A program made the translations under genes and the position numbers. Under the pieces are notes generated by a model. It made no database searches. It worked only from the letters and a program-made list of their open reading frames with translations, and had not been told where the DNA came from. A DNA stretch of 55,483 nucleotides from Candidatus Mediterraneibacter intestinipullorum (GTDB lineage: Bacteria; Bacillota; Clostridia; Lachnospirales; Lachnospiraceae). Below are positions 1 to 55,483 of this stretch, piece by piece; within the stretch, counting starts at the first letter, position 1, and the number at the start of each line of letters is the position of its first letter. Location: positions 1-55,483 of the forward strand of contig DWYM01000121.1 of assembly GCA_019118665.1 (NCBI GenBank). Direction: 5' to 3'.

Positions 1-22
1 TTAACCTTTCAACTATCCAGAT

Positions 23-292
23 TCATTTCTGCCATGCAGCGTTTATGTTTGCCTCAAACTCTTCCCAGCTGCTTGCAAGGCAGTTCAGAAGAGTGCTCGT
101 ATCTGTACTGATTCCTTCAATCTCTGTATTGATCTTTACTACGTTTTCTTCCAGACCTACTATCGCATCTACAGCTGCCCCGGTACTCTCTTCCATTTTT
201 TTCGGGATGTTGGTCTGTATTCCGACAACCACATTGCCCAGTGCTCCTATCACACTTCCGGCATTCTCTTTTTGAAAGTTTACATTTCCCAT
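23..292 (-). CDS. Small helical WXG100-like protein of the T7SS locus
   Basis: This encodes 89 residues predicted to be mostly helical, with a SSWEEF segment near residues 74-79 that resembles a WXG-type turn and a short charged tail ending WQK. Size and position (third small gene after essC) fit the helical partner proteins encoded just before LXG polymorphic toxins in Firmicute T7SS loci. Such partners bind the toxin's N-terminal LXG domain and help target it to the secretion machine. The start is set by an AAGGAGG a few bases upstream of the ATG. The next 22 bases to the window edge hold no gene start, so the presumed toxin would lie outside. I cannot assign an exact family; the role is inferred from size, fold and neighbours. 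Confidence 0.6.
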   Translation of the reverse strand: MGNVNFQKENAGSVIGALGNVVVGIQTNIPKKMEESTGAAVDAIVGLEENVVKINTEIEGISTDTSTLLNCLASSWEEFEANINAAWQK

Positions 293-343
293 TGCAGTTC
301 CTCCTTATCAAATATAACTGACTTTAACTGCCGTACTTTTGAA

Positions 344-625
344 TTAATACAAAAAATCATCTGCCGTATCTACTTCGTTTATAAACTCTTCCACTGCCTG
401 GCTTACTTCATCGTAAATATCCGAGAATTGTCCCTTCAGGCTCTCGATCTCCTGTTTCAGCGTTTTAAAATTCTCTGCAACATTGCCTTCCACTGTCAAT
501 TCTGTCGTGATCTTCTCAAATGCTTCTATCAGAGACTCCACAATTCTTTCAGTCTCCTCACTTTGTAACCGTATTGCTTCAGCCATCTCTTGAAATTCTT
601 CATCCACTATAATGATCTCGCTCAT
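344..625 (-). CDS. Small acidic coiled-coil protein, putative LXG-toxin partner
   Basis: A 93-residue acidic helical protein with almost no aromatic core, rich in E, I and V, ending ADDFLY. I chose the ATG at 625 because GGAGGG sits just upstream. A longer reading from 646 would overlap the preceding gene and lacks a ribosome site. It lies in tandem with two other small helical proteins downstream of essC. In Bacillus-type loci this position is held by YwqI-like or related proteins that accompany LXG toxins. Nothing in the sequence shows an enzymatic motif. The function as a toxin-targeting partner is an inference from context. Confidence 0.6.
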   Translation of the reverse strand: MSEIIIVDEEFQEMAEAIRLQSEETERIVESLIEAFEKITTELTVEGNVAENFKTLKQEIESLKGQFSDIYDEVSQAVEEFINEVDTADDFLY

Positions 626-638
626 ACTCCGCCCTCCT

Positions 639-1139
639 CTAAGCATTGGCTATCATCTGATACAACGCTGCGATCTGGCCGTCCAGTGAAGCGATCTGGC
701 TCTGCAGCTGCTGGATCTGGTCTTCTCTGGTCCGGATTGCCTGCGTGATCTTTGAAAAGCTGGATTCCACCGCACTGATCGCCTGGGTCATCCTTCCGCC
801 GTTTACATCTTCGTTCATTCCTCCATGGTACTTGTTCGCGGAAAGGCTCACCGGGATAAAATTCTGGATTCCCTGCAGCCTCCTCTGGCGGTCTGCGTGC
901 TCCGACTGGAAGCGGCCCCAGGCCGCCCTCCTGTCGGATTCAAAGTTTCTTAAGCGCTCCACTTCTCTGCGCAGCCTTGCGATCTCAGTATTGAATCCGT
1001 CGATCTGTCCATTCAGCTGCCCGATCTGGCTGCGGTAACTGTTGATCCTCTGGATTCTTGCGTTTTCCGCCGCAATTCTGGCCGCCTGTGAATTTCTTCC
1101 GTATGAATTGTTGCTCCTGTAATATCTGTTGATTGCCAT
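639..1139 (-). CDS. Coiled-coil protein of T7SS toxin module (YwqH/DUF5082-like)
   Basis: The 166-residue product starts with a basic, Asn/Arg/Tyr-rich tail, followed by two long coiled-coil stretches (about residues 30-75 and 115-160) with heptads of I/L, Q and R separated by a Gly/Asn-rich link. This layout matches the YwqH-like (DUF5082) proteins found beside LXG toxins. The ATG at 1139 is chosen because GAGAGGAG lies upstream, inside the end of essC; essC's stop is 5 bases upstream of this start, so the genes are probably translated together. It ends with TAG. The family call is by architecture only; secretion-chaperone or toxin-partner activity is inferred. Confidence 0.6.
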   Translation of the reverse strand: MAINRYYRSNNSYGRNSQAARIAAENARIQRINSYRSQIGQLNGQIDGFNTEIARLRREVERLRNFESDRRAAWGRFQSEHADRQRRLQGIQNFIPVSLSANKYHGGMNEDVNGGRMTQAISAVESSFSKITQAIRTREDQIQQLQSQIASLDGQIAALYQMIANA

Positions 1140-1143
1140 TTGA

Positions 1144-4100
1144 TCACTCCTCTCTCGCATATTTCGGCAGACGTAGTCTGCGGTATGTTCCGTTCTTAAA
1201 CAGCAGTCCGTCTCCGAACTGCGGCAGTTCTTTCATACTGCTGATCGGGAAGATCGTCGTCACTCCCTGGGAGCTTAAGACAAGCCCGTTGGATGCCTGC
1301 TTTACCAGCTTGTTGACTTCATCAATCCCCCTCACCTTCGCGGCATGGACGCTGATCACATTGGTAATCCCCAGATTTCCACATTCTTTCAGCAACGGCG
1401 CGACCTTATTCATCTCCGGTTTGATAAACTCTATGAAGTCATCCACATCGTCGACCACAACCGTAAAGTATCCCATCTCTTCCACCAGCTTTTTGGGATT
1501 GGTGCCCGGCCTGCTTTCCATCAGCTCTTCCAGCTTCTGTTTTCTCCTTTCAATCTCTTCAGTAAGATCCTGGATAAATCCGGCTGTCTGCTCCTGTTCC
1601 CTGACATAGCACACACCCTCCATGGACGCACAGGCGAACAGTTCCATACTTCTGGAATCAAAGACATAGGTCTTTCCTTTCTCTCTTGCCTGATCCACAA
1701 GTACCTGGAGCATATTGGTCTTTCCGGTACCTGTACCGCCGATGATCACAAACGGGCTTGCACTCTTCTCAAAACCTCTTACCTGAACCCTGTCCGTATC
1801 CAGGCCCACCTGATAGTCTTCCTCTCCGACAGCTTCGTAGTCCGGAAGCATGGAAGCGTACAGTTCATCCGGAAGCACCGGGATATGGGGCGCTTCTTTG
1901 CCCGGATATAACTCCCGGATCTCCTTCGTCAGCTTTTTCAGCGATCTGCTGTATTCCACTTCATTATCGCAGGGCGCCATTGTATAGATCTGGAGTACGT
2001 GTACGTCATCCTGCTTAATCAGAGCGCGTCCCCGGATCTCTGCCTGCTTGTAGGGACTCCTCCCCACTGCCAGGAAGATCTCGTTCTCGTCAAAGTTATA
2101 ACCTGCGATCTTATTTTTGAAATTATTGAGGGTGGCCTGACGGATCGAATTTATTCTTGTGGTGGTCGCCACTACATAAATTCCGAGCCCCAGTCCGTCT
2201 CTTGTAAGTTTGGTGAAAACCTCTTCATCCTCGATACCCATCTCCTTAATCACATCGAAATGGTCGATGGCGATCATAAGGGCTTTTAACGGTGTCTCTG
2301 CCAGCTCATTGTATGCTTCCAGTGAGGAAACTGCATACTTGGCGAACAGTTTTTTTCTCAGTTTCATCTCTGAGGCCATTTTCTTTTTAAATTTCCAGTA
2401 TCTTTCTTCTTCATCAATGGAAATATACTCCGCTGTGTGTGGGAGCTCTTTCATTGCCATCATTCCACTGTTTCCATAATCCAAAATATAGAAATTCAGC
2501 AGATCCACATCGTTCAGAATAGCAAGGCTTGCAACGATTGTCGTGAGGAAGACTGTTTTTCCATAACCGCTTGAGGCCACAAACAGGAGGTTCCCATCCT
2601 TTGCAAAATCCAGTTCAAGCTCCTCCTGACTCTGTGTCTCGGGAATATCTATCCGCCCGATACATACAGACAGGTTCAGCTTTTCCTCCTCCTCGGGATA
2701 AGCTTCTTCATCCATCTGCACATCCTCTGTATCCTCTGCTGTATACGGACTGATGATCATCGGCTCCAGCGGCGGCAGCCACGGCCGTTTGACCTCCACT
2801 TCCTCTTCCCTGTCATACACATCCCTGATATGATCGATCACCACGTCAAGCTGTGTCTGTACCGCTTTCTGCTCCTCTTTCTTCCCGCTTAAGTCCTGAT
2901 TGATCAGTTCTCCCTGTCCCAGTTCATTGACAGTATAGATCCTCTCATCCAGGGTCACATCTTTTTCCTGTTCCTTGATATAAGCCGCTCCGCTCCACGC
3001 TGACTGGAACAGCTCGTAAATCTCGTTGTTGCCTACCTGGAGATATGCCCGCCCCGGCAGCGTGATGCTCGCCGCGTCCGGGGTCTTTAACACTTCCTTG
3101 CTGTCGCTTTCGTCCTGCACTTTCAGGCACAGCTTAAATTTGCTGTTGCTCCATATCTGATCGTCTACCACTCCGGTAGGCTTCTGTGTTGCCAGGATGA
3201 GGTGGACGCCCAGGCTTCTTCCGATGCGGGCTGCGGACACCAGCTCTTTCATAAAGTCCGGCTGTTCTTTTTTGAGCTCAGCGAACTCATCGCTGATGAT
3301 GAACAGATGGGGGATAGGCTCGGCTGCCTCTCCCGCTTTAAAGAGCTTCATGTATCCGTTAATATGGTTTACCCCATGCTCGCTGAATACCCGCTGCCTT
3401 CTTGACAGCTCTGCCTTGACGGATGCCAGCGCCCTCATGCTCTCGCTTCCGTCCAGATTGGTGATGGTTCCCAGCAGATGGGGCAGATTTTTAAACAGAT
3501 TAGCCATGCCCCCACCCTTGTAGTCGATCAGAAGCAGCCCCACCTCGTGGGGATGGAAATTCACGGCAAGGGACAAAATATAACTCTGTATGGTCTCGGA
3601 TTTTCCGGAACCTGTCGTTCCGGCGACCAGTCCGTGGGGACCATGCGCTTTTTCGTGAAGGTTCAAAGAAAGCACGTCTGCCGCAGCCCTCATTCCGAGC
3701 GGTACTGCAAGTGACTTGTGTGACTGGCTCTGCTGCCATCTGCCGCGTATGTTCAGTTCTTCCGGGTGCTGCACTCCGTACATCTCAAAAAATGTGACAC
3801 TCTTGGGGATATGGCTTGTGATGCCCTGCTCGTGCTCCAATACGCCCAAATCCCTTGCCATCCACTCAAAGTCTGTCCCTTTCTCCTGATACAGTTCCAG
3901 CTTTTGCTTCTTATATTCCCGCTCTTCCAGAAGCAATGTAGCTTCCTTTGAGTTTTCCAGCAGCAGTACTGTACCGATGTATTCGGGCAGGTTTGCGCGC
4001 AGATAACTGGTGTAGATAATGGAAAAGCCCAGCTCATCTCCATCCATCCTCAGATATTCCATGACCGCATGGTCCATCACAAAGGACGGCTCGTCGATCA

Positions 4101-5475
4101 GGAACAGATAATGGGGCATGAACCTTGCCTCCTTCTTTCCTTCCTCCAGCCGGGTACGGCGGTCTTTCAGTATCTGATTCATGCTTCCGAGTATCATGTC
4201 TCTCGTCCGCTCTGAGTGGATCATCCCCAGCACGTTGAGCGCCTGCAGCCTTGTATGGGGCAGCCAGCGCATCCAGGCAAATTCGTCCTCATACTTCGGA
4301 TCATACACAGCGATGATCTGAAGGTCATGATAAGACTGGAAGAAGACAAGCTGGGAAACCAGAAGCCTGATCTGACGATGCAGGTTCTCCTTTTCGCCTA
4401 CCAGTCCAAGGTGTGCCTTTTTCAGATCGATGACTTTGGGTCTGTCTATGACGGAAAACCTCTGCCGCAGCTCTCTTGCCGCATCTGCCAGAGGGTCCTC
4501 CTCAGCGTCCCACTGCTGCTCTTTGCTGTCAATGCGAAAGGAGGTCCCGCCTTTGCTGTGTCCCACAGCCACTGTGAGGAAATCATCATCTGACTGTACG
4601 CGCTCATAGATACGGCTGTCATAGTCATGTACTTTCCGGCACAGTTCCTCCACGGACGGATACTGGAACCGGTACACATTCTGTTCATTTTTGTATGCCT
4701 GGGCGATCTCTCCCTGCTTTTTCCACAAATATTCTATGTAACGTTTTTCTCTGTTTTTATTCTTTTCCTTGAGCTCTTTATTGTCATTTACATATTTCAC
4801 ACCGGAAAAGATTACTGTCATTCCTGTGGCGGACGCAGACATCAGCATATAGATCCCCCTGCCCATCAGCAGTCCGATCCCTACGGTGACCGCTGCCATC
4901 CCAAGCGGAGGGAGAATGGTCGCGATCAGCCCTTTTTTGTCCCTCTTCTCCTTCTTTCCGGGCAGTTCCAGGGCGATCTTCTCTGTGGACAGCCTGCGTA
5001 TCAGGCGGGGTGAGCGCTTGTACACCGGAAAGCCCTCGAAAGGCTGGTCCGTCCGACACCGTTCCTGGAGGCTGCATGTGTACTCCTGCGCGCTGCCCGC
5101 GACCGTGACCTGATCTGTATCAAAAATAATCTTCAAGCTATGAAGGAACAGGACGTCGCCCGGGGCAATCTTCACCCTCCCCTCACCGACGGACTGCTGG
5201 TTCAGATACAGCCATTTCTCCCCGGCCGGTTCAAGGAGCATCTCATCGCCCTTGAGATACAGTCGGGCAGGTGTTCCTTCCATCCGGATCTCCGCCTCAT
5301 TCCCCGCAGAGATGCGAAGCTCTTCCGGCCGATCAAAGATATGCACTTCCTCTCCCAGCAGAAAAACACTCCTGCCATTCATGTCCTGCCATTCATTCTC
5401 CTTTAGCTCTTCTTTCTGTCCCGCTGTCGGGATTTCTGTATATCCACTTGTGGTTTCTGTAAGTATGTACTTCAT
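1144..5475 (-). CDS. essC: T7SS motor ATPase EssC/YukB
   Basis: EssC is the membrane-anchored FtsK/SpoIIIE-type ATPase that powers T7SSb export. The 1443-residue protein is close to the usual length. It has an N-terminal forkhead-associated region (about 1-180), two membrane segments around 185-225, and three P-loop domains. Walker A motifs are GTTGSGKS at 619-626, ASSGYGKT at 967-974 and GGTGTGKT at 1246-1253. An acidic Walker B (FIISDE) lies near 725-730 in the first domain, so that domain should hydrolyse ATP; VVVDDVDD near 1339-1346 serves the third. I start at 5475, where AGAGGA precedes the ATG 4 bases after the essB stop. The frame stays open 264 bases further upstream, but that region is the essB coding sequence in another frame. 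It is the last core gene of the locus; small toxin-partner genes follow. Confidence 0.97.
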   Translation of the reverse strand: MKYILTETTSGYTEIPTAGQKEELKENEWQDMNGRSVFLLGEEVHIFDRPEELRISAGNEAEIRMEGTPARLYLKGDEMLLEPAGEKWLYLNQQSVGEGRVKIAPGDVLFLHSLKIIFDTDQVTVAGSAQEYTCSLQERCRTDQPFEGFPVYKRSPRLIRRLSTEKIALELPGKKEKRDKKGLIATILPPLGMAAVTVGIGLLMGRGIYMLMSASATGMTVIFSGVKYVNDNKELKEKNKNREKRYIEYLWKKQGEIAQAYKNEQNVYRFQYPSVEELCRKVHDYDSRIYERVQSDDDFLTVAVGHSKGGTSFRIDSKEQQWDAEEDPLADAARELRQRFSVIDRPKVIDLKKAHLGLVGEKENLHRQIRLLVSQLVFFQSYHDLQIIAVYDPKYEDEFAWMRWLPHTRLQALNVLGMIHSERTRDMILGSMNQILKDRRTRLEEGKKEARFMPHYLFLIDEPSFVMDHAVMEYLRMDGDELGFSIIYTSYLRANLPEYIGTVLLLENSKEATLLLEEREYKKQKLELYQEKGTDFEWMARDLGVLEHEQGITSHIPKSVTFFEMYGVQHPEELNIRGRWQQSQSHKSLAVPLGMRAAADVLSLNLHEKAHGPHGLVAGTTGSGKSETIQSYILSLAVNFHPHEVGLLLIDYKGGGMANLFKNLPHLLGTITNLDGSESMRALASVKAELSRRQRVFSEHGVNHINGYMKLFKAGEAAEPIPHLFIISDEFAELKKEQPDFMKELVSAARIGRSLGVHLILATQKPTGVVDDQIWSNSKFKLCLKVQDESDSKEVLKTPDAASITLPGRAYLQVGNNEIYELFQSAWSGAAYIKEQEKDVTLDERIYTVNELGQGELINQDLSGKKEEQKAVQTQLDVVIDHIRDVYDREEEVEVKRPWLPPLEPMIISPYTAEDTEDVQMDEEAYPEEEEKLNLSVCIGRIDIPETQSQEELELDFAKDGNLLFVASSGYGKTVFLTTIVASLAILNDVDLLNFYILDYGNSGMMAMKELPHTAEYISIDEEERYWKFKKKMASEMKLRKKLFAKYAVSSLEAYNELAETPLKALMIAIDHFDVIKEMGIEDEEVFTKLTRDGLGLGIYVVATTTRINSIRQATLNNFKNKIAGYNFDENEIFLAVGRSPYKQAEIRGRALIKQDDVHVLQIYTMAPCDNEVEYSRSLKKLTKEIRELYPGKEAPHIPVLPDELYASMLPDYEAVGEEDYQVGLDTDRVQVRGFEKSASPFVIIGGTGTGKTNMLQVLVDQAREKGKTYVFDSRSMELFACASMEGVCYVREQEQTAGFIQDLTEEIERRKQKLEELMESRPGTNPKKLVEEMGYFTVVVDDVDDFIEFIKPEMNKVAPLLKECGNLGITNVISVHAAKVRGIDEVNKLVKQASNGLVLSSQGVTTIFPISSMKELPQFGDGLLFKNGTYRRLRLPKYAREE

Positions 5476-5479
5476 TGTC

Positions 5480-6667
5480 TTATTCCTCTGTTTTCTCTGC
5501 CCCATAAGAAATCCCGAGATTATCCGCAAGCCCCCTGATCTCTTCCCGCAGTTCCTGTTCCCTGTTGTTCTTCTCCTCCCCGGAAAGCCCGCTTCCCTGT
5601 TCCAGCTGGTCAAGTTCCTGCATATATGCATACAGCAGGAGCTGGTTATCAGACATCTGCATCGCAAGCTCCTCTGCCTCTGCCACTTCCAGCCGTCCCA
5701 GGTGGATCCAGTAGTTGAACACTGTCTCGCTGGCGTCATAAGTAATCTTGCTCAGTATCGCCTCTTTGTCCGCAGTGCTGAACGTATCCACTGCCTGTCC
5801 CTGGATATATGCTGTGGCAAGGATGTATTTCTGCGGGCGCTCTATGTCCTCGACGGCAAAGTCCCGGAGAGAATCGATAACAGTGATGTAATCTTTCTTC
5901 AGGAATGCGTCGTTCGCCGCTGTTATCCGCTCCTGACGCGGGATGTACCAGCCAAAACTGTATATGCCTGCTGCCAGGAGCCCTGCCAGCGCAAATGCGG
6001 AGACAACCGCATATACAGTCAGGATCCGCTGTTTCTTCCGGTCTACTCTGAGAGTGGTCTTCTCCTCTCTGCTCCGGGCATTCTCATACATCTTCACCAG
6101 CAGGCTTTTTTCTTCCTGCAGGGTCTCCGGAGTCATAAGCTTTACAAATTCTTCTTTCTTCTTCAGGATTTCCGCCCCGCCCGAGAGGTAATCGTCATAC
6201 GGTCTGGAGCCTTCCATAATATATCCGATCAGCGCCTGATACATATTCAGGAACTGTTGTTTTCTGTCTTCGTCGTGAGCAGGGATGATATCCCTTTTCT
6301 TCACTTTTACCTTTCCCAGTCTATCATAATACAGGTTCTTTGGGCAGAGTGAAAATTCAAACTTCATATAAAGTTTCTCCAGTTCTGCCACCTGCATCAG
6401 AACTTCCATCTTCTTGATCTTGTCCTCTTTTTTAAGCTGCTCAAAAGGGGCCATTTCCCCTGTCTCAAACTTCATACAAAGCGTCTCTTTTTCTTCCTCG
6501 ATCACACAGGGAAGCAGCAGTGCATCTTCCTGTTCCAGCCTCTGGTAATCATAGGATGTCTTCGCCGCCATATCCGCCTTCTGTACCCGGATCTCTGTCA
6601 CTATTTCTATCTGTTCCGCCATAGGCTCCGCTGATACCTTATTCGCGTTGTTCTTTTGCTTTTTCAT
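5480..6667 (-). CDS. essB: T7SS membrane protein EssB/YukC
   Basis: The 395-residue product has a cytoplasmic pseudokinase-like half, one membrane helix at about residues 216-240 (a V/A/L run ending SFGWYIPR), and an extracytoplasmic helical domain rich in TPR-like helices. This is the EssB/YukC architecture, which forms a dimer bridging EssC and the rest of the T7SS channel. The start at 6667 follows GAGGGAG; an earlier in-frame ATG at 6730 would run into the preceding yukD gene. It is 4 bases from essC, indicating tight operon coupling. No key motif is missing that I can judge. Identification is by topology, length and gene order. Confidence 0.92.
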   Translation of the reverse strand: MKKQKNNANKVSAEPMAEQIEIVTEIRVQKADMAAKTSYDYQRLEQEDALLLPCVIEEEKETLCMKFETGEMAPFEQLKKEDKIKKMEVLMQVAELEKLYMKFEFSLCPKNLYYDRLGKVKVKKRDIIPAHDEDRKQQFLNMYQALIGYIMEGSRPYDDYLSGGAEILKKKEEFVKLMTPETLQEEKSLLVKMYENARSREEKTTLRVDRKKQRILTVYAVVSAFALAGLLAAGIYSFGWYIPRQERITAANDAFLKKDYITVIDSLRDFAVEDIERPQKYILATAYIQGQAVDTFSTADKEAILSKITYDASETVFNYWIHLGRLEVAEAEELAMQMSDNQLLLYAYMQELDQLEQGSGLSGEEKNNREQELREEIRGLADNLGISYGAEKTEE

Positions 6668-6701
6668 CTGTCTCCCTCGCTCTTTCCTTGGTATGTAAGC
6701 T

Positions 6702-6929
6702 CTAACTGATGTTGAGTATGTCTCCTTCATAAATATTTCCCTGCCTGAATGTAAGCATTGGGTTTACATATCTGGTCTGTCTGCGGGAATATATCTTCAA
6801 CTGTATAGCCGGCGCCAGAGGAGCAAAGCATCCGTTTTCCACAAGGATTCTGTAAACCTCCTGTATCCGCTGCTCCGGTTTTACGATCACATCCAGGCTT
6901 CTCTCATTCTCCGTAATCGTAAGCCTCAT
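6702..6929 (-). CDS. esaB: Ubiquitin-like T7SS protein EsaB/YukD
   Basis: A 75-residue protein with the beta-grasp layout of YukD/EsaB: an N-terminal beta hairpin (MRLTITENERSLDVIV), a helix (IQEVYRILVENG) and C-terminal strands ending EGDILNIS. The family is a cytosolic regulator or accessory of T7SSb export. The ATG at 6929 is chosen because AGGAGGGAG stands just upstream; it overlaps the end of essA by 26 bases. Gene order esxA-essA-esaB-essB-essC is that of Staphylococcus aureus, which supports the call. No Gly-Gly conjugation tail is present, as expected for this family. Confidence 0.9.
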   Translation of the reverse strand: MRLTITENERSLDVIVKPEQRIQEVYRILVENGCFAPLAPAIQLKIYSRRQTRYVNPMLTFRQGNIYEGDILNIS

Positions 6930-7323
6930 CCTGAATCTCCCTCCTTTTCTTTTGTCTGTGTTTCTGATAGAAGAACAGTATGATAAGAAATGCCAGCACC
7001 ATGGCTTCGAGCGCCACCAGCATGCCCTGCCCTCCATTTCCGTACGCACGGCTCGCAGCGCCGGTCTTTGTCAGGGGCGAATCTATGGTGAATAGCTGCG
7101 CCCGGATCTCTGTCATATCTTTCACATCCTGGGTCGTATGCGTATCAAATATCTGGTCCCGGATCTCTGTCAGTTCTTTTTCCTGTTCTTTCTGAGCAGC
7201 TTTTATCTGCTGCTCTATATCAGGTGAGAACACAGGCATCCCATATAGATCGCTTAATGGGACCTGCTCGCCCTGATTCCCATCCAGAACGCCCGGGTTA
7301 AGTTCAATATCACTGTCCGCCAT
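6904..7323 (-). CDS. essA: Putative T7SS membrane protein EssA
   Basis: The 139-residue product has a soluble N-terminal part with a long charged helix (about 35-80), then one hydrophobic helix at about 100-119, followed by a short basic cytoplasmic tail (KHRQKKRR). EssA proteins are small, poorly conserved single-span membrane parts of T7SSb machines with this topology. Here it sits between esxA and esaB, exactly where essA stands in S. aureus. GGAGGTG precedes the ATG. I rely on topology and synteny rather than sequence motifs, so the identity is probable but not certain. Confidence 0.75.
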   Translation of the reverse strand: MADSDIELNPGVLDGNQGEQVPLSDLYGMPVFSPDIEQQIKAAQKEQEKELTEIRDQIFDTHTTQDVKDMTEIRAQLFTIDSPLTKTGAASRAYGNGGQGMLVALEAMVLAFLIILFFYQKHRQKKRREIQDEAYDYGE

Positions 7324-7350
7324 CTGCTACACCTCCATTTCTCGCAAAAT

Positions 7351-7377
7351 GGGGAAGCACATCTGCGGTGCTTCCCC
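7351..7377 (-). terminator. Hairpin after esxA, likely attenuator
   Basis: A perfect 10-bp stem (7351-7360 with 7368-7377, GGGGAAGCAC and its complement) with a 7-base loop lies 10 bases after the esxA stop and 28 bases before the essA start. On the minus strand it is followed only by ATTTTG, so it is a weak terminator or an mRNA-stabilising stem. Such an element would let esxA be made in excess over the membrane components. Confidence 0.7.
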
Positions 7378-7387
7378 TCGCTGTAAC

Positions 7388-7678
7388 TTATCCTCGGTTC
7401 GCAGTTCCGGCAGCCTGGTCAAATTCTGCATATTGCTCTGCATTTGTGACAACACCCTGACCGATGTCATTGATCAGGTCTCTCATTGCCTCAAAGCTTG
7501 GCGCCATCTCGGCTACTCTTGCGGCAAATCCTTCATAACCGCTTCCTTCCCAGAGTTCCGGGAGCTGGTTGTTGACAACATCATTCAGATAGTTCTGAAG
7601 CGTGGTCACATCTTCCACATGACTTGCGATCTCCCTTCCTCTCGCGATCACATCTTCTGTGTTCATTCTGATACTCAT
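7388..7678 (-). CDS. esxA: WXG100 secreted protein EsxA/YukE
   Basis: The 96-residue protein has the WXG100 features: a helical hairpin with W43-E-G45 at the turn and a C-terminal Y83-xxx-D87 element of the type used as a T7SS export signal. EsxA is secreted as a dimer and needed for machine activity. The ATG at 7678 is preceded by AAGGAGG; the frame is open further upstream but without a start site. It lies 74 bases downstream of esaA. A stable hairpin follows the gene, which fits high expression relative to the rest of the operon. Confidence 0.95.
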   Translation of the reverse strand: MSIRMNTEDVIARGREIASHVEDVTTLQNYLNDVVNNQLPELWEGSGYEGFAARVAEMAPSFEAMRDLINDIGQGVVTNAEQYAEFDQAAGTANRG

Positions 7679-7752
7679 AGTTTTTCCTCCTTCTCTGTCC
7701 CTGATTTCGCCAGGGATCATTGTAAAATATATTGCAACGCTGTCAAAACAGC

Positions 7753-10113
7753 TTATTGCACATGTTTCCGGCGCAATCCATTCCACACCAGCAGCGCTGC
7801 CAGTATCAGTACCAGAACGCCTCCGGCAGCAGAAACGGCTGTCCACGGAAATGCCTGACTGTCTTCCTCCCCGCGCTGTACCGTCGCGGAAGATACGCTG
7901 GCGGCCGCCTGCCGGGGCTTCTCCACAGACGCATCCTCCGTGTTCACCGGGCTTGCGATGAACTGGTATGTCTGTGTGTACTCTGCACTTCCCAGCCTCG
8001 TGTACGGCAGTTTCTTCGAAAACGCATCCAGTATCTGCTGATTCTGTCCACTGGTCTCCGCCTTGACGCCTTTTGCCTCGCTCAACGCGTCTGTCACCGC
8101 CTTGTCTGAGCTTTCTTTTGTCTCCTGGATATGTTCCTGAAGGGCGCTGACGTTTTCTTCCGCAGCCTGAAATACCTTGTCCGCATATTCCATATATGCC
8201 ATGTTGTTCTCTGTCAGGGCTTGCTGCTGCTTCATGCTGTTTTCCGATATTCCGGAAATGCTTTCTACAACAAACTCTGTGTTGATCTGCGGCTGGAATT
8301 GTGCCAGAGAGTCATTGTACAGCGCGATCTGCCCTTTTTCTTCTTCATTTCTCTGGATAAAGGTCTGCTTTGCGGCCTGAGCGTTCGCCTCCACAGGAGC
8401 CATGTACTCATCCTTCACAAGCTGACGGACTGATGTGATGTCCAGCTCATTGGCGTCTGCAAGCCCCTGCTTCATTGTATCCAGCGCCCCGCTCACTCCG
8501 CTGATAAGGGATAAAAATACGGCAGGTCGCCCGGCATCATCTGAGACCGGATTTCCGCTGCTGTCATAAACGGCGTCTGTCATTCCGGAGATACTGTAAG
8601 AAGCCGTGTCCGTGCTGTTGATCTTGTTCTTTATGTATTGAGAAAAATCAGCCGCATTGCCGGAGATCTCAATCCGGCTCTCCTTGCCCTCTGCATCACC
8701 GGAACCATACTTGGCCAGAAAGTCCTCGGCTGACGCGTATCCCAGCCTGGTCGCCTCGTCATCCCATTCTTTCAGCACCGCTCCCACGGAAACTTCAGCC
8801 TGATAATCCACCGTCAGTTCCTGAGCGTCCCCCGCGCCGGGAGCGGACTCGCTGAGCACAACAGGAACACTCACTGTCTCCGTCGTACCCGCGCTCTGCG
8901 CCAGCGCTGCAGCGATCTGCCTCATCAGAGTTTCCTCTTCACTTACGCCTGTTGCCTGGATGATCAGCTCCGGCACGTTTTGACCCCCGGAGTCATTCAA
9001 GGTCACAACAACCTTGTTTGTCTCTGCCTCAGTGACCGTCAGCTCAGGGACATTGAGCGCCGCGTCTCTGAGTACGTCTGTAAGCTTCCCCGCAAACTCT
9101 GTCCGGAGCTGTGTATTGTAACGAGTGATGGACGCATTGAGATTTTCTTTTATGCTGTTATTCGCATCGATCACACTCTGAAGCTCCTTTTGGAGTTCAT
9201 CTTTATCCGGCGCGCCCTCCACATAGGATGTCAGCGCCTGCTCAAGAGCCGCGTCCGCCGTCTCCGCTATAGACACTCCCTGATCGTCAACCGTCAGATC
9301 GATCTCAGCCACCTGCTCTGACAGTCCGGTCAGCAGATCGGAAAGGGTTTTCCCCGATTCTTCCAGTGTCTCGATTTCCTGCTGGATCTCCGTGACACAT
9401 AGCATGTACTGATCGTCTATGCTCTGCGCCAGCTCTGTATTCGCCTCCGTATACTCAGATATATCCAGCGTCTCGGTGGTATTCTCCTCCCGCCTGAGTT
9501 CCGGCGCTTCTACCAGAGCCACCAGGTCATAAGGTTCTATCCTGTCGATCGCGTCCTTGTCCCTCAAGTCATTCTGCATCACACTGACAGCTCCGTCCTG
9601 GGCAGTATGAAATTCTGTCAGTATGTTATTCAGATACATGTATGTGATGTTGTCGTTCAAATTCTTTGTATAGCTCACTACATTGTAGAGCAGCTCATAC
9701 TGCGCCTTCCCCGAATAGGACCGGTTCACCGCATACTCCAGATAAGCCGGCTGTGGCGCTGAGTTAATGCTCTCGACACTCTGTGAAAATGTTGCCGGTA
9801 TGATGATGTATGCGCCATATGTACCCGCGTTAAAACCACTTCTCGCCTCCTCCAGAGAAGCATACTCATAATCCGCGCCGGGAAACTGTGACAGGCTCTG
9901 TGCATAATTTGTCCTGCCCACGCTCCCCTGGACTCCTTCGTCCAGATTTACGACCGCGATCCTCGTGGATTCCTCTGCATCGCCCTGGTCCTTCTGCGCT
10001 GCCACAACGATATCCGGTTCCCGGGCGCCCTGCCCAAACAGGAATCCTGCTCCTCCCACTCCAAGTATTCCTGCTGCCAGCAGCAGCAATGTTCCGATTC
10101 GTCTTTTCTTCAC
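7753..10113 (-). CDS. esaA: T7SS extracellular/membrane subunit EsaA (short form)
   Basis: The 786-residue protein has an N-terminal membrane helix (about 6-26, AT-rich signal-anchor type), a very long extracytoplasmic region of alternating coiled coil and mixed domains, and one C-terminal membrane helix at about 757-778 followed by a basic tail. EsaA/YueB proteins span the envelope and project outside the cell. The usual staphylococcal protein has about 1000 residues and several C-terminal spans; this one has only one, so it is a shortened variant. The start is GTG at 10113 with GGGGAG upstream. It is the first gene of the T7SS operon, after the terminator of the upstream nagA unit. Confidence 0.85.
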   Translation of the reverse strand: MKKRRIGTLLLLAAGILGVGGAGFLFGQGAREPDIVVAAQKDQGDAEESTRIAVVNLDEGVQGSVGRTNYAQSLSQFPGADYEYASLEEARSGFNAGTYGAYIIIPATFSQSVESINSAPQPAYLEYAVNRSYSGKAQYELLYNVVSYTKNLNDNITYMYLNNILTEFHTAQDGAVSVMQNDLRDKDAIDRIEPYDLVALVEAPELRREENTTETLDISEYTEANTELAQSIDDQYMLCVTEIQQEIETLEESGKTLSDLLTGLSEQVAEIDLTVDDQGVSIAETADAALEQALTSYVEGAPDKDELQKELQSVIDANNSIKENLNASITRYNTQLRTEFAGKLTDVLRDAALNVPELTVTEAETNKVVVTLNDSGGQNVPELIIQATGVSEEETLMRQIAAALAQSAGTTETVSVPVVLSESAPGAGDAQELTVDYQAEVSVGAVLKEWDDEATRLGYASAEDFLAKYGSGDAEGKESRIEISGNAADFSQYIKNKINSTDTASYSISGMTDAVYDSSGNPVSDDAGRPAVFLSLISGVSGALDTMKQGLADANELDITSVRQLVKDEYMAPVEANAQAAKQTFIQRNEEEKGQIALYNDSLAQFQPQINTEFVVESISGISENSMKQQQALTENNMAYMEYADKVFQAAEENVSALQEHIQETKESSDKAVTDALSEAKGVKAETSGQNQQILDAFSKKLPYTRLGSAEYTQTYQFIASPVNTEDASVEKPRQAAASVSSATVQRGEEDSQAFPWTAVSAAGGVLVLILAALLVWNGLRRKHVQ

Positions 10114-10222
10114 CGTAGTATCATCTCCCCGTATCTCTGTCTTTTTTCGGTCATGTCATAAACTCTTCTTCCATACAAGGCGGATGCCGGCGTTTCCAGA
10201 AGTATCCGCAGGCTTTATCCCC

Positions 10223-10280
10223 AAAACAAAAAAGAGTTTCCTGTCCATGTACAAATAAGTACCCATTTCCAAGAAACTCT
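10223..10280 (-). terminator. Rho-independent terminator after nagA
   Basis: Arms AGAGTTTC (10273-10280 read on minus) and GAAACTCT (10233-10240 read on minus) enclose a loop with minor internal pairing. On the minus strand the stem is followed by TTTTTTGTTTT. It ends the ssu/nag transcription unit and separates it from esaA. I see no clearly convincing esaA promoter in the remaining 110 bases. Confidence 0.85.
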
Positions 10281-10340
10281 AACCACATTAGAATAGTATC
10301 ATATTATGCTCTGATTTACAACAAAATATTTCCTCAGATT

Positions 10341-11486
10341 TCACCTTCCCGCTATGATCACTCTGTCGATATTGTTCTGTTCGTCCAGAAGAAGGATATC
10401 TGCTGATTTCCCCTTTTCGATGCTGCCTATCTCATCATCCAGACCGATGAGCACAGCCGGGTTTTCCGTGAGCAGGGGAAGGATCTCTTCCTCGGTCCTG
10501 CCTGTGAACCTGAGCAGGTTCCGGTAAGCCTGGATAGTCGTGAGCGTGCTCCCCGCCCGGGTCCCATCGCTTTTTAACTTGGCATCGCCGTCCTCAACGA
10601 CCACATCATTTACCCCCAGCTTATACTCTCCGTCGGGCAGCCCTGCCGCCATGATGGAATCTGTGACCGCAACGACCCGCTCTGTCCCCTTGGCTTTCAG
10701 GATGATGCGGACCGTTCCCGGATGCAGGTGCCGTCCGTCGCATATCACCTCGCAGTATGCCTTGTCTGACTCCAGAAGGGCTCCGAATATGGCAGGGAAA
10801 TGCTGATGCATCAGTTTCATGGCATTTCCCACATGGGTACCCGCGTGGGCTCCGTTTTCGATCGCCCGCGCCGCGGTCTCATAGTCCGCGCCGGAATGTC
10901 CGATCGCCACCTGCATCCCAAGCCTTTTTAGCTCCGGTATAAACTCCGGCATCCCGGCCAGCTCCGGGGCGACCGTTATATACCTGATATCTCCTCCGGC
11001 CGCTTCCTGATAGCTCCTGAGCAGCTCGATATCCGGTGATTTTTTCAGCAGATGTTCGGGCATAGCGCCCTTGTACGCGGATGCCAGGAAAGGGCCCTCC
11101 AGATGGATGCCCGCGATCTTCGCTCCTTTATGCTCCATCTTTTTCCACTTCTTATACTCCCGGATGCACCATAGAGTCTGCTCCGGTGTATCTGTCAGTA
11201 TGGATATGAGAAAGGAAGTCGTTCCCTGGGACGCGAAGAACCGGCTGATCTTCTCGTAATCCTCGGCTGTGGCTCCGTTTACATCCACTCCCGCGCCTCC
11301 GTGGGTGTGGATATCAATAAAGCCGGGGACAGCCTTTTTGCCCTCACAGTCTACGACCTCATTGCAGCCCTGAGCATCCAGCACCCCGCACGCGGTCACT
11401 GCTTCGATCTTTCCGCCTTTTATCAGGATGTCCTTTTTTGAAAATCTGTGCTCCTGGTAAGTCTGTGCGTTTCTTAATAACAGCAT
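10341..11486 (-). CDS. nagA: N-acetylglucosamine-6-phosphate deacetylase family protein
   Basis: This amidohydrolase-fold enzyme would remove acetate from an N-acetyl amino-sugar 6-phosphate in the cytoplasm. The 381 residues show metal-binding HTH at H60/H62, the HLEGPF motif with E130, H197 in AIGHS, H218 near the substrate-binding AGTHVGNAM, and a catalytic Asp in AVTDSIMAAG. All catalytic positions of NagA are therefore present. GGAGGTG precedes the ATG. It is the last gene of a unit with an SsuABC-like importer, a NagB-like isomerase and an aldolase, and is followed by a terminator. GlcNAc-6-P is the family substrate; the gene context leaves open a related N-acetylated sugar phosphate. 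Confidence 0.92.
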   Translation of the reverse strand: MLLLRNAQTYQEHRFSKKDILIKGGKIEAVTACGVLDAQGCNEVVDCEGKKAVPGFIDIHTHGGAGVDVNGATAEDYEKISRFFASQGTTSFLISILTDTPEQTLWCIREYKKWKKMEHKGAKIAGIHLEGPFLASAYKGAMPEHLLKKSPDIELLRSYQEAAGGDIRYITVAPELAGMPEFIPELKRLGMQVAIGHSGADYETAARAIENGAHAGTHVGNAMKLMHQHFPAIFGALLESDKAYCEVICDGRHLHPGTVRIILKAKGTERVVAVTDSIMAAGLPDGEYKLGVNDVVVEDGDAKLKSDGTRAGSTLTTIQAYRNLLRFTGRTEEEILPLLTENPAVLIGLDDEIGSIEKGKSADILLLDEQNNIDRVIIAGR

Positions 11487-11536
11487 GTTTCACACCTCCT
11501 GTCACATCTGTCTGATATACTGTCTCTCATTTCGTC

Positions 11537-12694
11537 TTATCGTTCCATCTCTCTGTAACGCTGCGCCATCTCGTCCAGGCTGACCGGTTCGCCAAGCGGC
11601 GCTTTTCCGTAGGATCCAAACTGCACGATGAGGGTTCCCACCGCCTCTTTCACGCCTTTTTCAACGCACTGGAGGATGGCTTTTGTATCCTCGTCATCTG
11701 TTTCGCCGTACATGACAGCCGGCATGATAGGCGTAAGAAAGGCTCTCGGGTCAAACTGTTCTTTCTTCGTCTCCAGCAGTTCGTATATCTCTCCGATGGT
11801 CCCGCTGGTCCTCTTTTCCGGGTACTTATTGAAGAACTCTTTCATGTTCCTTGTCACTGCCAGCCGGATGTCCGTGTCCACGTTGATCTTCCGTATCCCA
11901 CACGGAATGGCGGCCCTAAGCTCATCCGCGGAGATGCCCGCCGTATCTGAAAGCTGTCCGCCCAGCGCGTTTATCTCATCTACGATGTATCTGGGCACTG
12001 TGGAGGAGCCATGGGACACAAGCGCGCAGAAGATGCCTTCATATGCCAGGCACTCGCTGATAGCTGTGGGGATCTCTTTCCTGAGTTTTACGTTTTTCCC
12101 TTTGGATGCACCATGCATTGTTCCATAGGAGATAGCAAGGGCGTCCACTCCTGTTTTCCTGATAAACTCTACTGCGCTGAGAGGATTCGTGTAAGTGGAA
12201 GCCGAAGAAAATACATGATCCTCCACTCCCGCAAGGACGCCCAGCTCGCCTTCCACGCTGACGCCTCTTTCGTGGGCGTATTTGACCACCTCTCTGGTGA
12301 GTTCCATATTTTCCTCAAAAGGCAGGGCAGACCCATCGATCATTACAGAGGTGTATCCCCCCTGGATGGCAGCCTTGCACGAGTCCAGGTCTCTCCCATG
12401 ATCCAGGTGCAGGACAACCGGGATGTCAGAAGTTTCTCCGTATTTTCTCACCGCATTGGCAATATTTTTCGCCCCGGCGATCTTATCCTCCAGGGAGGCA
12501 TTCATAAAATCAACTCTCCCGCCCATAAATCCGTTGGCAAGGTCTGCGCCCTGTAGGATGGCGGCGGAGCGGAAGGTCTCGTGTATCTCAATGACAGCCT
12601 TTGCCTGCGCAACGGCATTGACATTAAATGCGCCCTGTGCAAATCCGTTTTTTGCAGCCGATTCAAGAACCGGTCTTAATGGTACTAAAGGCAT
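11537..12694 (-). CDS. Class II fructose-bisphosphate aldolase family protein
   Basis: The 385-residue protein is a class II (metal-dependent) aldolase, with the HLDHGRD motif at 96-102 that supplies catalytic Asp and a zinc ligand. It also has GELG with the second-sphere Glu, SHGSSTVP, and the NVDTD phosphate-binding loop. The length is that of the longer class II subgroup. The reaction is reversible cleavage of a ketose 1,6-bisphosphate to dihydroxyacetone phosphate and an aldehyde. AAAGGGGGAAG precedes the ATG, 15 bases after the nagB-like stop. With the PFK-like and TIM-like genes nearby it would complete a route from a ketohexose 6-phosphate to triose phosphates. Fructose, tagatose or another ketose are all possible. 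Confidence 0.9.
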   Translation of the reverse strand: MPLVPLRPVLESAAKNGFAQGAFNVNAVAQAKAVIEIHETFRSAAILQGADLANGFMGGRVDFMNASLEDKIAGAKNIANAVRKYGETSDIPVVLHLDHGRDLDSCKAAIQGGYTSVMIDGSALPFEENMELTREVVKYAHERGVSVEGELGVLAGVEDHVFSSASTYTNPLSAVEFIRKTGVDALAISYGTMHGASKGKNVKLRKEIPTAISECLAYEGIFCALVSHGSSTVPRYIVDEINALGGQLSDTAGISADELRAAIPCGIRKINVDTDIRLAVTRNMKEFFNKYPEKRTSGTIGEIYELLETKKEQFDPRAFLTPIMPAVMYGETDDEDTKAILQCVEKGVKEAVGTLIVQFGSYGKAPLGEPVSLDEMAQRYREMER

Positions 12695-12709
12695 TTGTCT
12701 TCCCCCTTT

Positions 12710-13531
12710 CTAATCTTGTGTTCTGGCAACATATTCCGTAAACGACAATGTGATATCCGGGTGGTCTCTCAGGAGCGTCACCGGAAACGCTGCGGAAGTC
12801 TCACCATAGGCAGTCCGTCTCACGACCGCCCTGTGCCAGTTGCGGAAACATCCCAGCCGGATCTTTTTCGCTCCCAGTATCTCATATATCCCGATCGTGA
12901 CGCAGTACCGGGGCATATCTTCAAGGGCACCATTCAAATCTCCTATGGCGTTGGCTGTCCTCGTCTCCGGAGTGATCTCCAGCACCCGGGTCTTAAGAGC
13001 GCGGAATTCTTCCGGCGTCAGGGATCCATCAGCCTCATTGAACGCCACATGGCCGTTGATGCCGATTCCTCCGAAAGCGATGTCAACGCCTCCCAGCTCC
13101 CCGATCAGTTCCGGGATACGCTCCGGGCGCGCCGGATCAGGAAATACTCGCTGTTCCTCCGGCATGACCAGCTCCGGCCTGATCCTGGAATACACGTTGT
13201 TGTCCATAAATCCCCGGAAACTGAGGGGATGCTCTTTTGGCACCCAGTTTTTGTCATCGTCCAGATATTCATCCATGTTAATGAACCACACATCTTTCAG
13301 GCTGATACCCTGCTCATTTACCATCTGGACAAAATAAGGGTACTGTCCTACCGGTCCCACCGGGCAGATCATTACGGTTTTCTTCCCCTTTTCATTGTTG
13401 GCGCAGATCTCATCAATCATCTGGGCTGCCATTTTCCTGAACACGGTCTCATTGTCCTTTTCACAGAAAAGCGCCAGCTTTGGTCCATTGTCCAGAAGCT
13501 GATCTTTGTCATAAGAATAATATTCCTTCAT
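12710..13531 (-). CDS. nagB: Glucosamine-6-phosphate deaminase/isomerase family protein
   Basis: NagB-type enzymes convert an amino-sugar 6-phosphate to a ketose 6-phosphate and ammonia. In this 273-residue protein I see the FINMDEYL motif (D87-E88-Y89 region, general base) and GIGINGHVAFNE at 155-166, which holds the catalytic His and Glu. The order and spacing fit the family. The ATG at 13531 is chosen because AGGAGG stands 9 bases upstream. It follows an attenuating hairpin after the importer genes and precedes the aldolase. It is divergent from classic NagB (for example long inserts around 95-140), so substrate specificity may differ. It ends in TAG. Confidence 0.85.
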   Translation of the reverse strand: MKEYYSYDKDQLLDNGPKLALFCEKDNETVFRKMAAQMIDEICANNEKGKKTVMICPVGPVGQYPYFVQMVNEQGISLKDVWFINMDEYLDDDKNWVPKEHPLSFRGFMDNNVYSRIRPELVMPEEQRVFPDPARPERIPELIGELGGVDIAFGGIGINGHVAFNEADGSLTPEEFRALKTRVLEITPETRTANAIGDLNGALEDMPRYCVTIGIYEILGAKKIRLGCFRNWHRAVVRRTAYGETSAAFPVTLLRDHPDITLSFTEYVARTQD

Positions 13532-13556
13532 CAATCTCTGCCTCCTGTCCTTCATT

Positions 13557-13590
13557 TAAAAAGCTCAGGATGCCAGAGGCATCCTGAGCT
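13557..13590 (-). terminator. Strong intercistronic terminator/attenuator hairpin
   Basis: A perfect 13-bp stem (13562-13574 with 13578-13590, AGCTCAGGATGCC) with a 3-base loop is followed on the minus strand by TTTTT. It lies 12 bases after the stop of the substrate-binding lipoprotein gene and before the nagB-like gene. It probably reduces transcription of the enzymes relative to the binding protein. Confidence 0.88.
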
Positions 13591-13602
13591 GGTCTTAAAA
13601 CT

Positions 13603-14637
13603 TTATTCTCCCGCTTCTGTCATGATGTCAAGCATTACATAGTCTGTCACCGCCGGATCCACTGTGACCGCGCCCTGATCGAGCAGGTTCTGTTTCTGCG
13701 TCGTGTAGTATCCTTCTACCGTTCCGTCAGCAGCTCCCTCGGAGACCTCTTTGCCTGTCAGCCAGTCCGCGTCGCCCCTCTGGCTGTATACGGTGTCATA
13801 ATCTGTCGCCGTCTGATCCGCAACCCACTGAGCTACTTCCTCATAGTTTTCATCCGCCGCGTAGTCCATTCCTTTGAACAGGGCCCTTGTGAATTTTACA
13901 AGGGTGTCTCTGTTGTCTTCCGCGTAGGAAGGGGTACAGATCCAGCTCGCAAGTGAGACCGTGGTATCCTTAAATGTCATGTTGTCGCAGAGCTTTGCCG
14001 CTCCCTCTACCTCATCCAGGATCGTGAGGGTTCCCGGAGACCATGTCGCCGCCGCGTCAACGCTTCCGGATATGATGGCTGTCGGGATGTTCTCTGCCGC
14101 CATGTCTGTCGCCTGGATGTCATCCATTGTCATCCCCGCGCTGGAAAGTGCAAGTTCCAGAATATCCTGGCTGGATGTTCCTGATGAATACGCGACTGTC
14201 TTCCCTGCCAGGTCTTCGATGCTCGTGACTCCCGGACCTCCGATCACAGCGTCGCCGTTGGAGATATGGGAGAGCGCGAAGATCGTTGCATTTCCTTCAA
14301 TGCAGAGCTTATGCGCGCCCTGCCCAATGTAGCCGATGTCGATGGAACCTGACTCCATTGCGGAGATGATGTTCGGTCCATCCTGGAACTCCGTCAGCTT
14401 CACCTCGATGCCTTCTTCCTCGAAGTATCCCTTCTCGATCGCCGTCATTACTGACCAGAGACTTCCATAGTTAGGCATATACGCTACATTGAGCGTGATC
14501 GTCTCCTGGGAGGTCTGATCCGCGCCGTCCGTTCCACTGTCCGCCGTGCCGCCGCCCTGGGTGTCGTTTCCTCCGCATGCCGCAAGCGATAACATCATCG
14601 CTGCCGCAAGTCCTGCTGCAAGAAATTTTTTCTTCAT
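13603..14637 (-). CDS. SsuA/TauA-like substrate-binding lipoprotein
   Basis: The 344-residue product starts with a lipoprotein signal peptide ending in the lipobox LAAC (Cys21), then an acidic Gly/Thr linker and a periplasmic-binding fold of the SsuA/TauA/NMT1 class. Features include NVAYMPNYGSLW, the ESGSIDIGYIG loop and TAIISGSVDAAATWSP. Relatives bind aliphatic sulfonates, taurine, nitrate or pyrimidine precursors; the ligand here is not readable from sequence. AAGGAGG precedes the ATG at 14637. It is encoded after its ATPase and permease, and is separated from the following catabolic genes by a strong hairpin, as is common for binding proteins made in excess. Confidence 0.9.
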   Translation of the reverse strand: MKKKFLAAGLAAAMMLSLAACGGNDTQGGGTADSGTDGADQTSQETITLNVAYMPNYGSLWSVMTAIEKGYFEEEGIEVKLTEFQDGPNIISAMESGSIDIGYIGQGAHKLCIEGNATIFALSHISNGDAVIGGPGVTSIEDLAGKTVAYSSGTSSQDILELALSSAGMTMDDIQATDMAAENIPTAIISGSVDAAATWSPGTLTILDEVEGAAKLCDNMTFKDTTVSLASWICTPSYAEDNRDTLVKFTRALFKGMDYAADENYEEVAQWVADQTATDYDTVYSQRGDADWLTGKEVSEGAADGTVEGYYTTQKQNLLDQGAVTVDPAVTDYVMLDIMTEAGE

Positions 14638-14683
14638 AATAGTTCCTCCTTTGAAAATATTTTTGAATGGCTTTCCTTCGCCA

Positions 14684-15475
14684 TTACTTACGCACTTCAA
14701 GGTATTCCTGATATACCTGCTTCCATATGTAGTTTTTCAGTTCCATGAACCTCGGGCTCATCTTTGTCTCCTGATCTCTCGGATAAGGAATGTCAATATC
14801 CACGATATCACGGATGCGGCCCGGTCTTGCGCTCATGATCACTACCCGGGTCGCAAGGATGATCGCCTCTTCTACATCGTGGGTGATGAAAAAGCATGTT
14901 TTCCTCTCATTTTCCCATGTGAGGAGCAGTTCCGACTGGAGCTGCGTCCTTGTCTGGGCGTCCAGGGCTCCAAATGGCTCGTCCATCAGGAGCACTTCCG
15001 GCTGTACCGCATAGGCGCGGGCGATCGCCACACGCTGTTTCATACCTCCTGAGAGCTCTTTCGGATAGCTGTCCGCGAATTCCTCCAGACCTACCTTTTT
15101 CAGATATTTCATGGCGGTCTCCCGGGCTTCCTCATTGCTCATGCCCTTCAGCTTCAGCCCGAACATTACGTTTTTGATGACAGTCAGCCAGGGGAACAGC
15201 GCATACTGCTGAAATACAACGCCCCTCTCTGTACCTGTCCCTTCCACTTTCTTCCCATCCACATACACCGCTCCGCTTGTGGCGGGCAGCAGACCTGCTA
15301 TTATGTTGAGGAGGGTAGATTTCCCGCAGCCCGACGGACCTACCACGCAGATAAATTCATTTTCCTTTATATCCAGGTCCACGCCGTTCAGAGCCACCAT
15401 GGGACCTTTTTTCGTATCAAAGATTTTTTCCACATGGTCGATTTTTACTTTTACACTTCTCTCTTCTCCTGCCAT
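14684..15475 (-). CDS. SsuB/TauB-like ABC transporter ATPase
   Basis: A 263-residue nucleotide-binding subunit with Walker A GPSGCGKST (about 46-54), signature LSGGMKQR (about 143-150), Walker B VLLMDEPFGALD and the switch His in FFITHDVEEA. It matches the nitrate/sulfonate/taurine ABC family in length and in the GALD D-loop. It overlaps the end of the permease gene by 25 bases and precedes the binding lipoprotein. It should energise import of the compound that feeds the downstream deacetylase/isomerase/aldolase genes. Confidence 0.93.
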   Translation of the reverse strand: MAGEERSVKVKIDHVEKIFDTKKGPMVALNGVDLDIKENEFICVVGPSGCGKSTLLNIIAGLLPATSGAVYVDGKKVEGTGTERGVVFQQYALFPWLTVIKNVMFGLKLKGMSNEEARETAMKYLKKVGLEEFADSYPKELSGGMKQRVAIARAYAVQPEVLLMDEPFGALDAQTRTQLQSELLLTWENERKTCFFITHDVEEAIILATRVVIMSARPGRIRDIVDIDIPYPRDQETKMSPRFMELKNYIWKQVYQEYLEVRK

Positions 15476-16257
15476 CCTGTCAGCTTCCTTTCAAGAATCT
15501 TGATCACCTTTTCACAGGTCATGCCTATGATACCTATCAATATGATGTAGAGCAGCATAGGCGCCACTTCAAAACTGTTGTTCAACGACCGTATCCTCAT
15601 TCCGAGTCCTGCTACGGCTCCTGTCGATTCCGCCGCGATCAGCGTTGTGAGGGCAACGCTCACTCCAAGCCGGACGGCTGTTATGATGAACGGTGTGGTT
15701 GCCGGAAAGATCACCTTCACCAGGATGTCCCTGTCCTGGGCTCCCAGCACCTTCGCCGCTTTTATCAGCGTCTCGTCCACGTTGCGCACACCCTGATAGA
15801 TCGTCACGCTCATGATAAGGAATGTGGCGAGCCAGATGACGATCACCTGAGGTCTCCTGCCCACGCCCGCGGAGATGACCACAAGGGGAACATACGCCAG
15901 CGGAGGGATATTACGGATAAACTGGATCCAGGGCTCTACTATATTTCTGACCGGACGGTACCACGCCATCAGGAACGCCACCGGCACCGCTGTCACAAAT
16001 CCAAGGATGAATCCGAGAAATACGGAAATCATACTGCTTGAAAAATCCTGCCACAGCACTCCTCTTTCCACCATCGTCCTGCACGCTTCTATAATTGATG
16101 GGACAAATGGGAAGCTTCGTGCTGTTGACGGATTGACTGATAAGAGATACCACAGCACGATGGCTGCCAGGAATGACAGGAGCAGCCACGCCCAGTTAGG
16201 TATTTTCCCTATGATATCTTTTTTTTGCTTTATATTTTTCGTCTTTTTTTCACTCAT
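15451..16257 (-). CDS. SsuC/TauC-like ABC transporter permease
   Basis: The 268-residue protein has six predicted membrane helices. It carries the coupling-loop (EAA) sequence of the BPD_transp_1 family: KAAKVLGAQDRDILVKVIFP at about 170-189. Start at 16257 follows AGGAGG. It is the first gene of the importer unit. Its promoter has an extended -10 (TGCTATAAT) and lies just downstream of a perfect AAACGTTT-centred palindrome. Family members transport sulfonates, taurine, nitrate or thiamine precursors; the actual substrate is open. Confidence 0.92.
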   Translation of the reverse strand: MSEKKTKNIKQKKDIIGKIPNWAWLLLSFLAAIVLWYLLSVNPSTARSFPFVPSIIEACRTMVERGVLWQDFSSSMISVFLGFILGFVTAVPVAFLMAWYRPVRNIVEPWIQFIRNIPPLAYVPLVVISAGVGRRPQVIVIWLATFLIMSVTIYQGVRNVDETLIKAAKVLGAQDRDILVKVIFPATTPFIITAVRLGVSVALTTLIAAESTGAVAGLGMRIRSLNNSFEVAPMLLYIILIGIIGMTCEKVIKILERKLTGWQEKREV

Positions 16258-16319
16258 TCTTGTCTCTTCCTCCTGTTTCCACCACTTATTGCACAATCAC
16301 TCCCTGTTATTTAATGATA

Positions 16320-16328
16320 ATTATAGCA
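16320..16328 (-). promoter_or_regulatory. Extended -10 promoter of the importer unit
   Basis: On the minus strand TGC-TATAAT forms a perfect extended -10 (hexamer 16320-16325, TG element 16326-16328). No good -35 is seen at 17 bp, so the promoter probably needs the extension or an activator. It is 62 bases upstream of the permease start. Confidence 0.75.
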
Positions 16329-16357
16329 CATTCGTCGACCAAAACACACTTTTTTCG

Positions 16358-16371
16358 CCCAAACGTTTGGG
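16358..16371. promoter_or_regulatory. LacI-type operator, site 1
   Basis: A perfect 14-bp palindrome, CCCAAACGTTTGGG, with the central CG typical of LacI-family sites. Its centre (16364.5) is 42 bp upstream of the centre of the importer unit's -10 hexamer. The same core occurs at 20049 and 23031. Confidence 0.8.
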
Positions 16372-16409
16372 TATGTCGAAATCCGTCTTCCGAAGGAACG
16401 GTTTCCACA

Positions 16410-17897
16410 TCACATGTGATGGTGGACCATATGAGTATAATCGTCTTCTCTGCCATAAGTCTCGTTTTCCAGCATCAGATGCACCGCACTCAGCTTAAAG
16501 GTCTGGGGGAGGGCCAGAATGGCAGGATTTTCTCCTGTATATTTTTTCTTCGCGTCTTCCAGTGCCTCTTCGATGGTAGCCCTTGTCTTCAGTCCCATGC
16601 CTCTGGCGTATCCCGGCTGTTCCGCTCCGCACAGATAGATGGCAGCTGTGTTCATCTCCGCGATCTGCCCGCAGCTCATCATGGAGAATCCATGGAAGGG
16701 ATGGAACGCGTTGCAGAAACGATATTTGCGGATGTACTCTTCGTTTGTGGCGAAATACTCTCCGTACCGGTTCATATCTGTCAGCACATTCATGCCGTCC
16801 TTCTGGAACATCTCATAGCACTCTCTGAGATAAGGCCACAATTCATCGTGGAAATAGCCGTTGCAGGTGGACGCGCAGATGAAAACACAGTTGTCTTTCA
16901 TGATACGCTTATGGCGGATGACCTGAGCGGACAGCGCCTGCATCAGCATGATGGGATTCGTTCCCATGCCATCTCCATAGTGGAAAAACTGCGGCATCCC
17001 AAACACGATAATGTCATATTTTTGTTTTGCCCACGGCACATAAGTCCTCTTGTCAGCCATTTTCCAGGACCGCGGCTGCATCTCCGCGGCGTAGCCGCTG
17101 TTGATCTCGATCTGTCGGGATTTTGTATCCAGCACCGCATCGCAGCAGAAAAATTTTTTGCCCATGCATTTTTCCATGTGCATGCCGATCTCATCAAACT
17201 TGGTGCGCATCAGGGATTTTCCGCTGACCGGAGTAAAATCCTTCCGGTGCATGACCTCGGGAACATGGTGGGAGGCAATGGATCTCCAGTGGGTGATCCC
17301 TGTCGCGCAGTGCTTGTACCCTCCGGAATACCCTCCATATGGATTTCCCTGTGTGTGCCCTATGAGGATGGCCACATCACTGTCATAGACATATTTGTTC
17401 ATGATCACCGGGTCGCCCCTGTCTGTTGTGCCCAGGTCTACCAGATGGTCATAATCCTCACTGTCGTGGTTGATGATCTGGTGTGTATACCAGAACTCGT
17501 CAAACAGCTCTTTTCCCAGCACATTAAAAATCTCTTTCTCTGTATTTTTTCTGTGCAGTCCGTTTGAACAGATCAGAAGGATATCTTTTTTCTCTACACC
17601 GGCGGCGTACAGTTCTTTGAGGATCAATTTGATAGACACCTTGCGGTGGGATGTGGGCTGCTCTCCTCCTTTTACACGATCCGGGAACACGATCGTCACT
17701 TTTGATCCTTTTTTTGCCAGTTTTGACAGCGGTTCCATCCCTATTGGATTGCGGATGGACTCCAGTGTCTTTGCTTCCAGCTCTTCTTCAGGAATATAGG
17801 GCGGATCCGGCACTGTCACCCCCGGGATAAAAACATCCGTGTTGTCCGGCAGCTCCGCGCTGACCGTTCCATGTCCGTATTCAAAATCCAGTTTCAT
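16410..17897 (-). CDS. LarA-like (DUF2088) nickel-pincer racemase/epimerase family protein
   Basis: LarA-type enzymes use a nickel-pincer nucleotide to racemise or epimerise 2-hydroxy acids by hydride transfer. The 495-residue product has the family pattern: GLHRKNT with H115, an HD at 144-145, then GHTQGN with H181 and GGYSGGYKH with K195. H203 and H210 are candidates for the nickel ligand. Lactate racemase itself is about 425 residues, so this is a longer subgroup. GGAGAGG precedes the ATG. It lies 47 bases after the TIM-like gene in the pfk unit. No larB, larC or larE cofactor genes are in the window. The substrate may be a sugar acid or other hydroxy acid; this is inference. Confidence 0.8.
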   Translation of the reverse strand: MKLDFEYGHGTVSAELPDNTDVFIPGVTVPDPPYIPEEELEAKTLESIRNPIGMEPLSKLAKKGSKVTIVFPDRVKGGEQPTSHRKVSIKLILKELYAAGVEKKDILLICSNGLHRKNTEKEIFNVLGKELFDEFWYTHQIINHDSEDYDHLVDLGTTDRGDPVIMNKYVYDSDVAILIGHTQGNPYGGYSGGYKHCATGITHWRSIASHHVPEVMHRKDFTPVSGKSLMRTKFDEIGMHMEKCMGKKFFCCDAVLDTKSRQIEINSGYAAEMQPRSWKMADKRTYVPWAKQKYDIIVFGMPQFFHYGDGMGTNPIMLMQALSAQVIRHKRIMKDNCVFICASTCNGYFHDELWPYLRECYEMFQKDGMNVLTDMNRYGEYFATNEEYIRKYRFCNAFHPFHGFSMMSCGQIAEMNTAAIYLCGAEQPGYARGMGLKTRATIEEALEDAKKKYTGENPAILALPQTFKLSAVHLMLENETYGREDDYTHMVHHHM

Positions 17898-17944
17898 ATT
17901 TTTACCTTCCTCTCCGGCTTATACTCAAGCCTCTGCTATCATCA

Positions 17945-18790
17945 TTACTGACCGCTGTTCTCCATATAGATATGGATGATCTCCAGGTACTCATCCGGGT
18001 AAAAGCCTATCTCACCGCTGAATCTGGTCAGCGCGATCAGCCCGCCGTCAATCTCCGGGATAGAAGCCAGCATTCCTGCATTGTCCTGCTTCAGCCCCCC
18101 TCCATATATCACGTCCATTCCCCCGGTCACTTCCTTTATGTATCCGGCAATCTTCTCGATATAATCCTTGCCCGGCGGTGTCTTCCCCGGCCCTATCGCC
18201 CACACGGGCTCATAGGCGATCACTGCCCGGCTTTTGTCCACGCCTTCCAGACCGATGGTAAGCTGCTGCCCCAACACCTCTTTCCACCTGGGCTGTTCTT
18301 CCTCCGTCTCCCCGATACAGTAGAGGACGTCCATTCCCTCACCTGCCGCCGCGCGGATCTCGCTGTTCAGTATCCGGTTGACCGCCTCCGCATCCGCTGC
18401 TCCGCCCAGCTCCATGATGCCCAGCTTATCCCGGCGCTCCTCGCAGTGGCCGATGATGACGCTTTCGCATCCCAGGGCTTTTGCCGCGCTGGCAGGGCGA
18501 TTGGTCGTAAACGCCCCGAAATTCCCGCCCGGAGCTGTGTTCTCACGGTACACACCCTGGCATCCGATGCGGATCGGGCTGTCTCCGGTTTTCGCCGACG
18601 CCGCTCCCAGGATATGCGCCTCCGGGAAATACATGGTAAATTCCACTTTCCCGCTGTCATAAGAGCGCAGGGCTTCTTCGGTCCGCTCCACGATATATGC
18701 GCCCCAGTCCGCTGCCGGGGCAATGCGGTTCACGCCGCCAAGACTTACCGGCACGTCAAACCGTTTTAAATTAAGGCATATGTGTTTCAT
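17945..18790 (-). CDS. Triosephosphate isomerase family protein, divergent
   Basis: A 281-residue TIM-barrel protein with the catalytic set of triosephosphate isomerase in place: K9 in NLK, H115 in IIGHCEERR and E194 in AYEPVWAIGPGKTPP. The phosphate loop is YGGGLK (229-234). The usual GNWKMN, IGHSERR and YGGSV motifs are all altered and the protein is about 30 residues longer than normal. It is therefore more likely a dedicated catabolic paralog than the glycolytic enzyme; erythrulose-phosphate isomerases belong to the same family. The start overlaps the stop of the pfk-like gene (ATGA), so the two are translationally coupled. Confidence 0.82.
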   Translation of the reverse strand: MKHICLNLKRFDVPVSLGGVNRIAPAADWGAYIVERTEEALRSYDSGKVEFTMYFPEAHILGAASAKTGDSPIRIGCQGVYRENTAPGGNFGAFTTNRPASAAKALGCESVIIGHCEERRDKLGIMELGGAADAEAVNRILNSEIRAAAGEGMDVLYCIGETEEEQPRWKEVLGQQLTIGLEGVDKSRAVIAYEPVWAIGPGKTPPGKDYIEKIAGYIKEVTGGMDVIYGGGLKQDNAGMLASIPEIDGGLIALTRFSGEIGFYPDEYLEIIHIYMENSGQ

Positions 18791-19971
18791 TTTTGTATCT
18801 CCTTTTTATATTTGTCCAGACGGATGAATTCCGGGACCTCTCCCCCGATCAGAGGGCTGCACCACCGGGCAAACGCTTCGGTAACATCGTTTCCTCTTTC
18901 ATTGATATATTCATCCGGCAGCGTTTTTTCGTACATCATCACTTCTTTGATCGGAACCCGGAATGTCTCCATCCTGTATTCTCCGATGGGAGCTTCCTTT
19001 CTTCGGAATCCGATCATCACGCCGCTGCAGCCTTCCATAGCGGCGCGCAGCGCTTCCTTTCCCGCCAGGATTGCCTCCTTGCGGTCTACTTCCGACTGCC
19101 ATGGAACAGACGCCCTTCCGCAGATTCCCGGCTTTTCCCCACGGGCCTTGATCCCAAGCCTGCGCACGACCAGACCTGCCAGGTAGGAGCTCACATCTCC
19201 ATAATAAACAGCCCGCTCCGTCCGGAAGATGGGTTCGACCACAGGATTCCCATCCGCGTCCCTGAGTCCCTCGCTGGCCACGACAACAACCTGTCCCCGC
19301 CTGTCATAGAGGGCTTTCACATCCTCCAGAAATTCTTCTTCATTAAATGGTCTTTCCGGCAGATAGATCAAATGGGGAGCGTCCCCCTTCTCTTTCCTTG
19401 CCAGAACCGAAGCCGCCGTCAGCCATCCCGCGTTTCTGCCCATGGCTTCCACCACGCAGACGTGGATCGGGAGAGACCGGACATCCTCTCCCACCTCATG
19501 GACTGTTCCCGCCAAAAACCGCGCCGCGCTCCCATATCCCGGCGTGTGGTCTGTGACCGCGATATCGTTATCGATCGTTTTGGGTATCCCCACCACTTTG
19601 ATCTCGCCGCCGCACGCCTCATCGATCTTTCCGCAGGTATCCATAGTTCCGTTGCCTCCGTTGAGCAGGACGTACTTTATCCCATATTTTCTGAATATGC
19701 CCGGCATCTTCGCATAATCTCCATCCTCCAGGGCGAACCGTGAAGAGCCGATCGCAGAAGCCGGTGTCCGGAGCAGAAGCTCTCTTTCGTCCTCCGGTAC
19801 CCGGAGCAGGTCAAGAAAATCTTCTTCCAGCACTCCTTTCGTTCCTCCAAGAGCGCCGTACACTTTCCCTATCCCGCCGCTCTCAACAGCTTGTTCTATC
19901 ACTCCATACAGAGAAGCGTTGATTACCGGCGTAGGTCCTCCTCCATGAATAACAAGCACATTATCTTCCAC
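18787..19971 (-). CDS. 6-phosphofructokinase family protein
   Basis: The 394-residue product belongs to the PfkA superfamily that phosphorylates a ketose 6-phosphate at C1. Visible motifs are GGGPTPVINAS (10-20), GGNGTMDT at 105-112 where standard enzymes have GGDGS/T, PKTIDND at 130-136, and EAMGRNAGW near 173-181. PKTIDND is typical of the pyrophosphate-dependent and related clades. The Asn in GGNGT resembles clostridial paralogs with GGNDS. The phosphoryl donor (ATP or PPi) is not decided by sequence alone. GTG start with a perfect AGGAGGTG upstream. It heads the unit pfk-tim-larA, behind an operator shared with the importer unit. Confidence 0.85.
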   Translation of the reverse strand: MEDNVLVIHGGGPTPVINASLYGVIEQAVESGGIGKVYGALGGTKGVLEEDFLDLLRVPEDERELLLRTPASAIGSSRFALEDGDYAKMPGIFRKYGIKYVLLNGGNGTMDTCGKIDEACGGEIKVVGIPKTIDNDIAVTDHTPGYGSAARFLAGTVHEVGEDVRSLPIHVCVVEAMGRNAGWLTAASVLARKEKGDAPHLIYLPERPFNEEEFLEDVKALYDRRGQVVVVASEGLRDADGNPVVEPIFRTERAVYYGDVSSYLAGLVVRRLGIKARGEKPGICGRASVPWQSEVDRKEAILAGKEALRAAMEGCSGVMIGFRRKEAPIGEYRMETFRVPIKEVMMYEKTLPDEYINERGNDVTEAFARWCSPLIGGEVPEFIRLDKYKKEIQK

Positions 19972-20007
19972 GCGAACACCTCCTTTGTATGTTTTTTCTT
20001 ATTTCTA

Positions 20008-20016
20008 ATCATATCA
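20008..20016 (-). promoter_or_regulatory. Extended -10 promoter of the pfk unit
   Basis: On the minus strand TGA-TATGAT is an extended -10 (hexamer 20008-20013) with no good -35. It is 37 bases upstream of the GTG start. Its architecture copies that of the importer promoter, with the LacI-type palindrome centred 42 bp upstream. Confidence 0.65.
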
Positions 20017-20048
20017 CAAAAGAAAATTATGCAGTTTTTTATTTACTC

Positions 20049-20056
20049 AAACGTTT
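20049..20056. promoter_or_regulatory. LacI-type operator, site 2 (divergent region)
   Basis: The core AAACGTTT lies in the 201-base divergent region between the pfk unit and lacI. Its centre (20052.5) is 42 bp from the centre of the pfk -10. It is 43 or 54 bp from two TATAAT sequences (20093-20098, 20104-20109) that could serve lacI, so it may control both directions. Confidence 0.75.
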
Positions 20057-20172
20057 TCACCGATGTTTCTGGCTTTTTTTCATTGTATATTTTATAATAT
20101 CAATATAATATTGTTGATATTTTTATCTATATTAACAATCCTTGATTCTGACAGATTCACCGGGAGGTTTAT

Positions 20173-21201
20173 ATGACATTAAAAGATATCGCAAAGGAAG
20201 CGGGAGTCTCCATCTCCACTGTATCGAGAGTCATCAACCAGAAGGGAACTTCCGCCGCCAGCAAAGAAGTCCAGGACAGGATATGGGAGATCGTCCGCAG
20301 GACCGGGTACTCGCCCAATACAGCCGCAAGGGATTTAAAGAGCGGGAACAGTGTGTCCGCAAAGAAGCCGAATCGTTCCATCGCCTGTATCTTTGCCCGC
20401 ACAGAGGATCCCATGAAGGATATTTTCTTTTCGACTTTGGCAAGAGGACTGGAGGAAGAGGCGTTCCATCATAATTACATCGTGAAGCATCTGATCACCT
20501 TTGTGGACATTGACAATCCTGCCGAATTCCGCCACGTCACGGGAAACCGGGTGGACGGCGCGGCCGTGCTGGGCAGGTGCAACCGGCAGATGCTCAGCTT
20601 TCTGAAAAAGCATTTTAACAATGTGGTATACAGCGGCCTGAATACGATCAACGCCAAATATGACCAGATCATCTGCGACGGCTACCAGGCCGCAGGTTCT
20701 GTAATGGAAAGGCTCATGGAACTGGGGCACACTCATATCGCTTACATCGGAGACACGAAGGAAGAAAACAGATATGAGGGATACTGCGCCGCCCTGTCCG
20801 CCAGAAAACTCCCTCTGCGGCGTGAACTCGTGGTCCATTCCCCCATGACAACAGAAGGCGGCTACCAGGGCGCCCTTCGCCTGCTTGAGAAAAGCAGGGA
20901 CTTTACTGCCATATTCTGTTCCAATGACACCGTTGCCATCGGAACATTGCGCGCTCTGCAGGAAAAGGGTCTCAGGATCCCAAAGGACGTATCCCTGATC
21001 AGCATCGATGATATTGATGTCGTTCAGTACATCACTCCCCTCCTCACCACGATCCATATCCCGATCAAAGAGATGGGGAAGACAGCCGCGAAAATCCTGA
21101 TCGACAGGATCGAGGGCGGACACCGCCTGCCCATGAAGATCCTCCTGCCTTTTTCGCTTGTATGGAGGGAAACCTGCGCGGAACCGCGCCGGACTTTATA
21201 A
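20173..21201 (+). CDS. LacI-family transcriptional regulator
   Basis: The 342-residue protein has an N-terminal LacI helix-turn-helix (TLKDIAKEAGVSISTVSRVI) and a hinge helix (NTAARDLKSG) whose Leu would intercalate at a central CG. A periplasmic-binding-like sugar-sensing core follows, including IAYIGD and the FCSNDTVAIGTLRAL and SLISIDDIDV segments. GGGAGG precedes the ATG. It is divergent from the pfk unit with one AAACGTTT site between them. The same palindrome precedes the importer unit and the ECF/kinase unit, so this is the likely local regulator. Operator sites about 51 bp upstream of start sites suit an activator, or a repressor acting by looping. The effector is unknown. Confidence 0.92.
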   Translation: MTLKDIAKEAGVSISTVSRVINQKGTSAASKEVQDRIWEIVRRTGYSPNTAARDLKSGNSVSAKKPNRSIACIFARTEDPMKDIFFSTLARGLEEEAFHHNYIVKHLITFVDIDNPAEFRHVTGNRVDGAAVLGRCNRQMLSFLKKHFNNVVYSGLNTINAKYDQIICDGYQAAGSVMERLMELGHTHIAYIGDTKEENRYEGYCAALSARKLPLRRELVVHSPMTTEGGYQGALRLLEKSRDFTAIFCSNDTVAIGTLRALQEKGLRIPKDVSLISIDDIDVVQYITPLLTTIHIPIKEMGKTAAKILIDRIEGGHRLPMKILLPFSLVWRETCAEPRRTL

Positions 21202-21211
21202 GATGATAAAG

Positions 21212-21268
21212 AAAGAGGATGTGTGACAGATCCGAACCGTATAGCCGTTTCTGTCACACATCCTCTTT
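21212..21268. terminator. Bidirectional terminator between lacI and the kinase gene
   Basis: A perfect 19-bp stem (21212-21230 with 21250-21268) encloses a 19-base loop. On the minus strand it is followed by TTTCTTTAT and serves the kinase gene, whose last codons and stop (21254-21256) lie inside the stem. On the plus strand it follows lacI, with a short TTTGAATAT tail. Confidence 0.8.
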
Positions 21269-22312
21269 GAATATGAGATCGCATGTCTTCCTTATCCCAA
21301 ACGTATCGAAATAGGTCTCTTCTTTGGGAATCCATTCATTCACAAAGCGGGACAGCATGTACGCTCCATTCCGCTTTAATATCCGTTCCTTCTGCTCCTC
21401 CGGGCTGATATCCAAAAACACCTTCACGTCATAACAACCGCAAAAACGCGGATGGCAGCTATAAGTGCCTTCGATGATGACAAGGTCCTTCATCCGGACC
21501 CGGATCTGCTCGGAAAACTCCCCGCTCACACAGTCATAGCGGCGGTAATCCAGAACGTTCTCCCCCGACTTCAAAGGTTTGACAACTTCTTCCATGAACC
21601 GCTCATAGTCAATATTTCCCCCGGCTTCCTTCAGACGCTCCTCCGTCCTCTGGACAGGTCTTAAGAAGAAATGATCCATATGGATCACAGAGCTGGGATA
21701 GATACCGGACAGAAGGCGGGCAAGCCAGCTCTTTCCGCTTCCGCAGCGGCCATCCACCGCAAGGATCAGGGGTCTGTTTTTCTCCAGCCTGCTGTCAATG
21801 CTCTCAAACAGATCCAGATACTGAAGATAGTCCTCGCTGATAACTCTGTACGATGGATGGTAAAGCCTTCTGTATGTATCCGAGTGGCGAATGAGAGGAT
21901 ATCCTTTTTCCCTGTAAACGTCAAGCCAGTCCTCCAGTTCCCGGCATTCAAAGGGCAGGCTTCCCTCCCGGCACATTTCCACCAGCAGCTCCAGTTTTCC
22001 TTCAAACACCTTTTCACTGGCGTTTACTCTGCGGGCTGAATTCACAAAGAACCGGTTCACAGTCTCAAGGCTGATATGCTCGCTCATCCCCTGCAGAAAA
22101 AGCCGCCCCATATGATTTCCGATTTTTTCCCACCGCATGGGGCCCTGCCCAAGTTCAAGCCCCTGGCACTCCCGCTCCAGCCTCTCCAGGCTGGCAGCCG
22201 GGTTCTTTATCATATGACCGCCGCCGAACTCACTCTGGTACAGCAGCTTTACCATATCAGCAATCTCCATCATGGGATACCGTTTCAGATGTTCTAAAAT
22301 ATACTCTCTCAT
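21254..22312 (-). CDS. P-loop kinase with uridine-kinase-like domain and unknown N-terminal domain
   Basis: Of 352 residues, the C-terminal half (about 185-350) is a uridine kinase-like P-loop fold. It has Walker A GRCGSGKS near 188-195, a substrate-binding HMDHFF, and VIIEGTYSC as Walker B strand. The N-terminal 180 residues form a helical domain that I do not recognise. The gene follows an ECF S component by 37 bases and shares its promoter, so the kinase probably phosphorylates the imported compound. Uridine, pantothenate-like and other small hydroxylated molecules are all possible. No strong ribosome site is seen before the ATG. The gene is short of nothing obvious and ends inside a terminator stem. 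Confidence 0.75.
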   Translation of the reverse strand: MREYILEHLKRYPMMEIADMVKLLYQSEFGGGHMIKNPAASLERLERECQGLELGQGPMRWEKIGNHMGRLFLQGMSEHISLETVNRFFVNSARRVNASEKVFEGKLELLVEMCREGSLPFECRELEDWLDVYREKGYPLIRHSDTYRRLYHPSYRVISEDYLQYLDLFESIDSRLEKNRPLILAVDGRCGSGKSWLARLLSGIYPSSVIHMDHFFLRPVQRTEERLKEAGGNIDYERFMEEVVKPLKSGENVLDYRRYDCVSGEFSEQIRVRMKDLVIIEGTYSCHPRFCGCYDVKVFLDISPEEQKERILKRNGAYMLSRFVNEWIPKEETYFDTFGIRKTCDLIFKEDV

Positions 22313-22349
22313 TCGCGCGTCATCTCACTCATATTCTGCCTGTATCGTT

Positions 22350-22916
22350 TTATTCCCCGCTGCCGCGCTTATGGAATCCGAGCACATTCTCCAGGAGCAT
22401 CACCAGTCCCGGCACAATGCACAACAGAAGGATAGTTCCCGGGATCGTGGAAATGATCGAGCCCTCCACAAAAGAAGAAAGGCTGTAACTTCCTCCCGAA
22501 AGACCGGCTGTCAGCACGCCTGCAATGCCGTTCACGATCCTGCCCGCCACGATCCCGGCGATCAGAGCGCCATACAAAGACAGCATGGTGTATCTTCTCT
22601 TTTTCATGATCCCCGCGCACACTCCTGCGTAGGCTGCCAGTTCAAGCATCATGCAGACCCCTGTGGGAAACACAGGCGGCATGCCGGTGATCAGGCAGGA
22701 CAATCCCACTGTACACACGGCGCCGGCCATTCCCAGATACGGCCCGCACAAAAACGCTCCGATAAAGACAGGGATATGCATCGGAAGGAACGCGATCCCA
22801 AGACCTAATCTGTGGAATCCCATCGGAACAAAGATCCCTGCGGCTATGAAAAACAGCCATATGATGATTCTCCGGGCTTCCAGGCTCTGTACGGTTTCTT
22901 TTACTCGTGTCATCAT
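22350..22916 (-). CDS. ECF transporter S component
   Basis: A 188-residue integral membrane protein with about six hydrophobic helices. Features seen in substrate-binding S components include the PMHIPVFIGAFLCGPYLGMAGA segment and a later TGMPPVFPTG loop. S components pair with a shared EcfAA'T module encoded elsewhere and import vitamins or nucleoside-like compounds. GAGAGGA precedes the ATG pair. The promoter has TGCTATAAT, and a LacI-type palindrome lies 54 bp further up. The neighbouring kinase gene suggests import followed by trapping through phosphorylation. The substrate cannot be read from the sequence. Confidence 0.85.
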   Translation of the reverse strand: MMTRVKETVQSLEARRIIIWLFFIAAGIFVPMGFHRLGLGIAFLPMHIPVFIGAFLCGPYLGMAGAVCTVGLSCLITGMPPVFPTGVCMMLELAAYAGVCAGIMKKRRYTMLSLYGALIAGIVAGRIVNGIAGVLTAGLSGGSYSLSSFVEGSIISTIPGTILLLCIVPGLVMLLENVLGFHKRGSGE

Positions 22917-22977
22917 TTTTCTTTTCCTCTCTAATCTTTATATTTCAAAGCCACCACAGCACGACTCTGATACAGTA

Positions 22978-22986
22978 ATTATAGCA
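22978..22986 (-). promoter_or_regulatory. Extended -10 promoter of the ECF/kinase unit
   Basis: On the minus strand TGC-TATAAT (hexamer 22978-22983), identical to the importer promoter's extended -10, stands 61 bases upstream of the ECF S gene start. No good -35 is seen. Confidence 0.7.
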
Positions 22987-23030
22987 TAGGCCCGGAGGAG
23001 GAGACCACGATACGGCCCTATTTTTTCCTC

Positions 23031-23038
23031 AAACGTTT
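23031..23038. promoter_or_regulatory. LacI-type operator, site 3
   Basis: AAACGTTT with flanks CTC and GCC. Its centre is 54 bp upstream of the centre of the ECF unit's -10, about one helical turn further than at sites 1 and 2. It is 150 bp upstream of the separate plus-strand symporter promoter and so probably serves the ECF unit. Confidence 0.65.
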
Positions 23039-23180
23039 GCCTGCATATTTTTGTTATTTTATCCTCTCATACTGCGCATACTAAATGACACATTTAGAAT
23101 AACACATCTCCCGCCGCAGCGCAAAGGAAAAGAGCAGTGACCGGCAAAAGGATCGTGAAACGCAGGGCAGACCGCTATTC

Positions 23181-23209
23181 TGGACAAAATCCGGACTATA
23201 CTATATAAT
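23181..23209 (+). promoter_or_regulatory. Promoter of AGCS symporter gene
   Basis: TGGACA (23181-23186), 17 bp, TATAAT (23204-23209). It gives a leader of about 110 bases. In this leader CCTTCCGG can pair with CCGGAGGG, and a small CCG-TCAAAAAA-CGG stem follows. I recognise no known riboswitch in it. Confidence 0.75.
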
Positions 23210-23328
23210 TAAGACATCTGTGTCCTTCCGGCGATATCACGCCTTGCTTTTCACTCTCACACCGGAGGGCATGTCGCATCAGCAGCGCCGTCAAAAAACG
23301 GCTCTTACAAGAAAGAGAGGAAAATATT

Positions 23329-24732
23329 TTGTTTGCAGAAATCATCAACACACTCAGCAACCTGCTGTACAGCTACATACTGATCGTCCTTCTCCTGGCC
23401 GCGGGCATCTGGTTTTCCGTCCGCACCCGGTTTGTTCAGTTCCGTATGTTTATTGAATCCCTGCGTGTCGTAGCGCAGCCCGGAAGCGATGAGAGCGGAC
23501 TTTCCTCGTTCCAGGCACTCATGGTATCCACCGCGTCCAGAGTAGGGACCGGCAATATCGCCGGGATTTCCACCGCCATCTGTCTTGGCGGCGCGGGCGC
23601 GGTATTCTGGATGTGGCTGACCGCTTTCCTCGGAAGCGCGTCAGCGTTCATCGAGAGCACCCTTGCCCAGATCTACAAACACAGGGCAAAGGACGGCAGT
23701 TCTTACGGCGGACCTGCCTATTACATCCAGGCCGCCCTCAAAAAGCATTGGATCGGCGTTCTGTTTGCAGTCATGCTCATCATGACTTATATGGGCGGAT
23801 TTAATCTTGTGGCTTCTTTCAATATCGCGGATTCTTTCCGCGCTTATACCTTCTTTGATCCGGAGCTGACTCCCATCGTTGTCGGCATGATACTGGCGGT
23901 TATTTTTGCGGCATCTATTTTCGGGGGCAGCCGGCAGATTTCAAAGATCACAGGCGTCCTTGTTCCTGTCATGGGGGTCTTTTACCTGGCGGTCTCCCTC
24001 TTTATCATCGTCACCCATTACCAGCTCATTCCTCAGATGTTTTCTGACATCTTTGGAAATGCATTTGACCTCAACGCTATTTTCGGAGGGTTCGCGGGCT
24101 CCTGTGTCATGCATGGGATCAAGCGCGGGCTCTTCTCCAACGAGGCCGGCGTGGGCTCCGCGCCCAACGCGGCAGCCAGCGCTGCTGTATCCCATCCGGT
24201 CAAACAGGGACTGGTCCAGATGCTTTCTGTCTTCATCGACACCATCCTCATCTGCTCCGCGACAGCCTTCATGCTGCTGTGTTCCGGCATTGAGCCCGCA
24301 TCCGATCTTGCGGGAATGCCGTGGGTACAGGCGGCGGCTTCTGCTTCGCTGGGCGGATTCGGGACGATCTTTATCACCATCGCGCTCTGCCTGTTCGCAT
24401 TTACGACGCTGATCGGCAATTTCTACTATGCGGAAATGGGACTGAAATTCCTCTGCGGCAGAAAGCCGGGCAAAGCGCTGATCACCGCATTCCGCATCAT
24501 CGCCGCCCTGATCGTGCTCGTCGGAGCAACGATGGAATTCGGACTTGTATGGAATATGGCGGACGTGCTCATGGGCCTGATGGCCCTCATCAACCTGCCC
24601 GTCATCCTCATACTGGGAAGGCCCGCGATCCAGGCGATGTACGACTATACGAAGCAGAAAAAGGAAGGGAAAGATCCTGTATTCAGAGCGAAGGATATCC
24701 AGCTCAAGGATAAAACAGACTTTTGGAATTAA
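23329..24732 (+). CDS. AGCS-family alanine/glycine:cation symporter
   Basis: The 467-residue membrane protein has about 11 hydrophobic helices and AGCS hallmarks: SRVGTGNIAGISTAICLGGAGAVFW near 70-94, a GLFSNEAGVGSAPNAAA segment near 268-284, and ALCLFAFTTLIGNFYYAE near the end. Family members import small amino acids with sodium. The start is TTG at 23329, chosen because AGAGGA stands 7 bases upstream and no ATG is suitably placed. A second AGCS gene in the window (42637-44046) differs clearly. The gene ends before a strong hairpin. Confidence 0.92.
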   Translation: MFAEIINTLSNLLYSYILIVLLLAAGIWFSVRTRFVQFRMFIESLRVVAQPGSDESGLSSFQALMVSTASRVGTGNIAGISTAICLGGAGAVFWMWLTAFLGSASAFIESTLAQIYKHRAKDGSSYGGPAYYIQAALKKHWIGVLFAVMLIMTYMGGFNLVASFNIADSFRAYTFFDPELTPIVVGMILAVIFAASIFGGSRQISKITGVLVPVMGVFYLAVSLFIIVTHYQLIPQMFSDIFGNAFDLNAIFGGFAGSCVMHGIKRGLFSNEAGVGSAPNAAASAAVSHPVKQGLVQMLSVFIDTILICSATAFMLLCSGIEPASDLAGMPWVQAAASASLGGFGTIFITIALCLFAFTTLIGNFYYAEMGLKFLCGRKPGKALITAFRIIAALIVLVGATMEFGLVWNMADVLMGLMALINLPVILILGRPAIQAMYDYTKQKKEGKDPVFRAKDIQLKDKTDFWN

Positions 24733-24792
24733 ATCCGGTTTTGTGTGCGTTTAACCGATATCGCGGCAGGGCGCACATAAAAATAATATAGC

Positions 24793-24844
24793 CCCGCATA
24801 CTTTAATAACAGTTATACCACACTGTCATTAAAGTATGCGGGGG
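24793..24844 (+). terminator. Large hairpin after the symporter, overlapping the next ribosome site
   Basis: A perfect 16-bp stem (24793-24808 with 24829-24844), extended by ACAGT/ACTGT inside, lies between the symporter and the DUF6512-like gene. The 3' arm contains GCGGGG, which is part of the only Shine-Dalgarno-like stretch of the next gene, and TATTTT follows. Confidence 0.8.
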
Positions 24845-24850
24845 TATTTT

Positions 24851-25369
24851 ATGGATAACGAAAATATAAAACATACACGGCATTATCTTGCGGCAGGCCT
24901 TATCTTCACCGCAGTGCTCGGGACCCTGTCCCACTTCTTCTATGACTGGTCAGGGCAGAACCCTGTCGTTGCCCTGTCCTCTCCTGTCAGCGAATCCACA
25001 TGGGAACACATGAAGCTTGTCTTTTTTCCCATCCTTGTCTGGAGCCTTTTCCTGCCTTCCGGCATCCGGAAAAACTTTCCTTCTCTGCGTTCCGCGCTCC
25101 TTGCAGGAGGACTGCTGGGAACATGGAGCGTGCCTGTTCTTTTCTACACTTATTCCGGTATACTCGGCAAAAATATCGCGCTTATTAATATTGCCATCTT
25201 CTATATCGCTGTTCTCATCTCCTTCAGCGCCGCATGGAGACTGCGCGGATCTGCCGGGATAGAAAAAATCCGCCCTTTCATCATCTTTTTCTCCGTCTTG
25301 ATGACCGCGGCGTTTTTCCTGTTCACATTCTCTCCGCCGCAGCTCGGACTCTTTGCTGCACCGGTGTAA
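24851..25369 (+). CDS. DUF6512-like integral membrane protein
   Basis: The 172-residue protein has a short soluble N-terminus (MDNENIKHTRHY) and about five to six membrane helices. It carries a conserved-looking LSHFFYDWSG segment and an SESTWEHMKLVFFP segment, which I associate with the DUF6512 family of unknown function. The ATG at 24851 is preceded by GGGGGT, which lies in the 3' arm of a large hairpin, so translation may be restrained unless the stem is melted. It ends 3 bases before the end of the converging HD-domain gene. No function can be given. Confidence 0.75.
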   Translation: MDNENIKHTRHYLAAGLIFTAVLGTLSHFFYDWSGQNPVVALSSPVSESTWEHMKLVFFPILVWSLFLPSGIRKNFPSLRSALLAGGLLGTWSVPVLFYTYSGILGKNIALINIAIFYIAVLISFSAAWRLRGSAGIEKIRPFIIFFSVLMTAAFFLFTFSPPQLGLFAAPV

Positions 25370-25372
25370 ATG

Positions 25373-25954
25373 CTATGTGGCCCTGTTCTCTTTCATCCAG
25401 TCGGTATGGGCCGGGCCCGGTCCGAAATTCTTATTGACCAGCCGGCAGTACTCCTCATATGCCGGCATGCCCCCGAAGCGCTCCGCCAGAACATCCCTGA
25501 TGCCCTTGTAATACCAGGCGAGCGCTGATTTGCTCTGCATGCGGAACCGCGTCCAGAGGGCATCTCCCTCCTTCGGATAATCTCTGTCAATATCCCGCAT
25601 ATTGGAAAGCTTATCCGCCAGTCCGATCATCTGCACCTCTATGGGAGCGTCTTTCAGACGGCTGATGGTGGCGCCCTTGCGCTCTTCCCATGTTTTCGAC
25701 TTATCCTCACTCTCCTGGGAGACCATGTCTGCTACCCGGCTCCCAAACCGCAGCCTCAGCACATCCCAGGTGATCCCTCTGCAGTCCTCGATCGTATCGT
25801 GGAGCACAGCCGCGCAGATCACCTCCTCGTCCTTTGTCATCGTGGACACGATATCCGCCACCTCGATCGGGTGGACGATATAAGGCCGCCTCGTCCCTTT
25901 GCGAAACTGTCCTTCGTGTGCCTTCGCCGCAAACTCCATCGCATCATCAATCAT
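25373..25954 (-). CDS. HD-domain phosphohydrolase, SpoT/MESH1-like
   Basis: A 193-residue single-domain HD protein. It shows AAKAHEGQFRKGT and YIVHPIEVADIV with H28, AAVLHDTIED with H52-D53, and LADKLSNMRDI near 108-118. This is the pattern of the RelA/SpoT hydrolase domain found alone in MESH1-type small alarmone hydrolases. It could degrade (p)ppGpp or a related nucleotide. The start at 25954 has GGAGGG upstream; earlier in-frame ATGs at 26005 and 26056 lack one. A separate small alarmone synthetase gene is present 8 kb away. Activity is inferred from family. Confidence 0.82.
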   Translation of the reverse strand: MIDDAMEFAAKAHEGQFRKGTRRPYIVHPIEVADIVSTMTKDEEVICAAVLHDTIEDCRGITWDVLRLRFGSRVADMVSQESEDKSKTWEERKGATISRLKDAPIEVQMIGLADKLSNMRDIDRDYPKEGDALWTRFRMQSKSALAWYYKGIRDVLAERFGGMPAYEEYCRLVNKNFGPGPAHTDWMKENRAT

Positions 25955-26082
25955 GTTCTGCCCTCCACCGGCTGCTCCCGCCTGAAAACGATCTTCAAAT
26001 GTCATAACTGTCCGGCACTTTTCTATCCGCCGGACGATCCAGATAAATTTTATCACAGCCGGTCAGCAAGTACAACCGTTTC

Positions 26083-26120
26083 CCTTTATCTGTGTTTTCC
26101 TTTATCCCCTCCCCTTTATC
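26083..26120. repeat. Three direct repeats of CCTTTATC upstream of an SDR gene
   Basis: CCTTTATC occurs at 26083-26090, 26099-26106 and 26113-26120 (steps 16 and 14 bp), 24 bp upstream of a TATACT -10 (26144-26149). The first and third continue as CCCTTTATCTG. The arrangement suggests a direct-repeat regulator site. Confidence 0.5.
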
Positions 26121-26184
26121 TGGCGCTGAAAACACTTCCGTGTTATACTTGTTACACGATACACAAATGGGGAGGATTCTGACC

Positions 26185-26916
26185 ATGGACAAAAAAAATG
26201 TGCTTGTGACCGGCTCTTCCCGGGGGATCGGGCGCGCATGCGCTCTTGCCTTCGCAAAAGCCGGATATCATGTATTTATAAACTGCATACATTCCATAGA
26301 GAAGCTGGAATCTCTGGAAAAGGAGATCCTGGGAGCGGGCGGCTCCTGTACGCAGGTCCCCGGCGATGTGAGCGACCCGGACACGGCGCGCTCCATGTTC
26401 CGAAAAATCTCCACGGCCCGCGGCGGGCTTGACGTTCTTATAAATAACGCGGGGATCTCACATTTCGGGCTTTTGAGTGATATGTCCGACGCCCAATGGC
26501 GGGCTGTCATGGACACGAATCTCTCCTCCGCCTTCTACTGCTGCCGGGAAGCGATCCCCTATATGGTATCCAAAAAAGCGGGGAGGATCATCAATATTTC
26601 CTCTATTTGGGGCACGTCAGGCGCCTCCTGTGAAGCCGCCTACTCAGCCTCCAAAGCCGGCATCAACGGACTGACACAGGCGCTGGCAAAGGAACTTGCC
26701 CCAAGCAATATCCAGGTAAATGCCATTGCCTGCGGAGTGATCGATACCGAGATGAATGCCCGGCTGGATGCGGGAGAGCGAGAGGCCCTGAAAGAAGAGA
26801 TTCCCGCCGGGCGGTTCGGAACCGCGGAGGAAGCTGCCGCTCTTGCGCTCCTTCTCGCCGATGCTCCCGGTTATCTCACCGGACAGATCATCCGGTTGGA
26901 CGGCGGGATGTTATGA
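26185..26916 (+). CDS. SDR-family oxidoreductase (FabG-like)
   Basis: The 243-residue protein is a classical short-chain dehydrogenase. It has TGSSRGIG cofactor loop (9-16), NNAG at 87-90, Ser140, and the catalytic Y153-xxx-K157. The C-terminus ends QIIRLDGGML, as in 3-oxoacyl-ACP reductases. GGGGAGG precedes the ATG at 26185; longer readings upstream have no ribosome site. It stands alone rather than in a fatty-acid operon, so the substrate could be a different ketone or alcohol. Its last 29 bases overlap the end of the converging hflX gene. Confidence 0.9.
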   Translation: MDKKNVLVTGSSRGIGRACALAFAKAGYHVFINCIHSIEKLESLEKEILGAGGSCTQVPGDVSDPDTARSMFRKISTARGGLDVLINNAGISHFGLLSDMSDAQWRAVMDTNLSSAFYCCREAIPYMVSKKAGRIINISSIWGTSGASCEAAYSASKAGINGLTQALAKELAPSNIQVNAIACGVIDTEMNARLDAGEREALKEEIPAGRFGTAEEAAALALLLADAPGYLTGQIIRLDGGML

Positions 26917-28147
26917 GTTTTCCATATATATCCTTCGGTACATAGGCTTTCACCGCGATCCCTTCCGGCACATATTCCTCGGACAGGAGCTGTCCTCTGC
27001 TGCGGATAAGCTGGAGCATGCCCGCCTCCGAGAAATCATACATCCTCTCAATATAGATCATATCTTTCCTTATGATCTCAAGAAGCGCCTTTTTCAGCTC
27101 ATCCAGCCCCTGCCCGGTCTTCGCGGATGTGGGGATGGAATGATCAGCCTGAAAATCCTTCTGGTTTACAGGCGTCTCCAGTCTGTCCTGTTTATTAAAG
27201 AGGGTGATGACCGGCTTTCCCGCCGCACCGAGCAGGCGCAGCGTGTCATACACCACATACATCTGTTCATCCATCTGCGGGTTAGAAGCATCCACCACAT
27301 GGATGATGATATCCGCATATTTCACCTCTTCAAGCGTGCTCTTAAAAGCCTCCACCAGATGATGGGGGAGTTTTCGGATAAATCCCACTGTATCTGTGAG
27401 CAGGATCTCCTGGGTATTGTCCAGCATCAGAGACCGGGTGGTCGTATCCAGTGTGGAGAAGAGCATGGCGTCCTCCAGGATCCCTGCGTCTGTAAGCGCA
27501 TTTTCTATACTGCTCTTCCCCGCTGAGGTGTAGCCGACAAGAGCCGCCACTTTCAGTCCTGACTGCTGTCTCTGGCCGCGGATAAGCTCCCGGTGCTTCT
27601 CCACATCCTTCAGCTCCTGTTTGAGCCGGCTGATCCTCTCGCGGATGAGCCGGCGGTCCATTTCCAGCTTCTTCTCTCCGGGACCCCTGGTCCCAATGCC
27701 TCCTCCCAGCCGGGACAGCGACCTGCCAAGCCTGGTCAGGCGGGACGCCCGGTATCTGAGCTGTGCCAGCTCTACCTGTATCTTGCCCTCTCCGGAGACA
27801 GCCCTGGCGGCAAAGATATCCAGGATCAGGAGCGTCCGGTCGATCACCTTGCAGGACAGTTCCGCCTCCAGAGCGCCGAGCTGGGCGCTGGTCAGTTCGT
27901 CATCACAGATAATGCCTGTTGCCCCTGTCTCCCATATGAGCTCTTTTAACTCCAGCAGTTTCCCTTTTCCCACATACGTCACCGGATGGGCGGACTCTCT
28001 TGCCTGGATGAGTCTGCCGGCCACTTTTGCCCCGGCGGTCCTGGCCAGTTCTGCTAGCTCGTCAAGAGAGCGCAGCGCCGCCTCACCAGCCCCTGTATCA
28101 ACTCCTACGAGAATGACTGTCTCTTCTATCTGTTCCATATCGTACAT
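26888..28147 (-). CDS. hflX: Ribosome-associated GTPase HflX
   Basis: The 419-residue product has the HflX N-terminal domain (VTYVGKGKLLEL, CDDELTSAQLGALE), the conserved SRLGGGIGTRGPGEKKLE linker, and a GTPase domain. Domain motifs are GYTSAGKS (205-212), DTVGFIRKLP and NKQD. HflX splits stalled or idle ribosomes. GGAGGTAAG precedes the ATG at 28147. It is followed by nothing on its strand, as it overlaps the converging SDR gene by 29 bases. It lies after the terminator of the TPR lipoprotein gene. Confidence 0.96.
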   Translation of the reverse strand: MYDMEQIEETVILVGVDTGAGEAALRSLDELAELARTAGAKVAGRLIQARESAHPVTYVGKGKLLELKELIWETGATGIICDDELTSAQLGALEAELSCKVIDRTLLILDIFAARAVSGEGKIQVELAQLRYRASRLTRLGRSLSRLGGGIGTRGPGEKKLEMDRRLIRERISRLKQELKDVEKHRELIRGQRQQSGLKVAALVGYTSAGKSSIENALTDAGILEDAMLFSTLDTTTRSLMLDNTQEILLTDTVGFIRKLPHHLVEAFKSTLEEVKYADIIIHVVDASNPQMDEQMYVVYDTLRLLGAAGKPVITLFNKQDRLETPVNQKDFQADHSIPTSAKTGQGLDELKKALLEIIRKDMIYIERMYDFSEAGMLQLIRSRGQLLSEEYVPEGIAVKAYVPKDIYGKLITSRRPTG

Positions 28148-28170
28148 CGGTCTCTTACCTCCGCCCTGTC

Positions 28171-28199
28171 AAAAAACCGGCAGTGCATATGCACTACCG
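28171..28199 (-). terminator. Terminator after the TPR lipoprotein gene
   Basis: Stem CGGTAGTGCA/TGCACTGCCG (28178-28199, one G-T pair, TA loop) is followed on the minus strand by TTTTTT. The TAG stop of the upstream gene lies inside the stem. Confidence 0.88.
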
Positions 28200-28766
28200 T
28201 GTCTTTAAAAATTCTGCTTCCTTCTGCACTGTTTCGTCATCCGGATACTCGCTGAGATATTCTTCCCCCTTCTGGCGCGCGTTTTCCCAGTCCGCCAGAT
28301 TCTCATAGCAGATGATCTCATTATATTTCATCTCACGGATCATATCCGTATCCGGGGCTTCCTCTCCGTCAGCAATCTCCGCCAGCGCAAGCCCGGTCTG
28401 GATATACCCCAGGACAGCCGTGTAGTCTTCCTCGCTTTTCCAGGTCTGCATCCCGCATGATGCCATAAGATGATAGAGCTGTACCGTCTCCTCCGCTCCC
28501 AGATCCACTGCCTGCTGAAATGCCTCCAGCGCTTTTTCGTATTGGCCGGACTCATAATAAGCCATGCCAAGTCCCCTGTACCCTTCCGCAGCTTTTTCTC
28601 TGTCATCACTTTCCGCGGCTTTCTGAAACCGAGTCAGGGCCTCTGCGTAATTGCCTTCTTCAAGGGCTGCCGTTCCTTCCTTCTGGGGATTGGAGCATCC
28701 GCCCAGCATCCCCGCGGCAGATATGCACACTGCCGCCGCAAATATTAGTCTTCTCTTTATTTTCAT
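28194..28766 (-). CDS. TPR-repeat lipoprotein
   Basis: A 190-residue protein with a basic start, a hydrophobic helix and lipobox LGGC (Cys24), followed by helical TPR repeats. Typical pairs are AALEEGNYAEALTRFQKA and GMAYYESGQYEKALEAFQQA, with a further pair near the C-terminus. It should sit on the outer face of the membrane as a protein-interaction scaffold. Its ATG is 3 bases after the P-type ATPase stop and its GGAG lies inside that gene, so the two are co-translated. No partner is identifiable. It ends in TAG inside a terminator. Confidence 0.85.
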   Translation of the reverse strand: MKIKRRLIFAAAVCISAAGMLGGCSNPQKEGTAALEEGNYAEALTRFQKAAESDDREKAAEGYRGLGMAYYESGQYEKALEAFQQAVDLGAEETVQLYHLMASCGMQTWKSEEDYTAVLGYIQTGLALAEIADGEEAPDTDMIREMKYNEIICYENLADWENARQKGEEYLSEYPDDETVQKEAEFLKTR

Positions 28767-28769
28767 AAC

Positions 28770-30638
28770 TCATACTCCATAATCCGGATACTGCATCATC
28801 CAGAATGAATTTAAAATATTGATCAGCATGACAGCCATATCCGCGATGATCGCATTCTGCATGGTCACAAGCCCGAAGAATGCCATGACGATGAGGATCC
28901 CTTTCATCCCGATAGCAAATATCATATTCTGTTTAACTGATCTTAGCGTTGCTTTTGAGATACGGACCGCATTTATGATTTTGGACGGCTCATCCTTCAT
29001 CAGGATGATGTCCGCCGCTTCCAGAGCCGCATCCGCGCCCAGACCACCCATGGCGATACCAATATCCGCAAGCGCCAGGACCGGGGCGTCATTGATGCCA
29101 TCCCCGACAAATGCCAGTATCTCATCTTCCGTCTGGCCCTCCCGGAATTCTTCCAGCAGGGCCACCTTATCTTCCGGCATCAGTTCGGCATACACACTGT
29201 CGATTCCCAGCTCGCCCGCCACTTCCTCTGCCACCTGTTCATTGTCACCGGTCAGCATGACCGCGGACAGATCTTTTTTGCACATCCATCTCAGCAGCCT
29301 GGCAGCATCTCTCCGGATCATATCAGAGATCAGGATATACCCTGCATACTGCCTGTTAACCGCCACATAGACGGTCGTGCCAGCCTCCTCCACAGCCCGG
29401 CATCGGATTCCTTTTCGTTCCATCAGCCTCGTATTTCCCACACAGACTTCTCTTCCGTCCACGATCGCCCGGACGCCATACCCCGGCTGTTCTGCAATAT
29501 TAGACACACGAGTCCTATCCATAGCTTTCCCATACGCTTTCTGGAGAGACATGGCAACAGGATGGCTGGAATAAGATTCCGCCAGAACAGCGATTTCAAG
29601 CAGATCCTCTTTTTCCATCTTGTTTTGCGGGACAATGTCCTTTACATAGAACACACCTTCTGTAAGTGTTCCGGTCTTATCGAACACAAAAGTATCTACC
29701 AGTGTCAGCTTCTCCAGAAATCTCCCGCCTTTGATAAGTACGCCCTGTTTTGCCGCCGACCCGATCCCGCCCAGAAACGCCAGCGGGATAGATACCATAA
29801 GCCCGCACGGACATGCGGCCACAAGGATGATGAGCCCCCGATATATCCACTCGCCTTTTGCTTCGATAAACATCATCGGGGGAAGGATCACGGTCAAAAG
29901 CGCGATCAGGATCACGATGGGCGTATAGTATTTTGTGAATTTATCCGCAAAATGAATGCTTTCTGATCTGTTCTCATTAGCGCTCTCCACAAGCCGCATG
30001 ATCTTTGCCGCAGTGGAGTCGTTGTAGCGCTTTACCACCCTTGCCTGCAGAACGCTGTTGAGGTTGATGCTCCCGCTGTACAGCCGGTCTCCCTCCCACA
30101 CAACCCTTGGTTCAGATTCGCCGGTGAGCGCTTTCATGTCCACCGTGCCTGTTCCCTTTGTCACGACCGCGTCCACCGGGATCTTCTCTCCCGGCCGCAG
30201 GATGATGATCTGCCCCAGGAGAAGTTCCTGGGGCGGTACGACCCGCTCGGTTTCTCCGACTTTCAGATTCGCATATTCGGGACGGATATCTATAAATTTC
30301 GCGATCGACTTCCTTGTCCTGCTTAGGGATATCTCTTCTACCAGCTTTCCCACCTGGTAAAACAGCATTGCAGCCACAGCCTCCTTATGCCTGCCTACAG
30401 CAAAAGCGCCCGCTGTCGCGATGATCATCAGAAGATTCTCGTCCAGAAACTGCTTTTTTCTGAGCTTCTCTAACTGTTCCCAGTACGTTGTCCCGGAAAG
30501 CGCCGCGTACGCCAGCAGAAATAATATCGTCTCCAAAATCCCTGTTACGGACAGAAAAGACACCACTACCCATGCAATGACAGCCAGCAGCAGACCTGCT
30601 CCGATCTCTACACTCTTTTTCCTTGCCTTTTTCATCAT
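28770..30638 (-). CDS. Heavy-metal P1B-type ATPase (CadA/ZntA-like)
   Basis: The 622-residue membrane pump has an actuator motif LTGESEP (171-177), a metal-site CPCGL (276-280) in the sixth membrane helix, the phosphorylated Asp320 in DKTGTLT, the SSHP motif and GDGINDAP. These place it in the P1B group that exports Zn/Cd/Co-like or Cu-like ions. CPCGL instead of CPCAL is a minor variant. There is no N-terminal heavy-metal-associated domain or CxxC, so it is a short form. A promoter with TTGATG, 17 bp and TATACT lies upstream at 30712-30740. A TPR lipoprotein gene follows immediately. Confidence 0.92.
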   Translation of the reverse strand: MMKKARKKSVEIGAGLLLAVIAWVVVSFLSVTGILETILFLLAYAALSGTTYWEQLEKLRKKQFLDENLLMIIATAGAFAVGRHKEAVAAMLFYQVGKLVEEISLSRTRKSIAKFIDIRPEYANLKVGETERVVPPQELLLGQIIILRPGEKIPVDAVVTKGTGTVDMKALTGESEPRVVWEGDRLYSGSINLNSVLQARVVKRYNDSTAAKIMRLVESANENRSESIHFADKFTKYYTPIVILIALLTVILPPMMFIEAKGEWIYRGLIILVAACPCGLMVSIPLAFLGGIGSAAKQGVLIKGGRFLEKLTLVDTFVFDKTGTLTEGVFYVKDIVPQNKMEKEDLLEIAVLAESYSSHPVAMSLQKAYGKAMDRTRVSNIAEQPGYGVRAIVDGREVCVGNTRLMERKGIRCRAVEEAGTTVYVAVNRQYAGYILISDMIRRDAARLLRWMCKKDLSAVMLTGDNEQVAEEVAGELGIDSVYAELMPEDKVALLEEFREGQTEDEILAFVGDGINDAPVLALADIGIAMGGLGADAALEAADIILMKDEPSKIINAVRISKATLRSVKQNMIFAIGMKGILIVMAFFGLVTMQNAIIADMAVMLINILNSFWMMQYPDYGV

Positions 30639-30711
30639 TCCTTTTTCCCTTTAACTTCCTCTGACTTCTGGTCTGCATTCCCCGCCAGCCAGTAAAATGA
30701 CCCCTCAGTAC

Positions 30712-30740
30712 AGTATATCGAAAAGAGGCAAAAGCATCAA
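30712..30740 (-). promoter_or_regulatory. Promoter of the P-type ATPase unit
   Basis: Minus strand TTGATG (30735-30740), 17 bp, TATACT (30712-30717), 74 bases upstream of the ATG. No clear metal-regulator palindrome was seen. Confidence 0.65.
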
Positions 30741-30798
30741 GATATTTTGCGTTTTAACAGCCTATCTTAAGAAAAAATTACGATACTCCCACGGCAGG

Positions 30799-30827
30799 TT
30801 CACAAAATCTGTGCCATCTGATATAAT
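30799..30827 (+). promoter_or_regulatory. Promoter of the zinc-ribbon/membrane protein unit
   Basis: TTCACA (30799-30804), 17 bp, TATAAT (30822-30827) with an upstream TG (TGA-TATAAT). It is 43 bases before the zinc-ribbon ATG and indicates that the split gene is transcribed. Confidence 0.75.
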
Positions 30828-30870
30828 AAAGTCAATTATCTGATTCCGGTATGAGAGGTGAAGAGAGAAT

Positions 30871-30957
30871 ATGACAGGCAAATGCAGTTTATGCGGCAGC
30901 CGGCTGGATAATGGAAAGTGCGTATTCTGCCGTCTTGATAATAAAATGTACGGATAG
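30871..30957 (+). CDS. Short zinc-ribbon ORF, in frame with the next gene
   Basis: This 28-codon ORF encodes two CxxC knuckles (CSLC and CVFC, 10 residues between) typical of the zinc-ribbon at the N-terminus of many Firmicute membrane proteins. GAGGTGAAGAGAG lies upstream of the ATG. It stops at TAG (30955-30957). The next gene starts in the same frame only two codons later, so the ribbon looks like the natural N-terminus of that protein. Either a nonsense change split one gene or both parts are made separately by coupled translation. Confidence 0.7.
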   Translation: MTGKCSLCGSRLDNGKCVFCRLDNKMYG

Positions 30958-30963
30958 GAATAT

Positions 30964-32001
30964 ATGAGGGATTCTTACCGTCTGCCGTCTACCGGTGCAG
31001 ATACCGGAGCCCGGAAATCCGAGTCCGCGCACCGTGGGAAAATACCGCGGATGCCAGGGACTCCCGGTACCACAAAAACCCAGGCCGGCAGCGTTCAGCG
31101 GCAAACAGTCTCCGCTGCTCCTCCACAGCGGAATCATCACACCCGCATAAATAGTCCGGACTTTCAGTCAAAAAAATACAGGACAGTCACCCTGATCATT
31201 ATCCTTATGATCGTGATATGTGTGTTCGGCCCCGCATTGATCCGGATCGTCAGGTCCATGCTCGAAGCCGGCTCTTCCTCCGATGGGAACTCCTGGCTGA
31301 CAGGCATAGAAAGCATTTTCTCAGACGACAGCGACGTTTCCCATACCTATGAGGATCATAATCCTTATGAATATGTAACAAGGGAAATCCCCGGTACAGG
31401 CAGTACATACGAAACTGCCATCGGAAGCGGCGTTTATCAGGTCGGCATTCATATGCCGGAAGGCGTCTACCACGCAGAGCTCGCGTACGGAAACGGAGGC
31501 CTTCAGATATCTGACACTGAAAATCTTATCTATGAATCCATATGGTTCGGCGAGGATGGGCTAGATGATGAAGTGACGGAAACGGATGACCTGCGGCTGT
31601 ATAACGGAGCGCAGATGGCCATCAGCGGCAGCGCTGCCCTGACATTTTCGACGTCTAACGCACAGCCTCTCACGCAGGATATAACAGCCAATCCACTGAC
31701 AGGATCTGTTGTTCTGAATGAAGGGACTTACACAGTGGGAGAAGACATACTTCCTGAAGGCATCTATGATGTTATCGTGAAAGAATTCGAAGGCTATGCG
31801 TCTTTCAACCTGGATCTTCTCTATCCCAACGGCTCCAATAAGTTTCTGTGGACGGCCAGGGACAGTGCTTCTCCCGGGGGAAGGCTCAGGAATATCATCC
31901 TCCCCGCGGGAACAGAGATCACACTCATCGGCGACCCCGCTGAGTTCCTTCCGGGCGAAGGATATTTTGAAGCTGATTACGCAGAATACCCATGGAACTG
32001 A
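30964..32001 (+). CDS. Single-span membrane protein with repeated extracellular beta domain
   Basis: The 345-residue product has a basic, Ser/Thr/Pro-rich cytoplasmic region (1-70), one membrane helix (about 75-96), and an extracytoplasmic region with two related modules. The modules share the pattern YxVGxxxPEGxYxxxV near 159-175 and 254-268. I do not recognise a named family. It begins in frame with the 28-codon zinc ribbon, separated by TAG and two codons, so the full-length form would be a cytoplasmic zinc ribbon, linker, membrane helix and sensor-like ectodomain. AGGA upstream of the ATG could allow separate initiation. Function unknown; sensing or envelope role is inference. Confidence 0.7.
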   Translation: MRDSYRLPSTGADTGARKSESAHRGKIPRMPGTPGTTKTQAGSVQRQTVSAAPPQRNHHTRINSPDFQSKKYRTVTLIIILMIVICVFGPALIRIVRSMLEAGSSSDGNSWLTGIESIFSDDSDVSHTYEDHNPYEYVTREIPGTGSTYETAIGSGVYQVGIHMPEGVYHAELAYGNGGLQISDTENLIYESIWFGEDGLDDEVTETDDLRLYNGAQMAISGSAALTFSTSNAQPLTQDITANPLTGSVVLNEGTYTVGEDILPEGIYDVIVKEFEGYASFNLDLLYPNGSNKFLWTARDSASPGGRLRNIILPAGTEITLIGDPAEFLPGEGYFEADYAEYPWN

Positions 32002-32086
32002 CAGGCAGCCTCCTGGAAAACCAGGGCAAATGTATCTGGGGCAGACAACACAATAACAGCTATCGTGAAAGGAGAAACAAAACTCG

Positions 32087-32557
32087 ATGAATATGGAAAT
32101 TCTTCGGTCATTTACGGAAAACACCTGGCTGATATGGCTGGGGCTTTTCATCATACTGATCGTTATCGAACTGATCACCGTGGGGCTGACCACGATCTGG
32201 TTTGCCGGCGGAGCCCTTGCGGCAATCCTCGCCGATATTTTAGGAGCCGGCGTCCTGGCGCAGATCCTGATCTTTCTGGCAGTGTCCTGCATCCTTCTGT
32301 TCTTCACACGCCCCTGGGCGATAAAGCATCTTAACCAGAAACGAGTCCGAACGAATTATGAAGGCGAGATCGGAAAGATCATAAAACTAACGGAAAAGGT
32401 TGACAACCGGAATCAGACCGGAAAAAGCGTCATAGACGGCCGGGAGTGGACCGTCCGCAGCAGGGATGACAGGGAAATACTGGAAGCAGGTTCTCTGGCA
32501 AAGGTTCTTGCGGTATCCGGGGTAAAATTGATCGTAGAAAAGTATGAGGAGGAATAA
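32087..32557 (+). CDS. NfeD-like membrane protein
   Basis: The 156-residue protein has two to three N-terminal hydrophobic helices and a C-terminal OB-fold-like domain (about 85-156, GEIGKIIKL to AKVLAVSGVKLIVEK), the short NfeD1b architecture. NfeD proteins pair with stomatin/SPFH proteins in membrane microdomains. Here the partner starts 3 bases downstream. AGGAG precedes the ATG. No serine protease domain is present, as expected for the short form. Confidence 0.9.
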   Translation: MNMEILRSFTENTWLIWLGLFIILIVIELITVGLTTIWFAGGALAAILADILGAGVLAQILIFLAVSCILLFFTRPWAIKHLNQKRVRTNYEGEIGKIIKLTEKVDNRNQTGKSVIDGREWTVRSRDDREILEAGSLAKVLAVSGVKLIVEKYEEE

Positions 32558-32560
32558 CAA

Positions 32561-33514
32561 ATGAACAGTATAATCAGCATCGGAGGTATTTTTTTCATTA
32601 TCATTGTGGTCCTGATCGTGCTTGTCCTGATTTCATGCGTTAAGATCGTGCATCAGGCTCAGTCAGTCGTTGTGGAGCGCCTCGGCGCTTATCAGGCCAC
32701 ATGGAGCACAGGGCTCCATTTCAAGCTCCCCATCATTGACCGCGTGGCAAAACGGATCGACCTGAAGGAGCAAGTCGTAGACTTCCCGCCCCAGCCGGTG
32801 ATCACAAAAGATAATGTGACCATGCAGATCGATACCGTTATCTTTTTCCAGATCACAGATCCCAAGCTGTTCTGCTACGGCGTTGCCAACCCTATCATCG
32901 CCATCGAAAACCTGACAGCGACAACTCTCCGCAACATCATCGGCGATCTGGAACTTGACCAGACCCTGACATCCAGAGAGACGATAAACACAAAAATGCG
33001 CGCGGAGCTGGATCTTGCCACTGACCCATGGGGCATCAAGGTAAACCGCGTGGAGCTTAAAAACATCATCCCGCCGACAGCCATCCGTGACGCAATGGAA
33101 AAACAGATGAAGGCAGAGCGTGAGCGAAGAGAGGCGATCCTGAGGGCAGAGGGTGAAAAAAAATCCACTGTCCTCGTCGCAGAAGGACAGAAGCAGTCCG
33201 TGATCCTGGAAGCCGAGGCAAAGAAACAGGCAGCGATCCTCCAGGCTGAGGCTGAGAAGGAGAAAATGATCCGCGAGGCAGAAGGTGAAGCGGAGGCTAT
33301 CATGAAGGTACAGCAGGCGACTGCCGATGGTCTCAGATTCTTAAAAGAAGCCGGGGCAGACAACGCAGTTCTTACTCTTAAGAGCCTGGAAGCATTTGAA
33401 AAGGCTGCTGACGGAAAAGCGACCAAGATCATCGTTCCCTCTCAGATACAGGAGATCGCGGGACTCGTGAAATCGATCACTGAGATCGCGTCAAACGATG
33501 AAAACACACAGTGA
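32561..33514 (+). CDS. SPFH/band 7 (stomatin-like) protein
   Basis: The 317-residue product has an N-terminal membrane helix (about 8-28), an SPFH domain (VVVERLGAYQATWSTGLHF, then ERINRVELKNIIPP-type segment) and a long Ala/Glu/Lys-rich coiled coil (about 180-260). A C-terminal helix pair follows. It is the stomatin partner of the upstream NfeD protein, and probably organises membrane microdomains or regulates proteases. The genes are 3 bases apart. A hairpin terminator follows. Confidence 0.93.
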   Translation: MNSIISIGGIFFIIIVVLIVLVLISCVKIVHQAQSVVVERLGAYQATWSTGLHFKLPIIDRVAKRIDLKEQVVDFPPQPVITKDNVTMQIDTVIFFQITDPKLFCYGVANPIIAIENLTATTLRNIIGDLELDQTLTSRETINTKMRAELDLATDPWGIKVNRVELKNIIPPTAIRDAMEKQMKAERERREAILRAEGEKKSTVLVAEGQKQSVILEAEAKKQAAILQAEAEKEKMIREAEGEAEAIMKVQQATADGLRFLKEAGADNAVLTLKSLEAFEKAADGKATKIIVPSQIQEIAGLVKSITEIASNDENTQ

Positions 33515-33532
33515 CAACCTGAAAAATAATCG

Positions 33533-33573
33533 ATTGGGGACGTAGTGAAATCCGATTTTACTACGTCCCCAAT
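33533..33573. terminator. Bidirectional hairpin between converging genes
   Basis: A 14-bp stem (33533-33546 with 33560-33573; ATTGGGGACGTAGT and complement) with a 13-base loop lies between the stomatin gene and the alarmone synthetase gene. On the minus strand ATTATTTTT follows shortly. The GGGGACGTAGT arm resembles REP-like hairpins seen in several Clostridia (from memory; not checked). Confidence 0.7.
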
Positions 33574-33578
33574 TGGCA

Positions 33579-34328
33579 CTATTTTTCTGCTGCCCCATCA
33601 AAATGCAGCACTTTCTGTTCTTTTCTGTTCCCGATCACATTTTCCAGCACTTCATCCATGTTATCCCGGTTTTTCTCGTTCACGATGCATTCCTGGATGG
33701 CTTCATTCAGCGAGAGCATCTTGTCATCCAGTTCAGATACCATCTTTGCACATTCCTGGAGGTCCCTGCTGATATAATCCGGCGCATTGCCCTCAAACTT
33801 ATAATAAATCTTATGCTCCAGGCTCGCCCAGAAATCCATCGCGATCGTGCGGATCTGGATCTCCACCTTGGTGTCCACCACGCTGTCAGACAGAAAGATC
33901 GGTACGGAGACAAGCATATGGTAGCTCTTATAACCGCTTTCCTTCGGGTTCTTTATGTAGTCCTTGATCGAGAGCACTTTAAGGTCGCTCTGATTTCCGA
34001 TCATCTCTGCCAGGCGGTAAATATCTGAGGTAAAAGAACAGATCAGCCTCACGCCTGCAATATCGTTGATATAACGGACCATATTTTCTATGGATGTTTC
34101 GTATCCGTAACGTTTGAGCTTCTTTACGATGCTCTCCGGCGTTTTGATCCTTGTCTTGATGTGTTCGATCGGATTGTACTGATGTACATGCTGGAACTCA
34201 TCATTTAGGATCTCCAGCTTTGTGCCTACTTCTTTCAAAGCTGCATTGTAGAGAAAAATAACTGTTTTCCAACTGTCGACATCCTCGTAGCTCTTTAATG
34301 CAGCCTCAACCTGTTGTTCACATTTCAT
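33579..34328 (-). CDS. Small alarmone synthetase (RelA/SpoT-domain GTP pyrophosphokinase)
   Basis: The 249-residue protein has only the synthetase domain. It shows RIKTPESIVKKLKRYG near 60-75, DIAGVRLICSF near 88-98, YKSYHMLV, and EIQIRTIAMDFWASLEHKIYYK near 157-178. This is the YjbM/RelQ class, which makes (p)ppGpp from GTP or GDP without a hydrolase domain. A coiled C-terminal tail follows. The promoter (GTGACA, 17 bp, TATACT; 34365-34393) is just upstream. Together with the MESH1-like HD gene at 25.4 kb the cell has both synthesis and possible hydrolysis outside the bifunctional Rel enzyme. Confidence 0.92.
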   Translation of the reverse strand: MKCEQQVEAALKSYEDVDSWKTVIFLYNAALKEVGTKLEILNDEFQHVHQYNPIEHIKTRIKTPESIVKKLKRYGYETSIENMVRYINDIAGVRLICSFTSDIYRLAEMIGNQSDLKVLSIKDYIKNPKESGYKSYHMLVSVPIFLSDSVVDTKVEIQIRTIAMDFWASLEHKIYYKFEGNAPDYISRDLQECAKMVSELDDKMLSLNEAIQECIVNEKNRDNMDEVLENVIGNRKEQKVLHFDGAAEK

Positions 34329-34364
34329 CGCGGATATCCCCCATTGGTTGTTTTATCTCTGAAC

Positions 34365-34393
34365 AGTATACCATATTTTGTATACGCTGTCAC
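34365..34393 (-). promoter_or_regulatory. Promoter of the small alarmone synthetase
   Basis: Minus strand GTGACA (34388-34393), 17 bp, TATACT (34365-34370), 36 bases upstream of the ATG. Confidence 0.65.
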
Positions 34394-34419
34394 AGAGTTC
34401 GCTCCATTTTATAATCTTT

Positions 34420-35475
34420 TCATATCTCCAGTTTCATGTCCCCCGGATGGATCCATTTCTTCTTCCGCATAAATTCTGAGATCAGGAGCGTCAGCACCGC
34501 AGGCAGGATAAACTGGATCACCATGATCTTAAAAAGCACGACAGTCCCGCCTTCTGTCTGTGTCATGACCTGCCATGTCATCAGAGACCCTACCAATCCC
34601 GCCGTTCCCATTCCCGAACCGGTTGCGTTATTTGTCATGTGGAACAGCATCGTCCCTACCGGTCCCAGAACAGCGCTGGAAAGGATCGGGGGTATCCATA
34701 TCTGGGGATGCCGCACGATATTCGGAACCTGAAGCATGGATGTCCCGATCCCCTGCGCCAGGAATCCGCTGAACTTATTCTCCCGCCAGCTCGCCACCGC
34801 GAAGCCGATCATATTGCAGCAGCAGCCCACTGTAGCCGCCCCGGCCGCCAGTCCTGACAGATTCAGGATCACTCCAAGCGCGGCGGAACTGATCGGCAGT
34901 GTGAGTATCATTCCCATCAGGACCGACACAACTATACCCATGAGGAAGGGCTGCTGCTCTGTGCCCCAGTTGATCAGTGATCCGAGCCACGCCATGAATC
35001 CGGAGATCGGAGGCCCCACTAACAGACCCACCACCGAACCTGCTCCAATACAGACGAGAGGCGTGAGTATGATGTCCAGCCTGGTCTTTCCTGAGATCAG
35101 GATTCCCAGTTCGATGGCAGCATATGCCGCCACAAAAGCGCCCAACGGCTCTCCCGGGCCAGCCAGGATCAGATTTCCGTCCGCCAGTACGTTTCCTGAA
35201 AGCAGATTCCCGGCAAACGCGCCGATCATTCCCGCGACCGCGGCGGATACAACGACCAGATGTCCCGCATCCAGCTTGCGCGCCACGCCAGCGCCGATGC
35301 CTGCACCGGTCAGCCCTGCTGCCATCTTGCCGACCAGATAGATCAGATCTCCCACATTTCCTCCGGCGAACGTGCCGATCTGCTGGATGATCGTTCCAAT
35401 GATCAACGTGGCGAAGAGCCCCTGTGCCATACCGCTCAGACCGTCAATAAATACCCTGTCCAAAATCTTTTTCAT
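34420..35475 (-). CDS. PTS EIIC-like membrane transporter (PTS_EIIC_2 type)
   Basis: A 351-residue membrane protein with about nine to ten hydrophobic helices rich in Gly and Ala. It resembles the stand-alone PTS_EIIC_2 family, with LDRVFIDGLSGMAQGLFATLIIGTII at the start, conserved ISSAALG, and FHMTNNATGSGMGTAGLVG near 290-310. No EIIA or EIIB genes are near, so it may act without a classical PTS. Substrate unknown. The ATG at 35475 follows AAGGA. A 147-residue GNAT-like gene ends 81 bases upstream of this start on the same strand. Confidence 0.8.
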   Translation of the reverse strand: MKKILDRVFIDGLSGMAQGLFATLIIGTIIQQIGTFAGGNVGDLIYLVGKMAAGLTGAGIGAGVARKLDAGHLVVVSAAVAGMIGAFAGNLLSGNVLADGNLILAGPGEPLGAFVAAYAAIELGILISGKTRLDIILTPLVCIGAGSVVGLLVGPPISGFMAWLGSLINWGTEQQPFLMGIVVSVLMGMILTLPISSAALGVILNLSGLAAGAATVGCCCNMIGFAVASWRENKFSGFLAQGIGTSMLQVPNIVRHPQIWIPPILSSAVLGPVGTMLFHMTNNATGSGMGTAGLVGSLMTWQVMTQTEGGTVVLFKIMVIQFILPAVLTLLISEFMRKKKWIHPGDMKLEI

Positions 35476-35556
35476 GAGTTCCTTTTCCTCTCTGTACTCA
35501 GCATATTCCCATACCCGGCTGTGCTTTTTTGCATCTGTTTTTCGCAGCGGGCACAC

Positions 35557-36000
35557 CTATCTTGTGAGCACTGTCCATTCCCCTTCATGTTCTGCTTTTC
35601 CCAGACACTCCACGAGGTTTCCCTCTTTATCCGTGAGCTCTGGGAGTGTCTTCCCTGTCTCCATGACATAGTCCGTCAGAAGCCAGCTCACGATATTCAC
35701 ATTATCCTTTCGCCCCGCCACCTTCTGGGGCGCTTCGATCCCCATCATCTCTTCCAGGAAATCGATCCCCACCTGATTCTCTTTACAGTAGAGGACAAGC
35801 GTCCCATGAAGCCAGAGGTACACGCCGCTGATCTTCTTATCCGCATCCTGTCCTCCCGGAGCTTCGTCAATATAGACGATCTGAAACGGCGCATCAATCC
35901 CGAACGCGTCCACCGCATCCGCTATCAGCCTTCCATATGGTTCATCCTTTAAATACTCCTCCAACACCGGCCTGTCCGCCTCTGTGCATACTCTGATCAT
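35557..36000 (-). CDS. Hypothetical protein with GNAT-like N-terminus
   Basis: The 147-residue product begins MIRVCTEADRPVLEEYLKD, like the first strand and helix of GNAT acetyltransferases. It continues with a beta-rich part (FQIVYIDE, SGVYLWLHGTLVLYC) that could match strands 2 to 4. The acetyl-CoA loop (Q/RxxGxG/A) of active enzymes is not visible, so it is either a divergent or a non-catalytic member. It may be cotranscribed with the PTS-EIIC-like gene. Function unknown. Confidence 0.6.
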   Translation of the reverse strand: MIRVCTEADRPVLEEYLKDEPYGRLIADAVDAFGIDAPFQIVYIDEAPGGQDADKKISGVYLWLHGTLVLYCKENQVGIDFLEEMMGIEAPQKVAGRKDNVNIVSWLLTDYVMETGKTLPELTDKEGNLVECLGKAEHEGEWTVLTR

Positions 36001-36087
36001 AGCTCCTGGTCCTCCTCATATTCCGCTGTATTAGCCTCCGCCATTCCTTTAATACTATATCAAAAAGCACTGTCTCAGGCAACGGCA

Positions 36088-36149
36088 GATTTTCCGCACA
36101 GAAGATTTTCCATACGGAAGCTTTTCCGCAGATGACTTTTCCTTTTTCC
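36088..36149. repeat. 16-bp tandem repeats upstream of a small gene
   Basis: TTTTCC recurs at 36090, 36106, 36122 and 36137 within near-repeats of 16 bp (AGATTTTCCGCACAGA, AGATTTTCCATACGGA, AGCTTTTCCGCAGATG, ACTTTTCC). A fifth TTTTCC lies at 36144. The array ends just before a possible -10 (TAGAAT at about 36155) for the gene at 36187. Confidence 0.7.
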
Positions 36150-36186
36150 TGTGTTAGAATACCATCATGCAGAAAGGAGTTCTTTT

Positions 36187-36450
36187 ATGTTTCGTTTATG
36201 GGGAAAAGAATTTAAAGATAACAGAATGCTGCGGGACACCGTGGTCTGCAATGAGACTGACGATACCCGCACGCACAAGATATTTCATGCCCTGGACCAG
36301 ATCTGTTATGAATTTGACCTGAGCAAGCCGATCTGGCTGGACTCCACTATCGCAGAGTTCAAGCGGCATGCCAAAGCTCGTTTTTATCAGGATAATTTTG
36401 TCGATTCGATCGATTTTGATTATCTGGAAATCCAGGTGATAGAGGAATGA
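36187..36450 (+). CDS. Small conserved-looking hypothetical protein
   Basis: An 87-residue protein, start chosen at 36187 because AAAGGAG lies 7 bases upstream. It has no membrane helix or signal peptide. It mixes helix and strand, with RTHKIFHALDQICYEFDLSKPIWLD in the middle and an acidic end VIEE. I do not recognise the family. It is preceded by a 16-bp tandem-repeat array and followed by a terminator whose stem begins inside the last codons. It is thus a monocistronic gene with its own control region. Confidence 0.7.
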   Translation: MFRLWGKEFKDNRMLRDTVVCNETDDTRTHKIFHALDQICYEFDLSKPIWLDSTIAEFKRHAKARFYQDNFVDSIDFDYLEIQVIEE

Positions 36451-36471
36451 TTCCCCTGTCACCTGTTTTTT
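36433..36471 (+). terminator. Terminator of the small gene
   Basis: CAGGTGA (36433-36439) pairs with TCACCTG (36459-36465), with additional GGAAT/ATTCC pairing inside, followed by TTTTTT. The stop codon lies in the hairpin. Confidence 0.85.
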
Positions 36472-36500
36472 ACGTTCAGCTGCAGGAGTCTGCGGATCTG

Positions 36501-37916
36501 TCACTGACTCCGTATCGCCTCCAGCGGGCTGAGGCTCATCGCCCTCCTTGCAGGGAAATATCCCGCCGCCGTTCCGACCAGCACCGCAAAGCCTGTTGAT
36601 ACAAGCAGCAGCCACACCGGGATAAACGAGAGATTCCCGGATACTCCCAGGCCTCCGCCTGAGACAAAAATATTGATCACCAGCGACATGGTCAGGCTCA
36701 GGATATTTCCGATGATGCCGCCAGCCAGCCCGATGAACGCTGCCTCCAGCAGGAAAAGCTGGCGGATGTTCCTGAGCCCGCATCCGATCACTTTCATGAC
36801 CCCGATCTCTTTTGTCCTCTCGTATATGGACATCATCATCGTATTGGCAATCCCGATCGCCGCCACCAGCAGAGAGACCGCTCCGATCCCACCGAGGACT
36901 GCCTGGACCATGGCAAACTGTTTCTTCATACTGTCAATGTACTCTGCATTTGTCTCCACGTTATACCCAAGGCTGCGGATCGTACTGGCCAGTTCCTCCA
37001 CATGCTCCATGTCATCCGCCTGCACTCTTGCCGAACTGTATACAAATCTGCTGTACGGCTTTCCGCTCTTTGTAGACGGCTGTCCCGGAATAACGCGCCC
37101 TCGGAACTCTTTCTTAAGATATCCCCTCAGCTGATCAAGATCGCAGTATACTTTAAAGGAATCCATACTGTAATTGTCCATTCCGCCCGCTATCACGCCG
37201 CTGCCTTTTACCACATATTTTTTCGGCGCTGTCTGAGCCTTCTGTCCCTGCCCGGCTGTGTCCGCTCCTCCCGCCGCCCCAGCGGGACCTCCGCCCACAT
37301 CCGGGTTCTGCGCCTGGTAATAGCCCTCCTGGTCCAGGATCAGGAAGAGGGAATCGTTCTTCAGGTCAATGTCCGGCGCTTCCCCGGTATCCCAGTAGGT
37401 CTTTCCTGTTCCCTTGTGATAAAAGTTGCTTAAGACCGCATTCCCATACACCAGTTCCAACTGAGCGCTGTCGCCGTCCGGCAGTCTTCCCCCGGTCTCC
37501 AGCTCCAGGTTCAGAGACCTGAGCCCTTCAGGAGTCATTCCGCACAGTTCAACATTTCCTTCATACCGGCCTTTCAGCGCAATGGCAGAAAGATTATATA
37601 CAGGCTCCACGCTCTTTATATGCGCCAGGGTCCGCAGCTCTTTTATCACGTCATCCGTGATATATTTTTTCGCCTCCTCGTCAGAGGAGCCTCCGTACGA
37701 CATTCCGCCGCTGTCCTTGCCTGTCACTGTGATCCCTGTCGTCCCGCCGCTCTTCTCCACTTCCGCATACATCGACTCCTGGAGCCCAAGTCCCAGAGAG
37801 ATCATGACCACGATCGAAGCCGTCCCGATCACCACGCCGAGAACCGTCAGAAAAGTCCGCAGTTTTCTGCGTTTGAGGCTGCTAATGCTCATCCTCAGTA
37901 AGTCGCTCCACCTCAT
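36501..37916 (-). CDS. MacB/FtsX-type ABC transporter permease
   Basis: The 471-residue protein has an N-terminal membrane helix (about 20-42), a large extracytoplasmic domain (MacB_PCD type, about 45-330) with a Gly/Ala/Gln insertion near 205-230, and three C-terminal membrane helices with the FtsX pattern (RTKEIGVMKVIGCGLRNI coupling region). It forms an exporter or mechanotransmission pair with the ATPase encoded at the head of the operon. The ATG at 37916 follows AGGAGGAA; a TTG one codon earlier is also possible. It overlaps the upstream CARDB-like gene by 35 bases. Confidence 0.9.
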   Translation of the reverse strand: MRWSDLLRMSISSLKRRKLRTFLTVLGVVIGTASIVVMISLGLGLQESMYAEVEKSGGTTGITVTGKDSGGMSYGGSSDEEAKKYITDDVIKELRTLAHIKSVEPVYNLSAIALKGRYEGNVELCGMTPEGLRSLNLELETGGRLPDGDSAQLELVYGNAVLSNFYHKGTGKTYWDTGEAPDIDLKNDSLFLILDQEGYYQAQNPDVGGGPAGAAGGADTAGQGQKAQTAPKKYVVKGSGVIAGGMDNYSMDSFKVYCDLDQLRGYLKKEFRGRVIPGQPSTKSGKPYSRFVYSSARVQADDMEHVEELASTIRSLGYNVETNAEYIDSMKKQFAMVQAVLGGIGAVSLLVAAIGIANTMMMSIYERTKEIGVMKVIGCGLRNIRQLFLLEAAFIGLAGGIIGNILSLTMSLVINIFVSGGGLGVSGNLSFIPVWLLLVSTGFAVLVGTAAGYFPARRAMSLSPLEAIRSQ

Positions 37917-39525
37917 CAAATAATTCCTCCTCTTCTGCTTCCCGGAGTTTTTTCTTCCTGCGTTTTATCAGGATCGCCCCTCCGGTAATTCCCGCTGCCG
38001 CTATTACGATGACTGCCACGATCATCCCCACCGGCAGCCCGCCTTCTTCCGGCATGTCTTCATACAGCATCTCCATGTCTGCCGGCGCGGTCTCTTCCAG
38101 GACCGTCATGGTGAATTTCTGTTCCGATGTACTCACATTGCCCGCATCATCTTCGTAAGTCAGTATCAGTTTACAGTCTTCTCCGCCTTCTGTTGCCTGT
38201 TTTGCAGTGGCAATACTGTCGATCGTCCCGGTGGCACCGGCGTCAAGATTACCGATGAACTGCTCCTGGGAGTCGATCATCGCTCCCTCAAACCGGGCCT
38301 TTACATTGTACATCTTGACTCGTCCGAGATTGTACAGGCTGCACGATATATTCGCCTCTTCCCCGACAGCCACTGTATCAGGAGCGATCTGGATCTTGCT
38401 GAATTCAAATCTTGCTTCCTGCCTGACAGGGATCGCAAGGCTGGACTGGGCCTCATACTGCGTTGCGTTTCCATCCTCATACTTCATGCTCATGCTGATG
38501 CTGTACGGCTTTTGCACCAGATCCGCGCGGGCATTGAGGTCAATGGCGATATCTCTGGTGCCGCCCGCGGGAATACTGTCCAGATAAATGGAACTGGAAC
38601 CGGAAGAGGGCAGGAATGCCGGAGCTTCTGCCGCCGCCTCAGTCCCGGAAGAGGGCGCCTGGAAATCAAACAGCATGTTTGAGACTCCTGTCCGGGAAGA
38701 CGTATTTTTCAGATGCACGACCAGCTTAAAGTCTCCTCCGGCACGCACCTCCCCCGGCTCGGTGCTGAATCCTGTGACAATGACCCTGGGCACTGACCCA
38801 TTTGATCCTGATGCGCCGCCGGAAACAACCGGCTCCCCAGTATAAAATCCGCCTGCCGTCAGCGCCGCGTCAGCTCCTGTCCCATCTGACACCTGGCCTC
38901 CTGATGCGGACTGTCCCGGATTTCCCGATCCGGAAGACGCGCCCGGATCCGATGGATTCCCGCCGGACGGCTGTTCTTCAGCCGGTTTCTCTTTCGCAGT
39001 TGTCTTTACAAAGACGTATTTCTCCGTCTCATACGCGTTCTCCCCATCATCGTAGTCGATGCGGAATGTAAGCTTATATGCTTTACCGCTTACATCGCTC
39101 TTCACCGTGAGCATGTCATTGTCCACTCCCCACAGAGCGTCTGTCTGCTTTCCTGCTTCCAGAGTGCCAAGCCCCAGCTCATAATTCAGCTTATTCAGCT
39201 CAAAGGGCCAGTCTGCTTCATTCTGTATGACAGGAGCGATCCTCACATTCCGGGCATTTATATTGCCGCTGTTTTTCACGCTGATATTAAGCTGCGCCTT
39301 CTCCCCTGCGCGAAAGACCGGCGTCTCCTGACCGTCTCCTACGCTGATCTGGATGCGCGCCAGATTTGCCGTACCCTGTGCCAGGCTTTCCGACCGAGCC
39401 GATAAGTTCTGTATCCCTGCTGCCCTGACAGACGCTCCCACAGGAATTGCCGCCGGCAGCACAAATGCCGCGCACAACACAGCAGCACCGATCCTTTTCA
39501 ATATGTTCCTTCTACGCTTTGTCAT
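37882..39525 (-). CDS. Secreted CARDB/S-layer-like adaptor protein with C-terminal membrane anchor
   Basis: The 547-residue product has a signal peptide (cleavage near GASVRA), three Ig-like/CARDB modules of the type that contain AGxxxxLxxxxKNxG (for example RAGEKAQLNISVKNSGN), a Gly/Ser/Pro-rich linker, and a C-terminal membrane helix with a basic-acidic tail. Proteins of this type (COG1361-like) occur between ATPase and permease genes of MacB-type systems and take the place of an adaptor. AGGAGGG precedes the ATG at 39525. It overlaps the ATPase gene by 14 and the permease gene by 35 bases. Ligand unknown. Confidence 0.8.
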   Translation of the reverse strand: MTKRRRNILKRIGAAVLCAAFVLPAAIPVGASVRAAGIQNLSARSESLAQGTANLARIQISVGDGQETPVFRAGEKAQLNISVKNSGNINARNVRIAPVIQNEADWPFELNKLNYELGLGTLEAGKQTDALWGVDNDMLTVKSDVSGKAYKLTFRIDYDDGENAYETEKYVFVKTTAKEKPAEEQPSGGNPSDPGASSGSGNPGQSASGGQVSDGTGADAALTAGGFYTGEPVVSGGASGSNGSVPRVIVTGFSTEPGEVRAGGDFKLVVHLKNTSSRTGVSNMLFDFQAPSSGTEAAAEAPAFLPSSGSSSIYLDSIPAGGTRDIAIDLNARADLVQKPYSISMSMKYEDGNATQYEAQSSLAIPVRQEARFEFSKIQIAPDTVAVGEEANISCSLYNLGRVKMYNVKARFEGAMIDSQEQFIGNLDAGATGTIDSIATAKQATEGGEDCKLILTYEDDAGNVSTSEQKFTMTVLEETAPADMEMLYEDMPEEGGLPVGMIVAVIVIAAAGITGGAILIKRRKKKLREAEEEELFDEVERLTEDEH

Positions 39526-40225
39526 TCTCTCTGTCCCTCCTGTTTTCTTGTATATGTACGATCTTCCCATCAAGAATATGCAGCACCCGGTCCGCATACT
39601 CTGCCTCGTGCGGATCGTGGGTGACCATTACCAGCGTCCGTTTCTGTTCTCTGACGATCTTCTGCATCAGCCGCATGACCTCTTCTGATGTATGGGAATC
39701 CAGATTTCCTGTTGGCTCATCCGCAAAGATGATCTTCGGATCCGTCACGAGCGCGCGGGCAACTCCTACCCTCTGCTGCTGTCCTCCTGACATCTGATTT
39801 GGCATATGCATCTTATGTTTCTCCAGACTGACAAGCTCCAGCATGCGGTTTGCTTTTTTCAGTCTTGTCTTTCGCGCCTCTCCGCGGAAGGTGAGCGGCA
39901 GCGCCACGTTTTCCAGCGCGCTCATCGTCCCCAGCAGATGAAATGACTGAAAGATAAATCCCACGTTTTCCCTGCGGAATCTTACCAGTTCATCTTCCTT
40001 TAGTTTCTCGATGTGCTGTCCGCTGATGACGACTTCTCCCCTGGACGGTTTTTCCAGGCCGGCAAGCATATTGAGCAGCGTTGACTTCCCCGAACCGGAC
40101 GTCCCCACGATGGCGCAGAATTCACCCTCGCGAATACTGAAGCTCACGCCGTCCAGCGCCCGCACCGAAGAGTCGCCGATGCGGTACAGCTTGTAAAGGT
40201 TGTTCACACAGATAATCTCTCTCAC
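39512..40225 (-). CDS. MacB/LolD-type ABC transporter ATPase
   Basis: A 237-residue ATPase with Walker A GTSGSGKST (about 41-49), Q-loop FQSFHLLG, signature MSGGQQQR (about 145-152), Walker B IIFADEPTGNLD and switch His in VTHDPHEAEYA. The EPTGNLD form is diagnostic of the LolD/MacB/FtsE group. It is the first gene of the three-gene export module, 25 bases or more downstream of an inverted repeat that could be a TetR-type operator. Confidence 0.94.
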   Translation of the reverse strand: MREIICVNNLYKLYRIGDSSVRALDGVSFSIREGEFCAIVGTSGSGKSTLLNMLAGLEKPSRGEVVISGQHIEKLKEDELVRFRRENVGFIFQSFHLLGTMSALENVALPLTFRGEARKTRLKKANRMLELVSLEKHKMHMPNQMSGGQQQRVGVARALVTDPKIIFADEPTGNLDSHTSEEVMRLMQKIVREQKRTLVMVTHDPHEAEYADRVLHILDGKIVHIQENRRDRENDKA

Positions 40226-40248
40226 AGCAGCCTCCTTGTCAGAATATG

Positions 40249-40268
40249 GTAAGTGTATGTTAACTTAC
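40249..40268. promoter_or_regulatory. Candidate TetR-type operator upstream of the ABC module
   Basis: An inverted repeat with arms GTAAGT and ACTTAC separated by 8 bases lies 24 bases upstream of the ATPase start. No regulator gene is adjacent. Confidence 0.4.
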
Positions 40269-40378
40269 ATTTTCTAATATTTAGTAAGGTATTTTTTGAA
40301 GATTTTCTTAATACACAAGGGAAATATACGCAGCCGGAAGGGCATTCAAAACAAGATGTGCCGAAATAAGAAAAAGTC

Positions 40379-40407
40379 TTGCAATTTCAAGCGAACAGAT
40401 GTATAAT
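40379..40407 (+). promoter_or_regulatory. Promoter of tRNA-Gly
   Basis: TTGCAA (40379-40384), 17 bp, TATAAT (40402-40407), 17 bases before the tRNA 5' end. Confidence 0.85.
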
Positions 40408-40423
40408 TTTTTACATGCCGAAC

Positions 40424-40494
40424 GCAGATGTAGTTCATCGGTAGAACACCAGCTTCCCAAGCTGGGGAGGCGGGTTCGACTCCCGTCATCTGCT
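40424..40494 (+). tRNA. tRNA-Gly (CCC anticodon)
   Basis: A 71-base cloverleaf. The acceptor stem is GCAGATG/CATCTGC, the anticodon stem CCAGC/GCTGG carries the loop TTCCCAA (anticodon CCC, reads GGG), and the T arm contains GGTTCGACTCC. The discriminator base is T, as usual for tRNA-Gly. CCA is not encoded. It is flanked by a good promoter and a terminator. Confidence 0.95.
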
Positions 40495-40496
40495 GC

Positions 40497-40542
40497 AAAA
40501 AGCCGGGAATGTTGAGAGATTCACATTCCCGGCTTTTGACTT
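40497..40542. terminator. Terminator after tRNA-Gly
   Basis: A 15-bp stem (40498-40512 with 40523-40537; AAAAGCCGGGAATGT and complement) whose 3' arm ends in TTTT. It terminates tRNA-Gly and, on the other strand, probably the ung gene that ends at 40553. Confidence 0.88.
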
Positions 40543-40552
40543 GGTTTTATTT

Positions 40553-41221
40553 TTACTCAATCTGCCAGTCAACCGGCTCGATCCCCTGCTCCTCCAGGAA
40601 CCGGTTTGTCTGGCTGAACGGCCTGCTGCCGAAGAACCCCCGGTACGCGGACAGAGGGCTCGGGTGGGGCGCTGTCAGGATCAGATGTTTCGGATTGTTG
40701 AGCATGGCCCTCTTCCTCTGGGCCGGGCTTCCCCACAGAATAAACACGATCGGGCGGTCCTGGCTGTTAAGCGCCATGATCGCCGCATCTGTGAACTCTT
40801 CCCAGCCGATCCCGCGATGGGAATTCGCCTGGTGCGCCCTCACAGTGAGGACAGTGTTGAGCATGAGCACGCCCTGCTCTGCCCATTTTGTCAGGCATCC
40901 GTGATTCGGGACCGCACACCCCAGATCGTTGTGGAGTTCCTGATAAATATTGACAAGGGACGGTGGTATCTCCACGCCCTTTTTCACTGAAAAACACAGG
41001 CCGTGCGCCTGTCCGTTATTGTGATACGGATCCTGTCCCAGGATCACTACTTTCACATCCTTAAGAGGCGTCAGATGAAACGCGTTAAAAATATCTTCTG
41101 CCGGCGGAAAGATCAGCCTTGTCCTGTACTCATGATTCACTGTGTCAAACAGTTTCCTGTAATACGGTTTGGAAAACTCTCCTTTGAGCGCTTCATACCA
41201 GTCTCCATTTAATCCTGCCAT
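40553..41221 (-). CDS. ung: Uracil-DNA glycosylase
   Basis: The 222-residue family 1 enzyme removes uracil from DNA. It shows the catalytic water-activating loop GQDPYH (62-67, D64), VLMLNTVLTVRAH, and the DNA-intercalation loop HPSPLSAYRGF with the catalytic His. The length is normal. It lies 39 bases downstream of hisF on the same strand, and its ribosome site GGAGAGAG follows a GGGTCAGACCC palindrome. Confidence 0.97.
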   Translation of the reverse strand: MAGLNGDWYEALKGEFSKPYYRKLFDTVNHEYRTRLIFPPAEDIFNAFHLTPLKDVKVVILGQDPYHNNGQAHGLCFSVKKGVEIPPSLVNIYQELHNDLGCAVPNHGCLTKWAEQGVLMLNTVLTVRAHQANSHRGIGWEEFTDAAIMALNSQDRPIVFILWGSPAQRKRAMLNNPKHLILTAPHPSPLSAYRGFFGSRPFSQTNRFLEEQGIEPVDWQIE

Positions 41222-41260
41222 CTCTCTCTCCTCGGGGGTCTGACCCTATTCAAACTTTTT

Positions 41261-42022
41261 TCACGATCTTACCGGCACGCCTTCCTGTCTCAGGTATTCT
41301 TTGACCTGCCGGATCTCCAGTTCTTTATAATGGAACAGGGATGCCGCGAGAGCTGCATCCGCTTTCCCTTCCGTCAATGCCTCTTTGAAGTGCTCCAGTT
41401 TCCCGGCGCCGCCTGACGCGATGACCGGGACGGACACATTTTCCGCGACAGCGCGTGTCAGCTCCAGGTCATATCCTGCCTTGGTCCCATCGCAGTCCAT
41501 GCTTGTGAGCAGGATTTCCCCTGCGCCGAGCTGTTCCACTTTTTTCGCCCACTCTACAGCGTCGATCCCCACATCGATCCGTCCGCCGTTCTTATAGATA
41601 TTCCAACCGGAACCGTCTGCGCGCCTCTTTGCGTCTATCGCAACGACCACACACTGACTGCCGAACTTGTCCGCCGCGTCACGGATGAGCTCCGGTGTGC
41701 TGATCGCGGACGAATTGATGGATATTTTATCCGCCCCTTCTCTGAGGATTGCCCGAAAATCATCCACTGTGCGGATTCCGCCGCCCACGGTAAACGGAAT
41801 GAATACGCACTCCGCCACTTTGCGCACCATGTCGATCACTGTGCCGCGCTCATCCGAGGATGCCGTAATATCCAGGAATACCAGTTCGTCTGCTCCGGCT
41901 TCATCATATGCCCTGGCAATCTCCACCGGATCTCCCGCGTCCTTCAAGCCGACAAAATTTACACCTTTTACCACCCGCCCGGCATTTACATCCAGACAGG
42001 GGATGATCCTCTTTGTAAACAT
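41261..42022 (-). CDS. hisF: Imidazole glycerol phosphate synthase cyclase subunit
   Basis: The 253-residue TIM barrel has the HisF signatures: [19 protein letters not shown] at the start with the catalytic Asp11, FTVGGGIR, and the second catalytic Asp in [15 protein letters not shown]. With HisH it forms IGP and AICAR from PRFAR and glutamine in histidine synthesis. It starts 12 bases after hisH. The remaining his genes are not in the window. Confidence 0.97.
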
Positions 42023-42034
42023 GCGTCCCCTCCC

Positions 42035-42640
42035 TCACAGCTCTACAAAATTTTTCAGGATATGCAGTCCCACATCACTGCTTTTCTCAGGATGGAACTG
42101 GCAGGCAAACACATTGTCCTGCTCTACCGAAGCATGGATGTGCGTACAGTATTCTGTAGATGCTTTTACGATCTTCTCATCTTCAGCCCTCAGATAGTAA
42201 GAGTGTACAAAATATACACAGGCCTGTTCCTCAATGTCTCTGAACAGCCTTCCGCTGTTCTCTAAATGCAGGGAATTCCAGCCCATATGTGGGATTTTCA
42301 TCCCTTCCTTCCCGGGTATCCGCAGGATCTCACCCCTCAGGATGCCCAGCCCTTCCACTCCGGGCGCTTCCTCGCTTCGCTCAAACAGGAGCTGTAATCC
42401 AAGGCAGATTCCCAGGAAAGGCTTCCCCGCGTCCGCTACTCGGCGGATCACCCGGTCAAGTCCGCTTTTTCGCAAATTGTCCATGGCATCGCCAAAAGCC
42501 CCGACACCGGGAAGGATCACTTTATCCGCACTCAGGATCTTTTCCGCCTCTCCGGTGATGCAGACTTCCTGTCCCAGATAGAGCAGCGCTTTCTCCACAC
42601 TGCGGATGTTGCCCGCATCATAATCAATGACCGCGATCAT
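42035..42640 (-). CDS. hisH: Imidazole glycerol phosphate synthase glutaminase subunit
   Basis: The 201-residue class I glutamine amidotransferase has the nucleophile in [14 protein letters not shown] (Cys near 79), the HMGWN motif, and the His-x-Glu dyad in CQFHPEKS. It supplies ammonia to HisF. Its ATG overlaps the stop of the AGCS symporter gene (ATGA), so it is translated together with a transporter, an unusual arrangement. Confidence 0.97.
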
Positions 42641-44046
42641 CTGTCTTCCCCCTTCCCCACGCCTGTCTTAACGACAGGAACAGGGGTATGATCCACTGCG
42701 TCAAGGTTATTTATGTATTTTTTCGTCTCTCTGGCAATGACCGGCGACAGCAGCAGGACTGCGATCAGGTTGGGAATCGCCATCAGCGCGTTCAGGATAT
42801 CCGCGATCTTCCATACCAGATCCAGCGCAAGCACCGGAGCAATAAGGGACACTGCCACATACAGCACGCGGTAGGGGATCAGGCCTTTCCTGCCCGCAAA
42901 ATATTCTACGCACCGCTCTCCATAATAGGCCCAGCCAAGGATCGTGGAATATGCGAAAGAAATAATACCGACAACGAGGATAAACGGTCCGAAAAATGGG
43001 ATCTGCCCGAAGGCAAGGGTCGTCAGCTCACCGCCGTCCGCTATCTGATCCGCGTTGATCGCCGGATTTTTCATGATGGTCGTCACAAGCACAAGTCCGG
43101 TCATAAGGCAGACGACTACAGTGTCCCAGAACGTCCCTGTAGAAGAAACAAGCGCCTGGCGGACCGGATTTTTCGTTTTTGCCGCTGCTGCCGCGATGGG
43201 AGCAGACCCCATACCTGACTCATTGGAAAAAAGCCCCCTTGCGACACCGTACTGCATGGCGTAGCGGATACCGGTTCCCACAAGACCTCCGGCAGCCGCG
43301 CCCGGCGTAAACGCCAGACGGCAGATCGTCTTGATCGCGGGAATGATATAATCATAATTGATGCCAAGGATGATCAGGCAGCCGACCACATAAAAGATCG
43401 CCATAAATGGAACCAGCTTTTCACACACATTCGCGATACTCTTGATCCCGCCAAAGATAACAAACGCGGTCAGCACAGCTATGATCACGCCTACGATCCA
43501 GGGCTCGATCCCAAGGTTCTCATTACACACCTCCGCAATGGCGTTTACCTGTGTGGCGCATCCGATCCCAAAAGAAGCAAATCCTGCGAATACCGCGAAG
43601 ATCATTCCCAGCCACTTCATGTTAAGCCCCCGCTCCAGAGCATACATGGCTCCGCCCTGCATGCGTCCGTCTGCTGTCTTTACGCGGTACTTGACCGCGA
43701 TCAGGGACTCTGCGTATTTTGTAGCGATTCCGAACACCCCGGTGAGCCAGCACCAGAGCACCGCTCCCGGACCTCCAAGGGTGATGGCCGTTCCCACACC
43801 GATGATATTTCCTGTGCCGATCGTGGAGGCCAGCGCTGTGGTCAGCGCGCCGAACTGGCTTACTTCCCCATCCGCGTCATCCTCTTTTGACACAGAGAGG
43901 GGAATACCCTTTGTGATCGATTTCCTCTGAATAAAGCCGGTCCGCACCGTCATAAAAAGATGGGTCCCGAGAAGGAGGATGATCATCCACCACCCCCACA
44001 CAAAATCATCAACTGATTGCACAATTTCGAATATCTTTTCATACAT
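42637..44046 (-). CDS. AGCS-family amino acid:cation symporter coupled to hisHF
   Basis: The 469-residue membrane protein carries AGCS motifs ASTIGTGNIIGVGTAITLGGPGAVLWCW near 70-97 and GVARGLFSNESGMGSAPIAAAAA near 275-297, with about 11 hydrophobic helices. The ATG at 44046 is set by GGGAGGAAGAGG. It overlaps hisH by 4 bases and heads the unit AGCS-hisH-hisF, perhaps with ung. Alanine or glycine are the usual substrates; the link to histidine synthesis could mean a different amino acid such as glutamine or histidine. This is inference. Confidence 0.9.
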   Translation of the reverse strand: MYEKIFEIVQSVDDFVWGWWMIILLLGTHLFMTVRTGFIQRKSITKGIPLSVSKEDDADGEVSQFGALTTALASTIGTGNIIGVGTAITLGGPGAVLWCWLTGVFGIATKYAESLIAVKYRVKTADGRMQGGAMYALERGLNMKWLGMIFAVFAGFASFGIGCATQVNAIAEVCNENLGIEPWIVGVIIAVLTAFVIFGGIKSIANVCEKLVPFMAIFYVVGCLIILGINYDYIIPAIKTICRLAFTPGAAAGGLVGTGIRYAMQYGVARGLFSNESGMGSAPIAAAAAKTKNPVRQALVSSTGTFWDTVVVCLMTGLVLVTTIMKNPAINADQIADGGELTTLAFGQIPFFGPFILVVGIISFAYSTILGWAYYGERCVEYFAGRKGLIPYRVLYVAVSLIAPVLALDLVWKIADILNALMAIPNLIAVLLLSPVIARETKKYINNLDAVDHTPVPVVKTGVGKGEDR

Positions 44047-44075
44047 AGCCCTCTTCCTCCCAGATAACAATTCAG

Positions 44076-44118
44076 GCATACGCAATACCCACTGCCCGCA
44101 GTTGGCATACCGTATGCC
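44076..44118. promoter_or_regulatory. Candidate operator pair upstream of the symporter-hisHF unit
   Basis: A 15-bp palindrome, GGCATACCGTATGCC (44104-44118), and a second partly matching copy beginning GGCATAC (44076-44082) lie 28 bp apart, 30 to 72 bases upstream of the symporter ATG. Confidence 0.5.
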
Positions 44119-44161
44119 CATAAAAGCATTACATAATTATGCATTTTAACGCATTTTCACT

Positions 44162-45682
44162 TTAATGTAAAGAAGCATTTCCTTTTTCCGGCAGGCTTCC
44201 GTCGGTCTTTGCGTCCAGCTCAAACCAGAAAGCCACTCCGTTTTCAAAGTTCTTTACGCCGTATTTCTGATGGAAGGACTCCATGATCGCCTTTACGATG
44301 GACAGCCCGATCCCATTTCCTCCATATTCTCTTGTATGCGCCTTGTCCACCTTATAGAACTTATCCCACAGCTTCGGGATATCTTCTTCCGGGATCGGCT
44401 TCCCGCTGTTAAATACGGATATCCGCGCCTTGCCGTCATCGGCGATGATGCGCACCTCGATCCTTTTCTCATTCTCCACATGATGGATCGCATTTGTCAG
44501 ATAGTTACGAACTACCTGCTCTGTCTTAAATTCGTCCGCCCAGACATAAAGGCTCTCATCCGCGATAAAGTCGATCGACGCCCCTGCCTGCTGTACAAGG
44601 ATCTCGCAGCTTGCGATCACTCCCTGGACCAGTCTGACGATATCGAACCGCTCGAACTGCACCTCGTCGTTTCCGAATTCAAGCTGATTCAGAGCGAGCA
44701 GGTTTTTGACCATCATATTCATCTTTCCCGCTTCATCCATGATAACGTCGCAGTAAAACTCCCTGCTCTCCGGATCGTCATTGACTCCTTCTTTGAGCCC
44801 CTCTGCATACCCCTGGATAAGAGCGAGCGGCGTCTTGAGCTCATGGGAGACATTTCCGAGGAACTCATTCCTCATATCCTCGATCTTTTCTTTCTGCTCG
44901 ATATCTTTCTGAAGCCGGTTATTGGCGCGTTTTAATTCGGAGACCGTCTTCTCGAGCTGGGCGGACATCCTGTTAAAATTCCTTCCGAGAACGCCGATCT
45001 CATCTTCTCCGTTCCTCGTATATCTTGCCTCAAAATTCAGATTCGCCATCTCCTGTGAGAGCCTTGCCAGCTCCATGACCGGCTGCGTGATCCTGCGCGA
45101 AAACAGCCATATGAGGATTCCTCCAAAAATAATGCCGATAACTCCCAGATAGATCAGAAACCGGTTTGCCAGAGAGGCGCTCTCCTGAATACTGGCCAGG
45201 GGGCTCTGCATGATAAACCAGGAGCCGTCTGACAGCCTTCCGCGCATTTTCAGATACTCCACATCACCGGTCACTCCCTGGGCGTCATCCCGGTAGATCG
45301 TATAAGCATCTGACTGCCTGATCACATCCGCCACGTTGACACCTGCTATTCCCATGAGCAGCCCCACTGTCATTTCTTTAAAACGAGGGTCCTCTGTGCC
45401 TAGCGTGCTGAACACCGCATTGCCACCTGCATCAACGACCACCAGATCCACATTCGCTTTCTCCGTACGGATCAGGATATTGTTCAGGGACGATGTTTCT
45501 GTCAGTTTGCCTTCCACAAATATGCGGTCCACTTCACTGTATGTCCGCATCAGCTCCTGGGATTTATGGGAGAGATAATATGTTCCCAGAAATCCGGTAT
45601 TGATGACCAGCACTCCCCCGAGGATAAAGACGAGCAGACCGATAAAGATCGCGGTTATCTGCCTTCGGATCGAATATTTCAT
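44162..45682 (-). CDS. Two-component sensor histidine kinase
   Basis: The 506-residue kinase has two membrane helices (about 9-31 and 173-194) flanking an extracytoplasmic sensor of about 140 residues. A HAMP domain, a HisKA domain with H280 in NVSHELKTPLALIQGYAEGL, and an HATPase_c domain (NYLTNAIHHV N-box, GGNGIGLSIVK) follow. It should phosphorylate the response regulator encoded 16 bases upstream. The signal is unknown. Topology resembles envelope-stress or antibiotic sensors of Firmicutes. Confidence 0.95.
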   Translation of the reverse strand: MKYSIRRQITAIFIGLLVFILGGVLVINTGFLGTYYLSHKSQELMRTYSEVDRIFVEGKLTETSSLNNILIRTEKANVDLVVVDAGGNAVFSTLGTEDPRFKEMTVGLLMGIAGVNVADVIRQSDAYTIYRDDAQGVTGDVEYLKMRGRLSDGSWFIMQSPLASIQESASLANRFLIYLGVIGIIFGGILIWLFSRRITQPVMELARLSQEMANLNFEARYTRNGEDEIGVLGRNFNRMSAQLEKTVSELKRANNRLQKDIEQKEKIEDMRNEFLGNVSHELKTPLALIQGYAEGLKEGVNDDPESREFYCDVIMDEAGKMNMMVKNLLALNQLEFGNDEVQFERFDIVRLVQGVIASCEILVQQAGASIDFIADESLYVWADEFKTEQVVRNYLTNAIHHVENEKRIEVRIIADDGKARISVFNSGKPIPEEDIPKLWDKFYKVDKAHTREYGGNGIGLSIVKAIMESFHQKYGVKNFENGVAFWFELDAKTDGSLPEKGNASLH

Positions 45683-45698
45683 AAATCATCACCTCAGA

Positions 45699-46376
45699 TC
45701 AGTCTACTTCAAATTTATAGCCCATTCCCCAGATGGTCCTGATATATTCGCCCTTATCCCCCAGCTTGCTCCTCAGCTTCTTTACATGGGTGTCTATCGT
45801 CCGGGCATCACCGAAGTAATCATAATTCCATACATTATTCAGGATCTTCTCCCTGGACAGGGCAAGCCCCTGATTTTCGACAAAATATGACAGAAGTTCA
45901 AACTCCTTATAGCTCAGCTCCACAGGCTGTCCGTCGATCTTCACGATGTGGGCCGCCTTGTCGATCACGATACCGCCTGCCTCGATCACATCTCCGCCTG
46001 TGCTTCCGAGCGTCCGTCTCAGGATCGCATTCACTCTCGCCACCAGGATTTTCGGACTGAACGGTTTGGATATGTATTCATCTACTCCCAGCTCAAATCC
46101 CTGGAGCTCGTCCCTTTCTTCCGAGCGCGCAGTGAGCATGATGATCGGGATTTTGGATGATTCCCGGATCTCCCTGCATACCTGCCATCCGTCCATCTTT
46201 GGCATCATCACGTCAAGGATGACAAGCGCCACATCCTTCTCCTCGTAGAAAATATCCATGGCCTCCACACCGTCTCCTGCTTCCACGACCGCATAGCCTT
46301 CCCGGGTGAGGAAATCTTTTACCAGTTTTCTCATCCTGCTCTCATCATCTACAACAAGAATCTTTATATTTTCCAT
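45699..46376 (-). CDS. OmpR-family response regulator
   Basis: The 225-residue regulator has a receiver domain with acidic D10-D11, phospho-acceptor D55 in LVILDVMMPKMDG, Thr in MLTARSEERDE and Lys in ISKPFSP. A C-terminal winged helix follows (LSYKEFELLSYFVENQGLALSREKIL, RTIDTHVKKLRSKLG). It is encoded before its kinase. The -35 TTGACA (46443-46448 on the minus strand) with TATAGG 16 bp further on is a likely promoter. Confidence 0.96.
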   Translation of the reverse strand: MENIKILVVDDESRMRKLVKDFLTREGYAVVEAGDGVEAMDIFYEEKDVALVILDVMMPKMDGWQVCREIRESSKIPIIMLTARSEERDELQGFELGVDEYISKPFSPKILVARVNAILRRTLGSTGGDVIEAGGIVIDKAAHIVKIDGQPVELSYKEFELLSYFVENQGLALSREKILNNVWNYDYFGDARTIDTHVKKLRSKLGDKGEYIRTIWGMGYKFEVD

Positions 46377-46420
46377 GACCCTTTTCTCCTCTTTTTCTGA
46401 TCTGTATACTTTTGTTTTAT

Positions 46421-46448
46421 CCTATATCTTATCAGGAAAATATGTCAA
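46421..46448 (-). promoter_or_regulatory. Promoter of the two-component system
   Basis: Minus strand TTGACA (46443-46448), 16 bp, TATAGG (46421-46426), 45 bases upstream of the response regulator ATG. Confidence 0.6.
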
Positions 46449-46490
46449 TAATGTGAATAAAACAGACAATAGCTCTATCAAAAATTTTTC

Positions 46491-46519
46491 TTGCCACAGA
46501 GCTCGCTTAATGATAACAT
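46491..46519 (+). promoter_or_regulatory. Promoter of the mntP riboswitch transcript
   Basis: TTGCCA (46491-46496), 17 bp, TAACAT (46514-46519), just before the conserved 5' part of the riboswitch. Confidence 0.65.
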
Positions 46520-46524
46520 ATTAT

Positions 46525-46722
46525 CAGTTCGTGAGGGAGTAATTGGCGTATTTCTGCGTGGTAAGTCAACATACTGGTTTCCATCGGGAACCTGGCTTAT
46601 CTTAAATAATGAGACTCATGTACAGTGTGTTTGCTGTGCATGTTTTTCTCTGACAGGTGCAGCATTGCACCTGATTTTTTATTTCGCGGGAAGTATTGCC
46701 GGCTTTCCGCCACGACCAAGGA
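46525..46722 (+). ncRNA. yybP-ykoY manganese riboswitch upstream of mntP
   Basis: The leader of the mntP gene carries elements of the yybP-ykoY family: GAGGGAGTAA near 46533-46542 and GTCAACATACTGG near 46565-46577, followed by a hairpin (GGTTTCC-ATC-GGGAACC) and a 3' GCCACGACC near 46709-46717. These riboswitches bind Mn2+ and turn on export or storage genes. Two terminator-like hairpins lie within the leader. The 5' core fits well; the 3' end of the aptamer is less certain, and it may end before the first hairpin. Confidence 0.75.
46617..46680 (+). terminator. Two tandem terminator-like hairpins in the mntP leader
   Basis: Hairpin 1: CATGTACAG (46617-46625) with CTGTGCATG (46634-46642), followed by TTTTTCTC. 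Hairpin 2: CAGGTGCA (46654-46661) with TGCACCTG (46666-46673), followed by ATTTTTT. They are the likely expression platform of the riboswitch. Confidence 0.8.
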
Positions 46723-46729
46723 GGAAAAA

Positions 46730-47290
46730 ATGGGATTATTAGAATTAATCATCCTGGCTGTGGGGCTGTCCATGGACGCCTTCGCGGTCTCTGTCTGTAA
46801 GGGGCTTGCCATGCCAAGGATCACTGTTAAGAAGACGCTCATCGTGGGGCTCTGGTTCGGAGGTTTTCAGGCGCTGATGCCCACCATCGGTTATTTTCTC
46901 GGCGTCCAGTTCCGGGATAAGATCACTGCCATTGACCATTGGATCGCTTTCATCCTGCTGGGGATCATCGGCGCCAACATGATAAATGAAGCCTGTTCAA
47001 ACGACTGCGAGGCAGAGAGCGATTCCCTTGATGTCAGGACCATGTTCCTGTTCGCGGTGGCGACCAGCATCGACGCGCTTGCGGTGGGCATTACCTTTGC
47101 CTTTTTGAACGTTCAGCTCGCATTCGCAGTCTCTTTTATCGGTGTGACCACGTTCGCGCTCTCCTCTATCGGGGTAAAGATCGGGAACGTATTCGGCACC
47201 CGCTATAAAGCAAAAGCCGAATTCGCCGGCGGTGTGATACTCATACTGCTGGGGCTGAAAATCTTGCTGGAACATTTGGGAATCCTGTAA
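46730..47290 (+). CDS. mntP: Manganese efflux pump MntP
   Basis: The 186-residue membrane protein has six helices in two related halves, marked by [12 protein letters not shown] near 14-25 and [14 protein letters not shown] near 111-124, which carry the conserved Asp residues of MntP. It exports Mn2+. AGGAGG precedes the ATG at 46730. Control by the yybP-ykoY element in its leader fits the family exactly and supports both calls. Confidence 0.95.
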
Positions 47291-47397
47291 CAGTTCTTTG
47301 TAATGTCCGGCAGACAATTCCTGACAGATCCTTCTTATTAAAATGTGCACAAAAAAGCCGGGCGAAAATGTGTAAAATGCTGAATTTTTAAAATAAA

Positions 47398-47426
47398 TTG
47401 ACCTGTGCCTTATATTTGTATAAAAT
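47398..47426 (+). promoter_or_regulatory. Promoter of the large glycoside hydrolase gene
   Basis: TTGACC (47398-47403), 17 bp, TAAAAT (47421-47426), 66 bases upstream of the ATG. A near-consensus promoter shows that the gene is meant to be expressed. Confidence 0.8.
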
Positions 47427-47492
47427 GGATTTAAGATATGTATACACGAATTGACATTTATGCAAGAAAGGGAAAAGGAAAGGGAAACATCA

Positions 47493-50400
47493 ATGAAAAA
47501 AACATTATTTACAAAAAGGCTGCTCTGTGGAGCGCTTGCAGCGGCCGTGGTCTTCAGCTGCTTCCCCGCCGGGTCCGCGGCAGCCGAAGAAAGCCGGACC
47601 ACCGATCAGTCCTCATCTGAACTGCTCATCACCAGGGAAAATGAGCGGAAAACTTTAGATTTTAACACGGATTGGCTGTTTATCCGCGGCAACGACCTCA
47701 GCGCAAAGGATCCGGACTATGATGAAAGCAGCGCGGAGCATGTATCCCTGCCTCACGCCAGGGATACATACGACCTGTTTGAGCCGGATCTGGACAGCAT
47801 ACAGACCATAGACTGGTACCGCCGCCACTTTACCCTGCCCGAGGAAGACAGCAATGACCGGGTATTTGTGGAATTTAACGGCGGCGGACAGATCAACCGG
47901 GTCTATGTAAACGGCGCCTTAGTCGGCGAGGCAAAAGGCACCTTTACGCATTTTAAATTTGATATCACTGATTATGTGACCTTCGGAAATTATGACAATG
48001 TAATAGCCGTCCAGGTCGACAGCCAGTACCACAGTGATGAAATGCCTCCGGGAAAAAGCATAGACTTTCATTATTTCGGCGGGCTTCACGGCGAGGCTTC
48101 CATGACTCTTACAGACAGTCTGTATTCTGAGTCTGTGTTCTATTACAACGATGATGTAGAATACAGTGACGCTGCTGCCATATTAAACGGAGAGATGGAA
48201 ATCACCAACCGGTACAGCGCCGCCCAGACCGCTACGGTCCGCTCCGTCATTAAGGACAGTGCGGGAAATGAAGTTTCAACCGTTGAGACCACGGTTGATG
48301 TTGACAGTCTCGGCACTGCTTTGGCGAAGCTGGAGCATACCATCGACTCCCCTGAGCTCTGGAGTCCTGATAATCCGTATCTCTACACGGCAGAGACCTA
48401 TATTTATTCAGACGATATCTGCATTGACCAGGTATCCACGACCATCGGGATAAGGACATTGACATCCACAGCTATGACCGAAAACGAGGGGTACTTTATG
48501 CTGAATGGCGAAAGGATCACCGTGATCGGCGGAAACTGGCATATGCAGGCTCCTTATCTCGGAAATTCACGCACGGCCAAGCTCAACGAAAAGGACGCTG
48601 AAACGTTAAAGCATGACCTTGGCATCAACTTTGTGCGTACCTCTCATTATCAGACAGACCCATCCTTCCTGGACGCATGCGACAGGCTCGGCATCATGGT
48701 GGAAGAAGAACCCCTGGGATGGAATGACACTCCGGGCTGGGAGCAGTTCTGCTACTCGATGGAAGAAATGATAAAAAGAGACCGTAACCATGCGAGCATC
48801 GTTTTGTGGGGTATTATTCCCAACGAGCGCCCGCTGAATTACCCCTCTGTTGAGGAGAGCCGGGAACGCCAGACCGTGGCAAAGGAACTTGATCCAAGCC
48901 GTCTCACCATCCAGGAAGAGATGAACAACGCCACGCCAGTGGCTGATGTCTATGGCTGGCACGATTATGTGGATCCAAATTCAGGTTCCATAAAAAACAA
49001 TCCAAACGCAAAGTCCTGGTTCGTCACAGAGTGGAATACAAATCTGGGTAAATACTTCGTAATACCAGGCGACAGCGAGACGCGGAAAACCGCCCAGATC
49101 GTAAATGACGGCAAGAAGATGGGACAGCTCATGAGCGATTCCAGGGTAATGGGTACGCTGAAGTGGGATCTGTTCGGATACTATACTCCGCAGTCAGCCT
49201 ATGAAAAAGGGAAAAACGTAGACCTGTGGCGTTCTTCCGGCGTATACGGCATATGGCGTGATCCCCTTCACAAGACCTGGATTGCCTATCTGATGGCAGC
49301 GCAGGCGCCGAACGAAGAGGATACCGGGGAAATCCTGAAGATCGCAAGCGAATGGAAATCCGATTCTTCACATACCATACGAGTCATCACGAACCTGGAC
49401 GAAGTCGAACTCCTGTATGACAATGGCTCCGGCACTCTTGAGCAGGTCGGATATCTGAACAGCGCAAACGAATACGGAGACATGCTCAAAAACGGCATGT
49501 TCGCTTTTACAGATACAAACCTTGAATGGTCAGAAAATTCCAGACTGGTGGCAAGAGGATATCGTTCCGGCAGCAGCGAAGCAGCCGCTGAGGATATCGT
49601 ATACGCTTCCACCTATGAGACAGAAAAAGACAGAGCAGCTCTTGAACTCCACAACACCATCGGGGACATCGAAGCCGATGGCGCTGATGTCGCATGGATT
49701 CTGGCGGAACTCAAAGACAAAAACGGCCAGAGAGAGTTCTACGGCGCCGAGACTGTCACCGCTGAGATTTTAAGCGGCCCTGGAACTCTCGTATATTCAG
49801 GCGAGCATCCGACCATGGCGGACGGAATCAGCGGATTCTATCTGCGCTCCGAACAGGACAAGCCCGGTACGACCGAAATACAGGTATCAGCAGATCTGGG
49901 CGAGGACATCGATGACAGCAACATTGAGAAGATCGAATACTCAGGCAGCGGATGGACAACTGTAAACAATCGCGCGGATTCTTACCAGAACACATTGCAC
50001 CAGACCAGCACTTCCGGAGACAGCGTGACCATCAGCTTCACCGGAAACAGAATCATCGTTTACAGCGAGAGCAGCAACACGAACGGCAGCGGGACCGTCA
50101 CACTTGACGGCAGGGCAGCGGGTACATTCTCCTGCTCAAACACGGCCAAATACGGCACCATCGGAAACCAGGCAGTATACGAGAGCCCGGTCCTCGAGAA
50201 CACAACACACACACTCACGCTCACCGCGTCAAATGGGACGATCAATATCGACCGTGTCAAGATATTTGATGGAGTGGACGATGTGACTGCAACATTGGAA
50301 GTCAATACTGTCGCATCAGACGCAGACCGTGTTCCGTGTGATCCATCTCTCCCAGACGCGGAGATGCCTGAAACAGGGAGCACCGAGACACTGGCTCTGC

Positions 50401-51860
50401 TGCTCAAAGACGCAGAAGCTGTAAACAGAGCCGGCTACACAGCTTCCAGCCTGGCGGCGCTGGACGATGCAGTAGATTTTGCAACCAGTGTTATGGAAAT
50501 GGAGACTCCGGTCAACTCTATTGTAAACAAGGCTGTATCGCAGCTCCAGAACGCGTTGAGCTCTCTTGTTGAACAGCCGGTCACCACGATCTGCCACACA
50601 GATACCGTAATGGAGGGACAGAGCGGAGGCGTGGCATATGTATCTTCCAATAATGCATGGGTTACCGGAGCAAACAATACTTACGCAAATAAATCGCGCA
50701 CAGTGAACGATTACTATACGATCACCTTTACCGGCATTAAGATCGAGCTGTACAGCATGCTTGATAACGCCCACGGCTTGGCGGCAGTCTCTATTGACGA
50801 TGGAGAAGAAGTTAAGGTGGATCAGTACAGCGCATCACAAGTGACAGACGTGCTGTTCTGGGAAAGCGACATACTGGACTATGGAAGTCATACCGTCAAA
50901 GTCCGTGTAACAGGGGAAACAAGCGGCAATGCCAACAACGCATGTATCAGCTTCGGCTATGCTCAGATATATGAGAGCATGGATGAGACTCTGACTTTGC
51001 AGGAACAGCTCGCAGGCCTTATAGAGGAGGCCGGAACGATCGACAGGACCGCCTATACGACTGACAGCCTGAACACCATGGACGCGGCTCTCCTGGCGGC
51101 TGGATCCACACTGCGAAGCCCTGAGCTCACCGCAGCGGAACTTAATTCCGCCATCAAGGCCCTCCAGGACGCAATAGCCGGACTTTCCGGAGCAGAAGCT
51201 CCATCAGTTACCACCATCACCTGCCGGGACGAAGATATGACCGCGACAGAAGGTGAACCTGGAAAGATCTATTATTCATCGGCCAATACTGATGACTGGG
51301 TACTTGAAAACGCTGACTCAGAGGAACTCATGAACAGGTATCTGAAAAAGGCTGCCACAGGGCAGGAGAATGCTTACGCTTCTCTTAAATTTGAGGGGAC
51401 AGGCGTATCCCTGCACAGCCGCTTTTCAGCGACGTCCGGAAAAGCGAAGGTAGTTTTATCTACCGCTGACGGAAATGTAGTCGACGAGGCAGAATTCAGT
51501 TTATATGATTCCTCAGTGACAGCAAGAGTACCCGGAACGCGCCAGGCTTACACCATTTCCGGACTGGACTATGGGACATATGTCCTGAAGCTGATCCCCC
51601 TGAACCAGAGCGATGAGGCGAATTCCGACAACTCACTGACAAGCATCAATCTTGCAAAGGTCGAAGTGACAACCAGCGCTTCAGGCTCAACTGCTCCTGA
51701 TACAGGCGGGCTCAACGCACTGATCGGCACACTGAACGGAGCATCTTTAGAAGGAAAACACGAGCAGACTAAAGCTTCTTTCGAAGTGGCTGTCCGCAGC
51801 GCAGTCAGAAACAGCTACGGCCTGCTGACCGGGACATTCCCTGCGATCACGCTCGCGTAG
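47493..51860 (+). CDS. Large secreted glycoside hydrolase family 2 protein, cut by an in-frame TAG
   Basis: The 1455-residue product has a signal peptide (cleavage near SAAA-EE, residue 31), a GH2 sugar-binding domain (about 55-210), an Ig-like domain, and a GH2 barrel. The barrel holds probable acid/base E445 in PNERP and nucleophile E513 in VTEWN. Then come C-terminal GH2 beta domains, carbohydrate-binding-like beta modules (about 810-930 and 1035-1160), and FIVAR modules near 960-1020, 1165-1235 and a third that is broken by the stop. AAGGAAAGGG precedes the ATG at 47493. The TAG at 51858-51860 is in the middle of the third FIVAR, and the frame continues to 53012 with Ig-like domains and a cell-wall sorting signal. 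Substrate (beta-galactoside or other) is unknown. Confidence 0.88.
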   Translation: MKKTLFTKRLLCGALAAAVVFSCFPAGSAAAEESRTTDQSSSELLITRENERKTLDFNTDWLFIRGNDLSAKDPDYDESSAEHVSLPHARDTYDLFEPDLDSIQTIDWYRRHFTLPEEDSNDRVFVEFNGGGQINRVYVNGALVGEAKGTFTHFKFDITDYVTFGNYDNVIAVQVDSQYHSDEMPPGKSIDFHYFGGLHGEASMTLTDSLYSESVFYYNDDVEYSDAAAILNGEMEITNRYSAAQTATVRSVIKDSAGNEVSTVETTVDVDSLGTALAKLEHTIDSPELWSPDNPYLYTAETYIYSDDICIDQVSTTIGIRTLTSTAMTENEGYFMLNGERITVIGGNWHMQAPYLGNSRTAKLNEKDAETLKHDLGINFVRTSHYQTDPSFLDACDRLGIMVEEEPLGWNDTPGWEQFCYSMEEMIKRDRNHASIVLWGIIPNERPLNYPSVEESRERQTVAKELDPSRLTIQEEMNNATPVADVYGWHDYVDPNSGSIKNNPNAKSWFVTEWNTNLGKYFVIPGDSETRKTAQIVNDGKKMGQLMSDSRVMGTLKWDLFGYYTPQSAYEKGKNVDLWRSSGVYGIWRDPLHKTWIAYLMAAQAPNEEDTGEILKIASEWKSDSSHTIRVITNLDEVELLYDNGSGTLEQVGYLNSANEYGDMLKNGMFAFTDTNLEWSENSRLVARGYRSGSSEAAAEDIVYASTYETEKDRAALELHNTIGDIEADGADVAWILAELKDKNGQREFYGAETVTAEILSGPGTLVYSGEHPTMADGISGFYLRSEQDKPGTTEIQVSADLGEDIDDSNIEKIEYSGSGWTTVNNRADSYQNTLHQTSTSGDSVTISFTGNRIIVYSESSNTNGSGTVTLDGRAAGTFSCSNTAKYGTIGNQAVYESPVLENTTHTLTLTASNGTINIDRVKIFDGVDDVTATLEVNTVASDADRVPCDPSLPDAEMPETGSTETLALLLKDAEAVNRAGYTASSLAALDDAVDFATSVMEMETPVNSIVNKAVSQLQNALSSLVEQPVTTICHTDTVMEGQSGGVAYVSSNNAWVTGANNTYANKSRTVNDYYTITFTGIKIELYSMLDNAHGLAAVSIDDGEEVKVDQYSASQVTDVLFWESDILDYGSHTVKVRVTGETSGNANNACISFGYAQIYESMDETLTLQEQLAGLIEEAGTIDRTAYTTDSLNTMDAALLAAGSTLRSPELTAAELNSAIKALQDAIAGLSGAEAPSVTTITCRDEDMTATEGEPGKIYYSSANTDDWVLENADSEELMNRYLKKAATGQENAYASLKFEGTGVSLHSRFSATSGKAKVVLSTADGNVVDEAEFSLYDSSVTARVPGTRQAYTISGLDYGTYVLKLIPLNQSDEANSDNSLTSINLAKVEVTTSASGSTAPDTGGLNALIGTLNGASLEGKHEQTKASFEVAVRSAVRNSYGLLTGTFPAITLA

Positions 51861-53012
51861 GAGCTGCCGGAAGGCACGACTGAGGCGAGGATCGCACAGG
51901 TGATGCAGGAGCTCAACGAGGCTCTTAATATCCTCGACCAGCCCCTCACGATCCGGGAAGTGAAATCACTTGCCGATATTACGGTTGCTCAGGGAACAGA
52001 CTCAGCAAATATCCCATTCCCGGGCCAGGTCATGATCACCTCATCGGATGCCCAGAGCGAACGTATCAGCATCAGCTCCTGGACCTGTGAGACCTTCGAC
52101 CCGGAAGTTCCAGGCGAATACATATTTACCGGGCAGCTTGTCCTGCCGGAAGGAATGGAAAATCCGGACGGACTTGCTCCTTTAGTGAAAGTTACCGTAA
52201 CAGCGGCGCCGGTAGAGAGCTATGCGATCACCCTGAATATTACCGGAGCAAACCTGGAAGATGGGATTGACATCGCAGTTCCGTCACAGGCTTCAGAGGG
52301 CTCTCCTGTCTCTGTATCGATCAACAGCCTTGCTGGTTACAGTCTTGAGAGCATTCAGGCCACATACACACCTGCGGGGGAAGCTGCAGAACAGGCTCTT
52401 GGATTGACAGAAACGGAAGCTGAAAAAACATACACCTTTACAATGCCGTCAGGCCCGGTAACAATCACAGTCTCCCTCAAGGCAGCGGACACACCGGTAG
52501 CCCCGGAGAGTCCGGCGGTAGAATCTGTGACTATCACGAGCGAGACCTCCGGTCTCACAGGCGGGATCTCTGAGATCAAGGTCGGGGGACAGATCACCCT
52601 CAGCGCTGAGGTCACGCCTGCCAACGCATCCTATACCGCTGTGGACTGGACACTCACAGGCGATGCTGCTCAGCTTACGACCAGCGGCAACAACGCAATC
52701 GTGACAGGCATAAAAGAGGGGACCGTCACAGTCACGGCATCCATAAACGGTGTTGTAAGCTCACCGATAACACTCACAGTCGCACCTGCTGATAACATGA
52801 GTAATCCGCCTGGCGGCGCTTCAGGAGGTACAGGTGCAGCTGGCTCCTCAGGCACTCCAAATACTTCCGGTCCCTCAGGCACTTCGGGAGACACACCGCC
52901 CAATACAGGGGATTCCCCGGCAGCCGGCGTATTTGGAATGACAGCAGCTCTTGTCCTCGCAACATGCGGCATAGTGCTCTGCGCGGTAAAAAGGAAGAGA
53001 AAAAGCTGCTGA
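51861..53012 (+). pseudogene. Detached C-terminal part of the GH2 protein with Ig-like domains and cell-wall sorting signal
   Basis: In frame directly after the TAG, 383 codons continue the FIVAR module (ELPEGTTEARIAQVM). Two Ig/beta-type domains follow, then a Big_2 domain (VESVTITSE to ITLTVAP), a Gly/Ser/Thr/Pro linker, and a sorting signal PPNTGD with a hydrophobic helix and KRKRK tail. There is no signal peptide and no convincing ribosome site before the first GTG/ATG (51900/51903). The part can therefore reach the cell surface only as the C-terminus of the GH2 protein. Either the gene carries a nonsense mutation, giving a secreted but unanchored enzyme, or the TAG is read through at some rate. 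Codon use looks intact, suggesting a recent event. Confidence 0.8.
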
Positions 53013-53075
53013 AAAGGCTTATTCCACAGCCGAAAAGAACAACGTGCTGCAGGTGAAAGGAACAGCTTTGTTTTA

Positions 53076-53104
53076 TTGACTTGGGCATTTGGATATGTTA
53101 TTGT
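53076..53104 (+). promoter_or_regulatory. Promoter ahead of the MATE gene leader
   Basis: TTGACT (53076-53081), 17 bp, TATTGT (53099-53104). Transcription from it would enter a strong terminator hairpin before reaching the MATE gene. Confidence 0.65.
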
Positions 53105-53127
53105 AAATACCACAGATAAAAATAAAA

Positions 53128-53178
53128 AGCCATATGGTTTTCCTGTTTCAGAATTCAAACAGGCATATGGCTTTTTTT
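53128..53178 (+). terminator. Terminator or attenuator in the MATE leader
   Basis: AGCCATATG (53128-53136) pairs with CATATGGCT (53164-53172) and CCTGTTT (53142-53148) with AAACAGG (53157-53163), followed by a run of seven T. It lies 24 bases after the -10 at 53099 and 67 bases before the MATE start. A second GC-rich stem (GCGCCG/CGGCGC, 53187-53208) follows. Confidence 0.85.
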
Positions 53179-53244
53179 ATTACTCTGCGCCGCTTCCTGT
53201 GACGGCGCTCTTTCAGCAGCAATGAAAGGAGTTTCGATGATATC

Positions 53245-54627
53245 ATGCAGGAAAATAATATGTTTATGAAGACAAAACCCATCTTTTCCCTTCTGGTATC
53301 CATGTCTGTTCCCATGATGCTGTCCATGCTCATCCAGTCACTCTATAATATCGTAGACAGTATCTATGTGTCATGGCTCGGAACCGATGCGCTGACCGCT
53401 GTTTCTCTCGCCTATCCGCTCCAGAACGCCATCGTATCCGTGGCAGTCGGGATCGGCGTAGGCATCAGTTCTGCTATCTCAATCCATCTCGGCGCAGGAA
53501 ATCAGGAGAAGGCAGACCGGGCTGCCACCATCGGGATCGGTCTGACAGTCTTTCACTGTATCCTGTTTATTCTTGCCGGGCTCGTTGTCACGAGACCCTT
53601 TTTGTCACTGTTCACGGACAAGTCTGCAGTGCTGGAGGATGCCTGTGCTTACACCTACATTGTACTTTGCTTTTCGTTCGGTTCTCTGCTGCAGATCGCT
53701 TTTGAAAAGATCTTCCAGGGGATCGGGCAGATGAAGATCACCATGATCCTGCTCATCGTGGGATGCGTCGTCAATATTATCCTGGACCCCATCCTTATAT
53801 TCGGGCTTCTCGGATTCCCCGAGCTTGGAGTGGCCGGCGCCGCTATTGCCACGGTAATCGGACAGATCAGCGCCTTCCTGCTCTACATCGTTGTATATCT
53901 GAGAAAGTCTTACGCCATCCATATTCGGGCGAAATATCTCCGTTTCGACCCGAGCATCATCCGTCAGATATACAGTGTGGGAATCCCCTCCAGCATCATG
54001 ATGCTGCTCCCATCCGTCCTCATCAGCATACTGAACAGTATCCTCACCGCATTCTCCGGAGTATATGTGGCGGTACTCGGCGTGTATTTCAAGCTCCAGA
54101 CATTTATCTACATGCCGGCTAATGGGATCGTACAGGGGATGCGTCCCATCATCGGCTACAATTACGGAGCAGGAGAAACTCATCGGGTGCGCTCCGCCAT
54201 CCGGTACAGCCTCGCCTGCGCGGCGGGCCTCATGCTCCTGGGCACTCTGCTGTCCCTTCTTATCCCGGAGCAGATTTTCGCACTGTTTAACGCGGACGCA
54301 GAGCTTCTGGAGTGCGGCGTCACTGCCTTGCGCATCATCTGCCTCGGATTTCTGGTCTCCTCTGTAGGCATCATCTACTCCGGTACATTCGAGGCCCTTG
54401 GGAATGGCAGGAACTCACTGATCATCTCCCTGCTGCGGCAGTTTGTGATCACGATCCCACTGAGTTTTCTTCTTGCGAAGCTGTGGGGCCCGGTCGGCGT
54501 GTGGATCTCCTTTCCGGCCGGAGAACTGTGCGCATCCATAGCAGCTCTTTTACTCCTGAGATCCTACGAAAAAGGGACTCTTTCCCCTTTTCGCCTGTCA
54601 GACAAAGAAAAAAGGCCGCAGGCATAA
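53245..54627 (+). CDS. MATE-family multidrug/cation antiporter
   Basis: The 460-residue protein has twelve hydrophobic helices in two MATE repeats, with the family's SVPMMLSMLIQSLYNIVDSIYVSWLGTDALTAVSLAYPL near the start. It should export drugs or metabolites against Na+ or H+. Three starts are possible: 53245, 53260 and 53266. The only good ribosome site (AAAGGAG, 53225-53231) fits best to an out-of-frame ATG at 53237. That opens a 10-codon ORF ending TGA at 53267-53269, which overlaps the ATG at 53266. The stop lies in the loop of a terminator (54618-54643). Confidence 0.93.
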   Translation: MQENNMFMKTKPIFSLLVSMSVPMMLSMLIQSLYNIVDSIYVSWLGTDALTAVSLAYPLQNAIVSVAVGIGVGISSAISIHLGAGNQEKADRAATIGIGLTVFHCILFILAGLVVTRPFLSLFTDKSAVLEDACAYTYIVLCFSFGSLLQIAFEKIFQGIGQMKITMILLIVGCVVNIILDPILIFGLLGFPELGVAGAAIATVIGQISAFLLYIVVYLRKSYAIHIRAKYLRFDPSIIRQIYSVGIPSSIMMLLPSVLISILNSILTAFSGVYVAVLGVYFKLQTFIYMPANGIVQGMRPIIGYNYGAGETHRVRSAIRYSLACAAGLMLLGTLLSLLIPEQIFALFNADAELLECGVTALRIICLGFLVSSVGIIYSGTFEALGNGRNSLIISLLRQFVITIPLSFLLAKLWGPVGVWISFPAGELCASIAALLLLRSYEKGTLSPFRLSDKEKRPQA

Positions 54628-54643
54628 TGCCTGCAGTCTTTTT
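54618..54643 (+). terminator. Terminator of the MATE gene
   Basis: GCAGGCA (54618-54624) pairs with TGCCTGC (54628-54634) around the TAA stop, followed by AGTCTTTTT. It may also serve the converging HPr-like gene. Confidence 0.85.
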
Positions 54644-54663
54644 ATCTGATCTCTCCACAACGC

Positions 54664-54906
54664 TTAGCCTTCCAGCTCATAGTTTGTGAAATACTCGTTC
54701 GCCAGTTCTTCATCCTCACCATTCACGACCAGGCGCATTGGCAGTCCTAATTTAATAGACATCAGTCCAAGAAGTGATTTTCCGTCAATGCGGAAATTCC
54801 GATTGGACATATCTGTTACATCGATATCTGCTCTCATTTTACGGCATATATTGCAGAAGCTCATTATCTGTCCCGAAGTCGTGAATTTGATCTTCTTTTC
54901 GACCAT
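54664..54906 (-). CDS. HPr-like protein without the catalytic histidine (Crh-like)
   Basis: The 80-residue protein has the HPr fold pattern and keeps the regulatory Ser region (DGKSLLGLMSIKLG, as around Ser46 of HPr) and the C-terminal helix. The N-terminal active-site loop, normally TGLHARPA with His15, reads TSGQIMSFCNIC and has no His. It therefore cannot carry PTS phosphate but could still be phosphorylated on Ser by HPr kinase, like Bacillus Crh, and act in carbon-catabolite control. AGGAGG precedes the ATG, and the gene starts 4 bases after the stop of the upstream surface-protein gene. Role by analogy only. Confidence 0.8.
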   Translation of the reverse strand: MVEKKIKFTTSGQIMSFCNICRKMRADIDVTDMSNRNFRIDGKSLLGLMSIKLGLPMRLVVNGEDEELANEYFTNYELEG

Positions 54907-54910
54907 GTCA

Positions 54911-55483
54911 TTAGTCCTCCTGTTTTGAAGCGCTCTGTGTAGTATATGCCAAACGAAGAAAAACAGCAAGAGCGGCCATACCGACGATAAGGATGAGCAC
55001 CAGATCGTTCTTGTCGCCGGTTTGAGGATTCGAACTATTTTGGTCAGATACTTTCACAGGTGTTGTATCTCCGCCGTTCACCGACTGTACCGGCTGTTTG
55101 CTGTCGGTCCTGTTGAGGGAAGCCAGCAGCGAACTGTCAACCTGATCAAGGGAAGCGGTGATTTCCGTAATATTGCCCGCCCTGTCCTGGATGGTAAAAG
55201 TAAACCGTCCGCTTTCATCCAGGGCATAACTGCTCAAGCCATTATTATTCAAAATGGTGATTTCCTCCCCGCTTGCCACAGTGGCTACAATCCGGTCATC
55301 AACTATTTCATATCGGATTTCTACGACAGGAGGAGTTTTATCGATCCAGTTTACCAAAGCAGTGATCTCAGCCGTATTTCCCGCCTCATCCTGGATTTCA
55401 AATACAAACTCTCCGTTTTCCGTAAACGTATGGCTTTTTGAGCCCTTATTATTCATTACGCTGATGGTCTCGCTTTCATTTAC
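54911..55483 (-). CDS. Cell-wall-anchored Ig-like surface protein (5' end outside the window)
   Basis: Only the C-terminal 190 residues are seen; the frame is open to the window edge. They contain two related Ig-like units (FVFEIQDEAGNTAEITALV and FTFTIQDRAGNITEITASL, each preceded by a short beta part), a Ser/Asn-rich linker, and a sorting signal NPQTGD. A hydrophobic helix (DLVLILIVGMAALAVFL) and a short tail ending KQED follow. The tail is less basic than usual. It would be attached to the cell wall by a sortase after secretion. It is coupled to the HPr-like gene downstream. No sortase gene is in the window. Confidence 0.8.
   Translation of the reverse strand, partial: VNESETISVMNNKGSKSHTFTENGEFVFEIQDEAGNTAEITALVNWIDKTPPVVEIRYEIVDDRIVATVASGEEITILNNNGLSSYALDESGRFTFTIQDRAGNITEITASLDQVDSSLLASLNRTDSKQPVQSVNGGDTTPVKVSDQNSSNPQTGDKNDLVLILIVGMAALAVFLRLAYTTQSASKQED

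Follow-up and report, generated by a model that had tools for sequence, protein, structure and literature searches.

The locus described here raises the question of which compound is imported and degraded by a tight cluster of nine genes on the minus strand (19971-10341), which comprises a PFK, a TIM-like protein, a LarA-like protein (LAR), an SsuABC-type importer, a NagB-like protein, a class II aldolase and NagA. The cluster lies in a window of 55,483 nucleotides, the whole stretch of Candidatus Mediterraneibacter intestinipullorum DNA that was analysed. A preliminary description had read it as a self-contained route from an N-acetylhexosamine 6-phosphate to glyceraldehyde phosphate, with an unusual importer, a LarA-like hydroxy-acid racemase and possibly an anionic or sulfonated substrate. 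All of the genes named there are present on one strand at the following coordinates, and their family assignments were upheld by profile searches.

18787..19971, minus strand: PFK, PPi-type 6-phosphofructokinase family (PF00365; best NCBIfam PRK14072, the diphosphate-dependent type, 403 bits, cut-off 273; nearest solved structures the PPi-PFKs 3k2q and 3hno)
17945..18790, minus strand: TIM-like isomerase/lyase with putative action on a triose fragment (PF00121, 119.5 bits)
16410..17897, minus strand: LAR, LarA-like, assigned to the LarASp/LarABw subfamily (Lar_N PF09861, 140.8 bits)
15451..16296, minus strand: ABC permease, SsuC/TauC type (BPD_transp_1)
14684..15475, minus strand: ABC ATPase, TauB/SsuB/NtrCD type (ABC_tran)
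13603..14637, minus strand: lipoprotein substrate-binding protein, SsuA family (NMT1 PF09084; SsuA_fam TIGR01728, 130.8 bits, under the cut-off of 163.5), with the start placed at the signal peptide and a version one codon longer used in profile searches
12710..13555, minus strand: NagB-like deaminase/isomerase of a new subfamily (PVGPVGQYP, GINGH and FRxWHR motifs)
11537..12694, minus strand: class II ketose-phosphate aldolase, 385 aa (PF01116, 253.8 bits; GADLAN replaces the Ser50 segment)
10341..11486, minus strand: NagA-like deacetylase (nagA equivalog TIGR00221, 289 bits, cut-off 225.65; phosphate-site Arg replaced by His229)
20173..21201, plus strand: LacI-family regulator, divergent from the operon (PF00356, PF13377)
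20048..20058, no strand: probable LacI operator core CAAACGTTTTC, unchanged in 6/6 aligned intergenic regions

The palindrome at the predicted operator reads AAACGTTT, and a LacI orthologue occupies the equivalent place in five further loci (L035-L038 and L046). The aldolase is an extra copy, with three further PF01116 matches in the genome (one with an in-frame stop), and so is the TIM-like protein, a second TIM beside the housekeeping one (PF00121, 119 against 326 bits). The NagB-like protein scores 96 bits against TIGR00502, below the equivalog cut-off of 237, gave no family in a Pfam search at E<=0.001, and by these profiles is a remote relative of NagB; NagA passes the nagA cut-off. The genome assembly is 83% complete.

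The gene set recurs across many genera, which rules out chance clustering. Cultured carriers with both NagA and the NagB-like gene include Coprococcus catus, Flavonifractor sp. An82, Blautia sp. MSJ-19 and Desulfosporosinus metallidurans. Among 45 LAR loci with long flanks, the TIM-like gene was found in 41, NagA in 32, the aldolase in 31, NagB in 30 and PFK in 26, so that LAR and the TIM-like gene are those most often present, within loci that were themselves picked by LAR. This synteny supports the earlier view of a self-contained route by which an N-acetylated sugar is used, one that resembles glycolysis and is conserved. An SsuA-like binding protein is present in 32 of the 45 loci (28 by tblastn). 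Sulfonate pathways have known exporters of the TauE type, and a TauE/SafE exporter was detected by tblastn in 21/45 loci against 0/29 control windows in the same test, while 24/45 have none within reach and no TauE match was obtained in the whole window or its five nearest loci. Either the SsuA-like protein or TauE occurs in 39/45, and the hint of an anionic or sulfonated substrate gains support from this linkage. SsuA-family proteins also transport sulfur-free compounds. In regard to wider distribution, NagB-like relatives occur in 11/398 genomes of the phylum at E<=1e-25, the window's genome included, and neither LAR nor the TIM-like gene was present in any of nine loci fetched from the ten other genomes. 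Spread of LAR on plasmids was rejected, as 0/72,556 plasmid records matched over 80% of the query; nine had distant LarA hits.

The substrate sites of four enzymes were compared at positions that we take to be the distal-phosphate contacts of known enzymes. NagA has His in 46/46 sequences where 2vhl, 3egj, 1o12 and 7nut have Arg, and the NagB-like protein has Ile, Val or Leu at the Arg172 position in 45/45, together with the new basic FRxWHR motif. In the aldolase, Ala stands at the Ser50 position in 51/53. In the TIM-like protein, Gly stands at the Ser211 position in 69/69, and the phosphate loops are replaced (GGSV by GGGL, a GGASL-type segment by ALTRF), with an Arg in the replaced loop in 66/69. 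Catalytic residues are retained, namely Asp72, His143 and Glu148 of the NagB-like protein (45/45) and Lys (68/69), His (69/69) and Glu (69/69) of the TIM-like protein. As far as alignment can tell, all four enzymes have lost distal-phosphate contacts while keeping their catalytic residues, which makes a 6-phosphate route unlikely. The residue equivalent to Asp141 is Asn or Thr in 45/45 NagB-like sequences, so that even deaminase activity is not assured. The Arg259 position of the aldolase, a second C6-phosphate contact, is kept in 49/53, and this retention counts against the sulfo amino sugar pathway proposed below.

These residues bear first on an ordinary GlcNAc-6-phosphate route run by divergent paralogues, with LAR as an unrelated passenger. 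Such a route would agree with the NagA score and with the Arg259-position residue of the aldolase, but four enzymes have altered phosphate contacts that do not vary within the family, profile searches found no PTS or hexosamine kinase among the operon proteins, and LAR and the TIM-like protein are the members most often found, with the sampling by LAR kept in mind. We rejected it on the lost phosphate contacts and regard it as highly improbable, so that the 6-phosphate start and the glyceraldehyde phosphate end given in the preliminary description are not supported.

The reading we tentatively favour, at a little less than an even chance, is that the operon encodes a sulfoglycolysis-type pathway for an N-acetylhexosamine whose C6 bears an acidic sulfur group, 6-O-sulfo-N-acetylglucosamine being the likeliest candidate; the 6-O-sulfo-amino-sugar route, taken singly, has a slightly smaller chance still. 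Retro-aldol cleavage requires a free C4 hydroxyl and PFK uses C1, so the extra acid group must be on C6. We infer the substrate and each reaction, above all the roles of the TIM-like protein and LAR, from the gene content and residues above. The SsuABC-type transporter would import the sulfo amino sugar, NagA would take off the acetyl group, and the NagB-like protein would convert the 2-amino aldose into a 6-sulfo ketose and ammonia. PFK would then phosphorylate C1 of the 6-substituted ketose, and the aldolase would split the product into DHAP and 3-sulfo glyceraldehyde. The missing first kinase is unproblematic, because PFK could act on C1 as in sulfo-EMP2. The TIM-like protein and LAR would act on the three-carbon sulfo compound; our guess is that the former makes an enediol able to expel the sulfo group and that the latter performs a hydride shift on its nickel cofactor, so that lactate or another stable acid would result. 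In loci that have one, the TauE/SafE exporter would carry the sulfur anion out. Desulfation by the TIM-like protein and LAR, taken singly, is unlikely. 6-O-sulfo-N-acetylglucosamine is a common mucin unit, and gut sulfoglycosidases are reported to make it available in free form (6S-GlcNAc; PMC11659886, PMC10154618).

Alternatively, the C6 group could be a true sulfonate, as in a 6-deoxy-6-sulfo amino sugar, or in sulfoquinovose through the variants with PGI-like or PMI-like genes, which would make the pathway a novel branch of sulfo-EMP2, with the TIM-like protein and LAR taking the place of the usual sulfolactaldehyde reductase. In agreement with this, a beta-hydroxyacid dehydrogenase, of the superfamily to which known sulfolactaldehyde reductases belong, adjoins LAR in three loci (L077, L086, L094), and the TauE and SsuA-like linkage fits equally. 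On the other hand, NagA and NagB would call for an N-acetyl amino sulfonate, and such compounds are rare in nature; neither SqvD nor GH31 is among the annotated neighbour families, most neighbours carrying no annotation. Sulfoquinovose is described as abundant. The kinase and aldolase families match SqiK and SqiA (PMC9594981). We consider the sulfonate unlikely.

A neutral C6 hydroxyl would be an alternative cause of the lost phosphate contacts, and a plain hydroxyl or a carboxylate (aminouronate) at C6 is quite unlikely in our estimate. With a carboxylate, the aldolase would release tartronate semialdehyde, which the TIM-type isomerase would convert to hydroxypyruvate; being an alpha-hydroxy acid, tartronate semialdehyde fits both that isomerase and the LarA-like enzyme, and alpha-hydroxy acids are the reported substrates of LarA enzymes (PMC7583248). 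In one of the loci fetched for their NagB-like relatives (L126), a related NagB-like protein with GINGH stands beside a kinase that looks like PfkB, as named from its sequence, which suggests unphosphorylated amino sugars. However, a neutral C6 is opposed by the FRxWHR motif and by the Arg that the TIM-like proteins conserve in their replaced loop, and the SsuA-like importers and TauE exporters would be left unexplained. Against the favoured sulfo amino sugar pathway stand variant loci in which LAR and the TIM-like protein keep company with a PTS and with genes for transketolase, aldolase-II and PGI-like or PMI-like proteins; this pair may have a wider task.

In regard to LAR itself, it matches 9q2u at 900 bits and 9q3j at 861 bits over 480-490 aa. 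It keeps His115, Asn185, Lys195, His210 and His211; Asn replaces the second catalytic His, while the cofactor Lys and the first catalytic His are present. The combination of His115, Asn185 and Lys195 occurs in 80/80 sequences (the window and 79 loci), and the Asn and Lys motif also in 24 loci of 23 family genomes. By these matches and this pattern LAR is a member of the LarASp/LarABw subfamily, which corrects the preliminary description; its reaction is a prediction. The subfamily was described in 2025 through solved structures (9q2u, 9q3k and 9q3j, matched here to LarASp and LarABw through residue numbering), with no function assigned in the available text (PMC12393405, PMC12611868). The claim that no such pathway had been described is nearly right; a 2025 publication noted that LarA relatives occur together with TIM, FBA and NagB genes, with no pathway given in the available text (PMC12611868).

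A further pair of genes adjoins the operon outside 10341-19971.

21254..22312, minus strand: UDK, nucleoside-kinase-fold protein, N-terminal domain of about 165 aa (PF00485, 22.2 bits, cut-off 22)
22350..22916, minus strand: ECF-S, the substrate-binding subunit of an ECF transporter (PF12822), which forms a pair with UDK

The UDK model (pLDDT 95) has uridine-cytidine kinases as best Foldseek hits, and for the ECF-S model (pLDDT 89) RibU and ThiT rank first with E near 0.01, no hit falling below 0.001. Neither larC nor larE was found in the window's genome (83% complete), and the same holds for several further LAR lineages; LarC is absent from 23/66 LAR carriers examined. In a family sample of one genome per genus, a UDK-type kinase is present in 13/16 LarA-bearing, LarC-less genomes against 5/52 with both Lar_N and LarC, kinship being handled partly and a LAR tree also made. 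Of the 48 kinase matches in the family, five are weak or fragmentary, and without them the figures are 12/16 against 4/52 (p=3.4e-7). Kinase presence tracks LarC absence also in genomes with no Lar_N match, among which 25 LarC-less family genomes carry it. The pattern is weak in the named-locus set, with the kinase in 6/16 LarC-less LAR genomes (L081, from the same genome as G288, excluded); at E<=1e-10 it was not found in the spirochaete loci L044, L045, L047, L052, L053 and L061, nor in L060, L064, L078 and L035. The L035 assembly also gave no match for the housekeeping TIM. The search for ECF-S covered the surroundings of kinase genes and the LAR loci. Among 40 fetched loci (20 from LarA-less, LarC-less genomes), those that carry the kinase showed no common partner within 9 kb of it besides ECF-S, except ABC ATPases in seven loci and a 142-aa protein in four.

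The enrichment of the kinase in LarC-less, LarA-bearing family genomes suggests cofactor salvage; against it count the ten LarC-less LAR genomes with no kinase match, the 25 LarC-less kinase carriers with no Lar_N match and the five kinase carriers that have LarC. We propose UDK as a cofactor-salvage kinase and ECF-S as an importer of the cofactor or a precursor; that the nickel-pincer cofactor of LAR is scavenged rather than made in lineages like this one is possible, though somewhat less probable than the sulfo-sugar route itself. The nucleoside-kinase fold and the link to LarC absence led us to discard the idea that the ECF-linked kinase phosphorylates the hexosamine, and it is probably no sugar kinase, contrary to the preliminary suggestion. 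The full combination is very unlikely to hold in every part. In it, 6-sulfo amino sugars would be burnt without a sulfatase: the sugar would be cut first, the TIM-like protein and LAR would desulfate the triose and rearrange what is left to a usable acid, and the LAR cofactor would be scavenged by ECF-S together with a nucleoside kinase, in place of LarB, LarE and LarC.

LarASp/LarABw enzymes gain candidates for a pathway and for a class of substrate, and partners with which to assay them. If true, our reading would mean that many gut Firmicutes and spirochaetes use, with no need of a sulfatase, a sulfated mucin sugar that other bacteria set free, with bearing on mucus turnover and gut sulfur. 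The cofactor pattern would be a first sign that nickel-pincer nucleotide passes between bacteria, as vitamins do; no report of such sharing stands among the titles listed.

Compared with known systems, the operon resembles sulfo-EMP2 in joining a PF00365 kinase with a PF01116 aldolase, the families of SqiK and SqiA (PMC9594981), and, as proposed, in a C1 kinase and in DHAP and a C3 sulfo aldehyde as products. Unlike sulfo-EMP2, it begins at an N-acetyl amino sugar, with NagA and the NagB-like protein where no SqvD isomerase (PF02952) was found among the operon proteins scanned, and it has a predicted action of the TIM-like protein and LAR on the C3 piece, no sulfolactaldehyde reductase or other dehydrogenase being among the nine. 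It would follow the Nag pathway in deacetylating, deaminating and isomerising, phosphorylating and cleaving in that order, but its phosphate sites are replaced, the phosphate-binding Arg of NagA and NagB is gone and the transporter is of another type. LarB/LarE/LarC synthesis would supply the nickel-pincer nucleotide bound by the Lys and His of LAR; here, unlike in such systems, LarC and LarE were not found in the genome and the ECF-S/kinase pair stands beside the operon. Finally, LAR shares with the LarASp/LarABw subfamily its sequence, the His115/Asn185/Lys195 pattern and sugar-enzyme gene neighbours, and here that neighbourhood is resolved into a putative pathway with an importer and an exporter.

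The following features are referred to below:

19971-10341, minus strand: operon of nine genes lying nearly end to end, in the order PFK, TIM-like, LarA-like (LAR), ABC permease, ATPase, binding protein, NagB-like, class II aldolase, NagA
18790-17945, minus strand: TIM-like gene of the operon
17897-16410, minus strand: LAR gene of the operon
20048-20058: CAAACGTTTTC, between regulator and operon, identical in 6/6 aligned regions including the window
divergent from the operon: LacI-type regulator
22916-21254, minus strand: ECF-S subunit and kinase, beside the operon

Profile searches bore out the families of the operon proteins; the NagB-like protein, being strongly diverged, matched no Pfam family at E ≤ 0.001 and its score of 96 bits lies below the NagB cut-off of 237. 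The genome assembly comprises 2.5 Mb in 123 contigs and is 83% complete, its closest named relatives being mostly Mediterraneibacter assemblies. It has a housekeeping TIM separate from the TIM-like protein, and three PF01116 matches besides the operon aldolase, one with an in-frame stop. At 344-10113 of the window, a type VII secretion-like cluster with EssC-, EssB-, YukD-, EsaA- and WXG100-like ORFs was recognised by eye.

In regard to conservation, the best 80 of 179 LAR relatives from a scan of genome contigs were taken as loci, all with at least 72% identity, which biases the sample towards near relatives; gene calling recovered LAR in 79 of them. Where LAR is flanked on both sides by 8 kb or more (45 loci), ORF clustering found the TIM-like gene in 41, NagA and the SsuA-like binding protein in 32 each, aldolase in 31, NagB-like and ATPase in 30 each, permease in 28, PFK in 26 and TauE/SafE in 21, with the binding protein or TauE present in 39. 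A tblastn search using the proteins of the window, plus a single representative query for each TauE clade, gave TIM-like in 42, NagA in 32, NagB in 30, PFK in 26, TauE in 21, aldolase in 31 (28 at ≥40% identity) and the binding protein in 28 (26 at ≥40%). The enzymes named in the preliminary description were correct, and profile searches and recurring synteny show a real and conserved operon, whose gene set recurs around LAR in the long-flank loci. Going by record titles, LAR is carried by Lachnospiraceae, Gemmiger, Flavonifractor, Spirochaetales, Dielma, Caproiciproducens and Desulfosporosinus, among others, the full set not being present in all. Close LAR (≥69% identity) occurs in 23 of 299 Lachnospiraceae genomes; LarA-type matches at E ≤ 1e-20 number 29 in this family sample, the six others being distant LarA types. 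All 23 carry the LAR-linked TIM and 22 also a housekeeping TIM (>300 bits), which was not found in G234; a single TIM is present in 11/11 selected genomes that lack LAR. At G198:C26:46199-47799 (L026, L034, L218) LAR is split in two and seems to be disrupted; it adjoins genes for TIM-like, PFK, aldolase, NagA and NagB proteins.

Substrate-site residues were compared by alignment to solved enzymes and across the family, with the window sequence counted in, at positions that bind the distal phosphate in known NagA, NagB, aldolase and TIM enzymes. NagA has His in 46/46 at the position held by Arg in four structural NagAs. The NagB-like protein has Ile, Val or Leu in 45/45 at the Arg172 position, an altered PTGGTP loop and FRxWHR in 45/45; its catalytic positions Asp72, His143 and Glu148 are kept in 45/45, and the Asp141 position holds Asn (43/45) or Thr (2/45). 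The TIM-like protein has Gly in 69/69 at the Ser211 position and a slightly variable ALTRF in place of the GGASL-type segment, with catalytic His and Glu kept in 69/69 and Lys in 68/69 (one gap). In the aldolase, Ala occupies the Ser50 position in 51/53, and the evidence against phosphate is mixed there because the Arg259 position is still Arg in 49/53.

A link to sulfur comes from TauE/SafE proteins near LAR, which form two clades whose representatives score 108 and 101 bits against PF01925. Run alike on both sets, tblastn finds them beside LAR in 21/45 loci, versus 0/29 control windows from the same phylum (490 kb; 3.4 to 20 kb each versus about 21 kb for LAR loci), nine of them round remote NagB-like genes and 20 round the kinase in LarA-less genomes. 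No TauE match was found by tblastn in the window or its five nearest loci. The importer is of the SsuA/TauA type, and related genes occur in variant loci where permease and ATPase are doubled. An extra acid group must sit on C6, since C1 is used by PFK, C2 bears the amino group and the aldolase reaction depends on an unsubstituted C4-OH. The 6-phosphate substrate of the preliminary description is probably wrong, the phosphate contacts being replaced in NagA, NagB-like and TIM-like proteins and mixed in the aldolase, while its hint at a sulfonated or anionic sugar is probably right, given the TauE linkage, the importer type and the C6 reasoning. 6-sulfo-GlcNAc is common in mucin and is freed by GH20 sulfoglycosidases of some gut bacteria (PMC10154618, PMC11659886); no report of a pathway consuming it was among the titles listed in searches of the open-licence literature. 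Among the 80 loci, PGI-like genes occur in 10 and PMI-like genes in 7 (a single representative per type was checked); other 6-sulfo hexoses might thereby enter the same lower route.

Several loci depart from this arrangement. In L055, L062, L063, L085 and L111, LAR and TIM-like are joined to split transketolase genes, most of these loci also having SDR, ADH, RPE and aldolase-II genes with the SsuA-like transporter doubled; the LAR/TIM-like pair may be fed there by a different pathway. In L077, L086 and L094 no TIM-like gene adjoins LAR, whose neighbours include a phosphodiesterase/sulfatase-superfamily protein and a beta-hydroxyacid dehydrogenase. L058, L060 and L102 combine LAR and TIM-like with PTS EIIC and a PMI-like isomerase, with no PFK seen in the locus. 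L126 (7196-15634) has neither LAR nor a TIM-like gene; its NagB-like gene, of the GINGH type, stands with NagA-like, oxidoreductase, aldolase and PfkB-looking genes, and the group could encode a route acting on an unphosphorylated amino sugar.

In the pathway we propose, the imported sugar would be deacetylated and deaminated to a 6-sulfo ketose, which would be phosphorylated at C1 and cleaved to DHAP and 3-sulfo glyceraldehyde. No gene accompanies LAR more constantly than the TIM-like one, and so the C3 sulfo piece is probably the substrate of both proteins. From an enediol of the TIM type a good leaving group can be expelled, which yields methylglyoxal; the LAR cofactor could then abstract a hydride from the aldehyde in its hydrated form and put it back on C2, so that lactate would arise with only one catalytic His. 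Such expulsion of the sulfo group followed by a hydride shift is speculation, and we regard it as rather unlikely.

LarC (PF01969) was not found in the window genome and six more of the 23 LAR-bearing family genomes, nor was LarE above cut-off in the same seven; the six are 94-100% complete. G062 has LarC without LarE. Likewise, LarC was absent from 17/45 genomes reached via named loci, including 5/5 window-type and 8/10 spirochaete genomes, and LarE status matches LarC in the 43 searched, except G710 (LarC only). The cofactor-site Lys and His of LAR are kept in every sequence examined, and many LAR carriers therefore show, as judged by LarC and LarE, no known cofactor-making route. In L092 (8248-9096; Blautia sp. 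MSJ-19), a larC-like gene, named by sequence, immediately precedes TIM-like and LAR.

The ECF-S/kinase pair could be a substitute; in the window lineage, G244 and G288 it is located inside the LAR operon or adjoins it. By structure comparison, the kinase model (pLDDT 95) is nearest to uridine-cytidine kinases, and for the S subunit model the resemblance is to RibU and ThiT (E about 0.01). In the 299 family genomes, one per genus (kinase E ≤ 1e-10, Lar_N E ≤ 1e-8), the kinase is present in 13/16 with Lar_N without LarC versus 5/52 with both (Fisher p=1.2e-7, genomes treated as independent), in 25/97 with neither and in 5/134 with LarC only, so that its presence is inversely related to LarC even without any Lar_N match. 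Among LAR-bearing family genomes it occurs in 7/7 without LarC versus 3/16 with it. On a LAR tree of 66 genomes, where LarC status shifts about 11 times, it occurs in 13/23 LarC-less versus 5/43 others (p=2.7e-4, relatedness not removed). This pattern agrees with the nickel-pincer nucleotide, or a precursor of it, being salvaged as its nucleoside. Counting against salvage, no kinase match was found in 10 of the 16 LarC-less LAR genomes of the named set (L081, from the same genome as G288, removed), six being spirochaetes. We know of no biochemistry for such salvage, and no report of it was among the titles listed in literature searches. LarC without a Lar_N match at E ≤ 1e-8 occurs in 134/299 family genomes, pointing to further users of the cofactor. 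According to PMC11796402, about 15% of genomes lacking LarA have LarB/C/E homologs, which implies that the cofactor has other users; this could explain the kinase in LarA-less genomes.

In comparison with known systems, the sulfo-EMP2 kinase and aldolase, as described in PMC9594981, fall in the two Pfam families of the operon PFK and aldolase. Among solved structures, LAR scores 900 bits to 9q2u/9q3k and 861 bits to 9q3j, which, judging by residue numbering, are LarASp and LarABw. According to the preprint (PMC12393405) and its published form (PMC12611868), Asn replaces in these proteins the second catalytic His of other LarA enzymes, LarASp carries the nickel-pincer nucleotide and does not racemise lactate, LarABw was obtained without cofactor, and the function of both is reported as unknown; TIM, aldolase, NagB, PGI and PFP genes near genes of this type were already noted by the authors. 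The window LAR shares the His115, Asn185, Lys195 pattern with LarASp and LarABw, as do 80/80 aligned LAR sequences (window included), and the operon lets the role of Asn-type LarA enzymes be tested directly.
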